Assembly: GCA_902533775.1 (NCBI GenBank)
Contig: CACANA010000003.1
Span: forward strand, 1-54,109
Direction of reading: 5' to 3'
From: an uncultured Pelagibacteraceae bacterium
Lineage (GTDB): Bacteria > Pseudomonadota > Alphaproteobacteria > Pelagibacterales > Pelagibacteraceae
DNA: 54,109 nt
Of the stretch, positions 1 to 54,109 are shown piece by piece. Under the pieces are notes generated by a model that had not been told where the DNA came from, ran no database searches, and was given only the letters and a program-made list of their open reading frames with translations. The position numbers were made by a program, and so were the translations under genes. Positions within the stretch are counted from its first letter, which is position 1, and each line of letters opens with the position of its first letter.

Positions 1-407
1 GATTTATTAACGTGATCATTTGGATGAACAGGTTTCTTGGATCCTTTTTTCCCTTTTAAAATTTCTATAGCTCTATTTGCTATTACCTCATTTACATTCA
101 TATTAGTTTGTGTTCCAGACCCAGTCTGCCAAACTTTTAAAGGAAAATTTCCATCCATTTTTCCAGAAATAACTTCATCAGAGGCTTTAATGATTGATTT
201 AGAAATTTTTGGTGAGATTAACCTGTCATTTTGATGGACAATAGCAGCACTTCTCTTAACAATTGCAATTGATCTAATTATTGAAGATGGCACAAATATT
301 TTGCCAATATTAAAAAATTTTTTTGACCTTTGAGTAGATGCACCCCAATATTTATCATTTGGCACTTTAATTCCACCAATGCTATCAAACTCTTTTCTAG
401 TTTTCAT
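1..407 (-). CDS. fumC: Fumarate hydratase class II, N-terminal part (runs off left edge)
   Basis: This is the first 135 residues of class II fumarase, which interconverts fumarate and malate in the TCA cycle. Reading the minus strand from the ATG at 407 gives [12 protein letters not shown]..., the substrate-site motif [13 protein letters not shown] near residues 92-104, and HPNDHVNKS at the window edge. The class II enzyme is normally about 460 residues, so the rest lies outside the window on the left or has been separated. The ORF track missed it because no stop is inside the window. A plus-strand fragment at 5106-6077 carries the C-terminal two thirds of the same family, and only about 15 residues are missing between the two pieces, which strongly suggests that they are halves of one gene (see findings). 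Divergent from the MazG-like gene, 61 nt away. Confidence 0.9.
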
Positions 408-411
408 TTAT

Positions 412-441
412 TTGAATAAATAACTAAATAACTTATATACT
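412..441 (+). promoter_or_regulatory. Candidate sigma70 promoter for the MazG-like gene
   Basis: A TTGAAT (412-417) and TATACT (436-441) pair separated by 18 nt lies in the 61-nt gap between fumC and the MazG-like gene. It is followed by an AGGAG ribosome binding site at 460-464, only 4 nt before the ATG. In DNA this AT-rich, chance matches to the -10 element are common, so this is tentative. Confidence 0.3.
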
Positions 442-468
442 AGTTTTTATTAATCTTACAGGAGTAAA

Positions 469-840
469 ATGACAAATTTTCAAAAAGTAAAAAAATTTAT
501 GGAGACTTTTGGTCAAGAAGTTAAATCAAGGCCATCATTTAGCTCTGAAAAAATCAATGAGCTTAGATATAATTTAATTAAAGAAGAATTAGATGAGTTT
601 AAGCAGGCATTAGATAATAAAGATCTTTTAGAAGCAGCTGATGCTTTAACCGATATATTGTATGTTACATACGGAGCAGGACATGCATTTGGAATTGATT
701 TAGACGCTTGTTTTCAAGAAGTTCAAAATTCGAATATGAGCAAGTTAGGAAATGATGAAAAACCTATTTACAATGATCAGGGCAAAGTTATGAAAGGTCC
801 AAATTATTTTAAACCAGATTTATCTAAATTTATTAAGTAA
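469..840 (+). CDS. MazG-like / PRA-PH-fold nucleotide pyrophosphohydrolase
   Basis: A 123-residue all-alpha protein of the MazG / phosphoribosyl-ATP pyrophosphohydrolase-like superfamily, which hydrolyses nucleoside triphosphates (often non-canonical ones) to monophosphate and pyrophosphate. The metal-binding pattern is visible as EELDEF (about residues 42-47) followed by EAADALTDILYVTYG (about residues 59-73), the usual E-x2-E then E-x2-D arrangement. The C-terminal NSNMSKLG...GKVMKGPNYFKPDL block is typical of small stand-alone members. A good SD (AGGAG) precedes the ATG. The 3' end overlaps the convergent ygfZ by 8 nt. The family is clear; the exact substrate cannot be read from sequence, and a HisE role is unlikely without his genes nearby. 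Confidence 0.8.
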   Translation: MTNFQKVKKFMETFGQEVKSRPSFSSEKINELRYNLIKEELDEFKQALDNKDLLEAADALTDILYVTYGAGHAFGIDLDACFQEVQNSNMSKLGNDEKPIYNDQGKVMKGPNYFKPDLSKFIK

Positions 841-1213
841 TTTGTAGCCAATTGGGTTTCTTGATTTTAACTTTTGCAGAACCACAATTAAAAGTTTTGT
901 TAAAATCAAATTTTTCATTTTTAACTTTGATAATAGCATACGGATAATCATCATTTATTAATATTTTTCCTATTTCGTCTTTCTCTAATGATACAATGTC
1001 ATTCTCTAAATCACCCTCTATAACCTCAATTGGTAGAAGACGTTTGTTCAATTTATCTTTCAACTTAATTCTGGCAGTATTTTCTTGGCCTACGTAACAA
1101 CCTTTTTTAAAATCTATCGCATTTAATTCATCAAAATTACATTCAATACCAAAAAGTTTATTTTGAAGTTTGTCAGTATTATTTTGTGGAATTATTATAA
1201 TTGAATTACTCAT
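833..1213 (-). CDS. ygfZ: YgfZ/GcvT-family folate-binding protein, N-terminally shortened
   Basis: YgfZ (IbaG-independent iron-sulfur cluster assembly factor, GcvT-like fold) is recognised by KGCYVGQENTARI at about residues 38-50, matching the family signature K-G-C-Y-x-G-Q-E with its functional cysteine. YgfZ proteins are normally about 250-330 residues with that motif well past the middle; here the ORF is only 126 residues and the motif is near the start, so the N-terminal folate-binding half is missing. Upstream there are only 97 nt before the divergent cytochrome c gene, so the missing part is not simply out of frame next door. Either a decayed remnant or an unusually reduced form. Tail overlaps the MazG-like gene by 8 nt. 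Confidence 0.7.
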   Translation of the reverse strand: MSNSIIIIPQNNTDKLQNKLFGIECNFDELNAIDFKKGCYVGQENTARIKLKDKLNKRLLPIEVIEGDLENDIVSLEKDEIGKILINDDYPYAIIKVKNEKFDFNKTFNCGSAKVKIKKPNWLQIT

Positions 1214-1227
1214 ATATTCATATTTTA

Positions 1228-1244
1228 TGCGTCTTTGAGACGCA
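1228..1244. repeat. Perfect hairpin palindrome between divergent genes
   Basis: TGCGTCT-TTG-AGACGCA is a perfect 7-bp inverted repeat with a 3-nt loop. It lies in the 96-nt space between the divergent ygfZ remnant and the cytochrome c gene, 15 nt from the ygfZ ATG. Being GC-rich against this AT-rich background makes it stand out. It could be an operator, an RNA hairpin in the ygfZ leader, or the scar of the event that removed the 5' half of ygfZ. No T-tract follows on the ygfZ side, so it is not an obvious terminator. Confidence 0.5.
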
Positions 1245-1309
1245 AATTTATAAATTAAATTTCGTATAAAATTTGTTTAACATGTTATACGTCATAATTA
1301 AAAGAAAAC

Positions 1310-1849
1310 ATGGATTCATTTGAAATAAACAAAATTATTGCAGCTGTTCTTCTTATTGCACTACTTGTAATTGGAATTGGGAAAATTTCAGATATCGCTT
1401 TCCAGGTAGATAAGCCGGAGAAATCAGCTTACAAAGTAGATATTCAAGAAAGCAGTCAAATTTCAAGTTCTACAACAGAAAAAATTGAGGAAAAAGTTGA
1501 TATTTCTGCATTACTTGCATTAGGAGATGTTTCTCATGGAGAAAAAGTTTTTAAAAAATGTTCTGCTTGCCATTTAGTAAATAAAGGCGGGGAAAATAAA
1601 ATCGGACCAGCATTGTATGGTGTAATAGGAAGAAAAGTTGCATCAAAACAAGACTATAAATATTCAAAGGCAATGGCAGCATATGACAAAGATTGGACAT
1701 TTGAAGAGATGAATGGTTATTTAAAAAAACCTCAAAGTTATATTAAGGGAACTAAGATGGCATTTGCTGGATTAAGAAAAGAAAAAGACAGAGCATCTGT
1801 TATTTTGTATCTTAACCAAAATTCAGATAATCCACTACCCCTACCTTAA
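1310..1849 (+). CDS. Membrane-anchored c-type cytochrome (CycM-like)
   Basis: A 179-residue class I cytochrome c. An uncleaved N-terminal membrane anchor (about residues 9-31, IIAAVLLIALLVIGIG) is followed by a low-complexity periplasmic linker and a cytochrome domain with the heme site CSACH (about residues 84-88), IGPALYGVIGRK and the distal methionine in IKGTKMAFAGL. This architecture matches alphaproteobacterial CycM/cytochrome c552, which carries electrons from the bc1 complex to the terminal oxidase. It is transcribed alone, divergent from the ygfZ remnant, and its 3' end overlaps the convergent argF by 9 nt. The family is certain; the exact oxidase partner is inferred. Confidence 0.9.
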   Translation: MDSFEINKIIAAVLLIALLVIGIGKISDIAFQVDKPEKSAYKVDIQESSQISSSTTEKIEEKVDISALLALGDVSHGEKVFKKCSACHLVNKGGENKIGPALYGVIGRKVASKQDYKYSKAMAAYDKDWTFEEMNGYLKKPQSYIKGTKMAFAGLRKEKDRASVILYLNQNSDNPLPLP

Positions 1850-2770
1850 TTTTCCAAAACAATACAATAGAATACTTTTTTGAACATGAACTCTGTTCAA
1901 TGCCTGTTGCCAGACATGGGAATTTTTTCCTAAAAATACATCCTCCTCAACTTCATCTCCTCTTGGCAAACAATGCAAAAAAATACAATTTTTTTTTGTA
2001 TAATTAAATATCTCTTTTTTAATTTTAAATTTTTTAAATTGTTGTTTTTTGTTTTTTTTGTTCACTCTGTCATTAAGAGAAATTACTTTATCAGAAAAAA
2101 TTACATCTGCATCTAAAGCTGCTTTTTTTGGGTCGTGATAGATAAAGATTTTTTTTTTATTTTTGCTTACCCAATCTTTAACTTTCTTACCTGGTGCGAA
2201 TTTTTTTGGACATCCAATACTTAATGTAAAAGAAAACTTAACAGATGCTGCAATTAAACTGTCCAAAACATTATTAGAGTCTCCAATCCAACAGATTTTT
2301 AATTTTGATATTGGTTTTTTTTTAATTTCCTCAACAGTAAAAATATCTGATAACACTTGAGTTGGATGAGATGATGGACTTAAACCATTTATTATTGGGA
2401 TAGTTAGATGCTTTTGAAAATCTTCAATTTTTTTATCATCATCGGTTCTCAAGATGAAACCATCACTATATGTAGATAGAATTTTTGCAGTATCAGCTAT
2501 CGTCTCACCACCTTGTCCAAGATGAAGTTCGTTAGATCTAAGTGTCAAAGTTCCACCTCCAAGCTGTTTAATGGCTATGTAAAAGCTTATTCTTGTTCTT
2601 GAACTAGCTTTTTCAAACATTTGTACTAACATTTTACCTTTAAGAGGTGATCCTTTGTCTTGCTCCAAAGTATTTAATTTTTTTCTTTGTTTTTTTCTTT
2701 GTTTTGCATCAACAATTATTTTTCTAAGATCTGTACTTGGAATATCTTTTAAATTTATAAAGTGTTTCAT
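1841..2770 (-). CDS. argF: Ornithine carbamoyltransferase
   Basis: ArgF makes citrulline from ornithine and carbamoyl phosphate in arginine synthesis. At 309 residues it has the normal length. Visible signatures are the carbamoyl-phosphate loop SSRTRISF (about residues 56-63; the usual S-T-R-T-R has S in place of T), HLGQGGETIADTAKIL, HPTQVLSDIFTV and the ornithine-side HCLPRGDEVEEDVF. It follows argD with a 4-nt ATGA overlap, so the two are translationally coupled. Its other substrate is made by CarAB, encoded later in this window at 40.5-44.9 kb. The long aspartate/lysine-rich stretch around residues 215-250 is typical of AT-driven drift. Confidence 0.95.
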   Translation of the reverse strand: MKHFINLKDIPSTDLRKIIVDAKQRKKQRKKLNTLEQDKGSPLKGKMLVQMFEKASSRTRISFYIAIKQLGGGTLTLRSNELHLGQGGETIADTAKILSTYSDGFILRTDDDKKIEDFQKHLTIPIINGLSPSSHPTQVLSDIFTVEEIKKKPISKLKICWIGDSNNVLDSLIAASVKFSFTLSIGCPKKFAPGKKVKDWVSKNKKKIFIYHDPKKAALDADVIFSDKVISLNDRVNKKNKKQQFKKFKIKKEIFNYTKKNCIFLHCLPRGDEVEEDVFLGKNSHVWQQALNRVHVQKSILLYCFGKLR

Positions 2771-3930
2771 TTTATTTCATTACAAACTTTGCTAATAATT
2801 TTTAAAGCTATATCAATTTCTCTTTTTGTTACATTTAATGGAGGCAAAATTCGTATGACATTTTCAGCTGCTCTAATGGTCAATAATTTATTTTCCATTA
2901 ATTTTTTTATAAACTCAGTTTGATCCTTAAAAAGTTGTAAACCAATTAATAGTCCTACTCCTCTGACCTCTTTAATTACCTGGGGAAATTTAATTTTTAT
3001 TTTATTAAGTTCATGAATAAAATATTTTGACATTTTGTTCACGTTAATTAATAAATTCTTATTTATTTGATCTAAAACAGCGTTACCCACTGCCATTGCA
3101 AGAGGATTTCCACCAAATGTTGAACCATGTGTACCTGGTACCATAGCTTTTGCAACTTTCTTTGTCATTAGGACTGCACCGATGGGAAAGCCGCCTCCAA
3201 TTCCTTTCGCTATGGGGACTATATCAGGTTTAACCTTTGAATGTTCAAAAGCAAAAAATTTACCTGATCTTCCAATACCACACTGAACCTCATCAAGAAT
3301 TAAAAGTATTCTTCTTTGATTGCATATTTTTCTAATTGCTTTTATGCACCAATTTGGAATTACTTTAATTCCTCCCTCACCCATAACTGGTTCAAGCATA
3401 ATAGCCGCTGTATTTTTTTTAATCAATTTTTTTAGTTTTTTGTGATCACCAAATTCAAAATGATCAAAGCCTGGAACTTTTGGCCCAAATCCTTGTGTCA
3501 TTTTTTTTGACCCGCTTGCATGTATTGTTGCAATTGTTCTGCCATGAAAAGAATTCTTTATACAAATAATTCTATTTTTATGCTCCTTGCCTATTGAATA
3601 AAAATATCTCCTAGCAACTTTGATAGCCGCTTCAGTAGCTTCAGCACCACTATTTTGAAAAATTATTGCGTCTGCAAAAGTTTTTTTTACTAATTTTCCA
3701 GCTAATTTTTCGCCCTCTGGTATTCTAAATGCATTTGACACGTGCCAAAGTTTTTTCGATTGTTTATTAATTGCACTTATGAGCTTTTTATTTGCATGTC
3801 CAAGAGAATTTACTGCAATACCCTGAACAAAATCTAAGTATTTTTTACCATCTTTAGTAAAAAGATAACTTCCTTTCCCTCTTACAAATGATAAATTTTT
3901 TCTTTTATAATTGTTTGCGAGCGCGGACAT
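2767..3930 (-). CDS. argD: Acetylornithine aminotransferase
   Basis: ArgD is a PLP-dependent class III aminotransferase converting N-acetylglutamate semialdehyde to N-acetylornithine, and often also serving in lysine/DAP synthesis (DapC activity). The 387-residue ORF shows the phosphate-site QNSGAEATEAAIKVAR (about residue 93), the cofactor aspartate in LDEVQCGIGRSGKFFAFEH, the Schiff-base lysine in IAKGIGGGFPIGAVL and the C-terminal RLLPPLNV-like RILPPLNVTKREID. First gene of the argD-argF pair. The ATG at 3930 fits the family N-terminus. The 163-nt gap to gcrA must hold both divergent promoters. Confidence 0.95.
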   Translation of the reverse strand: MSALANNYKRKNLSFVRGKGSYLFTKDGKKYLDFVQGIAVNSLGHANKKLISAINKQSKKLWHVSNAFRIPEGEKLAGKLVKKTFADAIIFQNSGAEATEAAIKVARRYFYSIGKEHKNRIICIKNSFHGRTIATIHASGSKKMTQGFGPKVPGFDHFEFGDHKKLKKLIKKNTAAIMLEPVMGEGGIKVIPNWCIKAIRKICNQRRILLILDEVQCGIGRSGKFFAFEHSKVKPDIVPIAKGIGGGFPIGAVLMTKKVAKAMVPGTHGSTFGGNPLAMAVGNAVLDQINKNLLINVNKMSKYFIHELNKIKIKFPQVIKEVRGVGLLIGLQLFKDQTEFIKKLMENKLLTIRAAENVIRILPPLNVTKREIDIALKIISKVCNEIK

Positions 3931-4093
3931 ATTTACTTATAATTTTTTTTAGTTTTAATTAAAGTGTAATTTACAACCTCAAGTTATAAATTTATCCTGA
4001 TTGTTGAAAAATAAAAAAAAAAACTTGTATTAGTTTTCTATTATGCCACATGATGTTATTTATTAAATTTTACATACTAAATATGGTAAATTA

Positions 4094-4588
4094 ATGAGTT
4101 GGACAGATGAAAAAGTAAATAAGCTGAAAGACTTATGGGGCAAAGGTCAGACCGCTAGTCAGATTGCTGAGATAATTGGTGGAGTTTCTCGAAACGCTGT
4201 TATTGGCAAAGCACACCGACTTAACTTGTCATCAAAAATAAAAACCAGAGCTAATCTAAAACCAAATAGGAACAATTTAAAAAATGAACAAACCCCAAAA
4301 AATTTTAAAGGCATAAGAGGTAAGTTTAGATCTCTCATATTAGATAAAAATTTTGAGCCGGCAAAAAATTTAAACTTGGAAGAATTAAATGAAGAGACTT
4401 GTAAATACATGGAGGGAAATCCTGATGAAAAAAATTCAAGTTTCTGTGGGAGGAAAACTGTTGAGAAGTTTTCTTACTGCCCTTTACATTTAATGGTAGT
4501 TTTTCAACCTAAAGGTAAGAAAGAAGAATCATTAGAAAAAGATGAAGAAATGCCAAAGTTTATAGAAAAAAAAATAAAATCAGCTTAA
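4094..4588 (+). CDS. gcrA: GcrA cell-cycle regulator
   Basis: GcrA is an alphaproteobacterial transcription factor that binds sigma70-RNA polymerase and GANTC sites methylated by CcrM. The 164-residue ORF begins MSWTDEKVNKLKDLWGKGQTASQIAEIIG followed by VSRNAVIGKAHRLNL, the diagnostic N-terminal helix-turn-helix region. The C-terminal sigma-interacting part has a conserved Cys/His set (ETCKYM, SFCGRK, YCPLHL). Members are usually 165-175 residues, so it is complete. It overlaps the convergent SHOCT gene by 4 nt. Its presence is strong taxonomic evidence for Alphaproteobacteria. Confidence 0.93.
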   Translation: MSWTDEKVNKLKDLWGKGQTASQIAEIIGGVSRNAVIGKAHRLNLSSKIKTRANLKPNRNNLKNEQTPKNFKGIRGKFRSLILDKNFEPAKNLNLEELNEETCKYMEGNPDEKNSSFCGRKTVEKFSYCPLHLMVVFQPKGKKEESLEKDEEMPKFIEKKIKSA

Positions 4589-4869
4589 CTAATTATTTTT
4601 CTTTTAGCTTTTTCATATTCTTCCTCAGATAAAACCCCATCATTTTTTAGTTTATTTAACTTAATAATTTCATCAGATATATTTGCATTCTTATTATCTG
4701 AATTTACTTTTTGTTCTTTATCAAAAATATTTTCATCTATTTTTGTTTCGGAAGTATTTTCGTTTAAGTTTCTTCTTGCCTCTATTCCCATGCTTATTGG
4801 TTTAGCAGATATATATATGACGGCTAATAACAAAAAAATACAAACACCTATGACTAAATAATATAACAT
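4585..4869 (-). CDS. Small membrane protein with C-terminal SHOCT-like motif
   Basis: A 94-residue protein with one N-terminal membrane segment (about residues 2-22, LYYLVIGVCIFLLLAVIYIS), a hydrophilic acidic linker and a C-terminal segment KLNKLKNDGVLSEEEYEKAKRKIIS matching the short SHOCT pattern (L-x-x-G-x-[IL]-[ST]-x-x-E-[FY]-x-x-x-K). SHOCT domains are thought to mediate oligomerisation; no function can be assigned. It lies 22 nt downstream of the NDUFA9-like remnant on the same strand and overlaps gcrA by 4 nt. Confidence 0.7.
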   Translation of the reverse strand: MLYYLVIGVCIFLLLAVIYISAKPISMGIEARRNLNENTSETKIDENIFDKEQKVNSDNKNANISDEIIKLNKLKNDGVLSEEEYEKAKRKIIS

Positions 4870-4890
4870 TAAGATTACTATAATTTATTT

Positions 4891-5130
4891 TTATGCAAAT
4901 TGTCCACCACTTCTCCAATTGTAACTATATTTTTCAATTTCTTCACTAAATTTTCTATTCGCATCAAGTCCTAAATCAAAATTAGTCTTGTGAATACCAG
5001 ATTTGACATTATCATATCTTAATAAATTTAATTGGTCTTCTGTCAATAATGGATTAGGAAACAATTGCAAAAATTTTGCAGACATTTTGGCTAGAGGTAA
5101 AGGTAATGGCAATAATATTCTCTTTTTTTT
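4891..5130 (-). pseudogene. C-terminal remnant of NDUFA9-like NAD(P)-dependent epimerase family protein
   Basis: The minus-strand ORF from about 5130 to 4891 reads [38 protein letters not shown], the C-terminal hallmark of bacterial homologues of complex I subunit NDUFA9 (atypical SDR family, usually about 310-330 residues). Only about 80 residues are present: the NAD-binding Rossmann domain with G-x-x-G-x-x-G is missing. The ORF-track extension to 5172 (TTG start, [13 protein letters not shown]) is antisense to recognisable fumC codons and is not homologous. The break sits in or beside a T-tract at 5123-5131. The missing N-terminal part is predicted just left of the window on the plus strand if the segment is inverted. 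Confidence 0.7.
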
Positions 5131-6077
5131 TATTGTATGAAGCAACTGAGACACTAAGAAAACTTTTGCCAAGTTTAAAGCTACTTGAAGTTACATTGGG
5201 AAAAAAAAGTACTGAATTTAAAAAAATTGTTAAAATAGGTAGAACTCATCTCCAAGATGCTACACCCTTATCACTTGGGCAAGAATTTTCAGGATACCAT
5301 GAACAAGTAAAAAAAAGTATAGATAGAATCAAATATTGTTTAAATGATATTTTCTATTTAGCTCAGGGTGGGACTGCTGTCGGAACTGGAATAAATTCCA
5401 AAAAAAATTTTGATAAAAAAATTGTTAAAGAAATAAAAAATTTTTGTAAAATAAATTTTAAACCAGCACCTAATAAATTTTCTGAGCTAGCTGCGCATGA
5501 TGCAATAGTTAATTTTTCGGGGTCATTAAATTCTTGTGCAGTCGTATTAATGAAAATTTCAAATGATATTAGATTTTTAGGATCAGGTCCAAGGGCTGGC
5601 TATGGAGAACTTATTTTGCCAGAGAATGAACCTGGTTCATCTATAATGCCAGGTAAAGTCAACCCAACTCAATGTGAAGCGGTTACTATGGTTTGTGCAA
5701 AAGTAATTGGAAACCATACTGGAATTACAATTGCAGGTAGCCATGGGCATTTTGAATTAAATGTTTTTAAACCGTTAATAGCTTATAATATTTTACAATC
5801 GATTGATCTTTTGTCAGATAGTGTAAAAAATTTTAGTTTGTTTTGTGTAAAAGGAATTAAAGCAGATAAAAAAAAAATTAAAGAACACTTAGATAATTCC
5901 TTAATGCTTGTAACTGCATTAGCACCCAAGATAGGTTATGACAATGCAGCAAAAATTGCAAAAAAAGCTCTGAAAAATGGCACAAGGTTAAAAGAAGAAG
6001 CTCTCAAATCAGGTATGATCAATGACAAAGAATATGATTTACTAATTGATCCTAAAAAAATGATTAGTCCAAATTAA
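5106..6077 (+). CDS. fumC: Fumarate hydratase class II, C-terminal two thirds (5'-truncated)
   Basis: From about 5142 the translation is class II fumarase: [16 protein letters not shown], the catalytic-histidine region [27 protein letters not shown], the mobile-loop signature [15 protein letters not shown] and [14 protein letters not shown]. It ends normally. The first ~12-20 residues of the ORF ([12 protein letters not shown]) are not fumarase and are antisense to the NDUFA9-like remnant. The region carrying [13 protein letters not shown] and SSND, needed for activity because the active site is built from three subunits, is absent here and the first part of it is found at 1-407 on the other strand. 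As it stands this fragment should not be an active fumarase. Overlaps the convergent AsmA-like gene by 4 nt. Confidence 0.85.
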
Positions 6078-7435
6078 TTAATAGCTTGTCTAACATAGGA
6101 TCTTAAATTTTGGATATTTTTTATTAAAAAAAGTTCATTTGAATTTCTATCATTATTATCAATTTTTACATTAGTGATAACAAAATCTCTTTCTCCAATA
6201 TTTTTTTCTAAATCAAATTGTATTTCTTTTACATTTTTTATTTTTTTTGATCCAATTTGAAAAACTTTTGCAAATTCAATATGGTTGGAAATTGTTAATT
6301 TATTACTTGAAAAAAATTTAATAACACCCTCTGTTTCTTTTAGTTTAATAAAAGATTCTACATCACCAATGCCATCTAGTGTAAAAATTATATTATCTAA
6401 AACTAGCTTATTTTCATTAACTAAAAAATCAATTTCTCCTTTTTTTATTAATTTATTCTTCAAATCTTTAAATTTTATTTTTAAAACACCATTAAAATTA
6501 CCAAGGTATTCTTCGTTATAATTCAAAGCATTAATCAATAGATTATCAATAATATTTTCAATTTTTTTATTTTTAATTATTAATTGTCCATCAAAATAGA
6601 AAGGGTTAAGCTGTATAGTGCTTTTTAAGCCAAAATTAATACTTTCATCATTTGGAGAAGTTATCTTAATTTTATCATTCTCAAATTCAAAATTATATTT
6701 CAGCTTATCTTGAAGAAATAATACTTCTATCTGACTGATAAAATTATTTATACTTATGTATTCAAATTTATTTTTTATTTCAATATTTGGATTATATATA
6801 TTTATTTGATGTAAACTATTTTTAGGCTTATCATAACTCCTTTTCCATTTAGAATTAAAATTTAATCCAAATACTTCCCCATCGATTTCAAAATTTTTAA
6901 TCCTTTTTTTGTTGTTTATTTTATATGAAATATTTTTTATAGGGGATATTAAAATTACTTCTTTTTTTTTATTTCTTAAAAAAATTTTACAATTATTAAA
7001 TAAAATTGGTTTGTTAATTTTTTGATATAAGTGTTTTCTTAATTCTTTAAAGTCTGAAGTTTTTACTGATATATTTGTATCTGAGATCTCAGTGTAAAGT
7101 AAGTTATTAAAAGATCTTAAGTATATATCTCTCAAGGATATAAAGATTTTAAGATTTGAAGTGCTTATCAGATCATCTTTTTTTTGTGATTTAATTAAAT
7201 TAAGTGTGGCATTTTCTACTATTAAGTGTGGCTTTGGAAATGGCTTGTATGAAATGTTGCCAGATGAATTCATGTAAATTTTAAAACTTTCGTAAAATTT
7301 TTTTTCAATTAGTAGAACTTTGCTTTTATAATTGAATAAAACTGGTAAAGATAAAATAGTTAAAGATGAAAAAATTATAGCAATTGCAGTTAAAATTAAT
7401 GTGAAAGTAATTTTATTTTGTCTAATTTTATTCAT
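6074..7435 (-). CDS. AsmA-like protein (putative envelope lipid-transport family)
   Basis: A 453-residue protein with one N-terminal membrane segment (about residues 12-33) followed by a long beta-rich periplasmic region. The piece [22 protein letters not shown] near residues 60-80 resembles the start of AsmA-type proteins (fine-structured P-x-P-x-L-x-x-x-x-x-L repeats in which beta strands build a lipid-conducting groove). AsmA/TamB/YhdP family members help phospholipid transport to the outer membrane. Divergence is high and full-length AsmA is larger (about 600 residues), so the assignment is moderate. Divergent from uvrD with a 31-nt gap; tail overlaps the fumC fragment by 4 nt. Confidence 0.55.
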
Positions 7436-7466
7436 TTAAATAGTAAGACGTATAAATTAAAAAAAT

Positions 7467-9487
7467 ATGTTTAATTCTGATTATTTGTTAAATTTAAACG
7501 AAAAGCAACAAGAAGCGGTATTACATTTAGACGGGCCACTTTTAATCGTTGCTGGAGCGGGATCTGGGAAAACAAAAGTTCTTACTTCAAGAATTGCACA
7601 TATAATAAGAAGTCATAAGGCTTTTTCTAGTCAAATACTTGCTGTTACTTTTACAAATAAAGCTGCAAAAGAAATGCAATTAAGAGTATCTAAGCTTCTT
7701 CGAAAGGAAGCTACTGGTTTACCGTGGTTAGGTACCTTTCATTCTATAAGTGCAAAAATTTTAAGAAAGCATGCACAGGCGGCAGGATTAAAATCTAATT
7801 TCACTATTATAGATCAAGACGACCAAATAAGATTGATAAAAAATATTTGTAAAGCTGAAAATGTAGACATAAAAAAAATATCGCCCAAATATATTCTTGC
7901 TGTAATAGATAAATGGAAAAATAAAGGATTTTATCCTGAAGATGTTATTTTAAAAAAAAAAGAAACATTAGAAAAAAACTTTTTGAATATTTATAAGATT
8001 TATCAACAAAAACTGATTGATTTAAATTCTACCGATTTCAGTGATTTAATTTTGCACACTGTGAAAATTTTTAAGAATTACAGCGATATATCCTCTATGT
8101 ATTCAAAAAAGTTTAAATATATTTTAGTTGATGAATATCAAGATACAAACTTCATTCAAAGTGAGTGGCTAAAATACTTAGCTACTATTAATAATAATTT
8201 ATGTTGTGTTGGAGATGACGATCAATCAATTTATAGTTGGAGAGGTGCTGAAATTAAAAATTTTTTAGAATTTGATAAAAAATACAAAGATACAAAAATA
8301 ATCAGACTAGAAAAAAACTATAGATCAACTCAAAATATTTTAAATGTTGCATCAAAATTAATAGAGAATAATCAAAATAGAGTTGGAAAGACTTTGTATA
8401 CTAATCAAGAAGAGGGTGAACTTATCACATTAGATTGTTTCAGAAATGTAAAAGATGAAGCTATTGATATTAGTACTACGATTGAAAATTACAAAAAAAG
8501 AAACTCATTAAATGAAATAGCTATACTAGTAAGAGCAATATTTCAAACGAGAGAATTTGAAGAAAGATTTTTAAGAGTAGGTATACCATATAGGATAATT
8601 GGCGGAATCAAATTCTATGAAAGAGCAGAGATAAAAGACTGTGTTGCTTACCTGAGATGTATAAATCAATCTATGGACGATTTATCTTTTGAAAGAATAA
8701 TAAATGTTCCAAAAAGATCAATAGGAGATACAACTATCAAGACTATTTCTGAGTTTGCAAAAACAAATAATTGCTCATTAGAAATTGCATCGAAAAAAAT
8801 GATAGAACTTAATAAAATAAAACCAAAAACTAAAATTGGACTAAGTTCATTACTAAATTTGCTCGAAAAATGGAGATATGAATTAAAAAAAAAAATTAAT
8901 CATAATAAGCTTTTAGAGACTGTTTTAGATGAATCTGGATACAGCGAGATGTTAAAAAATAAAAAAGATTTAGAAAATGAAAATAGACTAGAAAATATTA
9001 AAGAACTTTTAAATGCTATGAAAGAATTTGATAATTTAGAAAGTTTTCTAGAACATGTTGCATTGGCAACTTCTTTAGATCAAGATTGGGAAAGTGAAAA
9101 AGTAAATTTGATGACTCTTCACGCATCAAAAGGGTTAGAATTTAACATAGTTTATTTACCCGGTTGGGAAGAAGGTTTATTTCCTCACCAAAAAAGTATT
9201 GAGGAAAAAGGTGAAAGTGGTCTTGAAGAGGAAAGAAGACTTGCCTATGTAGGAATTACAAGAGCAAAAAAAATTGCAAAAATTTCTTTCTCTATGAATA
9301 GATTTTACCAAGGTGACTGGATGGATAGTATAGCCTCAAGATTTGTAGATGAATTACCAGACGAATTTATTAAAAAAAATAATAATTTTAGCCAAAATGA
9401 AGATGATGGCTTTGAATTTAATCAAGATATTGATTTTGAAAATGAAATTAAAAGTCCTGGTTGGTTGAGATATCAGAAGAAATTGAA

Positions 9488-9491
<4 letters not shown>
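7467..9491 (+). CDS. uvrD: UvrD/PcrA-type superfamily 1 DNA helicase
   Basis: A 674-residue 3'-5' helicase acting in nucleotide excision repair, mismatch repair and replication restart. Motifs in order: Q-motif LNEKQQEAV (about residues 9-17), Walker A VAGAGSGKT (about 28-36), TFTNKAAKEM, motif II VDEYQDTN, motif III GDDDQSIYSWRGA, RLEKNYRST, motif V MTLHASKGLEFNIVYLPG and motif VI EERRLAYVGITRAK. Slightly shorter than E. coli UvrD (720), with a short acidic C-terminal tail. The stop overlaps the pepP ATG (ATGA), so the two are coupled. With uvrB and uvrC elsewhere in the window, three nucleotide-excision repair functions are encoded here. Confidence 0.93.
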
Positions 9492-13177
<3,686 letters not shown>

Positions 13178-14014
13178 TTATTTAAACATTTTTTTGAATC
13201 TACTTAAGATATTTTTTTCGTCTGATGGAGTTTTAATTTTCTTATCTTCTTTTTGTTTATTTAATATATTAAAACTTGCCTCGTACCATTGGCTTGATTG
13301 ATAATTATAACCTAATAAATATGCATACTTTTGAGCTTCTTCAATTAAGCCTATTTTGTAGTGCAATTCCACCAGTCTATGCAAAGCCTCTTCAACATAT
13401 ATCGTCGTATCGTATTTATTGATTACTTCTTTAAATCTATTAATTGCAGGTATCCATTTTTCTCTTTCTACATAGTACCTAGCTAAATAAATCTCTTTAG
13501 ATGCTAGAATTTCAGTAATATATTCTAATTTAAACTTTGAATCTAAAGCATACTCGGTATTTGGATATTTATTAATTATTAAATCAAAGTATTCTTTGGA
13601 TTTTAATATTTGATTTAGATCTTTTTTTTCATCAATAATCTGATCATAGTGACACAGCGCTAATAAATAATAAGCATAATCTGATTGTGGGTGATTTTTG
13701 TATTTGACTAAAAAACGCTCCAAGTCATTTATCGCATCACTATAATATCCTTGAGAGAAATAACCGTAAGCTGACATTAAAACAGCTCTAGGAGCCCAAA
13801 TAGATTGTGGAAATAACAATTCTGCTTCACTAAACTTTTTACCTGCGTAAATAACATCTCCTTTTTCGAATTCTTTAATACCTTCATTGTAAATCTCAAT
13901 CATTTGATTTTCTAAATTTTTTTCTTTTACTGTTACAACCTCATTATCCTTTTTGGAGCATCCAAAAATAATTAGAAATACAAACAAATATAAAAAATAG
14001 GATTTATTATTCAT
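13178..14014 (-). CDS. bamD: Outer membrane assembly lipoprotein BamD
   Basis: BamD (ComL) is the essential lipoprotein partner of BamA in inserting beta-barrel proteins into the outer membrane. The N-terminus MNNKSYFLYLFVFLIIFGCSKKDNE is a lipoprotein signal with lipobox IFGC, lipidated at about Cys19. The rest is tetratricopeptide-like helices: GIKEFEKGDVIYAGKKFSEAE, WAPRAVLMSAYGYFSQGYYSDAINDLERFL, DYAYYLLALCHYDQI, as in the family. Length (278) is normal for alphaproteobacteria. It follows lpxC by 38 nt and precedes ligA by 12 nt. Confidence 0.92.
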   Translation of the reverse strand: MNNKSYFLYLFVFLIIFGCSKKDNEVVTVKEKNLENQMIEIYNEGIKEFEKGDVIYAGKKFSEAELLFPQSIWAPRAVLMSAYGYFSQGYYSDAINDLERFLVKYKNHPQSDYAYYLLALCHYDQIIDEKKDLNQILKSKEYFDLIINKYPNTEYALDSKFKLEYITEILASKEIYLARYYVEREKWIPAINRFKEVINKYDTTIYVEEALHRLVELHYKIGLIEEAQKYAYLLGYNYQSSQWYEASFNILNKQKEDKKIKTPSDEKNILSRFKKMFK

Positions 14015-14052
14015 TTAATTCTTTTAACAGAATAAAATAAAAATTCTAACTT

Positions 14053-14988
14053 TTATGCAGTTGATTTTAGATTACTATAATTTGCAAATACGTGGGGTAA
14101 TTGTTTTCCTTTAATTTCAATTAAGGAATAATTTAAATGATTGCTGAAAACCTTTCTCAATAATTCATTAGTTAATTTATGGCCGCCTTGAGAACATTTT
14201 AATGATCCAATAATTTTATAACCAGAGAGAAAAAGGTCTCCCATACAATCTAATATTTTATGATTAACAAATTCATTTTTATTTCTTAATCCACCTATAT
14301 TTAAAATTTTATTTTCTTTTATTACAACCGCATTTTCTAAACTTCCACCTAGCCCTAAATTCATATTTTTTAATTTTTCTATATCTTCGTATAAACAAAA
14401 TGTCCTTGAATTATATATTTCAGTGAGTTTATCTTCAAATACATTAATTTTATTTTTTTTATTTCCTATAATTTTATTATTATATTTTATTTCAAATTCT
14501 ATATCCCCAGTTACATTGGATTTTCCTATAGAAATAAATTTATCACCATCATTCAACTCTATAGTTCTGTTAATCTTAATTATTTTTATTGGCTGATCAC
14601 TCAAATTTAGTCCTGCATTATTAATACTTTCAATAAAGCATTTAGCTGATCCATCCATAATTGGAACTTCTTGTGAATCAATTTCAACTAAAGCATTATC
14701 TATACCAATGCCATAAAATGCTCCCATTAGATGTTCAATTGTAGAAACTTTTACTCCACTCTCATTAGAAATAGTTGTGCATAGTGTTGTATCTGAAACA
14801 TTATTATATAATGGAAAAATTAAATTATCTTTTTCAATATCAACTCGTTTAAACACAATACCAGTATTTGGTGCTGCTGGTAGCACACTCAAATTAACTT
14901 TTTTTCCTGTGTGAATACCAATTCCAGTAAAGCTAATTTTTTTTGATATTGTTTTTTGAGTAAGTATTGACACGAAGAATTTATACAA
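14053..14988 (-). CDS. lpxC: UDP-3-O-acyl-N-acetylglucosamine deacetylase LpxC
   Basis: LpxC catalyses the committed zinc-dependent step of lipid A synthesis. Zinc ligands and catalytic residues are visible: STIEHLMGAFYG (His), VNHKILDCMGDLFLSGY (His and Asp) and SQGGHKLTNELL (catalytic His). GIHTGKKVNLSVLPA and VPIMDGSAKCFIE are typical. The ORF-track start is TTG; a GTG at 14973 giving MSILTQKTISKK is an equally good start, and no ATG is available before the conserved SFTGIGIHTG. It follows ftsA directly (47 nt), whereas the usual neighbour is ftsZ, which here has moved. Shows the cell makes lipid A. Confidence 0.95.
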   Translation of the reverse strand: MYKFFVSILTQKTISKKISFTGIGIHTGKKVNLSVLPAAPNTGIVFKRVDIEKDNLIFPLYNNVSDTTLCTTISNESGVKVSTIEHLMGAFYGIGIDNALVEIDSQEVPIMDGSAKCFIESINNAGLNLSDQPIKIIKINRTIELNDGDKFISIGKSNVTGDIEFEIKYNNKIIGNKKNKINVFEDKLTEIYNSRTFCLYEDIEKLKNMNLGLGGSLENAVVIKENKILNIGGLRNKNEFVNHKILDCMGDLFLSGYKIIGSLKCSQGGHKLTNELLRKVFSNHLNYSLIEIKGKQLPHVFANYSNLKSTA

Positions 14989-15035
14989 AATGATGTGCTA
15001 ATTAAATACTCAAGAAATATTACAAGAAAATACGA

Positions 15036-16202
15036 TCATTTATCAAAAAAATTAAAAAATTTTTCAAAAATCCCTTGCTTTTTAATGATTATTTTTGATG
15101 ATTGAGAGTTCATTAAGTGATTTTCAAGACCACATTTGCAAATTTGGGCATCTGTATCTGGATAGAAATTAATAGATTTGAGACCAAATCTATCATTCAA
15201 ATAAAAAGAATTGTTATTGAATAGTTTTGAACCTTCACCAATTAAAAATAATTCTGTGTCCTCTAATATAATTTTACGGTTGTTAATTTTTGACTTTTTA
15301 AATGTCAGATCCAAAATTTCTTGAACTCTGTACAAGATCACTTTTTTTAATAAATCTACTGAAATATTCTTTTTTATAATTTCCTTAAATATAACTGTTT
15401 CTTCAGATTCTTTGTCTTTGTATGAAAATTCCGTGTCAGTTTTATTAAATAATTTTTTTAATTTTTCAGCATCTACTTCTGAGATTTTGAAAATTTTTGA
15501 GATATCTTTTGTAATATGCAGTCCCCCAATTGGAATCGACTCAATAAATTTTAACTTTTTATTTTCAAAAAACATAATTGAGGATCTTCTTAATCCAATA
15601 TCTAAAAAAGAATTTTTATTTTTACTTAATTTTTTCACATATGATTGAGATTTTATATATGAAGAACAAAAAATATTTATTATATTTAAATTATTTTGAA
15701 TAAATTTATCTTTTATATTCTTAATAAATATTTTAGGAAAACATATTAATTTAAAATCAACTTTTAAATTATTAGCCAATGTTTTATCATTTGGAAATTC
15801 TTCAAAAATTTTTTCGTTATCTACTATACATTTATCCATAATTATTTGGGATAAATAATATTCATTATAGTGCGAAGTAAATATTTGCTTTAATTCTAAT
15901 TTTAAGAGTTCGAATAACTTATTTATATTTGAGATTATATCTAAATTTTTTGTTAGAGATATATCAATTGTAAATAATTCTACAGAGTCTAAAATCAAAA
16001 TAATATCCTCAATATGATAAGAAAACTTTTTTTCTGCTTTTTTTATTATTTTATTTATTGCTTCAAAGTGATATTGCAAATCATTTTCTATTAACACTTT
16101 AATCGAGTCAGAGAATTTTTCATTTAGATTTTTATCAAAAGCAGCAAATCGAATTTTAGATGAACCGAAATCAATAATATTGAATAAATTTTTATTACTC
16201 AT
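15036..16202 (-). CDS. ftsA: Cell division protein FtsA (divergent)
   Basis: FtsA is the actin-like protein that tethers FtsZ to the membrane. The 388-residue ORF starts with the phosphate-1 motif NIIDFGSSKIRFAAF, has a second nucleotide motif FLDIGLRRSSIMFFENKKL and the conserved ESIPIGGLHITKDISKIFKISEVDAEKLK. The C-terminal GIFEKFFNFFDK is an amphipathic helix suited for membrane targeting. Sequence is strongly diverged (many Lys/Asn/Ile), and FtsA identification rests on these motifs plus position after ftsQ (8-nt overlap). Its classical downstream partner ftsZ is not here but between mraZ and rsmH. Confidence 0.9.
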   Translation of the reverse strand: MSNKNLFNIIDFGSSKIRFAAFDKNLNEKFSDSIKVLIENDLQYHFEAINKIIKKAEKKFSYHIEDIILILDSVELFTIDISLTKNLDIISNINKLFELLKLELKQIFTSHYNEYYLSQIIMDKCIVDNEKIFEEFPNDKTLANNLKVDFKLICFPKIFIKNIKDKFIQNNLNIINIFCSSYIKSQSYVKKLSKNKNSFLDIGLRRSSIMFFENKKLKFIESIPIGGLHITKDISKIFKISEVDAEKLKKLFNKTDTEFSYKDKESEETVIFKEIIKKNISVDLLKKVILYRVQEILDLTFKKSKINNRKIILEDTELFLIGEGSKLFNNNSFYLNDRFGLKSINFYPDTDAQICKCGLENHLMNSQSSKIIIKKQGIFEKFFNFFDK

Positions 16203-16884
16203 CTCTCAAAATTAATCTATTTTGAATTCTTAAATCGATAATTGTATTTGAGCCTATTTTACCATTCATTTTAAATTCTTTAAATAAATTTATTGCTTTT
16301 GAAATATTTTTGTTTGGTAATTGAATCACAATGTTATCTGCAAAATATAAATCCCATCTTTTATTTTTATGATAGTAATATTTTATTATTTCATTAAGAT
16401 TAATTTTTTGATTTAAAAGTTCTTCTTGCAAAAAAATATAATCAACTGGATCAAATTTTCCAAATATAGTTGGTAATTTTTTTCTGTTTGAAATTTGATT
16501 TGCCAATATAAAATTTCCATTTTGGCCAACAAAATATTTTTTTTGGTTTATATAAGTAATTGCTACTAAGTTGGTTGTTTTAGTTTTAATATTAATAATT
16601 GAAGGATATTTTTTTTTTATATTTATGCTTTCAATAAAATTGAGATTTTCTAATTTTTCTAAAAGAAATTTTTTATTTACAAAAAAGATATTTTTACCTA
16701 TTAAAAAACTTGTTTTTGATAAGATTATTTCATCAATTTCTTTTTTAGTATTTTCAATATTAATTTCACTAATTTTAAAACTACTTTTTAAATTTTTTAA
16801 TAAATTATTATTAAAAATTGTAGATATAAATAAAAATGAAACCAAATAAAAATATATTTTTTTTTTATTTATTAATTGAAGCAT
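16195..16884 (-). CDS. ftsQ: Cell division protein FtsQ
   Basis: FtsQ links the cytoplasmic and periplasmic halves of the divisome. The 229-residue ORF has a short cytoplasmic N-terminus, one membrane segment (about residues 10-27, FYLVSFLFISTIFNNNLL) and a POTRA-like domain (FKISEINIENTKKEIDEIILSKT, then FLEKLENLNFIESINIKKKYP) followed by the beta domain ending IIDLRIQNRLILRDE. That POTRA pattern plus location between ddl and ftsA identifies it despite low overall conservation. It overlaps ddl by 20 nt and ftsA by 8 nt, so it is translationally coupled to both. Confidence 0.88.
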   Translation of the reverse strand: MLQLINKKKIYFYLVSFLFISTIFNNNLLKNLKSSFKISEINIENTKKEIDEIILSKTSFLIGKNIFFVNKKFLLEKLENLNFIESINIKKKYPSIINIKTKTTNLVAITYINQKKYFVGQNGNFILANQISNRKKLPTIFGKFDPVDYIFLQEELLNQKINLNEIIKYYYHKNKRWDLYFADNIVIQLPNKNISKAINLFKEFKMNGKIGSNTIIDLRIQNRLILRDE

Positions 16885-17785
16885 CTTCCAAAATTTTTTT
16901 TATCAAATTTTTGAAAGTAATGTTATTAAATTTTGCTATTTCAGGTACTAATGAGAGTGAAGTCATTCCTGGTTGTGTATTAGTTTCTAGTAAATAAAAA
17001 GAATTTTTATAATATCTGAAATCTGAACGTGTAACTCCTCTACAATTTAGAATTTTATGGGCTTTTAAAGCAATTTTTGTCACTTCATGAAATTTTTTTT
17101 TTGACAATTCCACTGGTATTATATGCTCTGTTTTTGCTTTAGGATTATATTTTGCTTCATAATCATAAAATTTTCTAGTTGGTTTAAGCTCAATTGCTCC
17201 AAGCACATTATTCTCCAAAATAGCAACTTGTATTTCTCTTCCAGGTATATATTTTTCTAATAAAACTTCTCCATATTCTTTTAGTTTTTTCAGAGTTTTA
17301 AAAATATTATCTTTATTACATATAAAAACATTTACACTAGAACCTTCATTCAGGGGTTTCACTACTAAAGGAAAGCCAATTTTTTTTTGCAAACTGTTTA
17401 TTAATTTTAATTTGTTTAAACTCTCTCTGTAAGAGAATTTCAAATACTTGGGTGTCAATATTTTATTTTTCATGAAAATTTTTTTTGACAGCTCTTTATC
17501 TATTGCTAATGACGAGGATAAAACTCCTGAATGAGTATATTTTACTTTTTCTGACTCTAAAATTGCTTGAATATAACCATCTTCCCCATATCTTCCGTGC
17601 AATAAATTTAATACTGTATTTGGCTTAAACTTTCTTAATACTTCAACGAATTTTCCGTCAGGATTTACAACTTTAATATTATAACTTTTATCATTATTTA
17701 ATTCAGAAAAAACACTTTTTGCAGTTTGCATACTAATTTCTTTTTCTTTTGAATAACCACCAGCCAAAATTAGGATTTTTTTCAT
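16865..17785 (-). CDS. ddl: D-alanine--D-alanine ligase
   Basis: Ddl joins two D-alanines with ATP to make the dipeptide later added by MurF. The 306-residue ATP-grasp enzyme shows ILAGGYSKEKEISMQTAKSV at the start (N-lobe), LLHGRYGEDGYIQA, VVKPLNEGSSVNVF (glycine-rich loop), EKYIPGREIQVAIL, GVTRSDFRYY and the metal-site LLETNTQPGMTSLSLVPE. Length is normal. The start codon abuts the murB stop (1-nt sharing at 17785), and the 3' end overlaps ftsQ by 20 nt. Confidence 0.95.
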   Translation of the reverse strand: MKKILILAGGYSKEKEISMQTAKSVFSELNNDKSYNIKVVNPDGKFVEVLRKFKPNTVLNLLHGRYGEDGYIQAILESEKVKYTHSGVLSSSLAIDKELSKKIFMKNKILTPKYLKFSYRESLNKLKLINSLQKKIGFPLVVKPLNEGSSVNVFICNKDNIFKTLKKLKEYGEVLLEKYIPGREIQVAILENNVLGAIELKPTRKFYDYEAKYNPKAKTEHIIPVELSKKKFHEVTKIALKAHKILNCRGVTRSDFRYYKNSFYLLETNTQPGMTSLSLVPEIAKFNNITFKNLIKKILEDASINK

Positions 17786-18693
17786 TATTCTATGATTTTA
17801 ATTTCTAAATTAATATTAATCCCTGTTTTATCTTTAACATTCCTTTTTACATAGTTTATTAGTGAATTCATGTCATCAAATGATGCATTATTTTTGTTTA
17901 CAAAAAAATTTGAATGTTTTTCTGATATACATGCGTCTCCAAAACTAATATTTTCTGGAACTGACTCTTTTATAAGTTCCCATGCTTTTTTTGTAGTTTG
18001 ATCGATTGGATTTTTAAAAGTACTTCCTCCTGTTTTAATTTTTGAAGGCTGGGTATTATTTTTTTTTATTGCCAATTCTTCCATCAGACTTTGTATTTTA
18101 TTTTTATTTGATGAATTGCCCTTAAACGTAGCACTTAAAAAAATTAAATTTTCATTTAAATCTATCTTTCTGTATTTAAAGTTAATTTTATTATTTGGTA
18201 TAACTTTAATATTACCTTCTGTATCAATACATTGAAGTGAAATTAGTTTATCTTTAAATTCTGTTCCAAAACAACCAGAGTTCATTTTAAGACCACCCCC
18301 AACTGAACCAGGAATGCAATACATAAATTCAAAACCACTTATTGCATTTTCTAGTGCATATTCTGAAAGTTTTTTTTGTGAGCAAGATGAGCCAGCTATA
18401 ATTGTTTCTGTATTTAATTTTGATAGTGAACCAAAATTATTACCTAGTTTTATAATTACACCGTCATAAGTATTATCTTTAAATAAAACATTTGAACCCA
18501 TGCCTAATGTAAATATTTTTCCCCTATTATTATATAGTTTCAGAAAATCCTTTAGTTCTATAAGATTTTTTGGTTTAAAAAAAATTTTTGTTTTACCTCC
18601 TATGTTAAACCAATTAAACTTTTTAATATCGAGATTAAAAAAAAGATCTGAATTAAATTTATTCTTAAAGTTTTCAATATCTTTTAATTCCAT
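17785..18693 (-). CDS. murB: UDP-N-acetylenolpyruvoylglucosamine reductase
   Basis: MurB is the FAD enzyme that reduces UDP-GlcNAc-enolpyruvate to UDP-MurNAc. The 302-residue ORF has NTGG-like FNIGGKTKIFFKP, the FAD-binding LGMGSNVLFKD, GFEFMYCIPGSVGGGLKMNSGCFG and the C-terminal KTGGSTFKNP with catalytic Ser/Glu (ISEKHSNFFVN), typical of type II (no extra C-terminal loop) MurB. It lies between murC (1-nt gap) and ddl. MurA, the preceding enzyme, is not in the window. Confidence 0.95.
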   Translation of the reverse strand: MELKDIENFKNKFNSDLFFNLDIKKFNWFNIGGKTKIFFKPKNLIELKDFLKLYNNRGKIFTLGMGSNVLFKDNTYDGVIIKLGNNFGSLSKLNTETIIAGSSCSQKKLSEYALENAISGFEFMYCIPGSVGGGLKMNSGCFGTEFKDKLISLQCIDTEGNIKVIPNNKINFKYRKIDLNENLIFLSATFKGNSSNKNKIQSLMEELAIKKNNTQPSKIKTGGSTFKNPIDQTTKKAWELIKESVPENISFGDACISEKHSNFFVNKNNASFDDMNSLINYVKRNVKDKTGININLEIKIIE

Positions 18694-18694
18694 G

Positions 18695-20077
18695 TTAATT
18701 AAGATTTCTTACCCAATTAGTTATAGATCCAGCACCCATGGAGATAAAAATTTTATTTCCAAATGCTATATTTCTGACAATTTTTTTTAAATCCGCTTCA
18801 TTTTTAAGCATTATCAAATTCACTTTAGAATTCTTTGCAATTAATTTTGCAAATGAGGTGTATGAGAAACCCAATTTTATAGTCTCACTAGCTTTATAGA
18901 TAGGACAAAGTAAAACTGTATTTGCATTTTTAAAGCAATTAGAAAACTCAATTTTTAAATTTTTTACTCTTGAAATTCTATGTGGTTGAAAAATACATAC
19001 TATTTTCTCTTTATCATATACCTTGCTTACACCATCTAATACAGATGAAATTTCCGTTGGATGATGAGCGTAATCGTCAAAAAATGGGACTTTATTTATT
19101 TCAAATAAGTAATTAAATCTTCTTTGAACACCTTTAAAATTTTTTAGAGCTAATTTGATTATTTTATCGGATACACCTATCGAAAATGCTACTGCCAATG
19201 CAGATGCTGCATTTTTTATATTATGCAAACCTAATAAAGGTATTGAAATATTTTTTATAATTTTTGTTTTGCTTGGTATTTTAATCCTAATACTAAATTT
19301 CGAATATTTTCTACTCTGGATTATATTAAAAATATGAAAATTTGATTTCTTATTTAAGCCAAATGTGTAGTAGTTATTATTTTTAATTTTTGGTAAGATG
19401 TTTTTTACATTTTTGTCGTCTAAACACAAAAAAGCCTTTCCAAAAGAAGGAGTTTTATGAATAAATTCTATGAATTTATTTTTTAGATTTTTCATAGTTT
19501 TGTAATAATCCAAATGCTCATTATCAATGTTAGTTATTATTGAATAATTAAAAGGTATTTGAAGAAAACTGCCATCCGACTCATCTGACTCAACCAAACT
19601 CCAGTCGCTTTTTCCTAATTTTGCCGAACTTCCTATTGAATTCAAAATACCACCATTAATTATTGTGGGATCTAATTTAGCGTAATTCATAATGTTTGAC
19701 AAAATTGATGTTGTTGTTGTTTTGCCGTGTGATCCTGTCACAACAATATTTTTCATTAAAGAAACTATATGGCCTAACAATTCTCCTCTTTTATATATCG
19801 GTAAGTTTAATTTTTTAGCATGCCTATATTCTGGATTTGATTTTTTTATGGCTGATGAAACTACTAATACAGTACAATTTTTTATATTTTGCTTATTATG
19901 ATTTAAATAAATTGGAATTTTTCTTTTTCTTAGTAAATTAAGATTTTTATTATCTGACTTGTCACTTCCTTGAATTTTAAAACCTAAACTATTCATTATT
20001 AATGCTAAACCACTCATACCAATACCACCAATTCCAACAAAATGAATTAGTTCAGTTTTTCCAATATTAATTTTCAT
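18695..20077 (-). CDS. murC: UDP-N-acetylmuramate--L-alanine ligase
   Basis: MurC adds L-alanine to UDP-MurNAc in the cytoplasm. Of 460 residues, the N-terminal UDP-binding motif HFVGIGGIGMSGLALIM, the ATP loop VVTGSHGKTTTTSILS (about residues 111-126), SLVESDESDGSF, ITNIDNEHLDYY and C-terminal FDDYAHHPTEI are all diagnostic. Its start overlaps the murG end by 11 nt. Part of the uninterrupted Mur run in this cluster. Confidence 0.96.
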   Translation of the reverse strand: MKINIGKTELIHFVGIGGIGMSGLALIMNSLGFKIQGSDKSDNKNLNLLRKRKIPIYLNHNKQNIKNCTVLVVSSAIKKSNPEYRHAKKLNLPIYKRGELLGHIVSLMKNIVVTGSHGKTTTTSILSNIMNYAKLDPTIINGGILNSIGSSAKLGKSDWSLVESDESDGSFLQIPFNYSIITNIDNEHLDYYKTMKNLKNKFIEFIHKTPSFGKAFLCLDDKNVKNILPKIKNNNYYTFGLNKKSNFHIFNIIQSRKYSKFSIRIKIPSKTKIIKNISIPLLGLHNIKNAASALAVAFSIGVSDKIIKLALKNFKGVQRRFNYLFEINKVPFFDDYAHHPTEISSVLDGVSKVYDKEKIVCIFQPHRISRVKNLKIEFSNCFKNANTVLLCPIYKASETIKLGFSYTSFAKLIAKNSKVNLIMLKNEADLKKIVRNIAFGNKIFISMGAGSITNWVRNLN

Positions 20078-21143
20078 CTATAATTTCTATAATCTTATTG
20101 TTTATATTATCCCAAGTATTTTTTTTAGTAATTTCCTCAAGATTTTTAAATTTTTCGTTGTAATTTTTATAATCGTTAAATATTTCAAGTATCATTTTTG
20201 AAAATTTTTTAAATTCAAATTCTTTTTGTTTTATTAGCCAACAACAATTTTTTTTATAGTAAAATTCTGAATTATAGAATTGGTGATTATCTCTTGCAGA
20301 TGGGAGAGGTATTGAAATAAACGGTATGTTTAAGAATGAAAGTTCACTTAATGTGCTTGCGCCTCCTCTGGTAATTGCTAGATCTATACCATTGTAGAGT
20401 TCATGACTATAATTGGTAAATTCAATAAATTTGTAGTTTATATTTGATTTGTCATATTTATTTTTTATTGAAGATAAATTATTAATATTTGATATTTGTT
20501 GTATAACTTCGAAATTTCGATTTTTTGAAATTTCGATAATTAATTCAGTAATATTTTCGTCAAAAAACGATGCACCCTGACTGCCACCGATAATAAGAAT
20601 TTTTTTTATTTCCTTTTTAAAATTAATTATATTTTTTTCTAAGTTATATATTTCTTTTTTTAAAATAGGTTTGACTATAATTTTTTTAGAATTGTATTTT
20701 ATTGGGAAGTTTCTTAAATTTTCATCGTAACAAATTATTTTTGTTGAAAATTTCAAAGCAAAACGGTTAGATCTACCTAAAACACTATTAGGCTCAAACA
20801 AGAAAACTTTTTTTTGTAATATAAATGCAGCTAAGCAAAATGGAAATGTCATGTACCCACCAGTACTAATCACAATATTTGTATTATTATTTTTTAAAAA
20901 TCTAATAGATTGAAAAATGTTTAGAAAATATTTAATAATTTTTATTGGAAGTAAATAAGGTTTTAAAAATAAATTTGGTACATCTATTAATTCATATTTA
21001 AATTTTTCAGTATTTATATATTTACTTCCTCTCAAATCAGATACTATTTTTACAGAAAATTTGTTTTTCAAATGTTCAAACAAAGAGGTAGATGGTACTA
21101 CATGACCACCAGAACCACCTGTTACTATAAGTATATTTTTCAT
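20067..21143 (-). CDS. murG: Lipid II synthase MurG (GlcNAc transferase)
   Basis: MurG transfers GlcNAc to lipid I on the inner leaflet to give lipid II. The 358-residue GT-B protein has the N-terminal glycine loop VTGGSGGHVVPS, STGGYMTFPFCLAAF, the second loop ILIIGGSQGASFFDE and the UDP-GlcNAc site ITRGGASTLSELSFLNIPFISIPLPSARDNHQ. Length matches the family. Follows ftsW with a 1-nt gap; overlaps murC by 11 nt. Confidence 0.95.
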   Translation of the reverse strand: MKNILIVTGGSGGHVVPSTSLFEHLKNKFSVKIVSDLRGSKYINTEKFKYELIDVPNLFLKPYLLPIKIIKYFLNIFQSIRFLKNNNTNIVISTGGYMTFPFCLAAFILQKKVFLFEPNSVLGRSNRFALKFSTKIICYDENLRNFPIKYNSKKIIVKPILKKEIYNLEKNIINFKKEIKKILIIGGSQGASFFDENITELIIEISKNRNFEVIQQISNINNLSSIKNKYDKSNINYKFIEFTNYSHELYNGIDLAITRGGASTLSELSFLNIPFISIPLPSARDNHQFYNSEFYYKKNCCWLIKQKEFEFKKFSKMILEIFNDYKNYNEKFKNLEEITKKNTWDNINNKIIEIIDEN

Positions 21144-21144
21144 A

Positions 21145-22254
21145 CTAATTTAATTTTCTCTTCGTTAAATTTAATATTATTCCAGTTAAAATTGATGTTC
21201 CAACTATTGAAGAACCACCATAACTAATAAATGGCATAGTCATGCCTGTAGTAGGAAGCATTCTTATATTTACACCAATATGAATAAAAGTTTGCAATAG
21301 TATTATTGAAATACTTCCAACTAATATAAGTTTAAAATTATTATTTTTTGAAAAATTTATTTTTTTTAAAACTCTATAGGATAATATTAAATAAAGTAAA
21401 ATTATACCTATTAAGATAATTACTCCAAATTCTTCTGCTATCACAGAAATTATATAATCTGTATGTGCTTCTGGTATTCTTGAATTTAAAGTTCCTTCAC
21501 CTATTCCTTTTCCAAAAAAACTTCCGCTGGATATTGCATCGCTCGCTTTATCAGCCTGGTAATTATTACCGCTAGAATTATCTAAAAATGACATTAATCT
21601 TATTCTTATGTATTCAAACTTTGGCACCAAAAAGACTAAAAATAGAGTTAATGAACCCACAGCTAATAATGAAATTGCGAAAAGTAATAAATTTATTCCT
21701 GAAACAAAAATAATGGCAAGCCAAACAGATATTATTAATAATGTTTGCCCTAAGTCTGGTTGAGATAAGAGTAAAATTATAATTGGTACTAAAATGACTG
21801 AACTCAAGAGATATTTTATATAAAGATTTTTTTTTTCTAATGAAATTATTAGTGAGATAACAATAACAAAAAAAGGTTTTAAAGTTTCAATAGGTTGAAA
21901 CCTAGGTAATGATCCAATTTCTAACCATCTCTTTGACCCTTTGACCTCCACTCCTATTAAGGGAACTAAGAATAAACTTATAAATGTGATAACAAATAAT
22001 AAGACTGATAACCTAATTAAAATTTTTTGATCTAGTAATGATAAAAACAAAATTAAAAATATTCCTATTAAAACAAAAATTAAATGTTTTAAAAAAAAAT
22101 AGTAAGAATTTGTGTTTAATTTATCTGATGCGATTATTGATGTTGAAACTAAAGAAAAGAACAATCCTAGTGAAAATAATAGACTTATTATCAAGAAAAT
22201 TGTTTTATCGATGTTTTTCCACCAATCATAAAATGTATCAAAATATTTATTCAT
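21145..22254 (-). CDS. ftsW: Peptidoglycan glycosyltransferase FtsW (SEDS)
   Basis: FtsW is the SEDS-family septal glycan polymerase that works with FtsI. The 369-residue protein has about ten membrane segments, beginning TIFLIISLLFSLGLFFSLVST, the signature GSKRWLEIGSLPRFQPIETLKP and QPDLGQTLLIISVWL, the conserved loop SFFGKGIGEGTLNSRIPEAHTDYIISVIAEEFG and the C-terminal LPTTGMTMPFISYGGSSIVGT. These separate SEDS proteins from other transporters; location in dcw distinguishes FtsW from RodA. Overlaps murD by 4 nt. Confidence 0.95.
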   Translation of the reverse strand: MNKYFDTFYDWWKNIDKTIFLIISLLFSLGLFFSLVSTSIIASDKLNTNSYYFFLKHLIFVLIGIFLILFLSLLDQKILIRLSVLLFVITFISLFLVPLIGVEVKGSKRWLEIGSLPRFQPIETLKPFFVIVISLIISLEKKNLYIKYLLSSVILVPIIILLLSQPDLGQTLLIISVWLAIIFVSGINLLLFAISLLAVGSLTLFLVFLVPKFEYIRIRLMSFLDNSSGNNYQADKASDAISSGSFFGKGIGEGTLNSRIPEAHTDYIISVIAEEFGVIILIGIILLYLILSYRVLKKINFSKNNNFKLILVGSISIILLQTFIHIGVNIRMLPTTGMTMPFISYGGSSIVGTSILTGIILNLTKRKLN

Positions 22255-23540
22255 TCAATTGGTAAATATCTTTTAATTAACATATTGAATTGTCTACCTC
22301 TTTCTTCAAAATTTTTGTATTGATCAAATGATGCGGCTGATGGACTAAATAAAACTGTAACTTTTGTTTTTATATCCTTAAGGTTTGGAATTAATTTAAG
22401 AGTATTTCTCAGATCTTTTGATAGATTAACTTTGATTTTACTTTTAAATAGTTTGAGGAAAACTCGTCTATCTTTCCCGTAAATATATGCTTCTAAATTT
22501 TTAAAATACTTTTTATTTAAATTAAATTTGTCACCCTTTTTAAATAATCCTCCCAAGATCCATATAATTTTTTCATTAGATTCTAAAAATGGAACAGTAG
22601 AAGATAATGTTGTTGACTTAGAGTCGTTTATTATTTTTAAATATTTTGATTGATGGATCACTTCCTGTCTAAATTTCAAAGGTTTAAATTTATTAATAGT
22701 TTTTATTACAGTTTTTAAATTAAGTTTCATATGTTTCGATAGCTCAAATAAAAAATTTAAATTTTGAAAATTAGTTGAATTTTTAAAATTATCATTACTT
22801 AATTTATTTTTTAAATATGCATACTTATTTTTACTTACATATATTATTTTGGATTTTATATTTTTAGTTCTTAATAAGTCTTTCAATAAATTAGTGTTTG
22901 TTATTATTGCTATATCATTTTCGTTTTGTCTTATTACACATTTTAATTTTGATAATACATAATTTTTCATTGTATTATGCCTTTCTAAATGATCTGGGGA
23001 AATATTAATGATTATAGAAAATTTTGATTTGAAATATTTACTATAAGCCAGCTGATAAGAAGAAGCCTCAATAACAAAGATAGTATTTTTGGTAACTCTT
23101 TTTTCCTCTAAAATAGGATTTCCAATATTTCCAGTTAGCCTAGTATCATAATGGTGTTTCTTTAAAATATCATAAAGCAATTTACTTGTAGTTGACTTTC
23201 CGTTCGTGCCAGTAATAGTAATTGTTAAAACTTCAGGGTTAAATTTATAAAAAATATCAAAATCAGTAATAACTTTTTTTTGGTTCTTTTTTAAATAATT
23301 TGATAACTGGCATCTATTTATATTAATACCAGGACTTATAACTATATAATCAAAATTATTATTTAATAATTTTGATTTAGTAATAAAAAATTTTTTATAT
23401 TTATTTTTAATTTTTTTCTTATCATCATCGAAAATAAAACAGCTATTTTTCTTTTTTAAATATTTTAATGATGAAATTCCAGATTTTCCAAAACCATAAA
23501 TTAAAAAATTTTTACTTAACGCTTCATTTTTTAATTTCAT
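22251..23540 (-). CDS. murD: UDP-N-acetylmuramoylalanine--D-glutamate ligase
   Basis: MurD adds D-glutamate to UDP-MurNAc-L-Ala. The 429-residue ORF shows the ATP loop TITGTNGKSTTSKLLYDIL (about residues 108-126), EASSYQLAYSKYFKSKF, NISPDHLERHNTMKNY and NDSKSTTLSSTVPFLE, plus the C-terminal LFSPSAASFDQYKNFEERGRQF that is the MurD-specific end motif. It is somewhat diverged in the N-terminal UDP domain (FLIYGFGKSGISSL). Its first codon abuts mraY; its end overlaps ftsW by 4 nt. Confidence 0.95.
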   Translation of the reverse strand: MKLKNEALSKNFLIYGFGKSGISSLKYLKKKNSCFIFDDDKKKIKNKYKKFFITKSKLLNNNFDYIVISPGININRCQLSNYLKKNQKKVITDFDIFYKFNPEVLTITITGTNGKSTTSKLLYDILKKHHYDTRLTGNIGNPILEEKRVTKNTIFVIEASSYQLAYSKYFKSKFSIIINISPDHLERHNTMKNYVLSKLKCVIRQNENDIAIITNTNLLKDLLRTKNIKSKIIYVSKNKYAYLKNKLSNDNFKNSTNFQNLNFLFELSKHMKLNLKTVIKTINKFKPLKFRQEVIHQSKYLKIINDSKSTTLSSTVPFLESNEKIIWILGGLFKKGDKFNLNKKYFKNLEAYIYGKDRRVFLKLFKSKIKVNLSKDLRNTLKLIPNLKDIKTKVTVLFSPSAASFDQYKNFEERGRQFNMLIKRYLPIE

Positions 23541-24625
23541 TATCTAAGTTTCAAAGTTGCTAATCCAATCATCGCTAGAATAATAGAAATTATCCAAAAT
23601 CTAATTACAACCGTTGACTCTGGCCATCCTTTTTTTTCAAAATGATGATGTATTGGAGCCATTTTAAATATTCTTTTACCTGTTAATTTATAGGAAATAA
23701 CTTGAACTATTACAGAAACAGCTTCTAAAACAAACAATCCGCCTGTTATTGCTAACACAATTTCGTGCTTAGTTATTATACCAACTGCTCCCAGTGAACC
23801 ACCTAATGATAAAGATCCAGTGTCTCCCATAAAAATTTTTGCCGGTGGTGCATTAAACCATAAAAAACCTAAACAAGCCCCAATTATTGATCCACAAAAA
23901 ATTGAAGCTTCTCCTACACCCTCTATATATGCGATCTGAAGATAATCAGAAAAAATTATGTTACCAGAGACGTAACTAATAAATGCAAAACAAGCGGCAA
24001 CTAACATAACAGGTACTGTTGCTAATCCGTCTAAACCATCTGTTAAATTAACTGCATTTGAAGCTCCAACTAATATGAACATATAAAAAGGTATAAAAAA
24101 CCAACCAAGATTGATTACTAAGTTTTTGAAAAAAGGAAAATATAGATAGTTTATTTGGTCAGAATTACTTGTGATATAAAGTATAAGTATACCAATCAAA
24201 GCTAAAATAATTTGTAGAGAGAACTTTAGTTTAGAAGAAATTCCATTTGAACTTTTTAACTTTATTTTTTTATAATCGTCATAAGCTCCCAATAATCCAA
24301 AAGAAGCTGCAATAAATATTAAAAACCAATTGTAAGGATTTGATAAGTCACCCCATAGAAATACTCCTGAAAAAACACCTAGTAATATTATTAGTCCTCC
24401 CATTGTAGGTGTTCCAATTTTTCTAATTATATGATCGCTAGGTCCATCTTCTCTGATTGGATTATGAATCTGTTTCGAAGAAAAAAAATTAATTAATGGG
24501 TTTCCAACTAAAAAAACAACAACCATGGCTGTAAACATAGAAAGACCAGTTCTTACTGTTAAATATTTAAAAACATTCAAAAAACTAAATTGATCTACTA
24601 GAATTGAAAAAAGTTCAAACAACAT
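23540..24625 (-). CDS. mraY: Phospho-N-acetylmuramoyl-pentapeptide transferase MraY
   Basis: MraY attaches the MurNAc-pentapeptide to undecaprenyl phosphate giving lipid I. The 361-residue, ten-helix membrane protein has the catalytic and magnesium-binding motifs LGAYDDYKK, NAVNLTDGLDGLA and GFLWFNAPPAKIFMGDTGSLSLGG and the HHH cytoplasmic loop MAPIHHHFEKKGWPE. Length is canonical. Shares one nucleotide with both the murEF stop and the murD start, so it is translationally coupled in the dcw operon. Confidence 0.96.
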   Translation of the reverse strand: MLFELFSILVDQFSFLNVFKYLTVRTGLSMFTAMVVVFLVGNPLINFFSSKQIHNPIREDGPSDHIIRKIGTPTMGGLIILLGVFSGVFLWGDLSNPYNWFLIFIAASFGLLGAYDDYKKIKLKSSNGISSKLKFSLQIILALIGILILYITSNSDQINYLYFPFFKNLVINLGWFFIPFYMFILVGASNAVNLTDGLDGLATVPVMLVAACFAFISYVSGNIIFSDYLQIAYIEGVGEASIFCGSIIGACLGFLWFNAPPAKIFMGDTGSLSLGGSLGAVGIITKHEIVLAITGGLFVLEAVSVIVQVISYKLTGKRIFKMAPIHHHFEKKGWPESTVVIRFWIISIILAMIGLATLKLR

Positions 24626-27453
24626 TAAGATTTTGATCCAATTTGTTTGGTTATTTGATTTAGTCCTGTAGAATTTGAGCCCTTTATCATTAAAAAATCA
24701 CCACTATTTAAATCATTTTTTATTATATTAAAAATTTCATTAGTTGATTTAATTATTTTTCCTCTTTTTTGTGTTCTAATTTTGTTAAATGTTTCTTTGA
24801 TATAATTCCCATAAACAAACAGCTTTTTGAACTTTGCCTTATTGATATCTTTTGCAGCTTCAATATGAAGTTTTTTTGAAAATTTTCCTAATTCTAACAT
24901 GTCACCTAATAGCATAAATTTTTTATTTGGATTTACTTTTAAATTATCAAATTTCTTAATTGAGAAATTAAGAGATAATGGATTTGAGTTATAACTTTCA
25001 TCTATTATATTAACTTTTTTTGAGCCGACAGTGAATTTTTTTATATTTCCTCTACCACTTGGTATTTTATAATTAGAAAAAAAGTTACTTTTTATTTTAT
25101 CAATGATATTTAAACTTTTACAAACTGCTATGGAAGCCAATATATTATCTAAATAAGGTAACAAGTTATTATTAATTTTAAAATTAAAAGTGTTAGAAGC
25201 TACGTCAATATAAATGATATAAGATTTCTTAGATTTTTTTAATTTAGATAATCTAATATTAGAATTTTTATGTTTACCAAAAGAAATGATATTTAAATTA
25301 TTTTTGTTTGCTAAATTTGAAAAAAAATCAAAAAATTTATCATCTTTATTCAATACAATTGTACCATTTTTTCTTATGTTGAAAATAATCTCTGATTTGG
25401 CTTTAGCTATATCCAATAAAGATTTAAAATTTTGGGCGTGCGCATAGCTAATATTTGTAATAACTCCAACGTCTGGTTTAATTATTTTTGATAAATAGTC
25501 TATTTCTCCCTTTTTATCCATCCCAATTTCAAATATTCCATAAGTCGTATCCTTATTTAAATTTATTAATGAAATCGGTAAACCGAATTTATTATTAAAT
25601 GAATTTTTTGAAAATATTGTGGAATAATTTTTTTGAAGACATTGTCCTAACAATTCTTTCAGAGAAGTTTTGCCTGAAGATCCTGTAATTGCAACTTGAG
25701 TTGTATAAGAAGAAATTCTTATCTTTTGTGAAAATTTAATTAATAATTCTAGAGTACTTTTAACATTAATCTTTTTTTTACTATCATTTTTGTTATTTTG
25801 AAGTATTGCTAATTTTGCTCCATTTTTTAGAGCTTCGTCTGCAAAATCATTTCCATTAAAAGATTTTCCTTTAATCCCGAGGAAAATTTTACCTTTATTT
25901 TGTTCTTTCGAATTAGTGCTAATTTTTAAATTTTTTATTCTATCTAATTTTTTGTTATTTATAATTTCTTTAAGTATATTTAATTTCCAATCATCTGATA
26001 AAATTCTATTTTTTAAGATTATTGATTTTTTTATATTATCTTCATCAGAAAATTTATTTTTCTTAATATATTCTTGAGTATTTTCATGTCCCTTTCCTGC
26101 AATAATTAAAACCTCATCAGACTTACTATTTAAAATTGCTTTTTTTATAGCTAATTTTCTTGATGGTATTTCAATCATTTTAGATGGTAAAATTGATTTC
26201 TTAATACTTGCTCTGATTTTTTCTGGATTTTCACTTCTAGGATTATCGTCTGTAAGATAAATATAATTACATAGTTTGTTAGCAATTTTGCCCATTATTG
26301 GTCTTTTTTCTTTATCTCTTTCACCGCCACATCCAAATACAATATTAATTTTTCTTAGACCAAATTGTTCTTTAATATTTTCTATACTTGTTTTAAGAGC
26401 CTCTGGAGTATGAGCATAGTCTAAAATAAAAATTGAATTATCTTTGGTTGTTCCAATTATCTCAAGCCTTCCTTTTGCGGGTTGAATATACTTAAGCTTT
26501 TTAACAATATCATCAATTTTTAGATTACTTTTAATTGCTGCTGCAATAGCCATCATCAAATTTTTAATTTGTATTTTTCCGATTAGGCTTGTTTTAAATT
26601 GGTATTCCTTATTTTGATAAGTAAACTTTATATGTTGGTAGTCATTTAAAATTTTAATTGAATTAATTTTTAAATGACTATCTGATGTACCAATATTTAA
26701 TAAATTTAATTTTTTTCTTTTGGCTATTTTTTTAAAGATTTGTGAATATTTTAGATCATTATCAAATATCAAATTTCCATTTTTGTTTGTCAATTCATTA
26801 AATAAAATTAATTTTGAATTAAAATAATTTTTATAATTTTTGTGATAATCTAAATGATCTCTGCTTAAATTAGTGAATATAGATGTACTAAATTTAATAC
26901 CATGCAATCTTTTTTGATGAAGGCCATGACTTGATGCTTCTAAAATTACATTTTCAATTTTTTTTTTCTTTAAATTTGCAAGTATTTTATTAATTGTAAT
27001 AGCATCAACAGTTGTATTATTTAGTTTTAAGCTAACACCATTCGATTTGACGCCTAAAGTTCCAATTGAGGCTACTCTTTTTTTATTAAGTTTTAATATC
27101 TGGTAATAAAAATTGACTATAGATGATTTGCCGTTTGTACCAGTTACAGCAATTATATTATTTGGTTTCTTATTATAATATTTATTTGCAAAACTTGATA
27201 GGGCTAATCTAGGATCGCTTACCTTTATATATAATACACCTTTATTGATTCCAGTTTTAAATTTATTTGATACAATTACTCGGGCTCCTCTTTTAATGGC
27301 ATCATTTATGAAATTATTTCCATTAAATTTACTACCCCGTATTGCAAAAAATATATAATTTTTTTTTATTTTTTTTGAATTAAATTCAAATCCATTAAAA
27401 CTTTTATTATTAAAATCTTTTTTAAGATTTTTAAAAAAGCTTTTTAATATCAT
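24625..27453 (-). CDS. murE-murF: Fused MurE-MurF: mDAP-adding and D-Ala-D-Ala-adding ligases
   Basis: A single 942-codon ORF contains two consecutive Mur ligases. MurE half (about residues 1-470): ATP loop VTGTNGKSSIVNF (about 103), LEASSHGLHQKRL, LSRDHLDYHKNY, the carbamoylated lysine region FNSKLILF, and DDNPRSENPEKIR, whose D-N-P-R motif indicates meso-diaminopimelate as substrate; it ends near GKGHENTQEY...ILSDDW. MurF half (about 490-942): STNSKEQNKGKIFLGIKG (UDP domain), ATP loop ITGSSGKTSLKELL, FEIGMDKKGEIDYLS, SYNSNPLSL, LLGDMLELG. In most bacteria these are separate adjacent genes. The reading frame is open through the joint with no obvious linker decay, so it looks like a genuine fusion that would hand UDP-tripeptide directly to MurF. 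Confidence 0.93.
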   Translation of the reverse strand: MILKSFFKNLKKDFNNKSFNGFEFNSKKIKKNYIFFAIRGSKFNGNNFINDAIKRGARVIVSNKFKTGINKGVLYIKVSDPRLALSSFANKYYNKKPNNIIAVTGTNGKSSIVNFYYQILKLNKKRVASIGTLGVKSNGVSLKLNNTTVDAITINKILANLKKKKIENVILEASSHGLHQKRLHGIKFSTSIFTNLSRDHLDYHKNYKNYFNSKLILFNELTNKNGNLIFDNDLKYSQIFKKIAKRKKLNLLNIGTSDSHLKINSIKILNDYQHIKFTYQNKEYQFKTSLIGKIQIKNLMMAIAAAIKSNLKIDDIVKKLKYIQPAKGRLEIIGTTKDNSIFILDYAHTPEALKTSIENIKEQFGLRKINIVFGCGGERDKEKRPIMGKIANKLCNYIYLTDDNPRSENPEKIRASIKKSILPSKMIEIPSRKLAIKKAILNSKSDEVLIIAGKGHENTQEYIKKNKFSDEDNIKKSIILKNRILSDDWKLNILKEIINNKKLDRIKNLKISTNSKEQNKGKIFLGIKGKSFNGNDFADEALKNGAKLAILQNNKNDSKKKINVKSTLELLIKFSQKIRISSYTTQVAITGSSGKTSLKELLGQCLQKNYSTIFSKNSFNNKFGLPISLINLNKDTTYGIFEIGMDKKGEIDYLSKIIKPDVGVITNISYAHAQNFKSLLDIAKAKSEIIFNIRKNGTIVLNKDDKFFDFFSNLANKNNLNIISFGKHKNSNIRLSKLKKSKKSYIIYIDVASNTFNFKINNNLLPYLDNILASIAVCKSLNIIDKIKSNFFSNYKIPSGRGNIKKFTVGSKKVNIIDESYNSNPLSLNFSIKKFDNLKVNPNKKFMLLGDMLELGKFSKKLHIEAAKDINKAKFKKLFVYGNYIKETFNKIRTQKRGKIIKSTNEIFNIIKNDLNSGDFLMIKGSNSTGLNQITKQIGSKS

Positions 27454-27464
27454 TATAAAATTTC

Positions 27465-29096
27465 TTAATATTTTATGGCTAAAATAGGCCCGATTTTTTC
27501 AATTATATTTTTGGCAACCTCAACGGAAGTCCAGCCAGCAGTATTAAAAGGTGTACCTATTATCTTCCTTTTTTTACCATCATTATATTCATAAATATAG
27601 GTTTCACTCAATTTTGGTTCATCTAACAAAACAATTAAAACATATTTTGGAGAAGATATTGGAAAAATTGAAGCAAAAGTATTTATTTTTTTTTTAGAAT
27701 ATTTACCCTTTATAGATTTTTGAGCTGTTCCTGTTTTTCCAGCAATTTCATAACCAGCAATATTTACTAAATTAGCTGTACCTTGTTCGGATGTTACGAT
27801 TTTTCTCAATATTTCATTAATTTTATTGGAATTTTCTTGTGTAATTATTTGCTCACCTCTTTTTAAATTTTTCTCTTTTTTAATTAAAGTTGGTTTTATT
27901 TTATATCCACCATTTGCAATTATAGCATAGGCTTTTGCAAGTTGAAGTGGTGTGGTTGTTATACCATGACCATATGCTGATGTAGCTAATTTACATTTTC
28001 CCCATTTAAACGGAATTGGATTTCCAACTTCCTCTATATCAAATTGTATTTTATTTAATAAACCTAAATTTTCTAGAAAATCCTTGAAATTTTCTAAACC
28101 GACTTTCTGAGCAATTTTGATTGAACCAATATTTCCAGATCTAATTAATATTTCTTCAGCGGTAAGACTTGATGGAATTTCCATATCATATTCAGAGATT
28201 GACCTTCCCGCACATTTTATTTTTTTTGGTAGATTTTTAAAAAGGGTATCTTCTTTGATAACATTTTGTTGGAGTCCAGCAGCCAGCGTAAATGTTTTAA
28301 AAACTGATCCAAGTTCATAAACACCTTTTGTAGATCTGTTTATAAATTTTTTATCGAAAATATCTTCTCTTTTATTTAAATCAAAATCTGGTATAGAAAC
28401 CATCGATATAATCTCACCGCTGTTAACGTTCATTAAAATAGTTGTACTTCCATAACTATTAAAAATTTCTTGAAATTTTAACAATTCTTCTCTTATCAAA
28501 TATTGTATTTCAGTATCTAAAGAAAGTTTTAATGGCTTATTTGAAGTTGTTAATTCATAGTCAAAAGATTTTTCTATACCAGACACACCATTATTATCTG
28601 TATCAATCTGTCCCAATATATGACTGAAAAGATTACCGTTAGTATAAACACGAGCAATGTTTTCTTCCTCTTTAAACGATTTTTCTCCGAGTAATTTTAT
28701 TTTTTCTAGTTTTGCTGGAGATATTTTCTTTTTGACATAAAAAAACTTTTTTCCGTTGATTTCCTTTTCAAAATTCTTGTCAGGAAATATTAATTTTAGA
28801 GAAATTAATAATTTTTCTTTGTCAATTATTTGATTTGGATTTATGCCTAAATTGGTCACACGCACTGTTTTAGCAATAATATTTCCATTTCTATCCATGA
28901 TAGATGCTCTATATTTTTCTTTTTCTTTTATAGTTTGAGTTTGGTTTGTTTTTTTAAATCCTAGATAGATAGTTTTAGACGTAAAAATTATTGTAATTAT
29001 AAAAAAGATGAAGAAAATAAATGATATACGCTCAAAAGATATTTTTAAATTTGATCTATTTGCTTCAAATTTAAAATTTTCGTCAATATTATTCAT
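27465..29096 (-). CDS. ftsI: Penicillin-binding protein 3 / FtsI (septal transpeptidase)
   Basis: FtsI cross-links septal peptidoglycan with FtsW. I start at the ATG at 29096 (MNNIDENFKFEANRSN), 8-nt overlap with ftsL; the ORF track uses a TTG four codons upstream. One membrane segment (about residues 24-43, FIFFIFFIITIIFTSKTIYLG) is followed by a pedestal domain and a transpeptidase domain with catalytic motifs S-x-x-K in ELGSVFKTFTLAAGLQ, S-x-N in IRSGNIGSIKIA and K-T-G in IAGKTGTAQKS. No PASTA domains. About 543 residues, normal for the family. Confidence 0.94.
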   Translation of the reverse strand: MNNIDENFKFEANRSNLKISFERISFIFFIFFIITIIFTSKTIYLGFKKTNQTQTIKEKEKYRASIMDRNGNIIAKTVRVTNLGINPNQIIDKEKLLISLKLIFPDKNFEKEINGKKFFYVKKKISPAKLEKIKLLGEKSFKEEENIARVYTNGNLFSHILGQIDTDNNGVSGIEKSFDYELTTSNKPLKLSLDTEIQYLIREELLKFQEIFNSYGSTTILMNVNSGEIISMVSIPDFDLNKREDIFDKKFINRSTKGVYELGSVFKTFTLAAGLQQNVIKEDTLFKNLPKKIKCAGRSISEYDMEIPSSLTAEEILIRSGNIGSIKIAQKVGLENFKDFLENLGLLNKIQFDIEEVGNPIPFKWGKCKLATSAYGHGITTTPLQLAKAYAIIANGGYKIKPTLIKKEKNLKRGEQIITQENSNKINEILRKIVTSEQGTANLVNIAGYEIAGKTGTAQKSIKGKYSKKKINTFASIFPISSPKYVLIVLLDEPKLSETYIYEYNDGKKRKIIGTPFNTAGWTSVEVAKNIIEKIGPILAIKY

Positions 29097-29361
29097 TATT
29101 AAATTCAAGAACTTTTAAATCTGTAATTTTTTTTTTTTTTAATTCTTTGTCAAAATATATTTTGGAATATTCCATTAATTTATTTGGCGATGTAAGATAG
29201 TTGAAATCAAATAAAACTAACTCATAAATATCATTGAGAGCTCTGATATCTTCTTGAATTTCAAAAATTTGTTTATCAAGTCTTTTTGTCGAATTTTTTG
29301 TATAAGCAGTTGAAATTATAAGAATAATAATTGGTATAAATAAAAGAGTTTTTTTATGCAT
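29089..29361 (-). CDS. ftsL: Cell division protein FtsL
   Basis: A 90-residue bitopic protein: short basic N-terminus, one membrane segment (about residues 3-20, KTLLFIPIIILIISTAY) and a periplasmic coiled coil (RLDKQIFEIQEDIRALNDIYELVLFDFNYLTSPNKLMEYSK). The end motif F-x-Y-L-T-S-P-x-x-L is the conserved alphaproteobacterial FtsL signature. FtsL activates the FtsW-FtsI synthase. Position between rsmH (8-nt overlap) and ftsI (8-nt overlap) confirms it. Confidence 0.88.
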   Translation of the reverse strand: MHKKTLLFIPIIILIISTAYTKNSTKRLDKQIFEIQEDIRALNDIYELVLFDFNYLTSPNKLMEYSKIYFDKELKKKKITDLKVLEFNNE

Positions 29362-30346
29362 TAAAGTTCAAATTTTCTATATCTATTAAATAATTAAAAT
29401 TACTAATAAATTTTTTAAAGTTACATCCATTCTCTAATTTGTATGCAAATCTAAGTTTTGCTGACCTTGAGGGAGGATTAATATTAATCTCACCGGATGA
29501 TGGAACTATTGGTTTTTTTTTAGTTAAATTAAAATACTTTTTAGTTGAAATACTTTTTGGTAAATATCTAGAAGAATTTTTTACTTCTGAGTATTCTTTA
29601 AAAAAAAACTTTACTATTTTATCCTCGATAGAATGAAAAGTAACAACTGCTATTGCTCCACCAACTGGCAAAATATTATAAGCTTTTATTAAACCATATA
29701 TCAGCTCCGTTATCTCTTTATTTACAAAAATTCTAAGAGCTTGAAAAACTTTAGTGGATTGATTTTTTCCACTTTTCTTTTTTTTCAGACCTTCAATAAT
29801 TTCTACTAAATTTTCAGTTTTAATTTTTTTATTTTTTCTTAGTTGTACTATTTTTTTTGAAATTGGTTTTGCATATTTTTCATCACCGAAATACTTGAAA
29901 ATTTTATAGAGACTTTGTTGGCTCATTTTTGAAATTACATCATCACAAGAAAAATCATTTAATCCCATTCTCATGTCTAGTTTGCCTTTACTATTAAAAG
30001 ATATGCCTCTATTTAGATCAGAAATCTGATTAAATGAATATCCCAGATCAAAAATAATTGCTTTAATATTATCTTCCTTTATTTGATCGATATCTGAAAA
30101 TTTTTTGTTATAAAATTTAAATCTTTTTTTATACTTTGTATGTAATTGATTAGCTACGCTGTTAACAGAATTATCTCTATCTAATGCTACAATATTATTT
30201 AAGTTATTCTCTAAAATCTTTTTTGAATAACCGCCTGCACCAAATGTGCAATCGATAAATGTGCCACCATAAAGAGGGGAAATAATACTAACTAATTCGT
30301 TTAGTAATACTGGAAAATGTTTTTCCAGATTTATGGTGGCATTCAT
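29354..30346 (-). CDS. rsmH: 16S rRNA m4C1402 methyltransferase RsmH (MraW)
   Basis: RsmH methylates N4 of C1402 in 16S rRNA using SAM. The 330-residue ORF has HFPVLLNELVSII at the start, the SAM loop FIDCTFGAGGYSKKIL (about residues 31-46), IIFDLGYSFNQISDLNRGISFN, and VVTFHSIEDKIVKFFFKEYS, all specific to the family. Here it is the third gene of the cluster because ftsZ lies between it and mraZ (18 nt to ftsZ). Overlaps ftsL by 8 nt. Confidence 0.95.
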   Translation of the reverse strand: MNATINLEKHFPVLLNELVSIISPLYGGTFIDCTFGAGGYSKKILENNLNNIVALDRDNSVNSVANQLHTKYKKRFKFYNKKFSDIDQIKEDNIKAIIFDLGYSFNQISDLNRGISFNSKGKLDMRMGLNDFSCDDVISKMSQQSLYKIFKYFGDEKYAKPISKKIVQLRKNKKIKTENLVEIIEGLKKKKSGKNQSTKVFQALRIFVNKEITELIYGLIKAYNILPVGGAIAVVTFHSIEDKIVKFFFKEYSEVKNSSRYLPKSISTKKYFNLTKKKPIVPSSGEININPPSRSAKLRFAYKLENGCNFKKFISNFNYLIDIENLNFNA

Positions 30347-30364
30347 TTATTTTTTTGAAGACCA

Positions 30365-31813
30365 TTAATTCTTTTGTCTTCTCAAAAATGCTGGAATTTC
30401 TAAATCTTCTTCTTCCTCAGAAATTATCTCATGCGGTGAAGTTGATAACTCCTCGTTATGATCTGAATTAAATAATTCGGGGGTATCATCTTCGCTCAAA
30501 TCAAAATTCTCCAAACCATTATTTTCAGATACTTGCTCATCTATATTGCTTTCAAATTCAGAGTTTGCTGAGCTAGCCACAGGTGATTCGGTTTTCTCTA
30601 AATCGTTAACATTTATAGTGCTTGATGACTCATTTGCATAATTCGTATCTATACTATTAGAACTCAATTCCTCATTCTTCTCTTCTTCCTCTATTTTAAG
30701 AGCATTAGCTCCATTAGTAATTATTGAATTGGTATTGTTTGTAAATTGAAATGATTGTGTTGATCCAGAATTTGAAAACTCTGAATAACCTGGATTTCTA
30801 TTTTGTATCCTATGAACCATGTTAATAACTGATTTTGGTTCAGGTTGTTGTCCATCTAAAGCTGTGGCAACTATTGAAACTCTCATTAGTCCATCTAAAC
30901 TATCATCAGTTATAGCTCCTATAATTAATTCTGCCTCTGGATCTACTTCTGCTCTTACCTTGTTTACAGCCTCATCAACCTCAAATAATTTTAAATCTTT
31001 GCCTCCTGTTATATTTACCAAGAGACCTTTTGCACCTTTCAAGGAATAATCATCAATTAATGGATTATTAATTGCTGACTCAGCAGCTTTTACTGCTCTG
31101 CCTTCTCCTTCTGCTTGACCTGTGCCCATCATAGCTTTACCCATTGAGCTCATAACAGTTTCGACATCTGCAAAATCTAAGTTTATAAGCCCTGGTCTAA
31201 CCATTAAATCAGTTATACTTTGAACACCATGAAGTAGGACATCATTTGATAAAGCAAAAGACTCCTCAAACGTTGTCTGTTCACTTGCGATTTTGAATAA
31301 ATTCTGATTTGGAACAACTATAATAGTATCAACATGTTTTCGAAGTTCTTCTAAACCTTGTTGAGCTTTTCTCATTCTTGAAGGACCTTCATATAGGAAA
31401 GGTAGCGTTATAACTCCAACAGTTAAAATATTAAGTTCTTTTGCTGCTCTTGCAATTACATGAGCAGATCCAGTTCCAGTTCCTCCACCCATTCCTGCTG
31501 TTATGAAAACCATATTTGCACCTTGCAAGATATTTACTATTTCGTTTAATGACTCATCTGCAGCAGCTTGTCCGATATCTAATTTTGCTCCTGCTCCAAG
31601 ACCTTTGGTAAGATTTAAGCCCATTTGTATTTTTGTTTGGGCTTTACTTAATCTTAAATCTTGAGCATCAGTATTTACAGCAATAAACTCAACACCCTGA
31701 AGGCCAGCTTCAATCATCCCATTTATTGCATTTCCTCCAGCACCACCTACTCCTAATACTAATATTCGTGGTTTTAATTCTTTTATATCTGGTGTTTTAA
31801 AGTTTATTGTCAT
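30365..31813 (-). CDS. ftsZ: Cell division GTPase FtsZ
   Basis: FtsZ polymerises into the division ring. The 482-residue protein has the GTP-binding core [15 protein letters not shown], tubulin signature [14 protein letters not shown] (about residues 105-118), the T7 loop [15 protein letters not shown] and [24 protein letters not shown] long acidic Ser/Asn/Glu-rich linker (about 345-465) leads to the conserved tail [12 protein letters not shown], which binds FtsA and other partners. It has one of the clearest ribosome binding sites in the window (AAGGGGAG, 5 nt before ATG), consistent with high protein demand. It lies 11 nt after mraZ rather than after ftsA, which is unusual. Confidence 0.97.
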
Positions 31814-31824
31814 TTTCTCCCCTT

Positions 31825-32280
31825 TTAGTTATTAAATTGTTTTTCCCATTTAAGACTTGCTCTGTTAATGTTTGATTTTTTTCTAGCGTTTGCCCTAAAT
31901 TTTTCAAAAAGCATTGGTTCCCAGATTTGAAATGTTTTGCCCTGACCAACAAATAACATGCTATTTTTTATTTTTGCATGTCTTAATAATTTTGGAGTTA
32001 TTTGAATTCTTCCCTCAGTGTCAAATTGTAAATTTAAACTTTCAGATAATATAGATGTAGCAAAATAATCTTTCTTTTCCTCAAAAGGATTGAGTGAGTC
32101 AATTGCATTTGAAATTTTTTCTATTCTATCTTGTGGCCATGCTTCAATACATTGATGGTTAAAAGATGGATAACAAATTATACCATTGTAACCTATATTT
32201 GATAAATATGATCTATACGATGCAGGCACTGAAACTCTTCCTTTTTTGTCCAATTTGTTTTCGTAAGTTGATAAAAACAT
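31825..32280 (-). CDS. mraZ: MraZ, transcriptional regulator of the dcw cluster
   Basis: MraZ is a ring-forming DNA-binding protein with two AbrB-like (SpoVT/AbrB) domains that represses its own dcw promoter. The 151-residue ORF begins [26 protein letters not shown] (first domain, signature D-x-K-G-R-[VL]-x-[VI]-P) and repeats the fold at [23 protein letters not shown] (about residues 80-102). It is the first gene of the cluster, and three copies of the MraZ-box sequence lie 21-45 nt upstream. Confidence 0.94.
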
Positions 32281-32300
32281 AAACCATATTATCCCTAGTT

Positions 32301-32325
32301 TGGGTATTTATGGGATATTATGGGT
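32301..32325 (-). promoter_or_regulatory. Three MraZ boxes upstream of mraZ
   Basis: On the plus strand TGGGT-ATTTA-TGGGA-TATTA-TGGGT gives three TGGGN pentamers at 32301, 32311 and 32321 with exact 5-nt spacers, that is, a 10-bp helical period. This matches the MraZ operator described in E. coli (TGGGN repeats with 5-nt spacers). They overlap the -10 element of the candidate mraZ promoter, so bound MraZ would block initiation: direct autorepression of the whole division cluster. Confidence 0.85.
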
Positions 32326-32343
32326 TTTATAAGAAAGCGTCAA
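32315..32343 (-). promoter_or_regulatory. sigma70-type promoter for mraZ / dcw cluster
   Basis: On the minus strand TTGACG (32343-32338) and TAATAT (32320-32315) are separated by exactly 17 nt, a good sigma70 match. The predicted transcript would start near 32308 with a leader of about 27 nt before the mraZ ATG. The -10 lies between two of the three MraZ boxes. Nearest alternative promoters further downstream in the cluster are not visible because the genes overlap. Confidence 0.65.
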
Positions 32344-32406
32344 TAGCTAATATTATGAAACTCTTATGGTTAATTTTATTGATTATTTAGATTTATTTTA
32401 ATGAAT

Positions 32407-32762
32407 GCCAGATAAACTATAAGCCGGGTTCTGTCTTTTAAACTTATCATTTATCTAGGCTTTAAATCACTTTAAAGCTCAAGCAACTAACCCTGATGAC
32501 TAGCCAAAGACTGCTTTTAGTTATTTCTAACAATGTCATCTCTACTCAGTCTTGCTCCCAGTGGGGTTTTCCATGCGCTAGCTGTTACCAACTTAGCCGG
32601 TGTGCTCTTACCACACCTTTTCACCCTTGCCTTGATAAGGCGGTTTATTTTCTGTGGCACTATCCCTAGGGTCTTCCCCGCCAGCCATTAACTGGCACTG
32701 CGTCTTTGTAGAGCCCGGACTTTCCTCTTTAAATTATTAAAGCGATAAGTCATTTATCTGGC
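32407..32762 (-). ncRNA. rnpB: RNase P RNA (class A)
   Basis: The catalytic RNA of ribonuclease P, which cuts tRNA 5' leaders. On the minus strand the 5' end GCCAGATAAA pairs with the 3' end TTTATCTGGC (helix P1), followed by the highly conserved GAGGAAAGTCCGGGCTC and, near the 3' end, ACAGAACCCGGCTTATAG, the classic pair of conserved blocks. The internal GTAAGAGCACACCGG and CACTGGGAGCAAGA are also typical of proteobacterial class A RNA. About 356 nt by the P1 limits. The ends are estimated from pairing, so they could be off by a few nucleotides. Confidence 0.95.
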
Positions 32763-32812
32763 AAACAAAGAAATATTCTTTTTTATATAAATTTCAACAA
32801 ATAATAATTCAA

Positions 32813-33532
32813 TTAAATTAAGGATTTTAAAATAACATAACATTCTTTATCCGCAACACCTGTAATTAACTCTGGTCTGTATCTTCTTTGAAAACTTTTT
32901 ATAATTTTTCTTTTATCAGACGAATTTTTTGTAAATTTATAACCAAACTTAAATAAAAAATTATGGAAAATATTTTTATTTTCTATTTTTATCCCACGAT
33001 ATCTCTGACATTTTTTTTTACTTATTTTATGCCATAAGCATATTTTATTTTTATAAAGTAATTTCCATGGAAATTTTTCACCGGGATCTTTTTTTCTTAA
33101 GGGGGCTATATCTGAATGTCCAAGTATATTTTCTTTTTTAATTTTATATTTTTTTTTTAATAACTTTGAAAGTTTGATAACTGAATTAATTTGTTTTTTA
33201 TTAAAGTTTCTATAACTATTGTCATGTCCTGGGTTTGAAATCTCGATACCTATAGATTTTGAATTTAAAAGATTATCTTTTTTCCAGGATGAAATTCCTG
33301 CATGCCAAGCAATATATAAATCTGGGACAATCCTAACAATTTGACCGTTAGCTTTTATAAAATAATGACAACTTACTTTTGATTTAACATCTGTAAGTCT
33401 TCGTAAAGCAGCAATTTCAGATTTCATCCCTGTATAATGAAATATTAAATATTTCACATTATTACTGGATCTTTTTTTCTTACTAAAATTTGGAGAGTAA
33501 TTTAAGGACATTTTATCAACATTTTTTGGCAT
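32813..33532 (-). CDS. N-acetylmuramoyl-L-alanine amidase (Amidase_2, AmpD/AmiD-like)
   Basis: A zinc amidase of the type 2 (AmpD/AmiD) family that cleaves the MurNAc-L-alanine bond of peptidoglycan fragments. Motifs: YLIFHYTGM with the first zinc His, CHYFIKANGQIVRIVPD, AWHAGISSWKK (second zinc His region), SIGIEISNPG, and GHSDIAPLRKKDPGEKFPW (third zinc site and catalytic Lys/Asp). A C-terminal extension ends with a peptidoglycan-binding-like piece (FQRRYRPELITG). No signal peptide is visible, arguing for a cytoplasmic wall-recycling role. The ORF-track start is TTG at 33544; I chose the ATG at 33532 (an ATG at 33511 is also possible). Confidence 0.88.
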   Translation of the reverse strand: MPKNVDKMSLNYSPNFSKKKRSSNNVKYLIFHYTGMKSEIAALRRLTDVKSKVSCHYFIKANGQIVRIVPDLYIAWHAGISSWKKDNLLNSKSIGIEISNPGHDNSYRNFNKKQINSVIKLSKLLKKKYKIKKENILGHSDIAPLRKKDPGEKFPWKLLYKNKICLWHKISKKKCQRYRGIKIENKNIFHNFLFKFGYKFTKNSSDKRKIIKSFQRRYRPELITGVADKECYVILKSLI

Positions 33533-33584
33533 TAATTCAAACAATTTATCTTTATATAATTAACTAATATAATATAACTAATTT

Positions 33585-34385
33585 ATGAATAAACTATTAT
33601 CAGCATTAACAATTCTAATATTTTCATTTATAAGCACTCACGCTATTGGTGGTGATGACGGAAAGCTCAAAGTTAATGGAAATGGAAACAACGGATATAT
33701 TGAAATAAAAGATTGTTTTGAGAAAGTTAATAGAGGTATATTCTCTTTTAATCAAGTTCTTGATAAAGTGATATTCAAACCACTAGCTAAAGGGTACAGA
33801 ATGTTTCCACAACCTATCAGATCAGGGACGAGTAACGCACTTAGTAACATAAATAATGTAGTTACTATTCCAAATAATATTCTACAAGGCCAATTTAAAG
33901 AGGCTGGAGTAAATACAGCAAGATTCGCAATAAATTCGACGTTAGGAATTGGTGGAATTTTCGATGTTGCTTCTTATTATGGTTTAAAAAAAAGAGATAG
34001 AGAAGATTATGGTCAAACTTTAGGTGTTTGGGGTGCTGGCCCAGGTTGTTATTTTGTACTACCTGTACTAGGGCCAACTACAGTTAGAGATTCTATTGGA
34101 TCCTTAGCTAATATGTATGGTGGAGACGCATGGTACAATGTAACAGTTGCAAATGATACTCAATATTTTTCTGAAGCTGATTATTACGCCTCAAAAGTGT
34201 TAAGTGGAGTTGACTTTAGAGCAAAAAATTTAGAATCTTTTGATAGTCTTGAAAATAGTTCTGTTGATCTTTATGCATCTGTCAGAAGTCTTTATTTGCA
34301 AGACAGATACCGAAAAGTAAGAAATATAGATAAAACAACTGACACACTTAGTGACGACGACTGGGAAGAATTAGATAGTCAATAA
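33585..34385 (+). CDS. mlaA: MlaA (VacJ) outer-membrane lipid asymmetry protein
   Basis: MlaA removes phospholipids from the outer leaflet of the outer membrane and passes them to MlaC. The 266-residue ORF has NRGIFSFNQVLDKVIFKPLAKGYR, a hallmark, PQPIRSGTSNALSNINN, FAINSTLGIGGIFDVAS and EDYGQTLGVWGAGPGCYFVLPVLGPTTVRDSIG. The signal peptide MNKLLSALTILIFSFISTHAIG carries no lipobox cysteine, although the enterobacterial protein is a lipoprotein. It is followed 11 nt later by mlaC; the ABC-transporter part (MlaEFD) is not in this window. Confidence 0.92.
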   Translation: MNKLLSALTILIFSFISTHAIGGDDGKLKVNGNGNNGYIEIKDCFEKVNRGIFSFNQVLDKVIFKPLAKGYRMFPQPIRSGTSNALSNINNVVTIPNNILQGQFKEAGVNTARFAINSTLGIGGIFDVASYYGLKKRDREDYGQTLGVWGAGPGCYFVLPVLGPTTVRDSIGSLANMYGGDAWYNVTVANDTQYFSEADYYASKVLSGVDFRAKNLESFDSLENSSVDLYASVRSLYLQDRYRKVRNIDKTTDTLSDDDWEELDSQ

Positions 34386-34396
34386 CTAATCTATAA

Positions 34397-34987
34397 ATGA
34401 AATTAATTAAAAATTTAATTATTTTTTTATTTTTATTAAATTTAAACAATATTCTATATGCGAAAGATCCAAGTGCATTAATAAATGAAATAGTTGATAA
34501 TGCGGCATCAATATTGTCTAGCGAAGATCCTGTGGAGTCAAAAATTATAAAATTAAATGCTATTGCAGAAAGAAGTGTCGATATAAATGGAATAGGTATG
34601 TATACTCTTGGAAAATATAGAAAATCTATTAACGATGAGCAAAAATCTAAATATCAAAAGCTATTTAGAAGTTATTTTTTAAAAAGCTTTTCTAGCAGAC
34701 TAGTAGATTATACAAATCCAAAAATTAATGTTGTGTCTCAAAAAAAGATTAATGATAAATATACAATAGTTAACAGTATTTTAGAGGCTACATCAAAAAG
34801 ACCACAAGTAAAAATAGATTGGAGAATTTATACAAAAAATCCCGATAGACCCTTAATAAGAGATCTGATTGTAGAGGGATTAAGTTTGGCTAGAACACAA
34901 AAAGAAGAGTTTAACTCAATTATACAAAATAATGATGGTGATATTAATGCATTATTTAAAACACTTGAAGAATTTTTAATTAAATAG
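34397..34987 (+). CDS. mlaC: MlaC-family periplasmic phospholipid carrier
   Basis: MlaC ferries phospholipid between MlaA and the inner-membrane MlaFEDB complex. The 196-residue ORF has a cleavable signal peptide (LIKNLIIFLFLLNLNNILYAK) and the Ttg2D/MlaC layout: DPSALINEIVDNAASIL, IDINGIGMYTLGKYRKSINDEQKSKYQKLFRSYFLKSFSSRL, VDWRI-like KIDWRIYTK and RDLIVEGLSLARTQKEEFNSIIQ. It directly follows mlaA. Its 3' end is 1 nt from the convergent CIA30-like gene. Confidence 0.88.
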   Translation: MKLIKNLIIFLFLLNLNNILYAKDPSALINEIVDNAASILSSEDPVESKIIKLNAIAERSVDINGIGMYTLGKYRKSINDEQKSKYQKLFRSYFLKSFSSRLVDYTNPKINVVSQKKINDKYTIVNSILEATSKRPQVKIDWRIYTKNPDRPLIRDLIVEGLSLARTQKEEFNSIIQNNDGDINALFKTLEEFLIK

Positions 34988-34988
34988 T

Positions 34989-35573
34989 TTAATAAAATCC
35001 GATCTCACTTAAGCAAATATCTGCTTTATAATCATCAAAACCCGCAACCAAACCAACTGATTTTATATTTTGTCCAAATATACTTTTTGGTTGATAGAAA
35101 TTAGATTTTTTAAATTCATCTAAAGGTGCTTTAATTTCAGTCCATTTTTTTTTTGTTGAAAAAGTGTAACTATAATACTGCCAAGGAGCTAAGGTCAAAC
35201 CAGTTCTTAAATGAATATTATAATTTTTTTCATTACCATAAACTTTTATGTATATTCCATTATAATCTTTACTATTTATTTCAGGTATCAATTTTGTTCT
35301 GATTTGTATAAATCCTCCATTATTTTTAGTTGATACATCTCCTGTCATTCTATAACACATTGCTCCATCAACTTTCTCAACTCTAAATTTTCCTGTTGAA
35401 ACACCTCCCATTACTTGATCTGTAATAAAATTCCACTGTTGAGATTGAATTGTAAATTTAGTTTTTTTTAATTGATCTAGTATCATTTCTTTTGAAAAAG
35501 TATTATTTTGATACAATAAAATTAAGATTAAAAATATTATTTTTTTCACATTAAAACTATTTTTTCTTTGCAA
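34989..35573 (-). CDS. CIA30-like protein (complex I intermediate-associated family)
   Basis: A 194-residue secreted protein (N-terminal hydrophobic segment KIIFLILILLYQNNTFS) whose body, FTIQSQQWNFITDQVMGGVSTGKFRVE followed by GDVSTKNNGGFIQIRTKL and the beta-strand region YNGIYIKVYGNEKNYNIHLRT, matches the CIA30 family (galactose-binding-like beta sandwich; mitochondrial members assist complex I assembly). D-x-V-M-G-G-V-S is the diagnostic motif. The bacterial role is not established, and the signal peptide would put it in the periplasm, unlike the mitochondrial matrix protein. Overlaps the upstream membrane-protein gene by 17 nt. Confidence 0.75.
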   Translation of the reverse strand: MQRKNSFNVKKIIFLILILLYQNNTFSKEMILDQLKKTKFTIQSQQWNFITDQVMGGVSTGKFRVEKVDGAMCYRMTGDVSTKNNGGFIQIRTKLIPEINSKDYNGIYIKVYGNEKNYNIHLRTGLTLAPWQYYSYTFSTKKKWTEIKAPLDEFKKSNFYQPKSIFGQNIKSVGLVAGFDDYKADICLSEIGFY

Positions 35574-36012
35574 GTTGTTGAAGAAGATAAATTTCTTTTT
35601 CAGTTAGTGTATTTTTTTCCTCTCTTATTTGATCCTCTAAACTAAATAAAGTTATTAATGAAAAAAGTGAAACTAAACCTGTTAATATAACAAAGTAAAT
35701 TGAGCTCAAATTGACAATTATAAGTATTAAAAATACACTAGACCATCCAATAAAGACTCCTCTTAAAATCGTACGATGACTTTTTAAGTCTGGTATTTTT
35801 ATAAACTGAACAAATAAAAGTATTAAGAGAAGCATTATTCCTGAGATAGATGCACGCAACAACACCAATGTATCTAGTCCACCTCCATACAATTCTCGAT
35901 GAATTAAGTATGCAACAACTCCTTTATAAGCAAAATAAAAAAGAATAATAGAAGAGACAAAGATTGAAAAATAGTATGATATTTTTGGTTTAATTTTAAT
36001 TTTAATCTTCAT
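35557..36012 (-). CDS. Uncharacterised four-helix membrane protein
   Basis: A 151-residue integral membrane protein of unknown function. Hydrophobic segments are visible at about residues 13-32 (YYFSIFVSSIILFYFAYKGV), 49-68 (ASISGIMLLLILLFVQFI), 81-100 (LRGVFIGWSSVFLILIIVNL) and 101-122 (SSIYFVILTGLVSLFSLITL), with a charged C-terminal tail (EDQIREEKNTLTEKEIYLLQQLAKKK). I recognise no family motif. It shares its operon with the CIA30-like gene (17-nt overlap), so they may be translated together. Confidence 0.6.
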   Translation of the reverse strand: MKIKIKIKPKISYYFSIFVSSIILFYFAYKGVVAYLIHRELYGGGLDTLVLLRASISGIMLLLILLFVQFIKIPDLKSHRTILRGVFIGWSSVFLILIIVNLSSIYFVILTGLVSLFSLITLFSLEDQIREEKNTLTEKEIYLLQQLAKKK

Positions 36013-36088
36013 ATTATTTAAAATAATACTACATTTTTCAATTTAATTTAAAAAAACAAAAATTTCTTTATGTTGATTTTACTTGATT

Positions 36089-36165
36089 TGGTGGGCCCGC
36101 CAGGACTCGAACCTGGGACCAATACATTATGAGTGTACTGCTCTAACCAACTGAGCTACAGGCCC
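36089..36165 (-). tRNA. tRNA with CAU anticodon, probably tRNA-Ile2 (lysidine)
   Basis: A complete cloverleaf reads GGGCCTGTAGCTCAGTTGG.. to ..CCTGGCGGGCCCACCA, with encoded CCA. Acceptor stem GGGCCTG/CGGGCCC, anticodon loop CTCATAA (CAU), canonical D-loop with GG and canonical T-loop TTCGAGT. CAU could be elongator Met or Ile2. The C4-G69 and C5-G68 acceptor pairs (determinants for TilS lysidine formation) and similarity of the acceptor/D-arm to tRNA-Ile(GAU) favour Ile2, which reads AUA after lysidine modification, important in an AT-rich genome full of ATA codons. Confidence 0.85.
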
Positions 36166-36224
36166 TAAATTGAATTCTTAAATATACCATTTTTTTTATG
36201 TTAGCAATTAAAGATAATTAATAA

Positions 36225-36299
36225 TGGTGGGCCGTGTTGGTTACGCTCCAACTACCCCTGCAATGTCAATGCAGTACTCTACTATTGAGCTAACGGCCC
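36225..36299 (-). tRNA. tRNA-Val(GAC) with atypical D- and T-loops
   Basis: GGGCCGT-TA-GCTC-AATAGTA-GAGT-A-CTGCA-TTGACAT-TGCAG-GGGTA-GTTGG-AGCGTAA-CCAAC-ACGGCCC-ACCA (given in short segments). All four stems pair, CCA is encoded and the anticodon is GAC (Val, GUC/GUU). The T-loop is AGCGTAA instead of the near-universal TTCRANY and the D-loop AATAGTA lacks one of the two conserved G residues. Its first base is the G of the rpoD stop codon TAG, so it is probably released from the rpoD transcript. Stems fully paired argue against a decayed gene. Confidence 0.85.
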
Positions 36300-38122
36300 T
36301 AACTTTCTAAGAAACTTTTTAGTTGTTTTGATCTACTTGGATGTTTTAATTTTCTTAGAGCTTTAGCTTCTATTTGTCTAATTCTCTCTCTAGTAACCGA
36401 GAACTGTAATCCGACTTCTTCTAGCGTATGGTCTGTATTCATTCCAACTCCAAACCTCATTCTTAGTACTCTTTCTTCTCTTGGCGTTAAGGTAGATAAA
36501 ATTTTTGTAGTAGCTTCACTTAAGTTTGATTTAATTGCTTGTTCAAGTGGAGCTAGAGCTTTTGTATCTTCTATAAAATCTCCAAGACTGCTATCTTCTT
36601 CATCACCAACAGGTTTTTCTAGCGAAACTGGTTCTTTAGAAATTTTTAAAACTTTTCTAACTTTTTCTAATGGCATCCTCAATTTTTTTGCAAGTTCCTC
36701 AGGTGTTGCCTCTCTTCCAAATTCACTCAAAATCAATCTTTGAGTTCTTACAATTTTATTTATAGTTTCTATCATGTGAACAGGTATCCTAATTGTTCTT
36801 GCTTGGTCTGCTATTGATCTAGTGATAGCTTGCCTTATCCACCAAGTTGCATATGTAGAAAATTTATATCCTCTTCTATATTCAAATTTATCAACAGCTT
36901 TCATCAGGCCTATATTTCCTTCTTGTATTAGATCTAAAAACTGAAGACCTCTATTCGTATATTTTTTTGCAATAGAAATTACCAATCTTAAATTGGCTTC
37001 AACCATTTCTTTTTTTGCAATTCTTGACTCTTTTTCTCCTTTTTGTACTCTACTTACAAGTTTTTTATATTCTGTTACAGATATTCCAAGCTTATTACTT
37101 ATTTCAACTAATCTATCTCTAATATTTTTGAATTCAGATTTATTTTTTTGAAAGAACTTTTTCCAAACATCATTTGTATCTAAAAACTCTTTTAAATTTG
37201 GATTTATTTCATTTCCAACATAAAATTTAATAAATTCATCTCTAGAGATTTTTGACTCTATAGCCAATCTGAGCAGGTTGCCTTCGAGTGAAATTATTTT
37301 TTTGTTTTCCGCATAATGCTTTTGAACAAGTTCCTCTAATACAGATGGTGACAATTGAAGAGATTTGATATGGTCAAGTATATCTTCAACTATTTTTTTA
37401 TAATTTTTTTCTTTAGAAGATGAAAATTTTATAGATTTTAATACACAATCTAGTTTTTCTTTTTGATATTTAATTAATTTATTATATTCTTTTGTAAGTG
37501 TTTTAACTGTATGTAAAACTTTTGGTTTTATCTCCGTTTCCATGGCCGCAAGCGTAGGATTAAATTCATCCTCTTCTGTATTGCTACTCTCTTCTGTAGA
37601 CTGTTCGTCATCTTGCTTTTTTTGTTTTGATCCATTTGTTTCATCATCATCCATATAATTCGTATCGATGTCGATAATTTCTCTTACAAGTATCTCGTCA
37701 TTTTGCAATTTTTGATCCCATTCAAAAAATTGTTGAGCGGTTATGGGGCTTTGGGATAATGCATTTAACATAACATCTTTTCCTGCTTCTATTCTTTTTG
37801 CTATTGCTATTTCTCCCTCTCTAGAGAGAAGTTCTACTCCACCCATTTCTCTTAAATACATCCTTATTGGATCATCACTTTTTTCTAAAGTTTTGCCCTC
37901 ATCTTTTGACGAAGTGTCTTTTTTTCTTAAAACTTTATAGTCTGATTTTTTTTCAACAAGAACTATACTTTCATCCAACATATGAATAAAAGCTTGAGAC
38001 AGATTTTCACTTGATAAATTCCTTTTTCCTAGGGATTTATTTAATTCTTCGTGAGTTATGAAGCCTCGGTGAATACCTCTGCCCATTAACCTCGCAAATG
38101 ATTTTGTAATTATTCTTTCCAC
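36299..38122 (-). CDS. rpoD: RNA polymerase primary sigma factor RpoD (sigma70)
   Basis: The housekeeping sigma factor. Of 607 residues: region 1.1-like N-terminus (about 1-70), region 1.2 [22 protein letters not shown] (about 82-103), a large acidic non-conserved domain (about 115-350), region 2 [62 protein letters not shown] (-10 recognition and melting), region 3, and region 4 [15 protein letters not shown]...[25 protein letters not shown] (-35 recognition). Typical alphaproteobacterial dnaG-rpoD order. Its stop codon TAG overlaps the first base of tRNA-Val. Confidence 0.97.
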
Positions 38123-38187
38123 AATCTAAAGTTTGATGGATCTATATAATAACTTTATCAAAAAAATCTATGCGAATTTTTTTAAAT

Positions 38188-39963
38188 TTAGTTGATTTTT
38201 TGAAGTTTTTTCAACTCTTTTATCTCATTAAATGTTTTTTCGCTCATATCCTGGGAAAACTTCGATTCTAAGTCTGATATTCTTTGCTCCAACTCGTAAT
38301 TTTTAAGATCTTGAATAATTTCACTAAAAATTTCTATAATCTTGTCATCATCATTAAAATTTTTTGAAATTATGTGTTTTACTGATGCATAATTCATAAC
38401 TCTGTTAATAAGATTTTTGTCTACGCTCAATTTATCTACATTTAAATTTAATAAATTTTTTGATTGAATTAAAATTTCTTGAAATAATTGTTTATTTTCG
38501 TGACTGTATAATTTTATGTTATCTATTAAATGAAAATTTTTATGAATTAATTTTGATTTGGTGATTAATATATATAAAAAAGAAAACTCTTTAATTTCAA
38601 AAGATTTTAGTGATTTTGTTTCATTATAATAACTTTTAGTTTTAGCTAAAGATTTTGGAAATGTTTTATAATATTTCTTATATTTTAAATTAATATTTGG
38701 TGTTAAATCTGAAATTTTTTCAAGGAAATATTCTAGCGTGTATTTTTTAACAAATGTGTCTTTGATATTTGATGCAATTTCTCTTAATTTTTTTTCAAAA
38801 ATAGCTTTCGAGCTTGGACTTTCGTTTGTTTGACTCATGTAATGTTCAAATATAAATTTATGTATAGGAATAGATCTTTGGTCAGAAATTTCTATAAACT
38901 TATCTTTACCAAATTTATTTACATAATTATCTGGATCCAAATTATTTTCTAATAGCAGAAATGAAATTTTTTTATCTGGTTTTAATTCATCAATTATATT
39001 CTCTGCTGCTCTTAATGCAGCTTTATAACCACTTTGATCGCCATCAAAACAAATAATGATATGATTATAAAATTGATTTAAAATTTGTATCTGTTTATTT
39101 GTTAAAGCAGTTCCTAAGTTTGCGACAGTATTTTCTATTCCATTTTTTGATAAACCAATAACATCCATGTATCCTTCAACTAAATATACATCTTCTAATT
39201 TATTTGATAGCTTTCTTGCCTTATCAAGATTATATAAATTTGACCCTTTTTTGAAAAAAGGTGTCTCAGGTGAATTTATATATTTAGCCAAATTTTTATT
39301 ATCATCTACAATTCTTCCTCCAAAACCTATAATATTTCCTGATATATTATTTATTGGAAAAATTATTCTGTTTCTAAATCTTGATATATATTTTTTTTTC
39401 TTCTCATCAAAATAAAATAAACCTGTATCTCTAATGATTTCTTCGTCAAAATCTTTTTTTAGGATCTCATAATAATCTAAATCCTCTGTTACAAAACCAA
39501 GATTAAAATTTTTAACTTCGGCACCAGACAGTCCTCTCGCTTTAAGGTAATTTTTTGCCTTAATTGAATTTTCATTTTTGAATAATTCATTTTTATAAAA
39601 TTCGGAAAAATTACTACATATAGCTTTATATATTTTCCATTTATTCTCTCTTTCCTCATCTTGTTTTGAAAATGTATAAGGTTGCATACCGGCAAGATTT
39701 GAAAGAATTTTGACAGCTTCACCAAATCTAAGATTTTGAGTTTTCATTACAAAATCAAAAATATTTCCGTGCTCACTTGTGCTAAAGCAATGATAAAATT
39801 CTTTTTCATCATTCACAGTGAATGATGGAGTTTTCTCAGTTTTAAACGGAGATAAACCAACAAACTCCTTGCCTCTCTTTTTAAGTTTAACAGTTTTAGA
39901 AACTACTGTTGAAACTTTTAGTCTGGTTTTAATTTCGTCTAAATATTCTTTTGGATATTTCAT
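38188..39963 (-). CDS. dnaG: DNA primase DnaG (degenerate zinc finger)
   Basis: DnaG makes RNA primers at the replication fork. The 591-residue ORF has the N-terminal CHC2-type domain (KTEKTPSFTVNDEKEFYHCF, about residues 42-61), the RNA polymerase domain (YLKARGLSGAEVKNFNLGF, FRNRIIFPINNISGNIIGFGGRI) and the TOPRIM domain with catalytic VEGYMDVIGL and CFDGDQSGYKAALRA, then a helical C-terminal domain that would meet DnaB. Compared with E. coli C40, H43, C61, C64, the aligned residues are S, K, C and T, so three of four zinc ligands are absent. Shares one nucleotide with the yqeY stop and lies upstream of rpoD. Confidence 0.95.
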   Translation of the reverse strand: MKYPKEYLDEIKTRLKVSTVVSKTVKLKKRGKEFVGLSPFKTEKTPSFTVNDEKEFYHCFSTSEHGNIFDFVMKTQNLRFGEAVKILSNLAGMQPYTFSKQDEERENKWKIYKAICSNFSEFYKNELFKNENSIKAKNYLKARGLSGAEVKNFNLGFVTEDLDYYEILKKDFDEEIIRDTGLFYFDEKKKKYISRFRNRIIFPINNISGNIIGFGGRIVDDNKNLAKYINSPETPFFKKGSNLYNLDKARKLSNKLEDVYLVEGYMDVIGLSKNGIENTVANLGTALTNKQIQILNQFYNHIIICFDGDQSGYKAALRAAENIIDELKPDKKISFLLLENNLDPDNYVNKFGKDKFIEISDQRSIPIHKFIFEHYMSQTNESPSSKAIFEKKLREIASNIKDTFVKKYTLEYFLEKISDLTPNINLKYKKYYKTFPKSLAKTKSYYNETKSLKSFEIKEFSFLYILITKSKLIHKNFHLIDNIKLYSHENKQLFQEILIQSKNLLNLNVDKLSVDKNLINRVMNYASVKHIISKNFNDDDKIIEIFSEIIQDLKNYELEQRISDLESKFSQDMSEKTFNEIKELKKLQKIN

Positions 39964-40424
39964 TAACTATTAAGTAAATTTTTAATAATCTGACCTGCCT
40001 TAGAGAAATCAACTGTATCAGCATGATTTTTTTTTAATTCACCCATGACTTTGCCCATATCCTTAATTGAAGATGCTCCAGAAATTTTTATAATTTCTTC
40101 ACAAATCTTTTTTGTGTCTGCCTCAGATAATTGTTTGGGCAAATATTCAGATAAAACATTAAGCTCTCCTTGCTCAATTTCTAGTAAATCTGATCTGTTA
40201 TTTTTTTTATATATTTCAATTGATTCGGATCTCTGTTTTATCATTTTTTTTAAGAGCTTTTTAATGTCCTCATCGTCTGTCTCTTTTTTATTTGGACCAG
40301 ATCTATTGTGAATATCTAAGTCCTTAACTCCAGATAAAATTAACCTATAAGTTGATATTTTATTTTTATCTTTCGATTTTAAAGCATTTTTGTAATCGTT
40401 ATCTATTTTATCTCTTAGAGACAT
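39963..40424 (-). CDS. yqeY: YqeY / GatB-Yqey domain protein
   Basis: A 153-residue helical protein of the GatB/Yqey family; the domain resembles the tRNA-binding tail of the amidotransferase subunit GatB, and free-standing YqeY is thought to affect tRNA-dependent amidation. Signature segments are MSLRDKIDNDYKNALKSKDKNKISTYRLILSGVKD, EDIKKLLKKMIKQRSESIEIYKKN, ELNVLSEYLPKQLSEADTKKI and MGKVMGELKKNHADTVDFSKAGQIIKNLL. I start at the ATG at 40424, which fits the family; the ORF track goes upstream to a TTG. Order yqeY-dnaG-rpoD, divergent from carA, is the common alphaproteobacterial arrangement. Confidence 0.92.
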   Translation of the reverse strand: MSLRDKIDNDYKNALKSKDKNKISTYRLILSGVKDLDIHNRSGPNKKETDDEDIKKLLKKMIKQRSESIEIYKKNNRSDLLEIEQGELNVLSEYLPKQLSEADTKKICEEIIKISGASSIKDMGKVMGELKKNHADTVDFSKAGQIIKNLLNS

Positions 40425-40495
40425 ACTAGAATGTACTTCATAGACAAAATTGTTCAAAAGAAAAATTGTATTTTTAAAAAATTATTATAGATCTG

Positions 40496-40524
40496 TTGCG
40501 GATAAATACGTTTTATTGTATTAA
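40496..40524 (+). promoter_or_regulatory. Candidate promoter for carAB
   Basis: TTGCGG (40496-40501) and TATTAA (40519-40524) are separated by 17 nt in the yqeY-carA gap. A start near 40531 would leave a leader of only about 15 nt before the TTG start of carA. Moderate matches; tentative. Confidence 0.35.
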
Positions 40525-40545
40525 CCTTTAACTTATGAGTTGTAA

Positions 40546-41739
40546 TTGACTTTAAAACGAAAAAAAAAAAATTCACATCTCTCAAATTTTAACACAGCTA
40601 TTTTAGTTCTTGAAGATAAATCAGTTTTTAAAGGGATCGGACTGGGACATACAGGAGAGGCAACTGGAGAAGTATGCTTTAATACATCATTAACTGGTTA
40701 CCAAGAAATAATATCTGACCCATCTTATGCTGGTCAGATAATAAATTTTACATTTCCACACATTGGGAACGTTGGTGCCAATAAAGAGGACATAGAGTCT
40801 GATAAAATATGGACAAGAGGAGTTATTTTTAATTCAGAGATAACAACTCCTTCAAATTATAGATCTCTTCAAAATTTAAACAAGTGGCTTAAAAAAAATA
40901 AAATAGTAGGTATAACTGGTCTTGATACTAGAAGTTTAACAAATTTTATAAGAGATAAAGGGGCTCCAAAAGGAACAATATCTAATAATAAAAATGGTAA
41001 ATTTAATATCAATAAACTTATAAATAAATCAATTAAATGGCCTGGTTTAAACGGAATGGATTTAGCGCAAGAAGTTACAACCAATAAAACTTATATTTGG
41101 AAAGGATATAAAACTTGGAAAAAAAATAAGGGCTATGAAAAAAATAAAAAGAAAAAATTTAGGATTGTTGCAATGGATTTTGGTATTAAAAAAAATATAC
41201 TCAGGTATTTTTCTGATTTTGATTGTGAAGTTAAAGTTGTTTCCTGCAAAGAAAATGCAAATAATATACTTAATTTAAAACCTCATGGAATTTTTTTGTC
41301 AAACGGTCCTGGAGATCCTGCCGCAACAGGAAAGTATGCGATCAAAGTTGTAAAAAATTTAATAAGAAAAAATATTCCATTATTTGGAATATGTTTGGGT
41401 CATCAAATATTAGCATTAGCTTTAGATGCAAAAACCAAAAAGATGAAATTAGGGCACAGAGGTGCAAATCATCCAGTCAAAAATTTAATTACAAAAAAAG
41501 TTGAAATTACCAGTCAAAATCATGGATTTGAGGTTGTTAAGCAAAGCTTAAAAAAAAATACAGAAATAACTCACCTATCATTATTTGATAATTCTATAGA
41601 AGGAATAAGATTAAAAAATAAACCAGTTTTCTCAGTTCAATATCATCCTGAAGCTAATCCTGGACCACAAGATAGTAAATATTTATTTAGTAATTTTATT
41701 AAAGACATAAAAAAATATGCCAAAAAGAAGAGACATTAA
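40546..41739 (+). CDS. carA: Carbamoyl-phosphate synthase small subunit (glutaminase)
   Basis: CarA releases ammonia from glutamine and feeds it to CarB, making carbamoyl phosphate for arginine (with ArgF in this window) and pyrimidines. The 397-residue ORF has the N-terminal CPSase domain ([31 protein letters not shown]) and class I amidotransferase domain: nucleophile [14 protein letters not shown] (Cys), oxyanion [11 protein letters not shown], and catalytic [10 protein letters not shown] (His/Glu). The start must be TTG at 40546: the preceding codon is TAA and there is no ATG before the conserved region. A run of twelve A in codons 5-9 could allow slippage. The 3' end overlaps carB by 23 nt. 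Confidence 0.93.
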
Positions 41740-44700
41740 AAAAATTTTAGTGATTGGAGCTGGTCCAATTATTATAGGTCAAGCTTGTGAATTTGATTAT
41801 TCAGGAACACAAGCATGCAAAGCATTAAAAGATGAGGGTTATAAAGTAATATTAATAAACTCAAATCCAGCAACTATAATGACTGATCCTGGTGTTGCTG
41901 ATAAAACTTATATTGAACCAATATCACTGGAAGTATTGGAAGAGGTTATCAAAAAAGAGAAGCCTGATGCTATTCTACCAACAATGGGAGGTCAAACAGC
42001 ATTAAATCTTGCAATTAACGCAGAAAAAATCGGATTGCTTAAAAAGTATAAAATTGAACTGATAGGAGCTAACTCCAAAGCAATAGCGAATGCTGAGGAT
42101 AGAAAAAAATTTAGAAAGAATATGTCTGATATTGGTATTGATTTACCAAAATCAGAAGTTCTAAATAAATTTTCAAACGCAAAAAAATGCTTAAATAAGA
42201 TTGGTCTTCCTGCAATTATTAGACCTTCATTTACTTTAGGTGGATTAGGTGGAGGTATTGCAAGAACAAAAAAAGATTTTTTTAAAATTGTTAAAGAAGG
42301 AATGAATGAATCTCCTCAAAATCAGGTTCTGGTTGAGGAATGTTTAGACGGTTGGAAAGAATTTGAGATGGAGGTCGTTAGAGATAAAAATGATAATTGT
42401 ATAATTATCTGTTCAATAGAAAATGTTGATCCCATGGGAACTCATACTGGTGACTCTGTTACTATAGCTCCAGCATTAACACTTACAGATAAAGAGTATC
42501 AAGTAATGAGAAATGCATCTATTGCTTGCTTAAGAAAAATAGGTGTTGAGACAGGAGGTTCGAATGTTCAATTCGCCATAAATCCAAAAAATGGAAGAAT
42601 GGTAATTATTGAAATGAACCCCAGAGTTTCAAGATCATCTGCATTAGCCTCTAAAGCGACTGGCTTTCCAATAGCAAAAGTGGCCGCAAAATTAGCAGTT
42701 GGTTATACTCTTGATGAACTACAAAATGAAATAACTAAAGTAACACCAGCTTCTTTTGAACCAACAATCGATTATGTTGTAACAAAAATTCCAAGGTTTA
42801 CGTTTGAAAAATTTTCTGACACAGAAGCAATTTTAGGCACATCCATGAGATCAGTTGGTGAAGCAATGGCAATTGGGAGAAACTTCAAAGAGTCTTTTCA
42901 AAAAGCCCTGGTTTCACTTGAAACTGGTTTATCAGGATTAGATAATATTTTTAACTATTCAAAAAAAGAAATCCTTAAAAATTTAAAAATCAATATTCCA
43001 AACAAATTACTTCTGATTGCTGAGGCTTTTAGAAAAAAAATTTCTTTTGATATTATATATAAATTATCAAAGGTAGATCCTTGGTTTTTAAATCAAATTA
43101 AGGAAATAGTTGATGAAGAAAAAATACTAATCTCAAAAGGACTGCCTAAAACTTTTGAGGAATTTAATAAAATAAAATCAATAGGCTTTTCTGACAAAAA
43201 GATCTCACAATTGACTGGTCAAAAAGAAACAATCGTCAAATCAAGAAGAAAAGCGCTAAAAGTTATGCCTGTTTTTAAAAAAGTTGATACCTGTGCTGCA
43301 GAATTTAAATCTTTTACACCTTATATGTATTCTACTTATCAAAGAAATTTTTCTATTAAAACTGAATGCGAAGCTGAGCCAAGCAATAAAAAGAAAATAA
43401 TAATTCTAGGTGGAGGACCAAATAGAATTGGACAAGGTATAGAGTTTGATTATTGCTGTTGTCAGGCTAGCTTTTCTTTAAAAGAAGCAGGTTTTGAAAC
43501 AATAATGATAAATTGTAACCCGGAAACTGTTTCTACAGATTATGATACAAGTGATAGATTGTACTTTGAACCTTTAATTGAAGAGTATGTTGAGAATATA
43601 ATTTTAAAAGAAAAATCAAAAGGAAATCTAATAGGGATTATTGCACAATTTGGAGGCCAAACCCCTATCAAATTAGCTAAATTTTTAGATGAAAATAAAT
43701 TACCTATTTTAGGGACACAGTATAAATCAATAGACCTTGCAGAAGATAGAGACAGATTTAGAGAGTTACTTATAAAGCTTAAATTAAAACAAGCTGAAAG
43801 TGGTATAGCCTACAAATTTGATCAAGCTATTAATGTTGCTGAAAAAATTGGATTACCAGTAGTTGTGCGACCTTCTTATGTTTTGGGAGGAAGAGCTATG
43901 GAAATTGTTCATGACAAAAGTCAATTGAAACAATTTATTAATGAGGCCTTCAAAGCATCAGAACAAAATCCAATCTTAATTGATAAATTTATCGACAATG
44001 CAATGGAAGTAGATGTAGATGCAATTTCTGACGGAAAAGACGTTTATGTTGCTGGAATAATGCAACATATTGAAGAAGCTGGGATTCACTCAGGAGACTC
44101 TGCTTGTTGCTTGCCGCCGGTATCAATAAAGGCAAATCTTTTAAGAGAACTTAAAATACAAACAAGAAAATTAGCTCTGGCTTTAAAGGTTAAAGGATTT
44201 TTAAATATTCAATTCGCAATTAAAAATGATGAAATTTTTGTCATTGAAGTTAATCCTAGAGCAAGCAGAACTGTACCCTTTGTTTCAAAAGCAAACGGTA
44301 TTCCACTTGCAAAAATTGCATCAAGAATAATGTCTGGGGAAAAATTAAGTAAGTATAAATTAAAATACAAAACCAATAAAAAATTTGCTGTTAAGGAAGC
44401 AGTATTTCCATTCAATAAATTTCCAGATAGTGATTTATTACTTGGCCCTGAGATGAAGTCTACTGGTGAGGTAATGGGTTTTGATGACGATTTTGGAATG
44501 GCTGTTGCAAAAAGTCAAATTGCTGCTTCTAATTCATTGCCAACTAAAGGAATGGCATTCTTATCAGTAAAAGACTCTCACAAGCAAGAAATAATAGGTG
44601 TTGCACAAAGATTAATAAAACTTGGATTCACACTTTCTGCAACCAAAGGAACGTCAGAGATTCTAAATCAAAATGGAATGAAATGTAAAAAAATTAATAA

Positions 44701-44941
44701 AGTGAGTAGTGGTAGACCACATATAGTAGATGTTTTAAATTCTAAAAAAATATCTTTGGTAATAAATACTGGAGGTGGAAATTCTGAACACAGGATTAGT
44801 GATGCTAGAGCATTAAGAAGAGGAACTCTTGCAAACAAAATTCCTTATTGTACGAATATGTCTACAGCCTATTCATTCTTAGAAGCAATTAAATCCTTAA
44901 AAACAACCAAGTTAAGAGTAAAATCTCTGCAAGATAATTAA
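41717..44941 (+). CDS. carB: Carbamoyl-phosphate synthase large subunit
   Basis: CarB (1074 residues) contains two ATP-grasp synthetase halves, the first phosphorylating bicarbonate and the second carbamate, joined by an oligomerisation domain and ended by an MGS-like allosteric domain. Diagnostic parts: [86 protein letters not shown]; then the repeat [61 protein letters not shown]-terminal [14 protein letters not shown]. Full length, coupled to carA by a 23-nt overlap. Confidence 0.97.
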
Positions 44942-44943
44942 TT

Positions 44944-45606
44944 TTAATTGACTTTCCAATCTGTCTCAAATGTAACATAATTTACTTGAAGACATCTTCT
45001 CTCTTTTACTATTTCTTTTTTTTCCATACCGTGCCAAGTGTTAGGGCCACTTGAAAAGAAATAACCATAATTATCTTTATAAGGAACAGTTTTTGCTAAT
45101 TTTAGATTTTCATCATAAAAATCTGTACCTAAATCTTCTTTTTCATTATGCTTATTTACGAATAATAAACATGACAACAGTTTCTCTTTAATATCGCAAT
45201 GTGGTTTTAACCAAAATCCTTTTCTATCACAGATAACTTCAACTCTTACATATGAATTTGAAAGATCTTTATTGATCATTTCAGAAATTTTTTTATAAGT
45301 TGATGGATTTTGAAGTTCTTTAATAAATTCAACAAGATTAGGGAATTGATTTGAATTTTCTTTTGTCACAAAACATCTAAATTTTAATGCCTTGCCTCCG
45401 TCTGATATACCTTCTCTAAACTTACCTTCACCTCCATCAATTGCTCTTGTGCCATCATAGTTTAAATTATGTTCTATCGGATTAGCTATATCAGCGTTTA
45501 CAATTTCCTGAACTTGACCGTCAGTTAGTGGTTGATTTAATTCCCAATGTTCAAAAGGAATTTTGTGATTTGACGAATTTTTTAATATTGAATTTAAAAA
45601 TGCCAT
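44944..45606 (-). CDS. Putative 2-oxoglutarate/Fe(II) oxygenase-like protein
   Basis: A 220-residue cytoplasmic protein. The pattern LKPHCDIKEKLLSCLLFVN (about residues 131-149; H-x-D) and, 50-odd residues later, NTWHGMEKKEIVKERRCLQVNYV (His, then the basic residue 10 on) fits the H-x-D...H...R layout of the double-stranded beta-helix 2OG-Fe(II) oxygenases. No substrate can be inferred. It overlaps the ELM1-family gene by 1 nt, so the two are one operon, opposite to carB (2-nt gap at the 3' ends). A related beta-helix enzyme that does not bind iron remains possible. Confidence 0.6.
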   Translation of the reverse strand: MAFLNSILKNSSNHKIPFEHWELNQPLTDGQVQEIVNADIANPIEHNLNYDGTRAIDGGEGKFREGISDGGKALKFRCFVTKENSNQFPNLVEFIKELQNPSTYKKISEMINKDLSNSYVRVEVICDRKGFWLKPHCDIKEKLLSCLLFVNKHNEKEDLGTDFYDENLKLAKTVPYKDNYGYFFSSGPNTWHGMEKKEIVKERRCLQVNYVTFETDWKVN

Positions 45607-46553
45607 TATAATTGAATTTTATCTTTAATGATATTTGCTACTCTATTCGTTTCATCTATTTTTTCATAGTTCCAATTATCTAATTTTTCTCCTAATTCTC
45701 TAACAATTTTCATTTCTTGAAATAATTTTCTAAAATTTTTAAATCTTTTATCGCTTTTTTTAGGTGGAATAGTGGCAATATAAATTGGCTTGCCTGTTAA
45801 AGCTGCCTCTGAAATCATAGAGCTTGAATCGCACGTAATAACTATATGTTTTGATATTGCAAGCGCACTTAAATAGGCCTTTTTATCAACACCATCTAAT
45901 ACTAAATGATCGTTTCCAAAATATATTTTTGCATGTTCTATAGTTCCCTTTGGCGTTCTCATAGAAGGGATGACTACTAAATTAAGATTATTTTCTTTAA
46001 CTAAATAATTTACTTTTGAAAAAATTTCTTGGATATTTCTATCTGAATAATCATAATACTGGGTAGGACCACCAATTATTAAAGAAATTATATTTTTATC
46101 CCTCAATTTGCTTGAAATACTAAACAAATATTCTTTGTCTTTTTCAATTTCTTCACTTGTTAAATAATGAATAGCTCCTTTTGTTTTTAATACATTATCT
46201 CCATCAAGATTATCGTGCTCTGGCACTACAACTAGATCAAAATTATCAAGTTTTATCTTTGGGTTTTGAATATGAATGTTAAATACTCTTTTCTTTGAAT
46301 TTTTTTTTAAAAATAATGATGGAATAATACTTTTTCTCCCGCATGAAATTATTAAATCAACATCTTCGCATTCAATTTTTTTAAAAACTGAGTCGGATAC
46401 TGGAGTGAATTTTGGTGGTATAACTTTCCAGAAACCTTTTGTTTCAACTGTGTGGTGAGAATAATTTAAATCTAAAGCTTTAGCCAAACCTTCTACTTGG
46501 CTAATCATCCCATGCATACCTTCTGTTAATAATATACCTTTCAATTTAGTCAT
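45606..46553 (-). CDS. ELM1/GtrOC1-family protein (DUF, mitochondrial-fission ELM1-like)
   Basis: A 315-residue protein of the ELM1-like family, named after a plant mitochondrial division factor and having a GT-B-like fold. Visible features: ILLTEGMHGMISQVEGLAKAL at the N-terminus (the family G-x-x-G-x-x-x-Q motif), FNIHIQNPKIKLDNFDLVVVPEHDNL, LIIGGPTQYYDYS and VITCDSSSMISEAALTGKPIYI, the last two resembling nucleotide-sugar sites of GT-B enzymes. The plant link fits descent from the alphaproteobacterial ancestor of mitochondria; biochemical activity is unknown. Divergent from trxB by 21 nt. Confidence 0.82.
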   Translation of the reverse strand: MTKLKGILLTEGMHGMISQVEGLAKALDLNYSHHTVETKGFWKVIPPKFTPVSDSVFKKIECEDVDLIISCGRKSIIPSLFLKKNSKKRVFNIHIQNPKIKLDNFDLVVVPEHDNLDGDNVLKTKGAIHYLTSEEIEKDKEYLFSISSKLRDKNIISLIIGGPTQYYDYSDRNIQEIFSKVNYLVKENNLNLVVIPSMRTPKGTIEHAKIYFGNDHLVLDGVDKKAYLSALAISKHIVITCDSSSMISEAALTGKPIYIATIPPKKSDKRFKNFRKLFQEMKIVRELGEKLDNWNYEKIDETNRVANIIKDKIQL

Positions 46554-46574
46554 TAATCATTATATAGCTTTCAT

Positions 46575-47522
46575 ATGAGTGAAAATCCAACTAAACACAC
46601 AAAAGTGTTAATAATTGGGTCAGGTCCCGCTGGATATACAGCAGCAATTTATGCTGCTAGAGCAATGTTAAAACCAATATTAGTTCATGGTATGGAACCT
46701 GGTGGCCAATTAACAACAACAACCGATGTTGAAAATTTCCCTGGATTTAAAGATGTAATACAAGGGCCATGGCTTATGGATCAAATGAAAGGTCAGGCAG
46801 AAGTAGTTGGGACTGAAATGATCCAAGATCATATTGCATCGGTGGACTTAAAATCTAAGCCGTTTAAAGCTGTTGGAGATAGTGGTCAAATTTATGAGGC
46901 AGACTCAATTATTATATCAACAGGAGCTCAAGCAAGATGGTTAAATATTGATTCAGAGCAAAGCTTCAGGGGGTTTGGTGTATCTGCGTGTGCAACATGT
47001 GATGGATTTTTCTTTAAAGACAAAACTGTAGCAGTTGTTGGAGGTGGAAATGCTGCGGTCGAAGAAGCTATGTTTTTAACAAAATTTGCCTCAAAGGTTC
47101 AGCTTATACACAGAAGAGATAGTTTGAGAGCAGAAAAATTACTTCAAAAGAAATTAATGGAAAATAAAAAAATTGAAATAATTTGGGACTCTGTTGTTGA
47201 TGAAGTTATTGGTGATAATGATCCTAAAAATGTAACTGGATTAAAAATTAAAAATGTTAAAACAAATAAAGTAGATGAACTAAAAATCGATGGATTATTT
47301 ATAGCTATAGGACATGATCCAGCAACTTCATTATTTAAAGATCAGTTAGAAATGGATAAAGAAGGATATTTAGTTACAAAGAATGATTCGACAGAAACCA
47401 ATATTCCAGGTGTATTCGCCGCTGGAGATGTAAAAGATAAAATATTTAGACAAGCAGTAACAGCCGCTGGAATGGGATGTATGGCCGCTTTAGAGGCAGA
47501 AAAGTTTCTTTCCCACGATTGA
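46575..47522 (+). CDS. trxB: Thioredoxin-disulfide reductase
   Basis: TrxB reduces thioredoxin with NADPH and FAD. The 315-residue ORF has the FAD motif VLIIGSGPAGYTAAIYAARA (about residues 10-29), GGQLTTTTDVENFPGF, the redox-active CATCDGFFF (about residues 141-149), the NADPH motif AVVGGGNAAVEEAMFLTKFA with HRRDSLRA, and the C-terminal FAD site GVFAAGDVKDKIFRQAVTAAGMGCMAA. Length and the C-x-x-C position are normal for low-Mr bacterial TrxB. Single-gene unit between ELM1-like (divergent) and psiE (59 nt). Confidence 0.96.
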   Translation: MSENPTKHTKVLIIGSGPAGYTAAIYAARAMLKPILVHGMEPGGQLTTTTDVENFPGFKDVIQGPWLMDQMKGQAEVVGTEMIQDHIASVDLKSKPFKAVGDSGQIYEADSIIISTGAQARWLNIDSEQSFRGFGVSACATCDGFFFKDKTVAVVGGGNAAVEEAMFLTKFASKVQLIHRRDSLRAEKLLQKKLMENKKIEIIWDSVVDEVIGDNDPKNVTGLKIKNVKTNKVDELKIDGLFIAIGHDPATSLFKDQLEMDKEGYLVTKNDSTETNIPGVFAAGDVKDKIFRQAVTAAGMGCMAALEAEKFLSHD

Positions 47523-47581
47523 TTATATTCCAATAAAATTGATCTAGAATAAATATTTGAATTAAAATATAAATTAATTAG

Positions 47582-47956
47582 ATGGAAAATATCGTAAAAC
47601 AAATCCAGCTTGTCGCTTTAGTAATCATTTTAGTTAGTACAGTGATTGCTTTTGGACAAGAGATGTATCAGATGATACTCGTGCAAAGGGTTACTTTAGC
47701 AGATCTGCTTTTACTTTTTCTATATCTTGAAGTGCTTGCAATGGTTAGAGTTTTTTGGGAAAGCCAATCAATTCAAATTACACTGCCGTTATTTATTGCC
47801 ATAACTGCACTTGCTAGATTTATTATTTTACAAGGAAAATCTCTAAATCCAGAGATATTACTGTATGAAGCTGGTGCGATTGTTTTAATTGCTTTAGCAA
47901 TTGTAATTTTAAGATTTAGAAATTCTTCTCTAATTGGACTAAATAAAAAAAAATAG
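47582..47956 (+). CDS. psiE: PsiE-family phosphate-starvation-inducible membrane protein
   Basis: A 124-residue protein with four predicted membrane helices. Family motifs seen: LVALVIILVSTVIAF (helix 1), LADLLLLFLYLEVLAMVRVFWES (helix 2, the L-x-x-E-x-x-x-M-x-R signature), QITLPLFIAITALARFIIL (helix 3) and GAIVLIALAIVILRF (helix 4). PsiE is induced by phosphate limitation in enterobacteria, but its role is unknown. Its 3' end is 2 nt from the convergent aspartate aminotransferase. No pho box was searched with confidence. Confidence 0.85.
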   Translation: MENIVKQIQLVALVIILVSTVIAFGQEMYQMILVQRVTLADLLLLFLYLEVLAMVRVFWESQSIQITLPLFIAITALARFIILQGKSLNPEILLYEAGAIVLIALAIVILRFRNSSLIGLNKKK

Positions 47957-47958
47957 GT

Positions 47959-49146
47959 TTATCCTAAATCCTCACAAAACTTTTTAATTCTAGACATTGC
48001 TATTTTAAGTTTTGCCATTGAAGTTGCATATGAAATTCTAAAATATCCATCTAAACCAAATGCTGAGCCCTGAACAGCAGCAACATTTTGTTTTTCTAAA
48101 AGCTTTTGGACAAAATCAGTATCTTTTTTAAGTTTAGTTCTTTTATTTAAAAGTTTTTTACAATTCGGAAATACGTAAAATGCACCATTAGGTTTCAAGC
48201 AGCTAATACCATCAATATTATTTAAACTTTTTACAACAAAATCTCTTCTTTCTTTAAATGATTTTGCTCTTTTCTTAATAAAGTCTTGTTTTCCATTTAA
48301 AGCTTCAACAGCTGCTGCTTGACTAATTGATGATGGATTCGAAGTAGACTGAGACTGAATTTTTCTAATTGCAGAAATTATTTCTTTTGGTCCAGCCGCA
48401 TAACCAATTCTCCACCCAGTCATAGCATAAGATTTACTCACTCCATTCATTGTTAATGTTCGAGATTTTAATTTTGAAATTTGAGCAATAGTAAAAAATT
48501 TAAAATTATCATATTTAACATGCTCATAAATATCATCGCTCAAAATATGGACTTTTTTGTTTTTTATTAAAACCTTTGCTAATTTTTGAATTTCTGATTT
48601 GCTGTATCCAGATCCAGTTGGATTAGATGGAGAATTAAGGATTATCCATTTCGTTCTTTTTGTAATTGCGGCTTTTAATTTCGCAGGTGTAATTTTAAAT
48701 CCATCTTTTTCATCACATTTTACTATTTTTGGTTTTCCTCCTGCTAGGAGAACCATATCTGGATATGAAACCCAGAATGGTGCAGGAATAATAACTTCGT
48801 CTCCTTTATTTAAAGTTGCCATAAAAGTGTTATAGAGAACTTGCTTCCCTCCAGTTCCAACTGTGATTTCGTCTAGTTTATAGTTTAGTTTGTTTTCTCT
48901 TTTAAATTTTTTTAAAATTGCTTTTTTTAATGCTGGAGTTCCATCAACTGCTGTATACTTTGTGTCTCCGTCTCTTATTGCTTTTATAGCTGCATTTTTA
49001 ACATTGATAGGAGTATCAAAATCTGGTTCCCCTGCCCCAAGTCCAACTACATCTTTTCCTGCAGCTCTTAATTCTCTTGCCTTTTGAGTAACTGCAATAG
49101 TTGGGGATGGTTTAATTCTTTTTAAATTATTAGATATTATGCTCAT
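47959..49146 (-). CDS. aspC: Aspartate aminotransferase (class I, PLP)
   Basis: A 395-residue fold-type I aminotransferase of the I-gamma branch, interconverting aspartate/2-oxoglutarate and oxaloacetate/glutamate; in alphaproteobacteria this branch often also uses prephenate. Motifs: VGLGAGEPDFDTPINVKNAAIKAI, TAVDGTPALKKAI, NPSNPTGSGYSKSEIQ (carboxylate/PLP site), the Schiff-base lysine in NGVSKSYAMTGWRIGYAAGP (about residue 235) and the terminal FRISYATSMAKL (substrate Arg). Length is normal. Divergent from uvrB by 36 nt, and convergent with psiE. Confidence 0.9.
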   Translation of the reverse strand: MSIISNNLKRIKPSPTIAVTQKARELRAAGKDVVGLGAGEPDFDTPINVKNAAIKAIRDGDTKYTAVDGTPALKKAILKKFKRENKLNYKLDEITVGTGGKQVLYNTFMATLNKGDEVIIPAPFWVSYPDMVLLAGGKPKIVKCDEKDGFKITPAKLKAAITKRTKWIILNSPSNPTGSGYSKSEIQKLAKVLIKNKKVHILSDDIYEHVKYDNFKFFTIAQISKLKSRTLTMNGVSKSYAMTGWRIGYAAGPKEIISAIRKIQSQSTSNPSSISQAAAVEALNGKQDFIKKRAKSFKERRDFVVKSLNNIDGISCLKPNGAFYVFPNCKKLLNKRTKLKKDTDFVQKLLEKQNVAAVQGSAFGLDGYFRISYATSMAKLKIAMSRIKKFCEDLG

Positions 49147-49182
49147 TGAATTATGAAATTATTCAATTACGTTGTTTAATAT

Positions 49183-51357
49183 ATGGAGAATACATATCAA
49201 GACCTAATTACAGACATTCAGAGTAAAAACCCAAAAATCGGTGGAAAACTCGAAGGTGGAAAAAAATTCAAAATAAAGTCAGATTTTACCCCGGCTGGTG
49301 ACCAGCCAGATGCAATTAAAAGGCTTGTCCAAGGAGCTAAAAAAAATGAGTTTAATCAAGTATTATTAGGAGTAACTGGATCTGGAAAAACTTTTACAAT
49401 GGCAAAAGTTATAGAAGCTACAAATCGACCAGCATTAATATTGGCACCAAATAAAACTTTGGCAGCTCAACTTTACGGTGAGATGAAAACTTTTTTTCCA
49501 GATAATGCTGTTGAGTATTTTGTATCTTACTATGATTATTACACTCCAGAAGCTTACGTTCCAAGATCAGATACGTACATAGAGAAAGAAGCATCTATAA
49601 ACGAGCAGATTGATAGAATGAGGCACTCAGCAACAAGATCCCTTCTTGAAAGAGACGATGTTTTAATTGTTGCAAGTGTTTCCTGTATTTATGGTTTGGG
49701 ATCAGTCGAAGCTTACAGCAAAATGACTTTAACTCTGCAGAAAAACTACGAATATAATAGAGAACAAATAATAAAATCTCTTGTTGCTCTTCAGTACAAG
49801 AGAAATGATCAAAATTTTTTTAGAGGAACATTTAGGGCAAGGGGAGAATATTTAGAAATATTTCCATCTCATCTAGAGGATAGAGCATGGAGACTAAGTT
49901 TATTTGGTGATAAACTTGAGAAGATTGAAGAATTTGATCCTTTGACAGGAGATCAGGTTAGAGATCTTAGTCTAGTAAAAGTTTATGCTAATTCTCATTA
50001 CATCACTCCTAAACCAACTGTAGAACAAGCAGTTATTAAAATAAGAAAAGAATTAGAGGAGACTTTAAAAAAACACAAAGCAGAGAACAAGTTATTAGAG
50101 GCACAACGATTAGAAGAGAGAACTAAATTTGATTTAGAAATGATTGAGGCAACTGGATCTTGTGCGGGAATTGAAAATTATTCAAGATTTTTATCTGGTA
50201 GAAAACCAGGAGAGCCGCCACCTACTCTTTTTGAATATTTTCCTGATAACACATTAGTTTTTGTAGATGAGTCTCATGTTACAGTTCCCCAACTTAATGG
50301 TATGTTTAAGGGAGATAGATCTCGAAAAAGCACGTTGGCTGAATATGGTTTTAGATTACCATCTTGCATGGATAACAGACCTTTAAAATTTGAAGAGTGG
50401 GATTTAATGAGAACACAAACTGTATTTGTTTCAGCAACTCCTGGCCCGTGGGAATTGGAACAGACTAAAGGTAAGTTTATTGATCAAGTCATAAGACCTA
50501 CAGGCTTAATTGATCCACCAGTTGAGATTAGACCAGCTAAAAATCAAGTAGATGACCTTATGCATGAATGTAAAAAAGTAGTTGAAAATAATTATAGAGT
50601 TTTGGTTACAACACTTACAAAAAAAATGGCAGAGGATTTAACTGAGTATCTGCATGAAAATGGAATAAAAGTAAGATACCTTCATTCTGATATAGATACA
50701 CTTGAGAGAATAGAGATTATGAGAGATCTCAGAATGGGTGTATTTGATGTTCTAGTTGGAATAAATTTATTAAGAGAAGGTTTGGATATTCCAGAATGTG
50801 CATTAGTTGGAATACTAGATGCTGATAAGGAAGGATTTTTGCGATCAGAAACTTCACTAATTCAAACAATAGGAAGAGCCGCAAGAAACGTAGATGGAAA
50901 AGTTATTCTCTATGCCGATAAGGAAACAAAAAGTATAAAGAAAGCAATTAAAGAAACTGAGAGAAGAAGAAAGATTCAATTAGAGTACAATAAGAAAAAC
51001 AAAATCGACGCTAAATCTGTAAAAAAAGAAATAAGTGATATTTTAGAAAGTGTTTACGAGAAAGATTATGTCAAAATAAGCGAAGGTTCAAATATTGGTG
51101 GCAACCTTAAAAAACATTTAAAAGGATTGGATAAAAAAATGAAAGAAGCCGCATCTAATCTAGAATTTGAGGAGGCTGCTAAAATTAGAGATGAAATGAG
51201 AAAACTTCAAAGTACAGAATTAGAAATTACCTTAAACCCTAAAATTAGACAGTACGATGTTAAAAATAAAATTTATCCTAAAGGTAGATCAACACTAGGT
51301 ATGCCTGGCACAAGAGTCACAAAAAAAAGAGATAAAAAATGGAAGCAAGGAAGATAA
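49183..51357 (+). CDS. uvrB: Excinuclease ABC subunit UvrB
   Basis: UvrB is the damage-verifying helicase-like core of nucleotide excision repair. The 724-residue ORF has Walker [17 protein letters not shown] (about residues 62-77), the DNA-wedging beta hairpin [44 protein letters not shown], the conserved helicase [14 protein letters not shown] and QTIGRAARN, and a C-terminal UVR coiled coil [27 protein letters not shown] that binds UvrC. Slightly longer than E. coli (673) due to terminal extensions. First gene of a run leading to uvrC. Confidence 0.97.
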
Positions 51358-52094
51358 TAATTACTGGAGCAGCAACTCGAATGGGAGCTGCTATAGCTAA
51401 AAAATTATCAGGACCTAATATTGAAATTGTTATCCATTATAACAAATCTAAGTCTAAAGCAGAAAATCTTAAAAAAGATTTAAATAAAAATGGTACAAAA
51501 ATTTATTTAGCAAAAGCAGATTTAACTAAAGAAAAAGAAATAGAAAGAATGCTTAAATTTTCAAAATCAAAGTTGAAGTATTTTGATTGTTTAATTAATA
51601 ATGCTTCATTATTTGAAAATGATAAACTTGAAAATTTTACAACAAAAAGTTGGGAAAGCCATTTAAAAGCTAATTTAAAAGCGCCAGCTTTATTATCAAA
51701 GGGTTTTGCGAAAAATGCTAGAGGCAAAAACAATAATATTATTAATATAATTGATCAAAGAGTATTTAAACTAACACCGTATTTTTTTTCATATACATTA
51801 AGTAAATCTGGTCTTTACACTTTAACCAAAACTAGCGCTATGAGTCTTGCCCCAAATATTAGAGTAAATGGAATTGCTCCAGGTCCAACTATTAAAAATA
51901 AAAGACAGTCTGACAAGCACTTTAAAAAGCAATACATGGCAACACCTCTTAAAAGACAGACAAATGTTGAAGAAATCTGCAATGCTGTTGACTTTTTTAT
52001 TAAAAATAGATCTATTACCGGTCAAGTTTTAGCAATTGATAGCGGCCAAAACTTAATCTGGCAAACTCCAGATATAATGGGTGGTAAGGAATGA
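51339..52094 (+). CDS. Short-chain dehydrogenase, pteridine/dihydrofolate-reductase-like (FolM type)
   Basis: A 251-residue classical SDR: cofactor site [19 protein letters not shown] (T-G-x3-R-x-G; the Arg favours NADPH), the D-L-T in [14 protein letters not shown] ([12 protein letters not shown]), catalytic Tyr/Lys in [16 protein letters not shown] and PGPT near the end. The motif [14 protein letters not shown] and the neighbour folB (dihydroneopterin aldolase) point to a FolM/pteridine-reductase-like role in reduced folate/pterin metabolism, inferred from context. It overlaps uvrB by 19 nt and the following gene by 4 nt. Confidence 0.8.
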
Positions 52095-53101
52095 AAAAAT
52101 TAATAATTACAATTTCAATATTTTTTACATTAATTTCTTTAGCAGAAGCTAGAGAATGTAAATCTGGAGATATAAAGGGAGATGCATTTATTTATAGTGA
52201 TGGAAAAAAAGTAACTGTAATAAAAGGAACTGATATTCCAAATCCAGAAAATAAAATCATAATGATCTATAATACAGGAGGGTGGAAAGTTGAAAAGAAA
52301 TGGGGAGTGTGTAAAGATTTTCTTCCTAAACAATTAGGTCAAATATCTGGAACTAAAATTAAAGGTAAAGAATTAGTTCTATTGCTTAATGGTAATCTCC
52401 ATAAGGCAGGTGGAGATGATGGATATAAATGTGGCTGGAAATTTAAAGGGGCTTGGCACAAACCTTGGTATGACTGTGTAATTGCCGAATGGGCTATTCC
52501 AAAGAGGGTAAAGGTAAATAAAGATCTTATTGATAAACTAGTCTCTAAAGGAACACCACGAAATCAAATTTTTATGTCAGGTCTATCATGTGGAGGTATT
52601 GACACTCTTCGACACAAAGGTTTACACCCAAAAGATTTTAATGCCACGATTTCTTTTATGCCTAATTGTTGGGATAGAAGACCTAATACACCTCTAAGAA
52701 AAATGGTAATAGACGAGATTAAAAGTTTTGAGAGAATAGATGCATTAGTTTTTCACAGTCCTGTGGATGGTGAGGGAGATTGGCGAAGCAACAGCGAATG
52801 GATGAAGAAAGATTTAGGAAATATTCCTGGTATTAATTGGATTGATACCCCTGGTCATACAGGAAAAGATATTGAAGTTAATGGTATGAAATGCAAAATT
52901 AAAGAAAAAATGAAAGGTGGATGGGAAGAGGCGTGGCCGGAAGGTAAAGAAAAACTTACAAGTGAAAAAAAATTTATAGCTCTTGACAAAAAGTTGAAGA
53001 AAGAAATGAAAAAGAAAGCAGCTGGTCATTATATGGTTTCATATCCTTGTTTTAAATATTACCACCCAAAAATTATTAATTTTATAGAATCCCGGATTTA
53101 A
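52091..53101 (+). CDS. Secreted cysteine-rich protein with alpha/beta-hydrolase-like nucleophile motif
   Basis: A 336-residue protein of unknown function. It has a clear signal peptide ([20 protein letters not shown], cut near ARE) and about ten cysteines in the mature part, suggesting periplasmic disulfides. The strand-turn-helix QIFMSGLSCGGIDTL (about residues 160-174) has the G-x-S-x-G nucleophile elbow of alpha/beta hydrolases; VFHSPVDGEGDW (possible acid residue) and the C-terminal AAGHYMVSYPC (possible catalytic His) follow in the right order. I cannot name the family. It sits in a folate/repair gene run, overlapped by 4 nt with the SDR and 2 nt before folB, an odd context for a secreted protein. 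Confidence 0.6.
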   Translation: MKKLIITISIFFTLISLAEARECKSGDIKGDAFIYSDGKKVTVIKGTDIPNPENKIIMIYNTGGWKVEKKWGVCKDFLPKQLGQISGTKIKGKELVLLLNGNLHKAGGDDGYKCGWKFKGAWHKPWYDCVIAEWAIPKRVKVNKDLIDKLVSKGTPRNQIFMSGLSCGGIDTLRHKGLHPKDFNATISFMPNCWDRRPNTPLRKMVIDEIKSFERIDALVFHSPVDGEGDWRSNSEWMKKDLGNIPGINWIDTPGHTGKDIEVNGMKCKIKEKMKGGWEEAWPEGKEKLTSEKKFIALDKKLKKEMKKKAAGHYMVSYPCFKYYHPKIINFIESRI

Positions 53102-53103
53102 AG

Positions 53104-53529
53104 ATGAAAAAAAATAATCTTAAAATCGTTAAAATAGATAAAAATAAAAGTTTATTTAATTACGAAAAAAAAGTTTTAATAAAAGAATTAGTGTTAGACT
53201 TAAAACTTGGTTATTTTGATTTTGAAAAAGAAAAGCCTCAAAAAGTAAAATTTAATTTAGAGGTTAATTATCAAGATAAACAGCCTTCGAATGACAAAGA
53301 TATTAAATCGATAGTTAACTATGCTAAAATTGTAAAATTAATAAAAAAATTAGTAAAAAATAAACATTACAATTTTCTTGAGACATTGGCAGAAGATGTT
53401 TTTGATGAGCTATTCAAAGATAAAAGAATAGATAAAATCACTCTTCAAATCGAAAAATTAGAAATAATGAAGGATTGTAGCTCAGTTGGGATCCAAATTT
53501 CTAAAAAAAGAAGCCATGATCAGCTCTGA
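53104..53529 (+). CDS. folB: Dihydroneopterin aldolase
   Basis: FolB cleaves 7,8-dihydroneopterin to 6-hydroxymethyl-dihydropterin in folate synthesis. The 141-residue ORF begins with an unusual ~24-residue lysine-rich lead ([20 protein letters not shown]) before the family start [34 protein letters not shown]; the active-site region is [14 protein letters not shown] and [14 protein letters not shown] (Tyr and Glu), then [13 protein letters not shown] with the base Lys. One internal ATG-like start is not available, so the long lead is probably real. Overlaps uvrC by 14 nt. Confidence 0.85.
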
Positions 53530-54109
53530 TATAGGTAAAGCAGTAATTAAAAAAGAATTGCCCTTGGTTCCTAAGCTGCCAGGTGTTTATAGGATGCTTA
53601 ATTCAAAAGGAGAAATCCTTTATGTGGGCAAAGCAAAAAATCTTCCAAACAGACTTAAAAGTTATGTTTCAGAGAAAAATCATATCATTAGAACTGAGAG
53701 AATGCTCTCTCAGACAAAAAGACTCGAAATTACTACTACTTCAAATGAAAGTGAGGCTTTACTTTTAGAAGCAAATTTAATTAAAAAGTTTAAACCAAAA
53801 TTTAATATTTTACTAAGAGACGACAAATCCTTTCCTTTTATTTTTATAGGCGACAAAGATAAATGGCCACAAATCAAAAGGCACAGAGGAAAAAAAGGTA
53901 AAGAAGGATTTTATTTTGGACCATTTGCATCAGCTGGATCTGCAAATTGGACTATAAAAATGATCCAAAAAATATTTCATCTCAGAATTTGTGATGATAC
54001 CGTTTTCAAAAATAGAGAAAGACCCTGCATACTTTATCAAATTAAAAGATGCTCAGGACCTTGTGTTGGTTACGTAACTGAGAGTGATTATAAACAAACT
54101 GTTGATGAT
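53516..54109 (+). CDS. uvrC: Excinuclease ABC subunit UvrC, N-terminal part (runs off right edge)
   Basis: The first 198 codons of UvrC, the nuclease that makes both incisions in nucleotide excision repair. From the ATG at 53516: [28 protein letters not shown], then the GIY-YIG catalytic domain ([29 protein letters not shown], about residues 25-53), [32 protein letters not shown] and the start of the Cys-rich region (LRICDD...[15 protein letters not shown]). The frame is open to the last base. The ORF track misses it because no stop is inside the window. Starts inside folB (14-nt overlap); it belongs with uvrB, four genes upstream. Confidence 0.95.

Follow-up and report, generated by a model that had tools for sequence, protein, structure and literature searches.

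Three blocks falsely joined over the first 5.1 kb of a SAR11 contig, very probably during DNA amplification

In multiple displacement amplification (MDA), a 3' end that has been displaced can prime anew on a different strand, usually where 2-21 bases match (Lasken and Stockwell 2007, PMC1855051). The majority of the MDA chimeras that have been published connect segments that lie less than 10 kb apart and are inverted; joins between segments more than 10 kb apart form a rarer class, with microhomology in only about one third (PMC1855051). The stretch of DNA analysed here, referred to as the window, is an entire contig (C3) of 54,109 nt, from a genome of 965 kb in 53 contigs that is 74% complete and whose nearest named relatives are Pelagibacteraceae/SAR11. 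The start of this contig consists of three blocks, unconnected or wrongly turned, which are falsely joined over the first 5.1 kb, and this arrangement was very probably made in amplification. The case illustrates in detail how an artefact would become false biology once annotated automatically, the false readings at risk being a missing fumarase, a fused ORF, an argF-argD-gcrA neighbourhood and a rearrangement. Database species representatives carrying such joins mislead studies of gene order and gene loss.

The split fumC gene and the two joins

The fumarase gene fumC is present in two pieces on opposite strands (Table 1), as a preliminary description had already recognised. The piece on the minus strand ends ...HPNDHVNK, and the piece on the plus strand, which occupies 5142 to 6077, starts ATETLRKLL.... 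Pfam finds Lyase_1 in the 5' piece and both Lyase_1 and FumaraseC_C in the 3' piece. From related loci the intervening fumC sequence is SQSTNDVFPTAMH plus ~3 residues, and 46 nt belong between window positions 1 and 5142, which bears out the earlier estimate that ~15 residues (~45 nt) were absent. It had also been proposed that a second fumarase might exist. None was found: the two pieces are the sole strong fumC matches in the whole genome, and the class I fumarase family PF05681 had no match in this 74% complete assembly, while control genomes did match. fumC is present in all 16 near-complete genomes searched, and a normal fumarase gene is almost certainly present in the cell.

The preliminary description placed a single junction in a 9-T tract at 5123-5131. 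That tract is inside the NDUFA9-like gene, and the join itself is at 5142-5145, where 4 nt (GCAA) are shared and the NDUFA9-like gene is connected to codon 152 of fumC. Among the matches listed from 150 other genomes of the genus none spans this join, its two sides matching separately. Another join, which was missed earlier, falls at 1188-1193. It lies within ORF 833-1213, a fusion in which the first nine codons of kdsB run in frame into ygfZ; no Pfam family matched this ORF. The microhomology here is 6 nt (GGAATT), or 7 nt (TGGAATT) with the relative's locus L060. Both overlaps fall within the range of short complementarity described for MDA chimeras. Together the two joins disrupt four genes, namely fumC, ygfZ, kdsB and the NDUFA9-like gene. 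No inverted repeats pairing the two breakpoints were found, such as would flank an invertible switch, the inverted pairs listed being low-identity AT-rich matches of which none is convincing; the outermost left breakpoint lies off the contig.

One 5.1-kb inversion had been suggested as the explanation for two broken genes, but there are two joins and four disrupted genes to be accounted for. Flipping the DNA from -45 to 5130 mends fumC, as had been foreseen, but the kdsB/ygfZ fusion at 1188-1193 stays, as does the position of argF-argD-gcrA beside fumC, and no one flip restores collinearity at both breakpoints.

Table 1. Blocks, joins and genes at the start of the contig
Feature	Position	Strand	Remark
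Block A, native fumC 5' neighbourhood	1..1193	-	Opposite in orientation to block C
Contig end, 46 nt short of native fumC re-entry into block C	1..1	.	
fumC, residues 1-135	3-407	-	Block A
MazG/PRA-PH-like gene	469-840	+	Block A; Pfam PRA-PH
ygfZ/CAF17-like gene, 3' part	833 to ~1193	-	Block A
Join 1 (A/B), GGAATT	1188..1193	.	Common to both parent sequences
Block B, displaced native block, 3.96 kb	1188..5145	+	Collinear block elsewhere in relatives
kdsB, first 9 codons			Left end of block B, at join 1
Cytochrome c	1310-1849	+	Block B
argF	1841-2770	-	Block B
argD	2767-3930	-	Block B
gcrA	4094-4588	+	Block B
SHOCT protein	4585-4869	-	Block B
NDUFA9-like gene, 3' part	4891 to ~5145	-	Block B
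Join 2 (B/C), GCAA	5142..5145	.	Common to both parent sequences
Block C, fumC residues 152-462 then normal downstream sequence	5142..54109	+	Collinear with relatives

Gene order in relatives and in the genome's own contigs

Comparison with related genomes proved informative about the native order. In 13 of the 13 relatives detailed, blocks A and C lie side by side on the same strand, with nothing between them but the 46 nt inside fumC. Block A is collinear with contig C2 of the relative G013 (L032 10312-11504) and with G018 and G010, directly adjoining block C there, and in ten other relatives it is collinear over at least the fumC-MazG part and again adjoins block C. Block B is collinear as one block with a different contig of G013 (C6; L064 7815-11772, 84%) and, for the greater part of its length, with eleven other relatives (12 in total), in each case away from fumC. 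It lies beside A or C in no relative examined, and the A/B and B/C joins are absent from them. In a complete relative, G012, the argF of block B and fumC are separated by 474 kb along the shorter arc, and in G008 and G009, which carry both loci on one contig, the argF block and fumC are 84-87 kb apart. The rest of the window is collinear with relatives, small insertions and deletions apart.

Several features of the locus vary within the genus. The spacing of ygfZ, MazG and fumC differs, since in several relatives (L037, L039 and L044) the 3' part of ygfZ matches ~2 kb farther from fumC. The distance between the argF block and fumC also differs strongly (G008:C4 and G009:C3 versus G012:C1), which suggests either large-scale rearrangements or chimeras in the G008, G009 or G012 assemblies. 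In the closest relative (G013:C6, L064 8473-9399) argF is interrupted by a frameshift, with three TGA and three TAA in the matched frame, which could reflect either an error in sequencing or a broken gene. A stretch of ~4.5 kb in G013 (L172 671-5229) is absent here at window positions 36173-36224, where the flanks are collinear.

The genome's own remaining contigs suggest the same native order, as the ends of C36, C22 and C11 match the order in relatives. The 5' part of ygfZ that block A is missing is at the very start of C36 (6,215 nt, the whole contig), which continues the native neighbourhood of block A, with dihydroorotase, across a gap of 290 nt. The native neighbours of block B are divided between two contigs, recR and the genes upstream of it beginning C22 and the lptC/aroA-side genes ending C11, with gaps to block B of ~3.5 kb and ~2.7 kb, respectively, by the map of the closest relative. 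Block B occurs once in the assembly, only here in C3, and kdsB proper was not found in the assembly. The NDUFA9-like fragment is indeed broken at the junction, as the preliminary description stated, and the 5' part of that gene, which the description expected off the left edge, is likewise absent from the assembly. On the actual chromosome, very probably, ygfZ, the MazG-like gene, intact fumC and block C lie in one place, and kdsB, cytochrome c, argF, argD, gcrA and the NDUFA9-like gene in another.

There are also signs that this may be a single-cell genome. Its nearest named relatives are mostly single-cell genomes of the Bigelow AG series, and in the Bigelow pipeline assembly is by SPAdes in single-cell mode, after which each contig end loses 100 bp and contigs of >2 kb are kept (PMC5519541; PMC9007364). 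The three last-numbered contigs, which are also the smallest, measure 2,071, 2,146 and 2,450 nt, and the gap that separates C3 from C20, its native neighbour, is exactly 200 nt; both are as expected from the 100-bp trimming and the 2-kb cut-off. Gaps of 145 nt between neighbouring contigs (2x100 minus one 55-mer) had been expected, and C3-C20, the only pair tested, has 200 nt, which corresponds to trimming with no overlap of k-mers. Had the left end of C3 likewise lost 100 nt, the raw contig would have crossed the 46-nt gap and continued for 54-55 nt into block C. This is the length of one SPAdes k=55 word, which would be left by a graph fork between native and chimeric entry to block C. In view of the 200 nt at C3-C20, the left contig end is no more than suggestive of such a fork, in which case intact fumC would be present in the reads.

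Origin of the joins

We consider, with a probability of roughly 0.93, that the left 5.1 kb is a chimera which arose when the DNA of one SAR11 cell underwent multiple displacement amplification (MDA/WGA-X). First, a 3' end displaced at the fumC locus would have paired by a few bases with an unrelated argF-argD-gcrA amplicon and primed there, and 3.96 kb of that locus would have been copied. A second jump, back to the ygfZ-fumC locus but in the opposite orientation, would then have produced a C-B-A(inverted) molecule, and the chimeric reads could have let the assembler lay A-B-C. What the sequences show are the three blocks, the two joins with their microhomologies and the native order; the single-cell source of the DNA, the amplification origin of the joins and the order of the jumps are what we infer. 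In a genome of this size, two independent random joins 1.24 kb or less from each other would be unlikely, so that one double-jump molecule would be the simpler assumption. Two points count against the amplification chimera: each join probably links loci more than 10 kb apart and so belongs to the rarer MDA class, and it has to be assumed that two jumps were linked and led back to the same 1.2-kb locus. The split fumC, the fused ygfZ/kdsB ORF and the truncated NDUFA9-like ORF are best read as not being features of the organism. Of the possibilities raised in the preliminary description, that of an assembly-made or mis-joined contig has gained support, from the three-block structure and from the native order in relatives and in the genome's own contigs.

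It is highly improbable that the rearrangement is real, the argF-argD-gcrA block having moved into the fumC locus, with the 5' side of fumC inverted, by microhomology-mediated repair. Joins at short microhomologies do occur in living cells too, and the single occurrence of block B, at C3, would agree with such a move. The event would, however, inactivate four genes (fumC, ygfZ, kdsB and the NDUFA9-like one), and this in a streamlined genome in which, at 74% completeness, no other fumarase was found; join 2 is absent among the matches listed from the 150 other genomes; and a contig that stops 46 nt before block C would fit native fumC in the reads. The corollary of a real microhomology-mediated rearrangement, a SAR11 cell with four broken genes and without the normal fumarase of the TCA cycle, seems to us highly improbable.

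A pure assembler misjoin, without chimeric molecules, is very improbable. The assembly is fragmented into 53 contigs and the joins lie in AT-rich sequence, but the shared 4-7 nt are below any SPAdes k-mer, and an assembler working with 21- to 55-mers would not be misled by so few bases, which means that there must presumably have been chimeric molecules; moreover, the two joins enclose a single block and lead back to a single locus. A true inversion of 5.1 kb, either fixed or phase-variable and broken within fumC and the NDUFA9-like gene, would place the halves of an almost complete fumC on opposite strands, but it is scarcely credible, being already contradicted by the unrepaired join at 1188-1193, leaving the place of the argF block beside fumC unexplained, and having neither inverted repeats to pair the breakpoints nor any relative examined with block B beside A or C.

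Comparison with known systems

Invertible DNA switches flanked by inverted repeats resemble this locus in having the halves of a gene on opposite strands. They differ in that the breakpoints here are without inverted repeats and the two joins are non-reciprocal, and the 5.1-kb stretch encodes no recombinase. Templated insertions of the FoSTeS/MMBIR type, which occur in living cells, are alike in the insertion of a distant block, the inversion and the microhomology at both joins, but here they would require a cell with four broken genes, and join 2 is not found in the related genomes searched, among the matches listed. The usual form of MDA chimera is a single nearby inversion with deletion (PMC1855051), whereas here there would be a double jump involving a 3.96-kb block from a distant locus. 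MDA chimeras have in common with this locus misordered or inverted segments and short complementarity at the joins; such chimeras were found in DNA amplified from one cell (PMC1855051).

Follow-up and report, generated by a model that had tools for sequence, protein, structure and literature searches.

The dnaG locus and its product

The window, that is, the whole 54,109-nucleotide stretch of contig CACANA010000003.1 analysed here, comes from an uncultured Pelagibacteraceae bacterium (assembly GCA_902533775.1) and encodes the DNA primase DnaG on its reverse strand. The gene adjoins rpoD, an arrangement common to most relatives. The features considered are listed below, with the ligand positions given in E. 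coli numbering.

38188..39963, (-): dnaG, DNA primase, 591 aa, ATG start, TAA stop; TIGR01391 403 bits, with PF01807, PF08275 and Toprim matches
39673..39963, (-): N-terminal 'zinc-binding' domain without a zinc site, residues 1-97; PF01807 100 bits at 4-94, pLDDT 93, 0.8 Å rmsd to 1D0Q, pN/pS 0.08
39841..39852, (-): S38-P-F-K41, at the positions of ligands C40 and H43 (sequence; gap-free alignment to 1D0Q)
39778..39789, (-): C59-F-S61-T62, at the positions of ligand C61, G63 and ligand C64 (sequence; column comparison)
39772..39774, (-): E64, E. coli position 66, mostly Ala in zinc-type primases and Glu or Lys in 49 of 53 zinc-less ones
38689..39672, (-): linker plus RNA polymerase (Toprim) domain; motifs RFRNRI (195), GFGGR (213), EGYMD (263) and DGD (307) intact
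36299..38122, (-): rpoD, the next gene downstream of dnaG, an independent marker for trees

By family, the open reading frame is a DnaG. It scores 403.4 bits with the full-length TIGR01391 model, against a curated cut-off of 283.6, and the PF01807, DNAG_N and Toprim profiles all match it. The Toprim catalytic motifs EGYMD (263) and DGD (307) are present, as is the basic motif RFRNRI (195). PF01807 has a single match in the window genome, which is the only DnaG found; a second, zinc-type DnaG was sought with this profile and not found in the assembly, which is 73.9% complete.

The N-terminal domain of the protein reads GLSPFKTEKTPSFTVNDEKEFYHCFSTSEHGN. PF01807 recognises it with 100 bits (cut-off, 24.9), and its predicted fold is the ribbon. 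The positions of the zinc ligands C40, H43, C61 and C64 are occupied by S38, K41, C59 and T62, that is, by S-K-C-T instead of the C-H-C-C of the CHC2 zinc ribbon. Because the four ligands after which the domain is named are not in place, its sequence argues against classing it among zinc-binding domains. The preliminary description of this locus had reported the replacement of C40, H43 and C64 by S, K and T, and the reading frame and its alignment to 1D0Q, the solved zinc domain of the Bacillus stearothermophilus primase, bear this out, with no gap across the site. Displacement of the ligands by a few residues, which that description had itself raised, is excluded by the gap-free alignment, in which no displaced Cys or His was found near the former site of the window domain, and by the scarcity of other cysteines (outside the four ligand positions, a mean of 0.02 per zinc-less domain versus 0.32 per zinc-type domain). 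Sequencing or assembly error is ruled out by the occurrence of S-K-C-T in 80 out of 80 named Pelagibacteraceae loci and by a codon-level comparison of 81 orthologues, the window included, in which these residues never change although the codons for them do.

Distribution of the zinc-less state

The domain was located in 373 out of 387 alphaproteobacterial genomes, and the site was examined residue by residue in 221. All four ligands were present in 170 of these, while three or four were lost in the other 51, with 44 retaining C61 alone and 7 retaining no ligand. No intermediates with one or two ligands lost were found among the 221 genomes; the zinc site of alphaproteobacterial DnaG is all or nothing. 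Throughout, the zinc-less form has Ser at 40, one of K, N, T, Q, S, A or G at 43, Cys or Asp at 61 and Ser or Thr at 64. Four loci (L170, L243, L248 and L249) encode fast-evolving zinc-less domains that have also lost H60 or H67, as in FKDFSSGLGGD of family f126. Beyond the class, a search of ~230 non-alphaproteobacterial genomes with a strict zinc-less pattern found no zinc-less primase in other Pseudomonadota, and its sole match from another class retains C-H-C-C.

All 109 primases located in Pelagibacterales, spanning two families, are zinc-less, and zinc is very low in the surface ocean (PMC4771312). Both facts agree with the idea, put forward in the preliminary description as an adaptation to low-metal ocean water, that SAR11 dropped the site to save metal where zinc is poor. 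However, the same state occurs in terrestrial and freshwater lineages, in Methylobacterium bullatum (whose domain is identical outside the motif to that of genome G238, family f59), in the Caulobacter phage Sansa and in families with 3-9 Mb genomes, while Rhodobacterales (Paracoccus, f19) and Sphingomonadales retain all four ligands. C-H-C-C was observed in Sphingomonas, Tistrella, Paracoccus, Shinella and Sinorhizobium. Moreover, published SAR11 genomes spare high-affinity zinc uptake from their metal minimisation (PMC4771312), and other candidate zinc proteins remain in the window genome: Cx2C pairs, named by eye and not by profile search in 439 kb (~45% of that genome), point to an MsrB-like protein, a prepilin-peptidase-like fragment, a Fur-like regulator and AlaRS. 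Given the sharing with terrestrial and freshwater lineages, the zinc site of Rhodobacterales and the zinc uptake of SAR11, the ocean explanation fails, and we regard it as highly improbable. By analogy with the ribosome, a class-wide zinc-free tendency would fit better than ocean scarcity.

Some individual loci deserve mention. The primase of phage Sansa (L377, KT001913.1, 60711-62567) is host-like and zinc-less (S-T-C-S), nearest to the Caulobacter-type family f53; phages could move the zinc-less form from host to host. Three Rhizobiaceae primases (Sinorhizobium L378, Shinella L374 and L312) have C-H-C-C and a catalytic part near those of zinc-less families, so their zinc site was either retained or regained; regain in Rhizobiaceae via domain exchange was considered, and no clear donor was found. 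In L378 (CP090106.1, labelled pSymB of S. meliloti Ak57), carA, yqeY and dnaG lie on a plasmid-labelled record, and the gene downstream of dnaG is recQ, not rpoD. Finally, contig C187 of the fragmented genome G287 encodes two DnaG zinc domains ~38 kb apart (3667-3945 and 42027-42305), in long open frames.

Residues that change with the site

We compared the alignment columns of 53 zinc-less and 130 zinc-type primases. Five columns separate the two classes (40, 43, 63, 64 and 66), through the changes C40S, H43 to K/N/T/Q/S/A/G, G63S/A, C64S/T and usually A66E/K, the last with Glu or Lys in 49 out of 53 zinc-less primases. Each switch involves these five positions again, so the replacement is stereotyped. 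No column elsewhere in the whole DnaG separates the classes as strongly, and a search of the RNA polymerase domain for a class-separating change found none near the strength of these five. Residues 43 and 64 covary: Thr64 accompanies Lys43, and Ser64 accompanies the other residues at 43 (p = 6e-5, computed on family genotypes that are not fully independent). This confinement to five columns and the 43/64 covariance suggest a switch that is local and correlated, as would be expected if side chains replace the metal.

Cys or Asp is found at position 61 in all 53 zinc-less sequences, and H60 and H67 are each found in 50 out of 53. C61, H60, H67 and E45 persist and could in principle form another metal site. 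A relocated site, with zinc or some other metal held by C61 (or D61) together with H60, H67 or E66, would account for this persistence, yet most zinc-type sister sequences share H60 and H67, which are hence not new, position 66 is Lys as often as Glu, and the adjacent strand residues 60 and 61 probably face opposite sides. In addition, family f126 lacks both H60 and H67, so an alternative site on these residues would not be general. We consider such a site very unlikely and favour a domain that does without metal.

Position 66, beside the zinc motif, may bear on substrate choice. In the Clostridium difficile primase, a residue that would lie near this position is reported to set trinucleotide preference (PMC5204125). 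Since Glu or Lys appears at this position at nearly every switch, the switch might change how template start sites are read, making zinc-free primases a functional class that may prime on different trinucleotides; we advance this tentatively and think it unlikely.

Recurrence of the switch

Trees were built from the catalytic part of DnaG and from the neighbouring rpoD, excluding the N-terminal domain. The number of state changes needed was 14 with both markers, 12 with RpoD alone, 17 with DnaG alone and 9 once the fastest lineages were left out, in a subset of 49 rows; the exact count is uncertain, since quick trees with long AT-rich branches underlie several placements. A single clade of zinc-less rows was rejected by the AU test (p = 2e-61), which rules out one origin for the whole class, while a large 'crown' group as one origin was not rejected (p = 0.11). 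Switches are also seen within families: in f24, G023 (a complete single-contig genome) is zinc-less and G133 is zinc-type, and in f97 the zinc-less G260 (a fragmented assembly) contrasts with G097 and G185. The clearest further separate cases are f89 versus f134, f66 versus f81, the SAR11 order and the crown. On a conservative reading, these sequences point to at least six independent switches in Alphaproteobacteria. Loss of the zinc site is the likely direction of change, given that the zinc form is found in E. coli, B. stearothermophilus and Aquifex. The preliminary description proposed aligning alphaproteobacterial DnaG to time the loss; the trees require 9-17 switches, depending on the data used. 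That description had missed that the switch is recurrent and all-or-nothing, and that it also involves positions 63 and 66.

The codons of the new serines differ between lineages. Ser40 is encoded by TCN in all members of f1, the family of the window, and by AGY in all members of f223, its sister family in the same order. No single substitution joins the TCN and AGY serine codons. The contrast hints at two separate losses within Pelagibacterales. Ser63 is encoded by AGY in SAR11 and mostly by TCN elsewhere, and codon usage at both serines would agree with separate routes between lineages.

A single invention, in which a zinc-less domain arose once in an ancestor and then travelled by gene transfer or domain swapping, would explain why zinc-less domains are more alike than their catalytic identity predicts, also outside the motif (0.61-0.67; zinc pairs of the same bins, 0.52-0.61), and the phage Sansa primase offers a possible vehicle. 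Nevertheless, the G023 domain outside the motif is nearest to a zinc-type domain (0.82), the Ser40 and Ser63 codon boxes differ between lineages, and the rpoD genes adjoining dnaG give the same scatter of zinc-less rows. A single invention therefore appears rather improbable, and domain import is not favoured by the sequences as a general cause; repeated change in place is the reading we retain.

Constraint and predicted fold

A codon comparison of 81 full-length gap-free orthologues, the window included, showed that the four site residues and their neighbours are invariant, although the codons encoding them vary. Within the window DnaG, conservation is strongest in the N-terminal domain (pN/pS of 0.079, versus 0.26 in the rest of the protein), and a domain under the strongest constraint in its protein is not decaying. 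Decay towards dispensability would be in line with the loss of ligands in zinc-less primases and with mitochondrial Twinkle, a case showing that such changes can go with a loss of primase functions (PMC3610141). Besides the constraint, it is opposed by the lack of partial ligand loss in any sequence from the 221 genomes, the intact catalytic motifs and the finding of no other DnaG in the 73.9% complete genome, and we give it almost no credence.

The domain was also modelled, as the preliminary description had suggested, with AlphaFold and an input alignment of zinc-less sequences only. The ribbon was predicted with a pLDDT of 93, and the best match among solved structures was 1D0Q (E 2.5e-10, 0.8 Å). 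As a control, a model of the zinc-type relative G133 also had 1D0Q as its top match. AlphaFold often retains the fold of a metal site without the metal, and the model offers weak support for metal-free stability. The earlier proposal that the fold was kept, zinc was lost and the primase is zinc-free stands as far as the canonical site is gone while the predicted fold and purifying selection persist; a zinc-free primase is the best reading of sequence and model.

A putative metal-free primase ribbon

We consider it probable that the zinc ribbon of the window DnaG is a form that works without metal; as far as sequence can show, the domain behaves like a DnaG N-terminal domain. In this lineage the four-ligand site was exchanged as a whole: Ser stands in for Cys40, Lys for His43, Ser or Ala for Gly63 and Thr or Ser for Cys64. 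Position 66 carries Glu or Lys, and Cys61 is usually retained. Small polar side chains and the charged residue may form hydrogen bonds across the former site and so stabilise the knuckles in place of the metal. The domain would still recognise the template trinucleotide and cooperate in trans with the RNA polymerase domain. A general relief from structural zinc was probably the motive, rather than oceanic metal scarcity, in keeping with the class-wide replacement of zinc-binding ribosomal proteins.

Reviews describe the four ligands of DnaG, three Cys and one His, as highly conserved and see the zinc as sensing and stabilising the DNA-binding motif (PMC6163395). No report of DnaG zinc-ligand loss was found in full-text searches of papers outside subscription journals, and we regard the novelty of a metal-free DnaG zinc ribbon as provisional. 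By these data, replication with a primase devoid of the zinc site would span many free-living bacteria, including one of the ocean's most abundant and relatives of Caulobacter, a model for the cell cycle. The role of zinc in DnaG becomes testable with natural zinc and zinc-free primases, even within one family (G023 and G133).

Comparison with known systems

The window DnaG shares with bacterial DnaG bearing the CHC2 zinc ribbon (PF01807, TIGR01391; 1D0Q, 2AU3) its domain order, fold, catalytic motifs, dnaG-rpoD neighbourhood and a gap-free ribbon alignment; it differs in the replacement of three of the four ligands (all four in some relatives) and in matching changes at 63 and 66. In animal mitochondrial Twinkle, the zinc site is among the changes in the primase part. 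Twinkle is a T7-type primase-helicase that has changes in this part (PMC3610141); it lost primase activity, whereas in the window DnaG the catalytic motifs and a strong constraint persist.

In Alphaproteobacteria, nearly all zinc-binding ribosomal proteins have been replaced by zinc-free forms (PMC3087516), and the metal-free primase ribbon would extend this trend from ribosomes to the replication machinery. The C-minus ribosomal proteins (such as S4 and the L31/L36 paralogues; PMC3087516, PMC5912738) likewise passed from a zinc ribbon to a metal-free form several independent times. They differ from the present case in that the latter concerns a replicative primase, for which a second copy of the zinc type was not found, and in sister contrasts that look like in-place changes. 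Repeated replacement of the zinc site with the fold kept, here as predicted, characterises the zinc-less DnaG as it does C-minus variants, and the recurrent metal-free DnaG ribbon would thus be comparable, by analogy, to the zinc-free ribosomal proteins.
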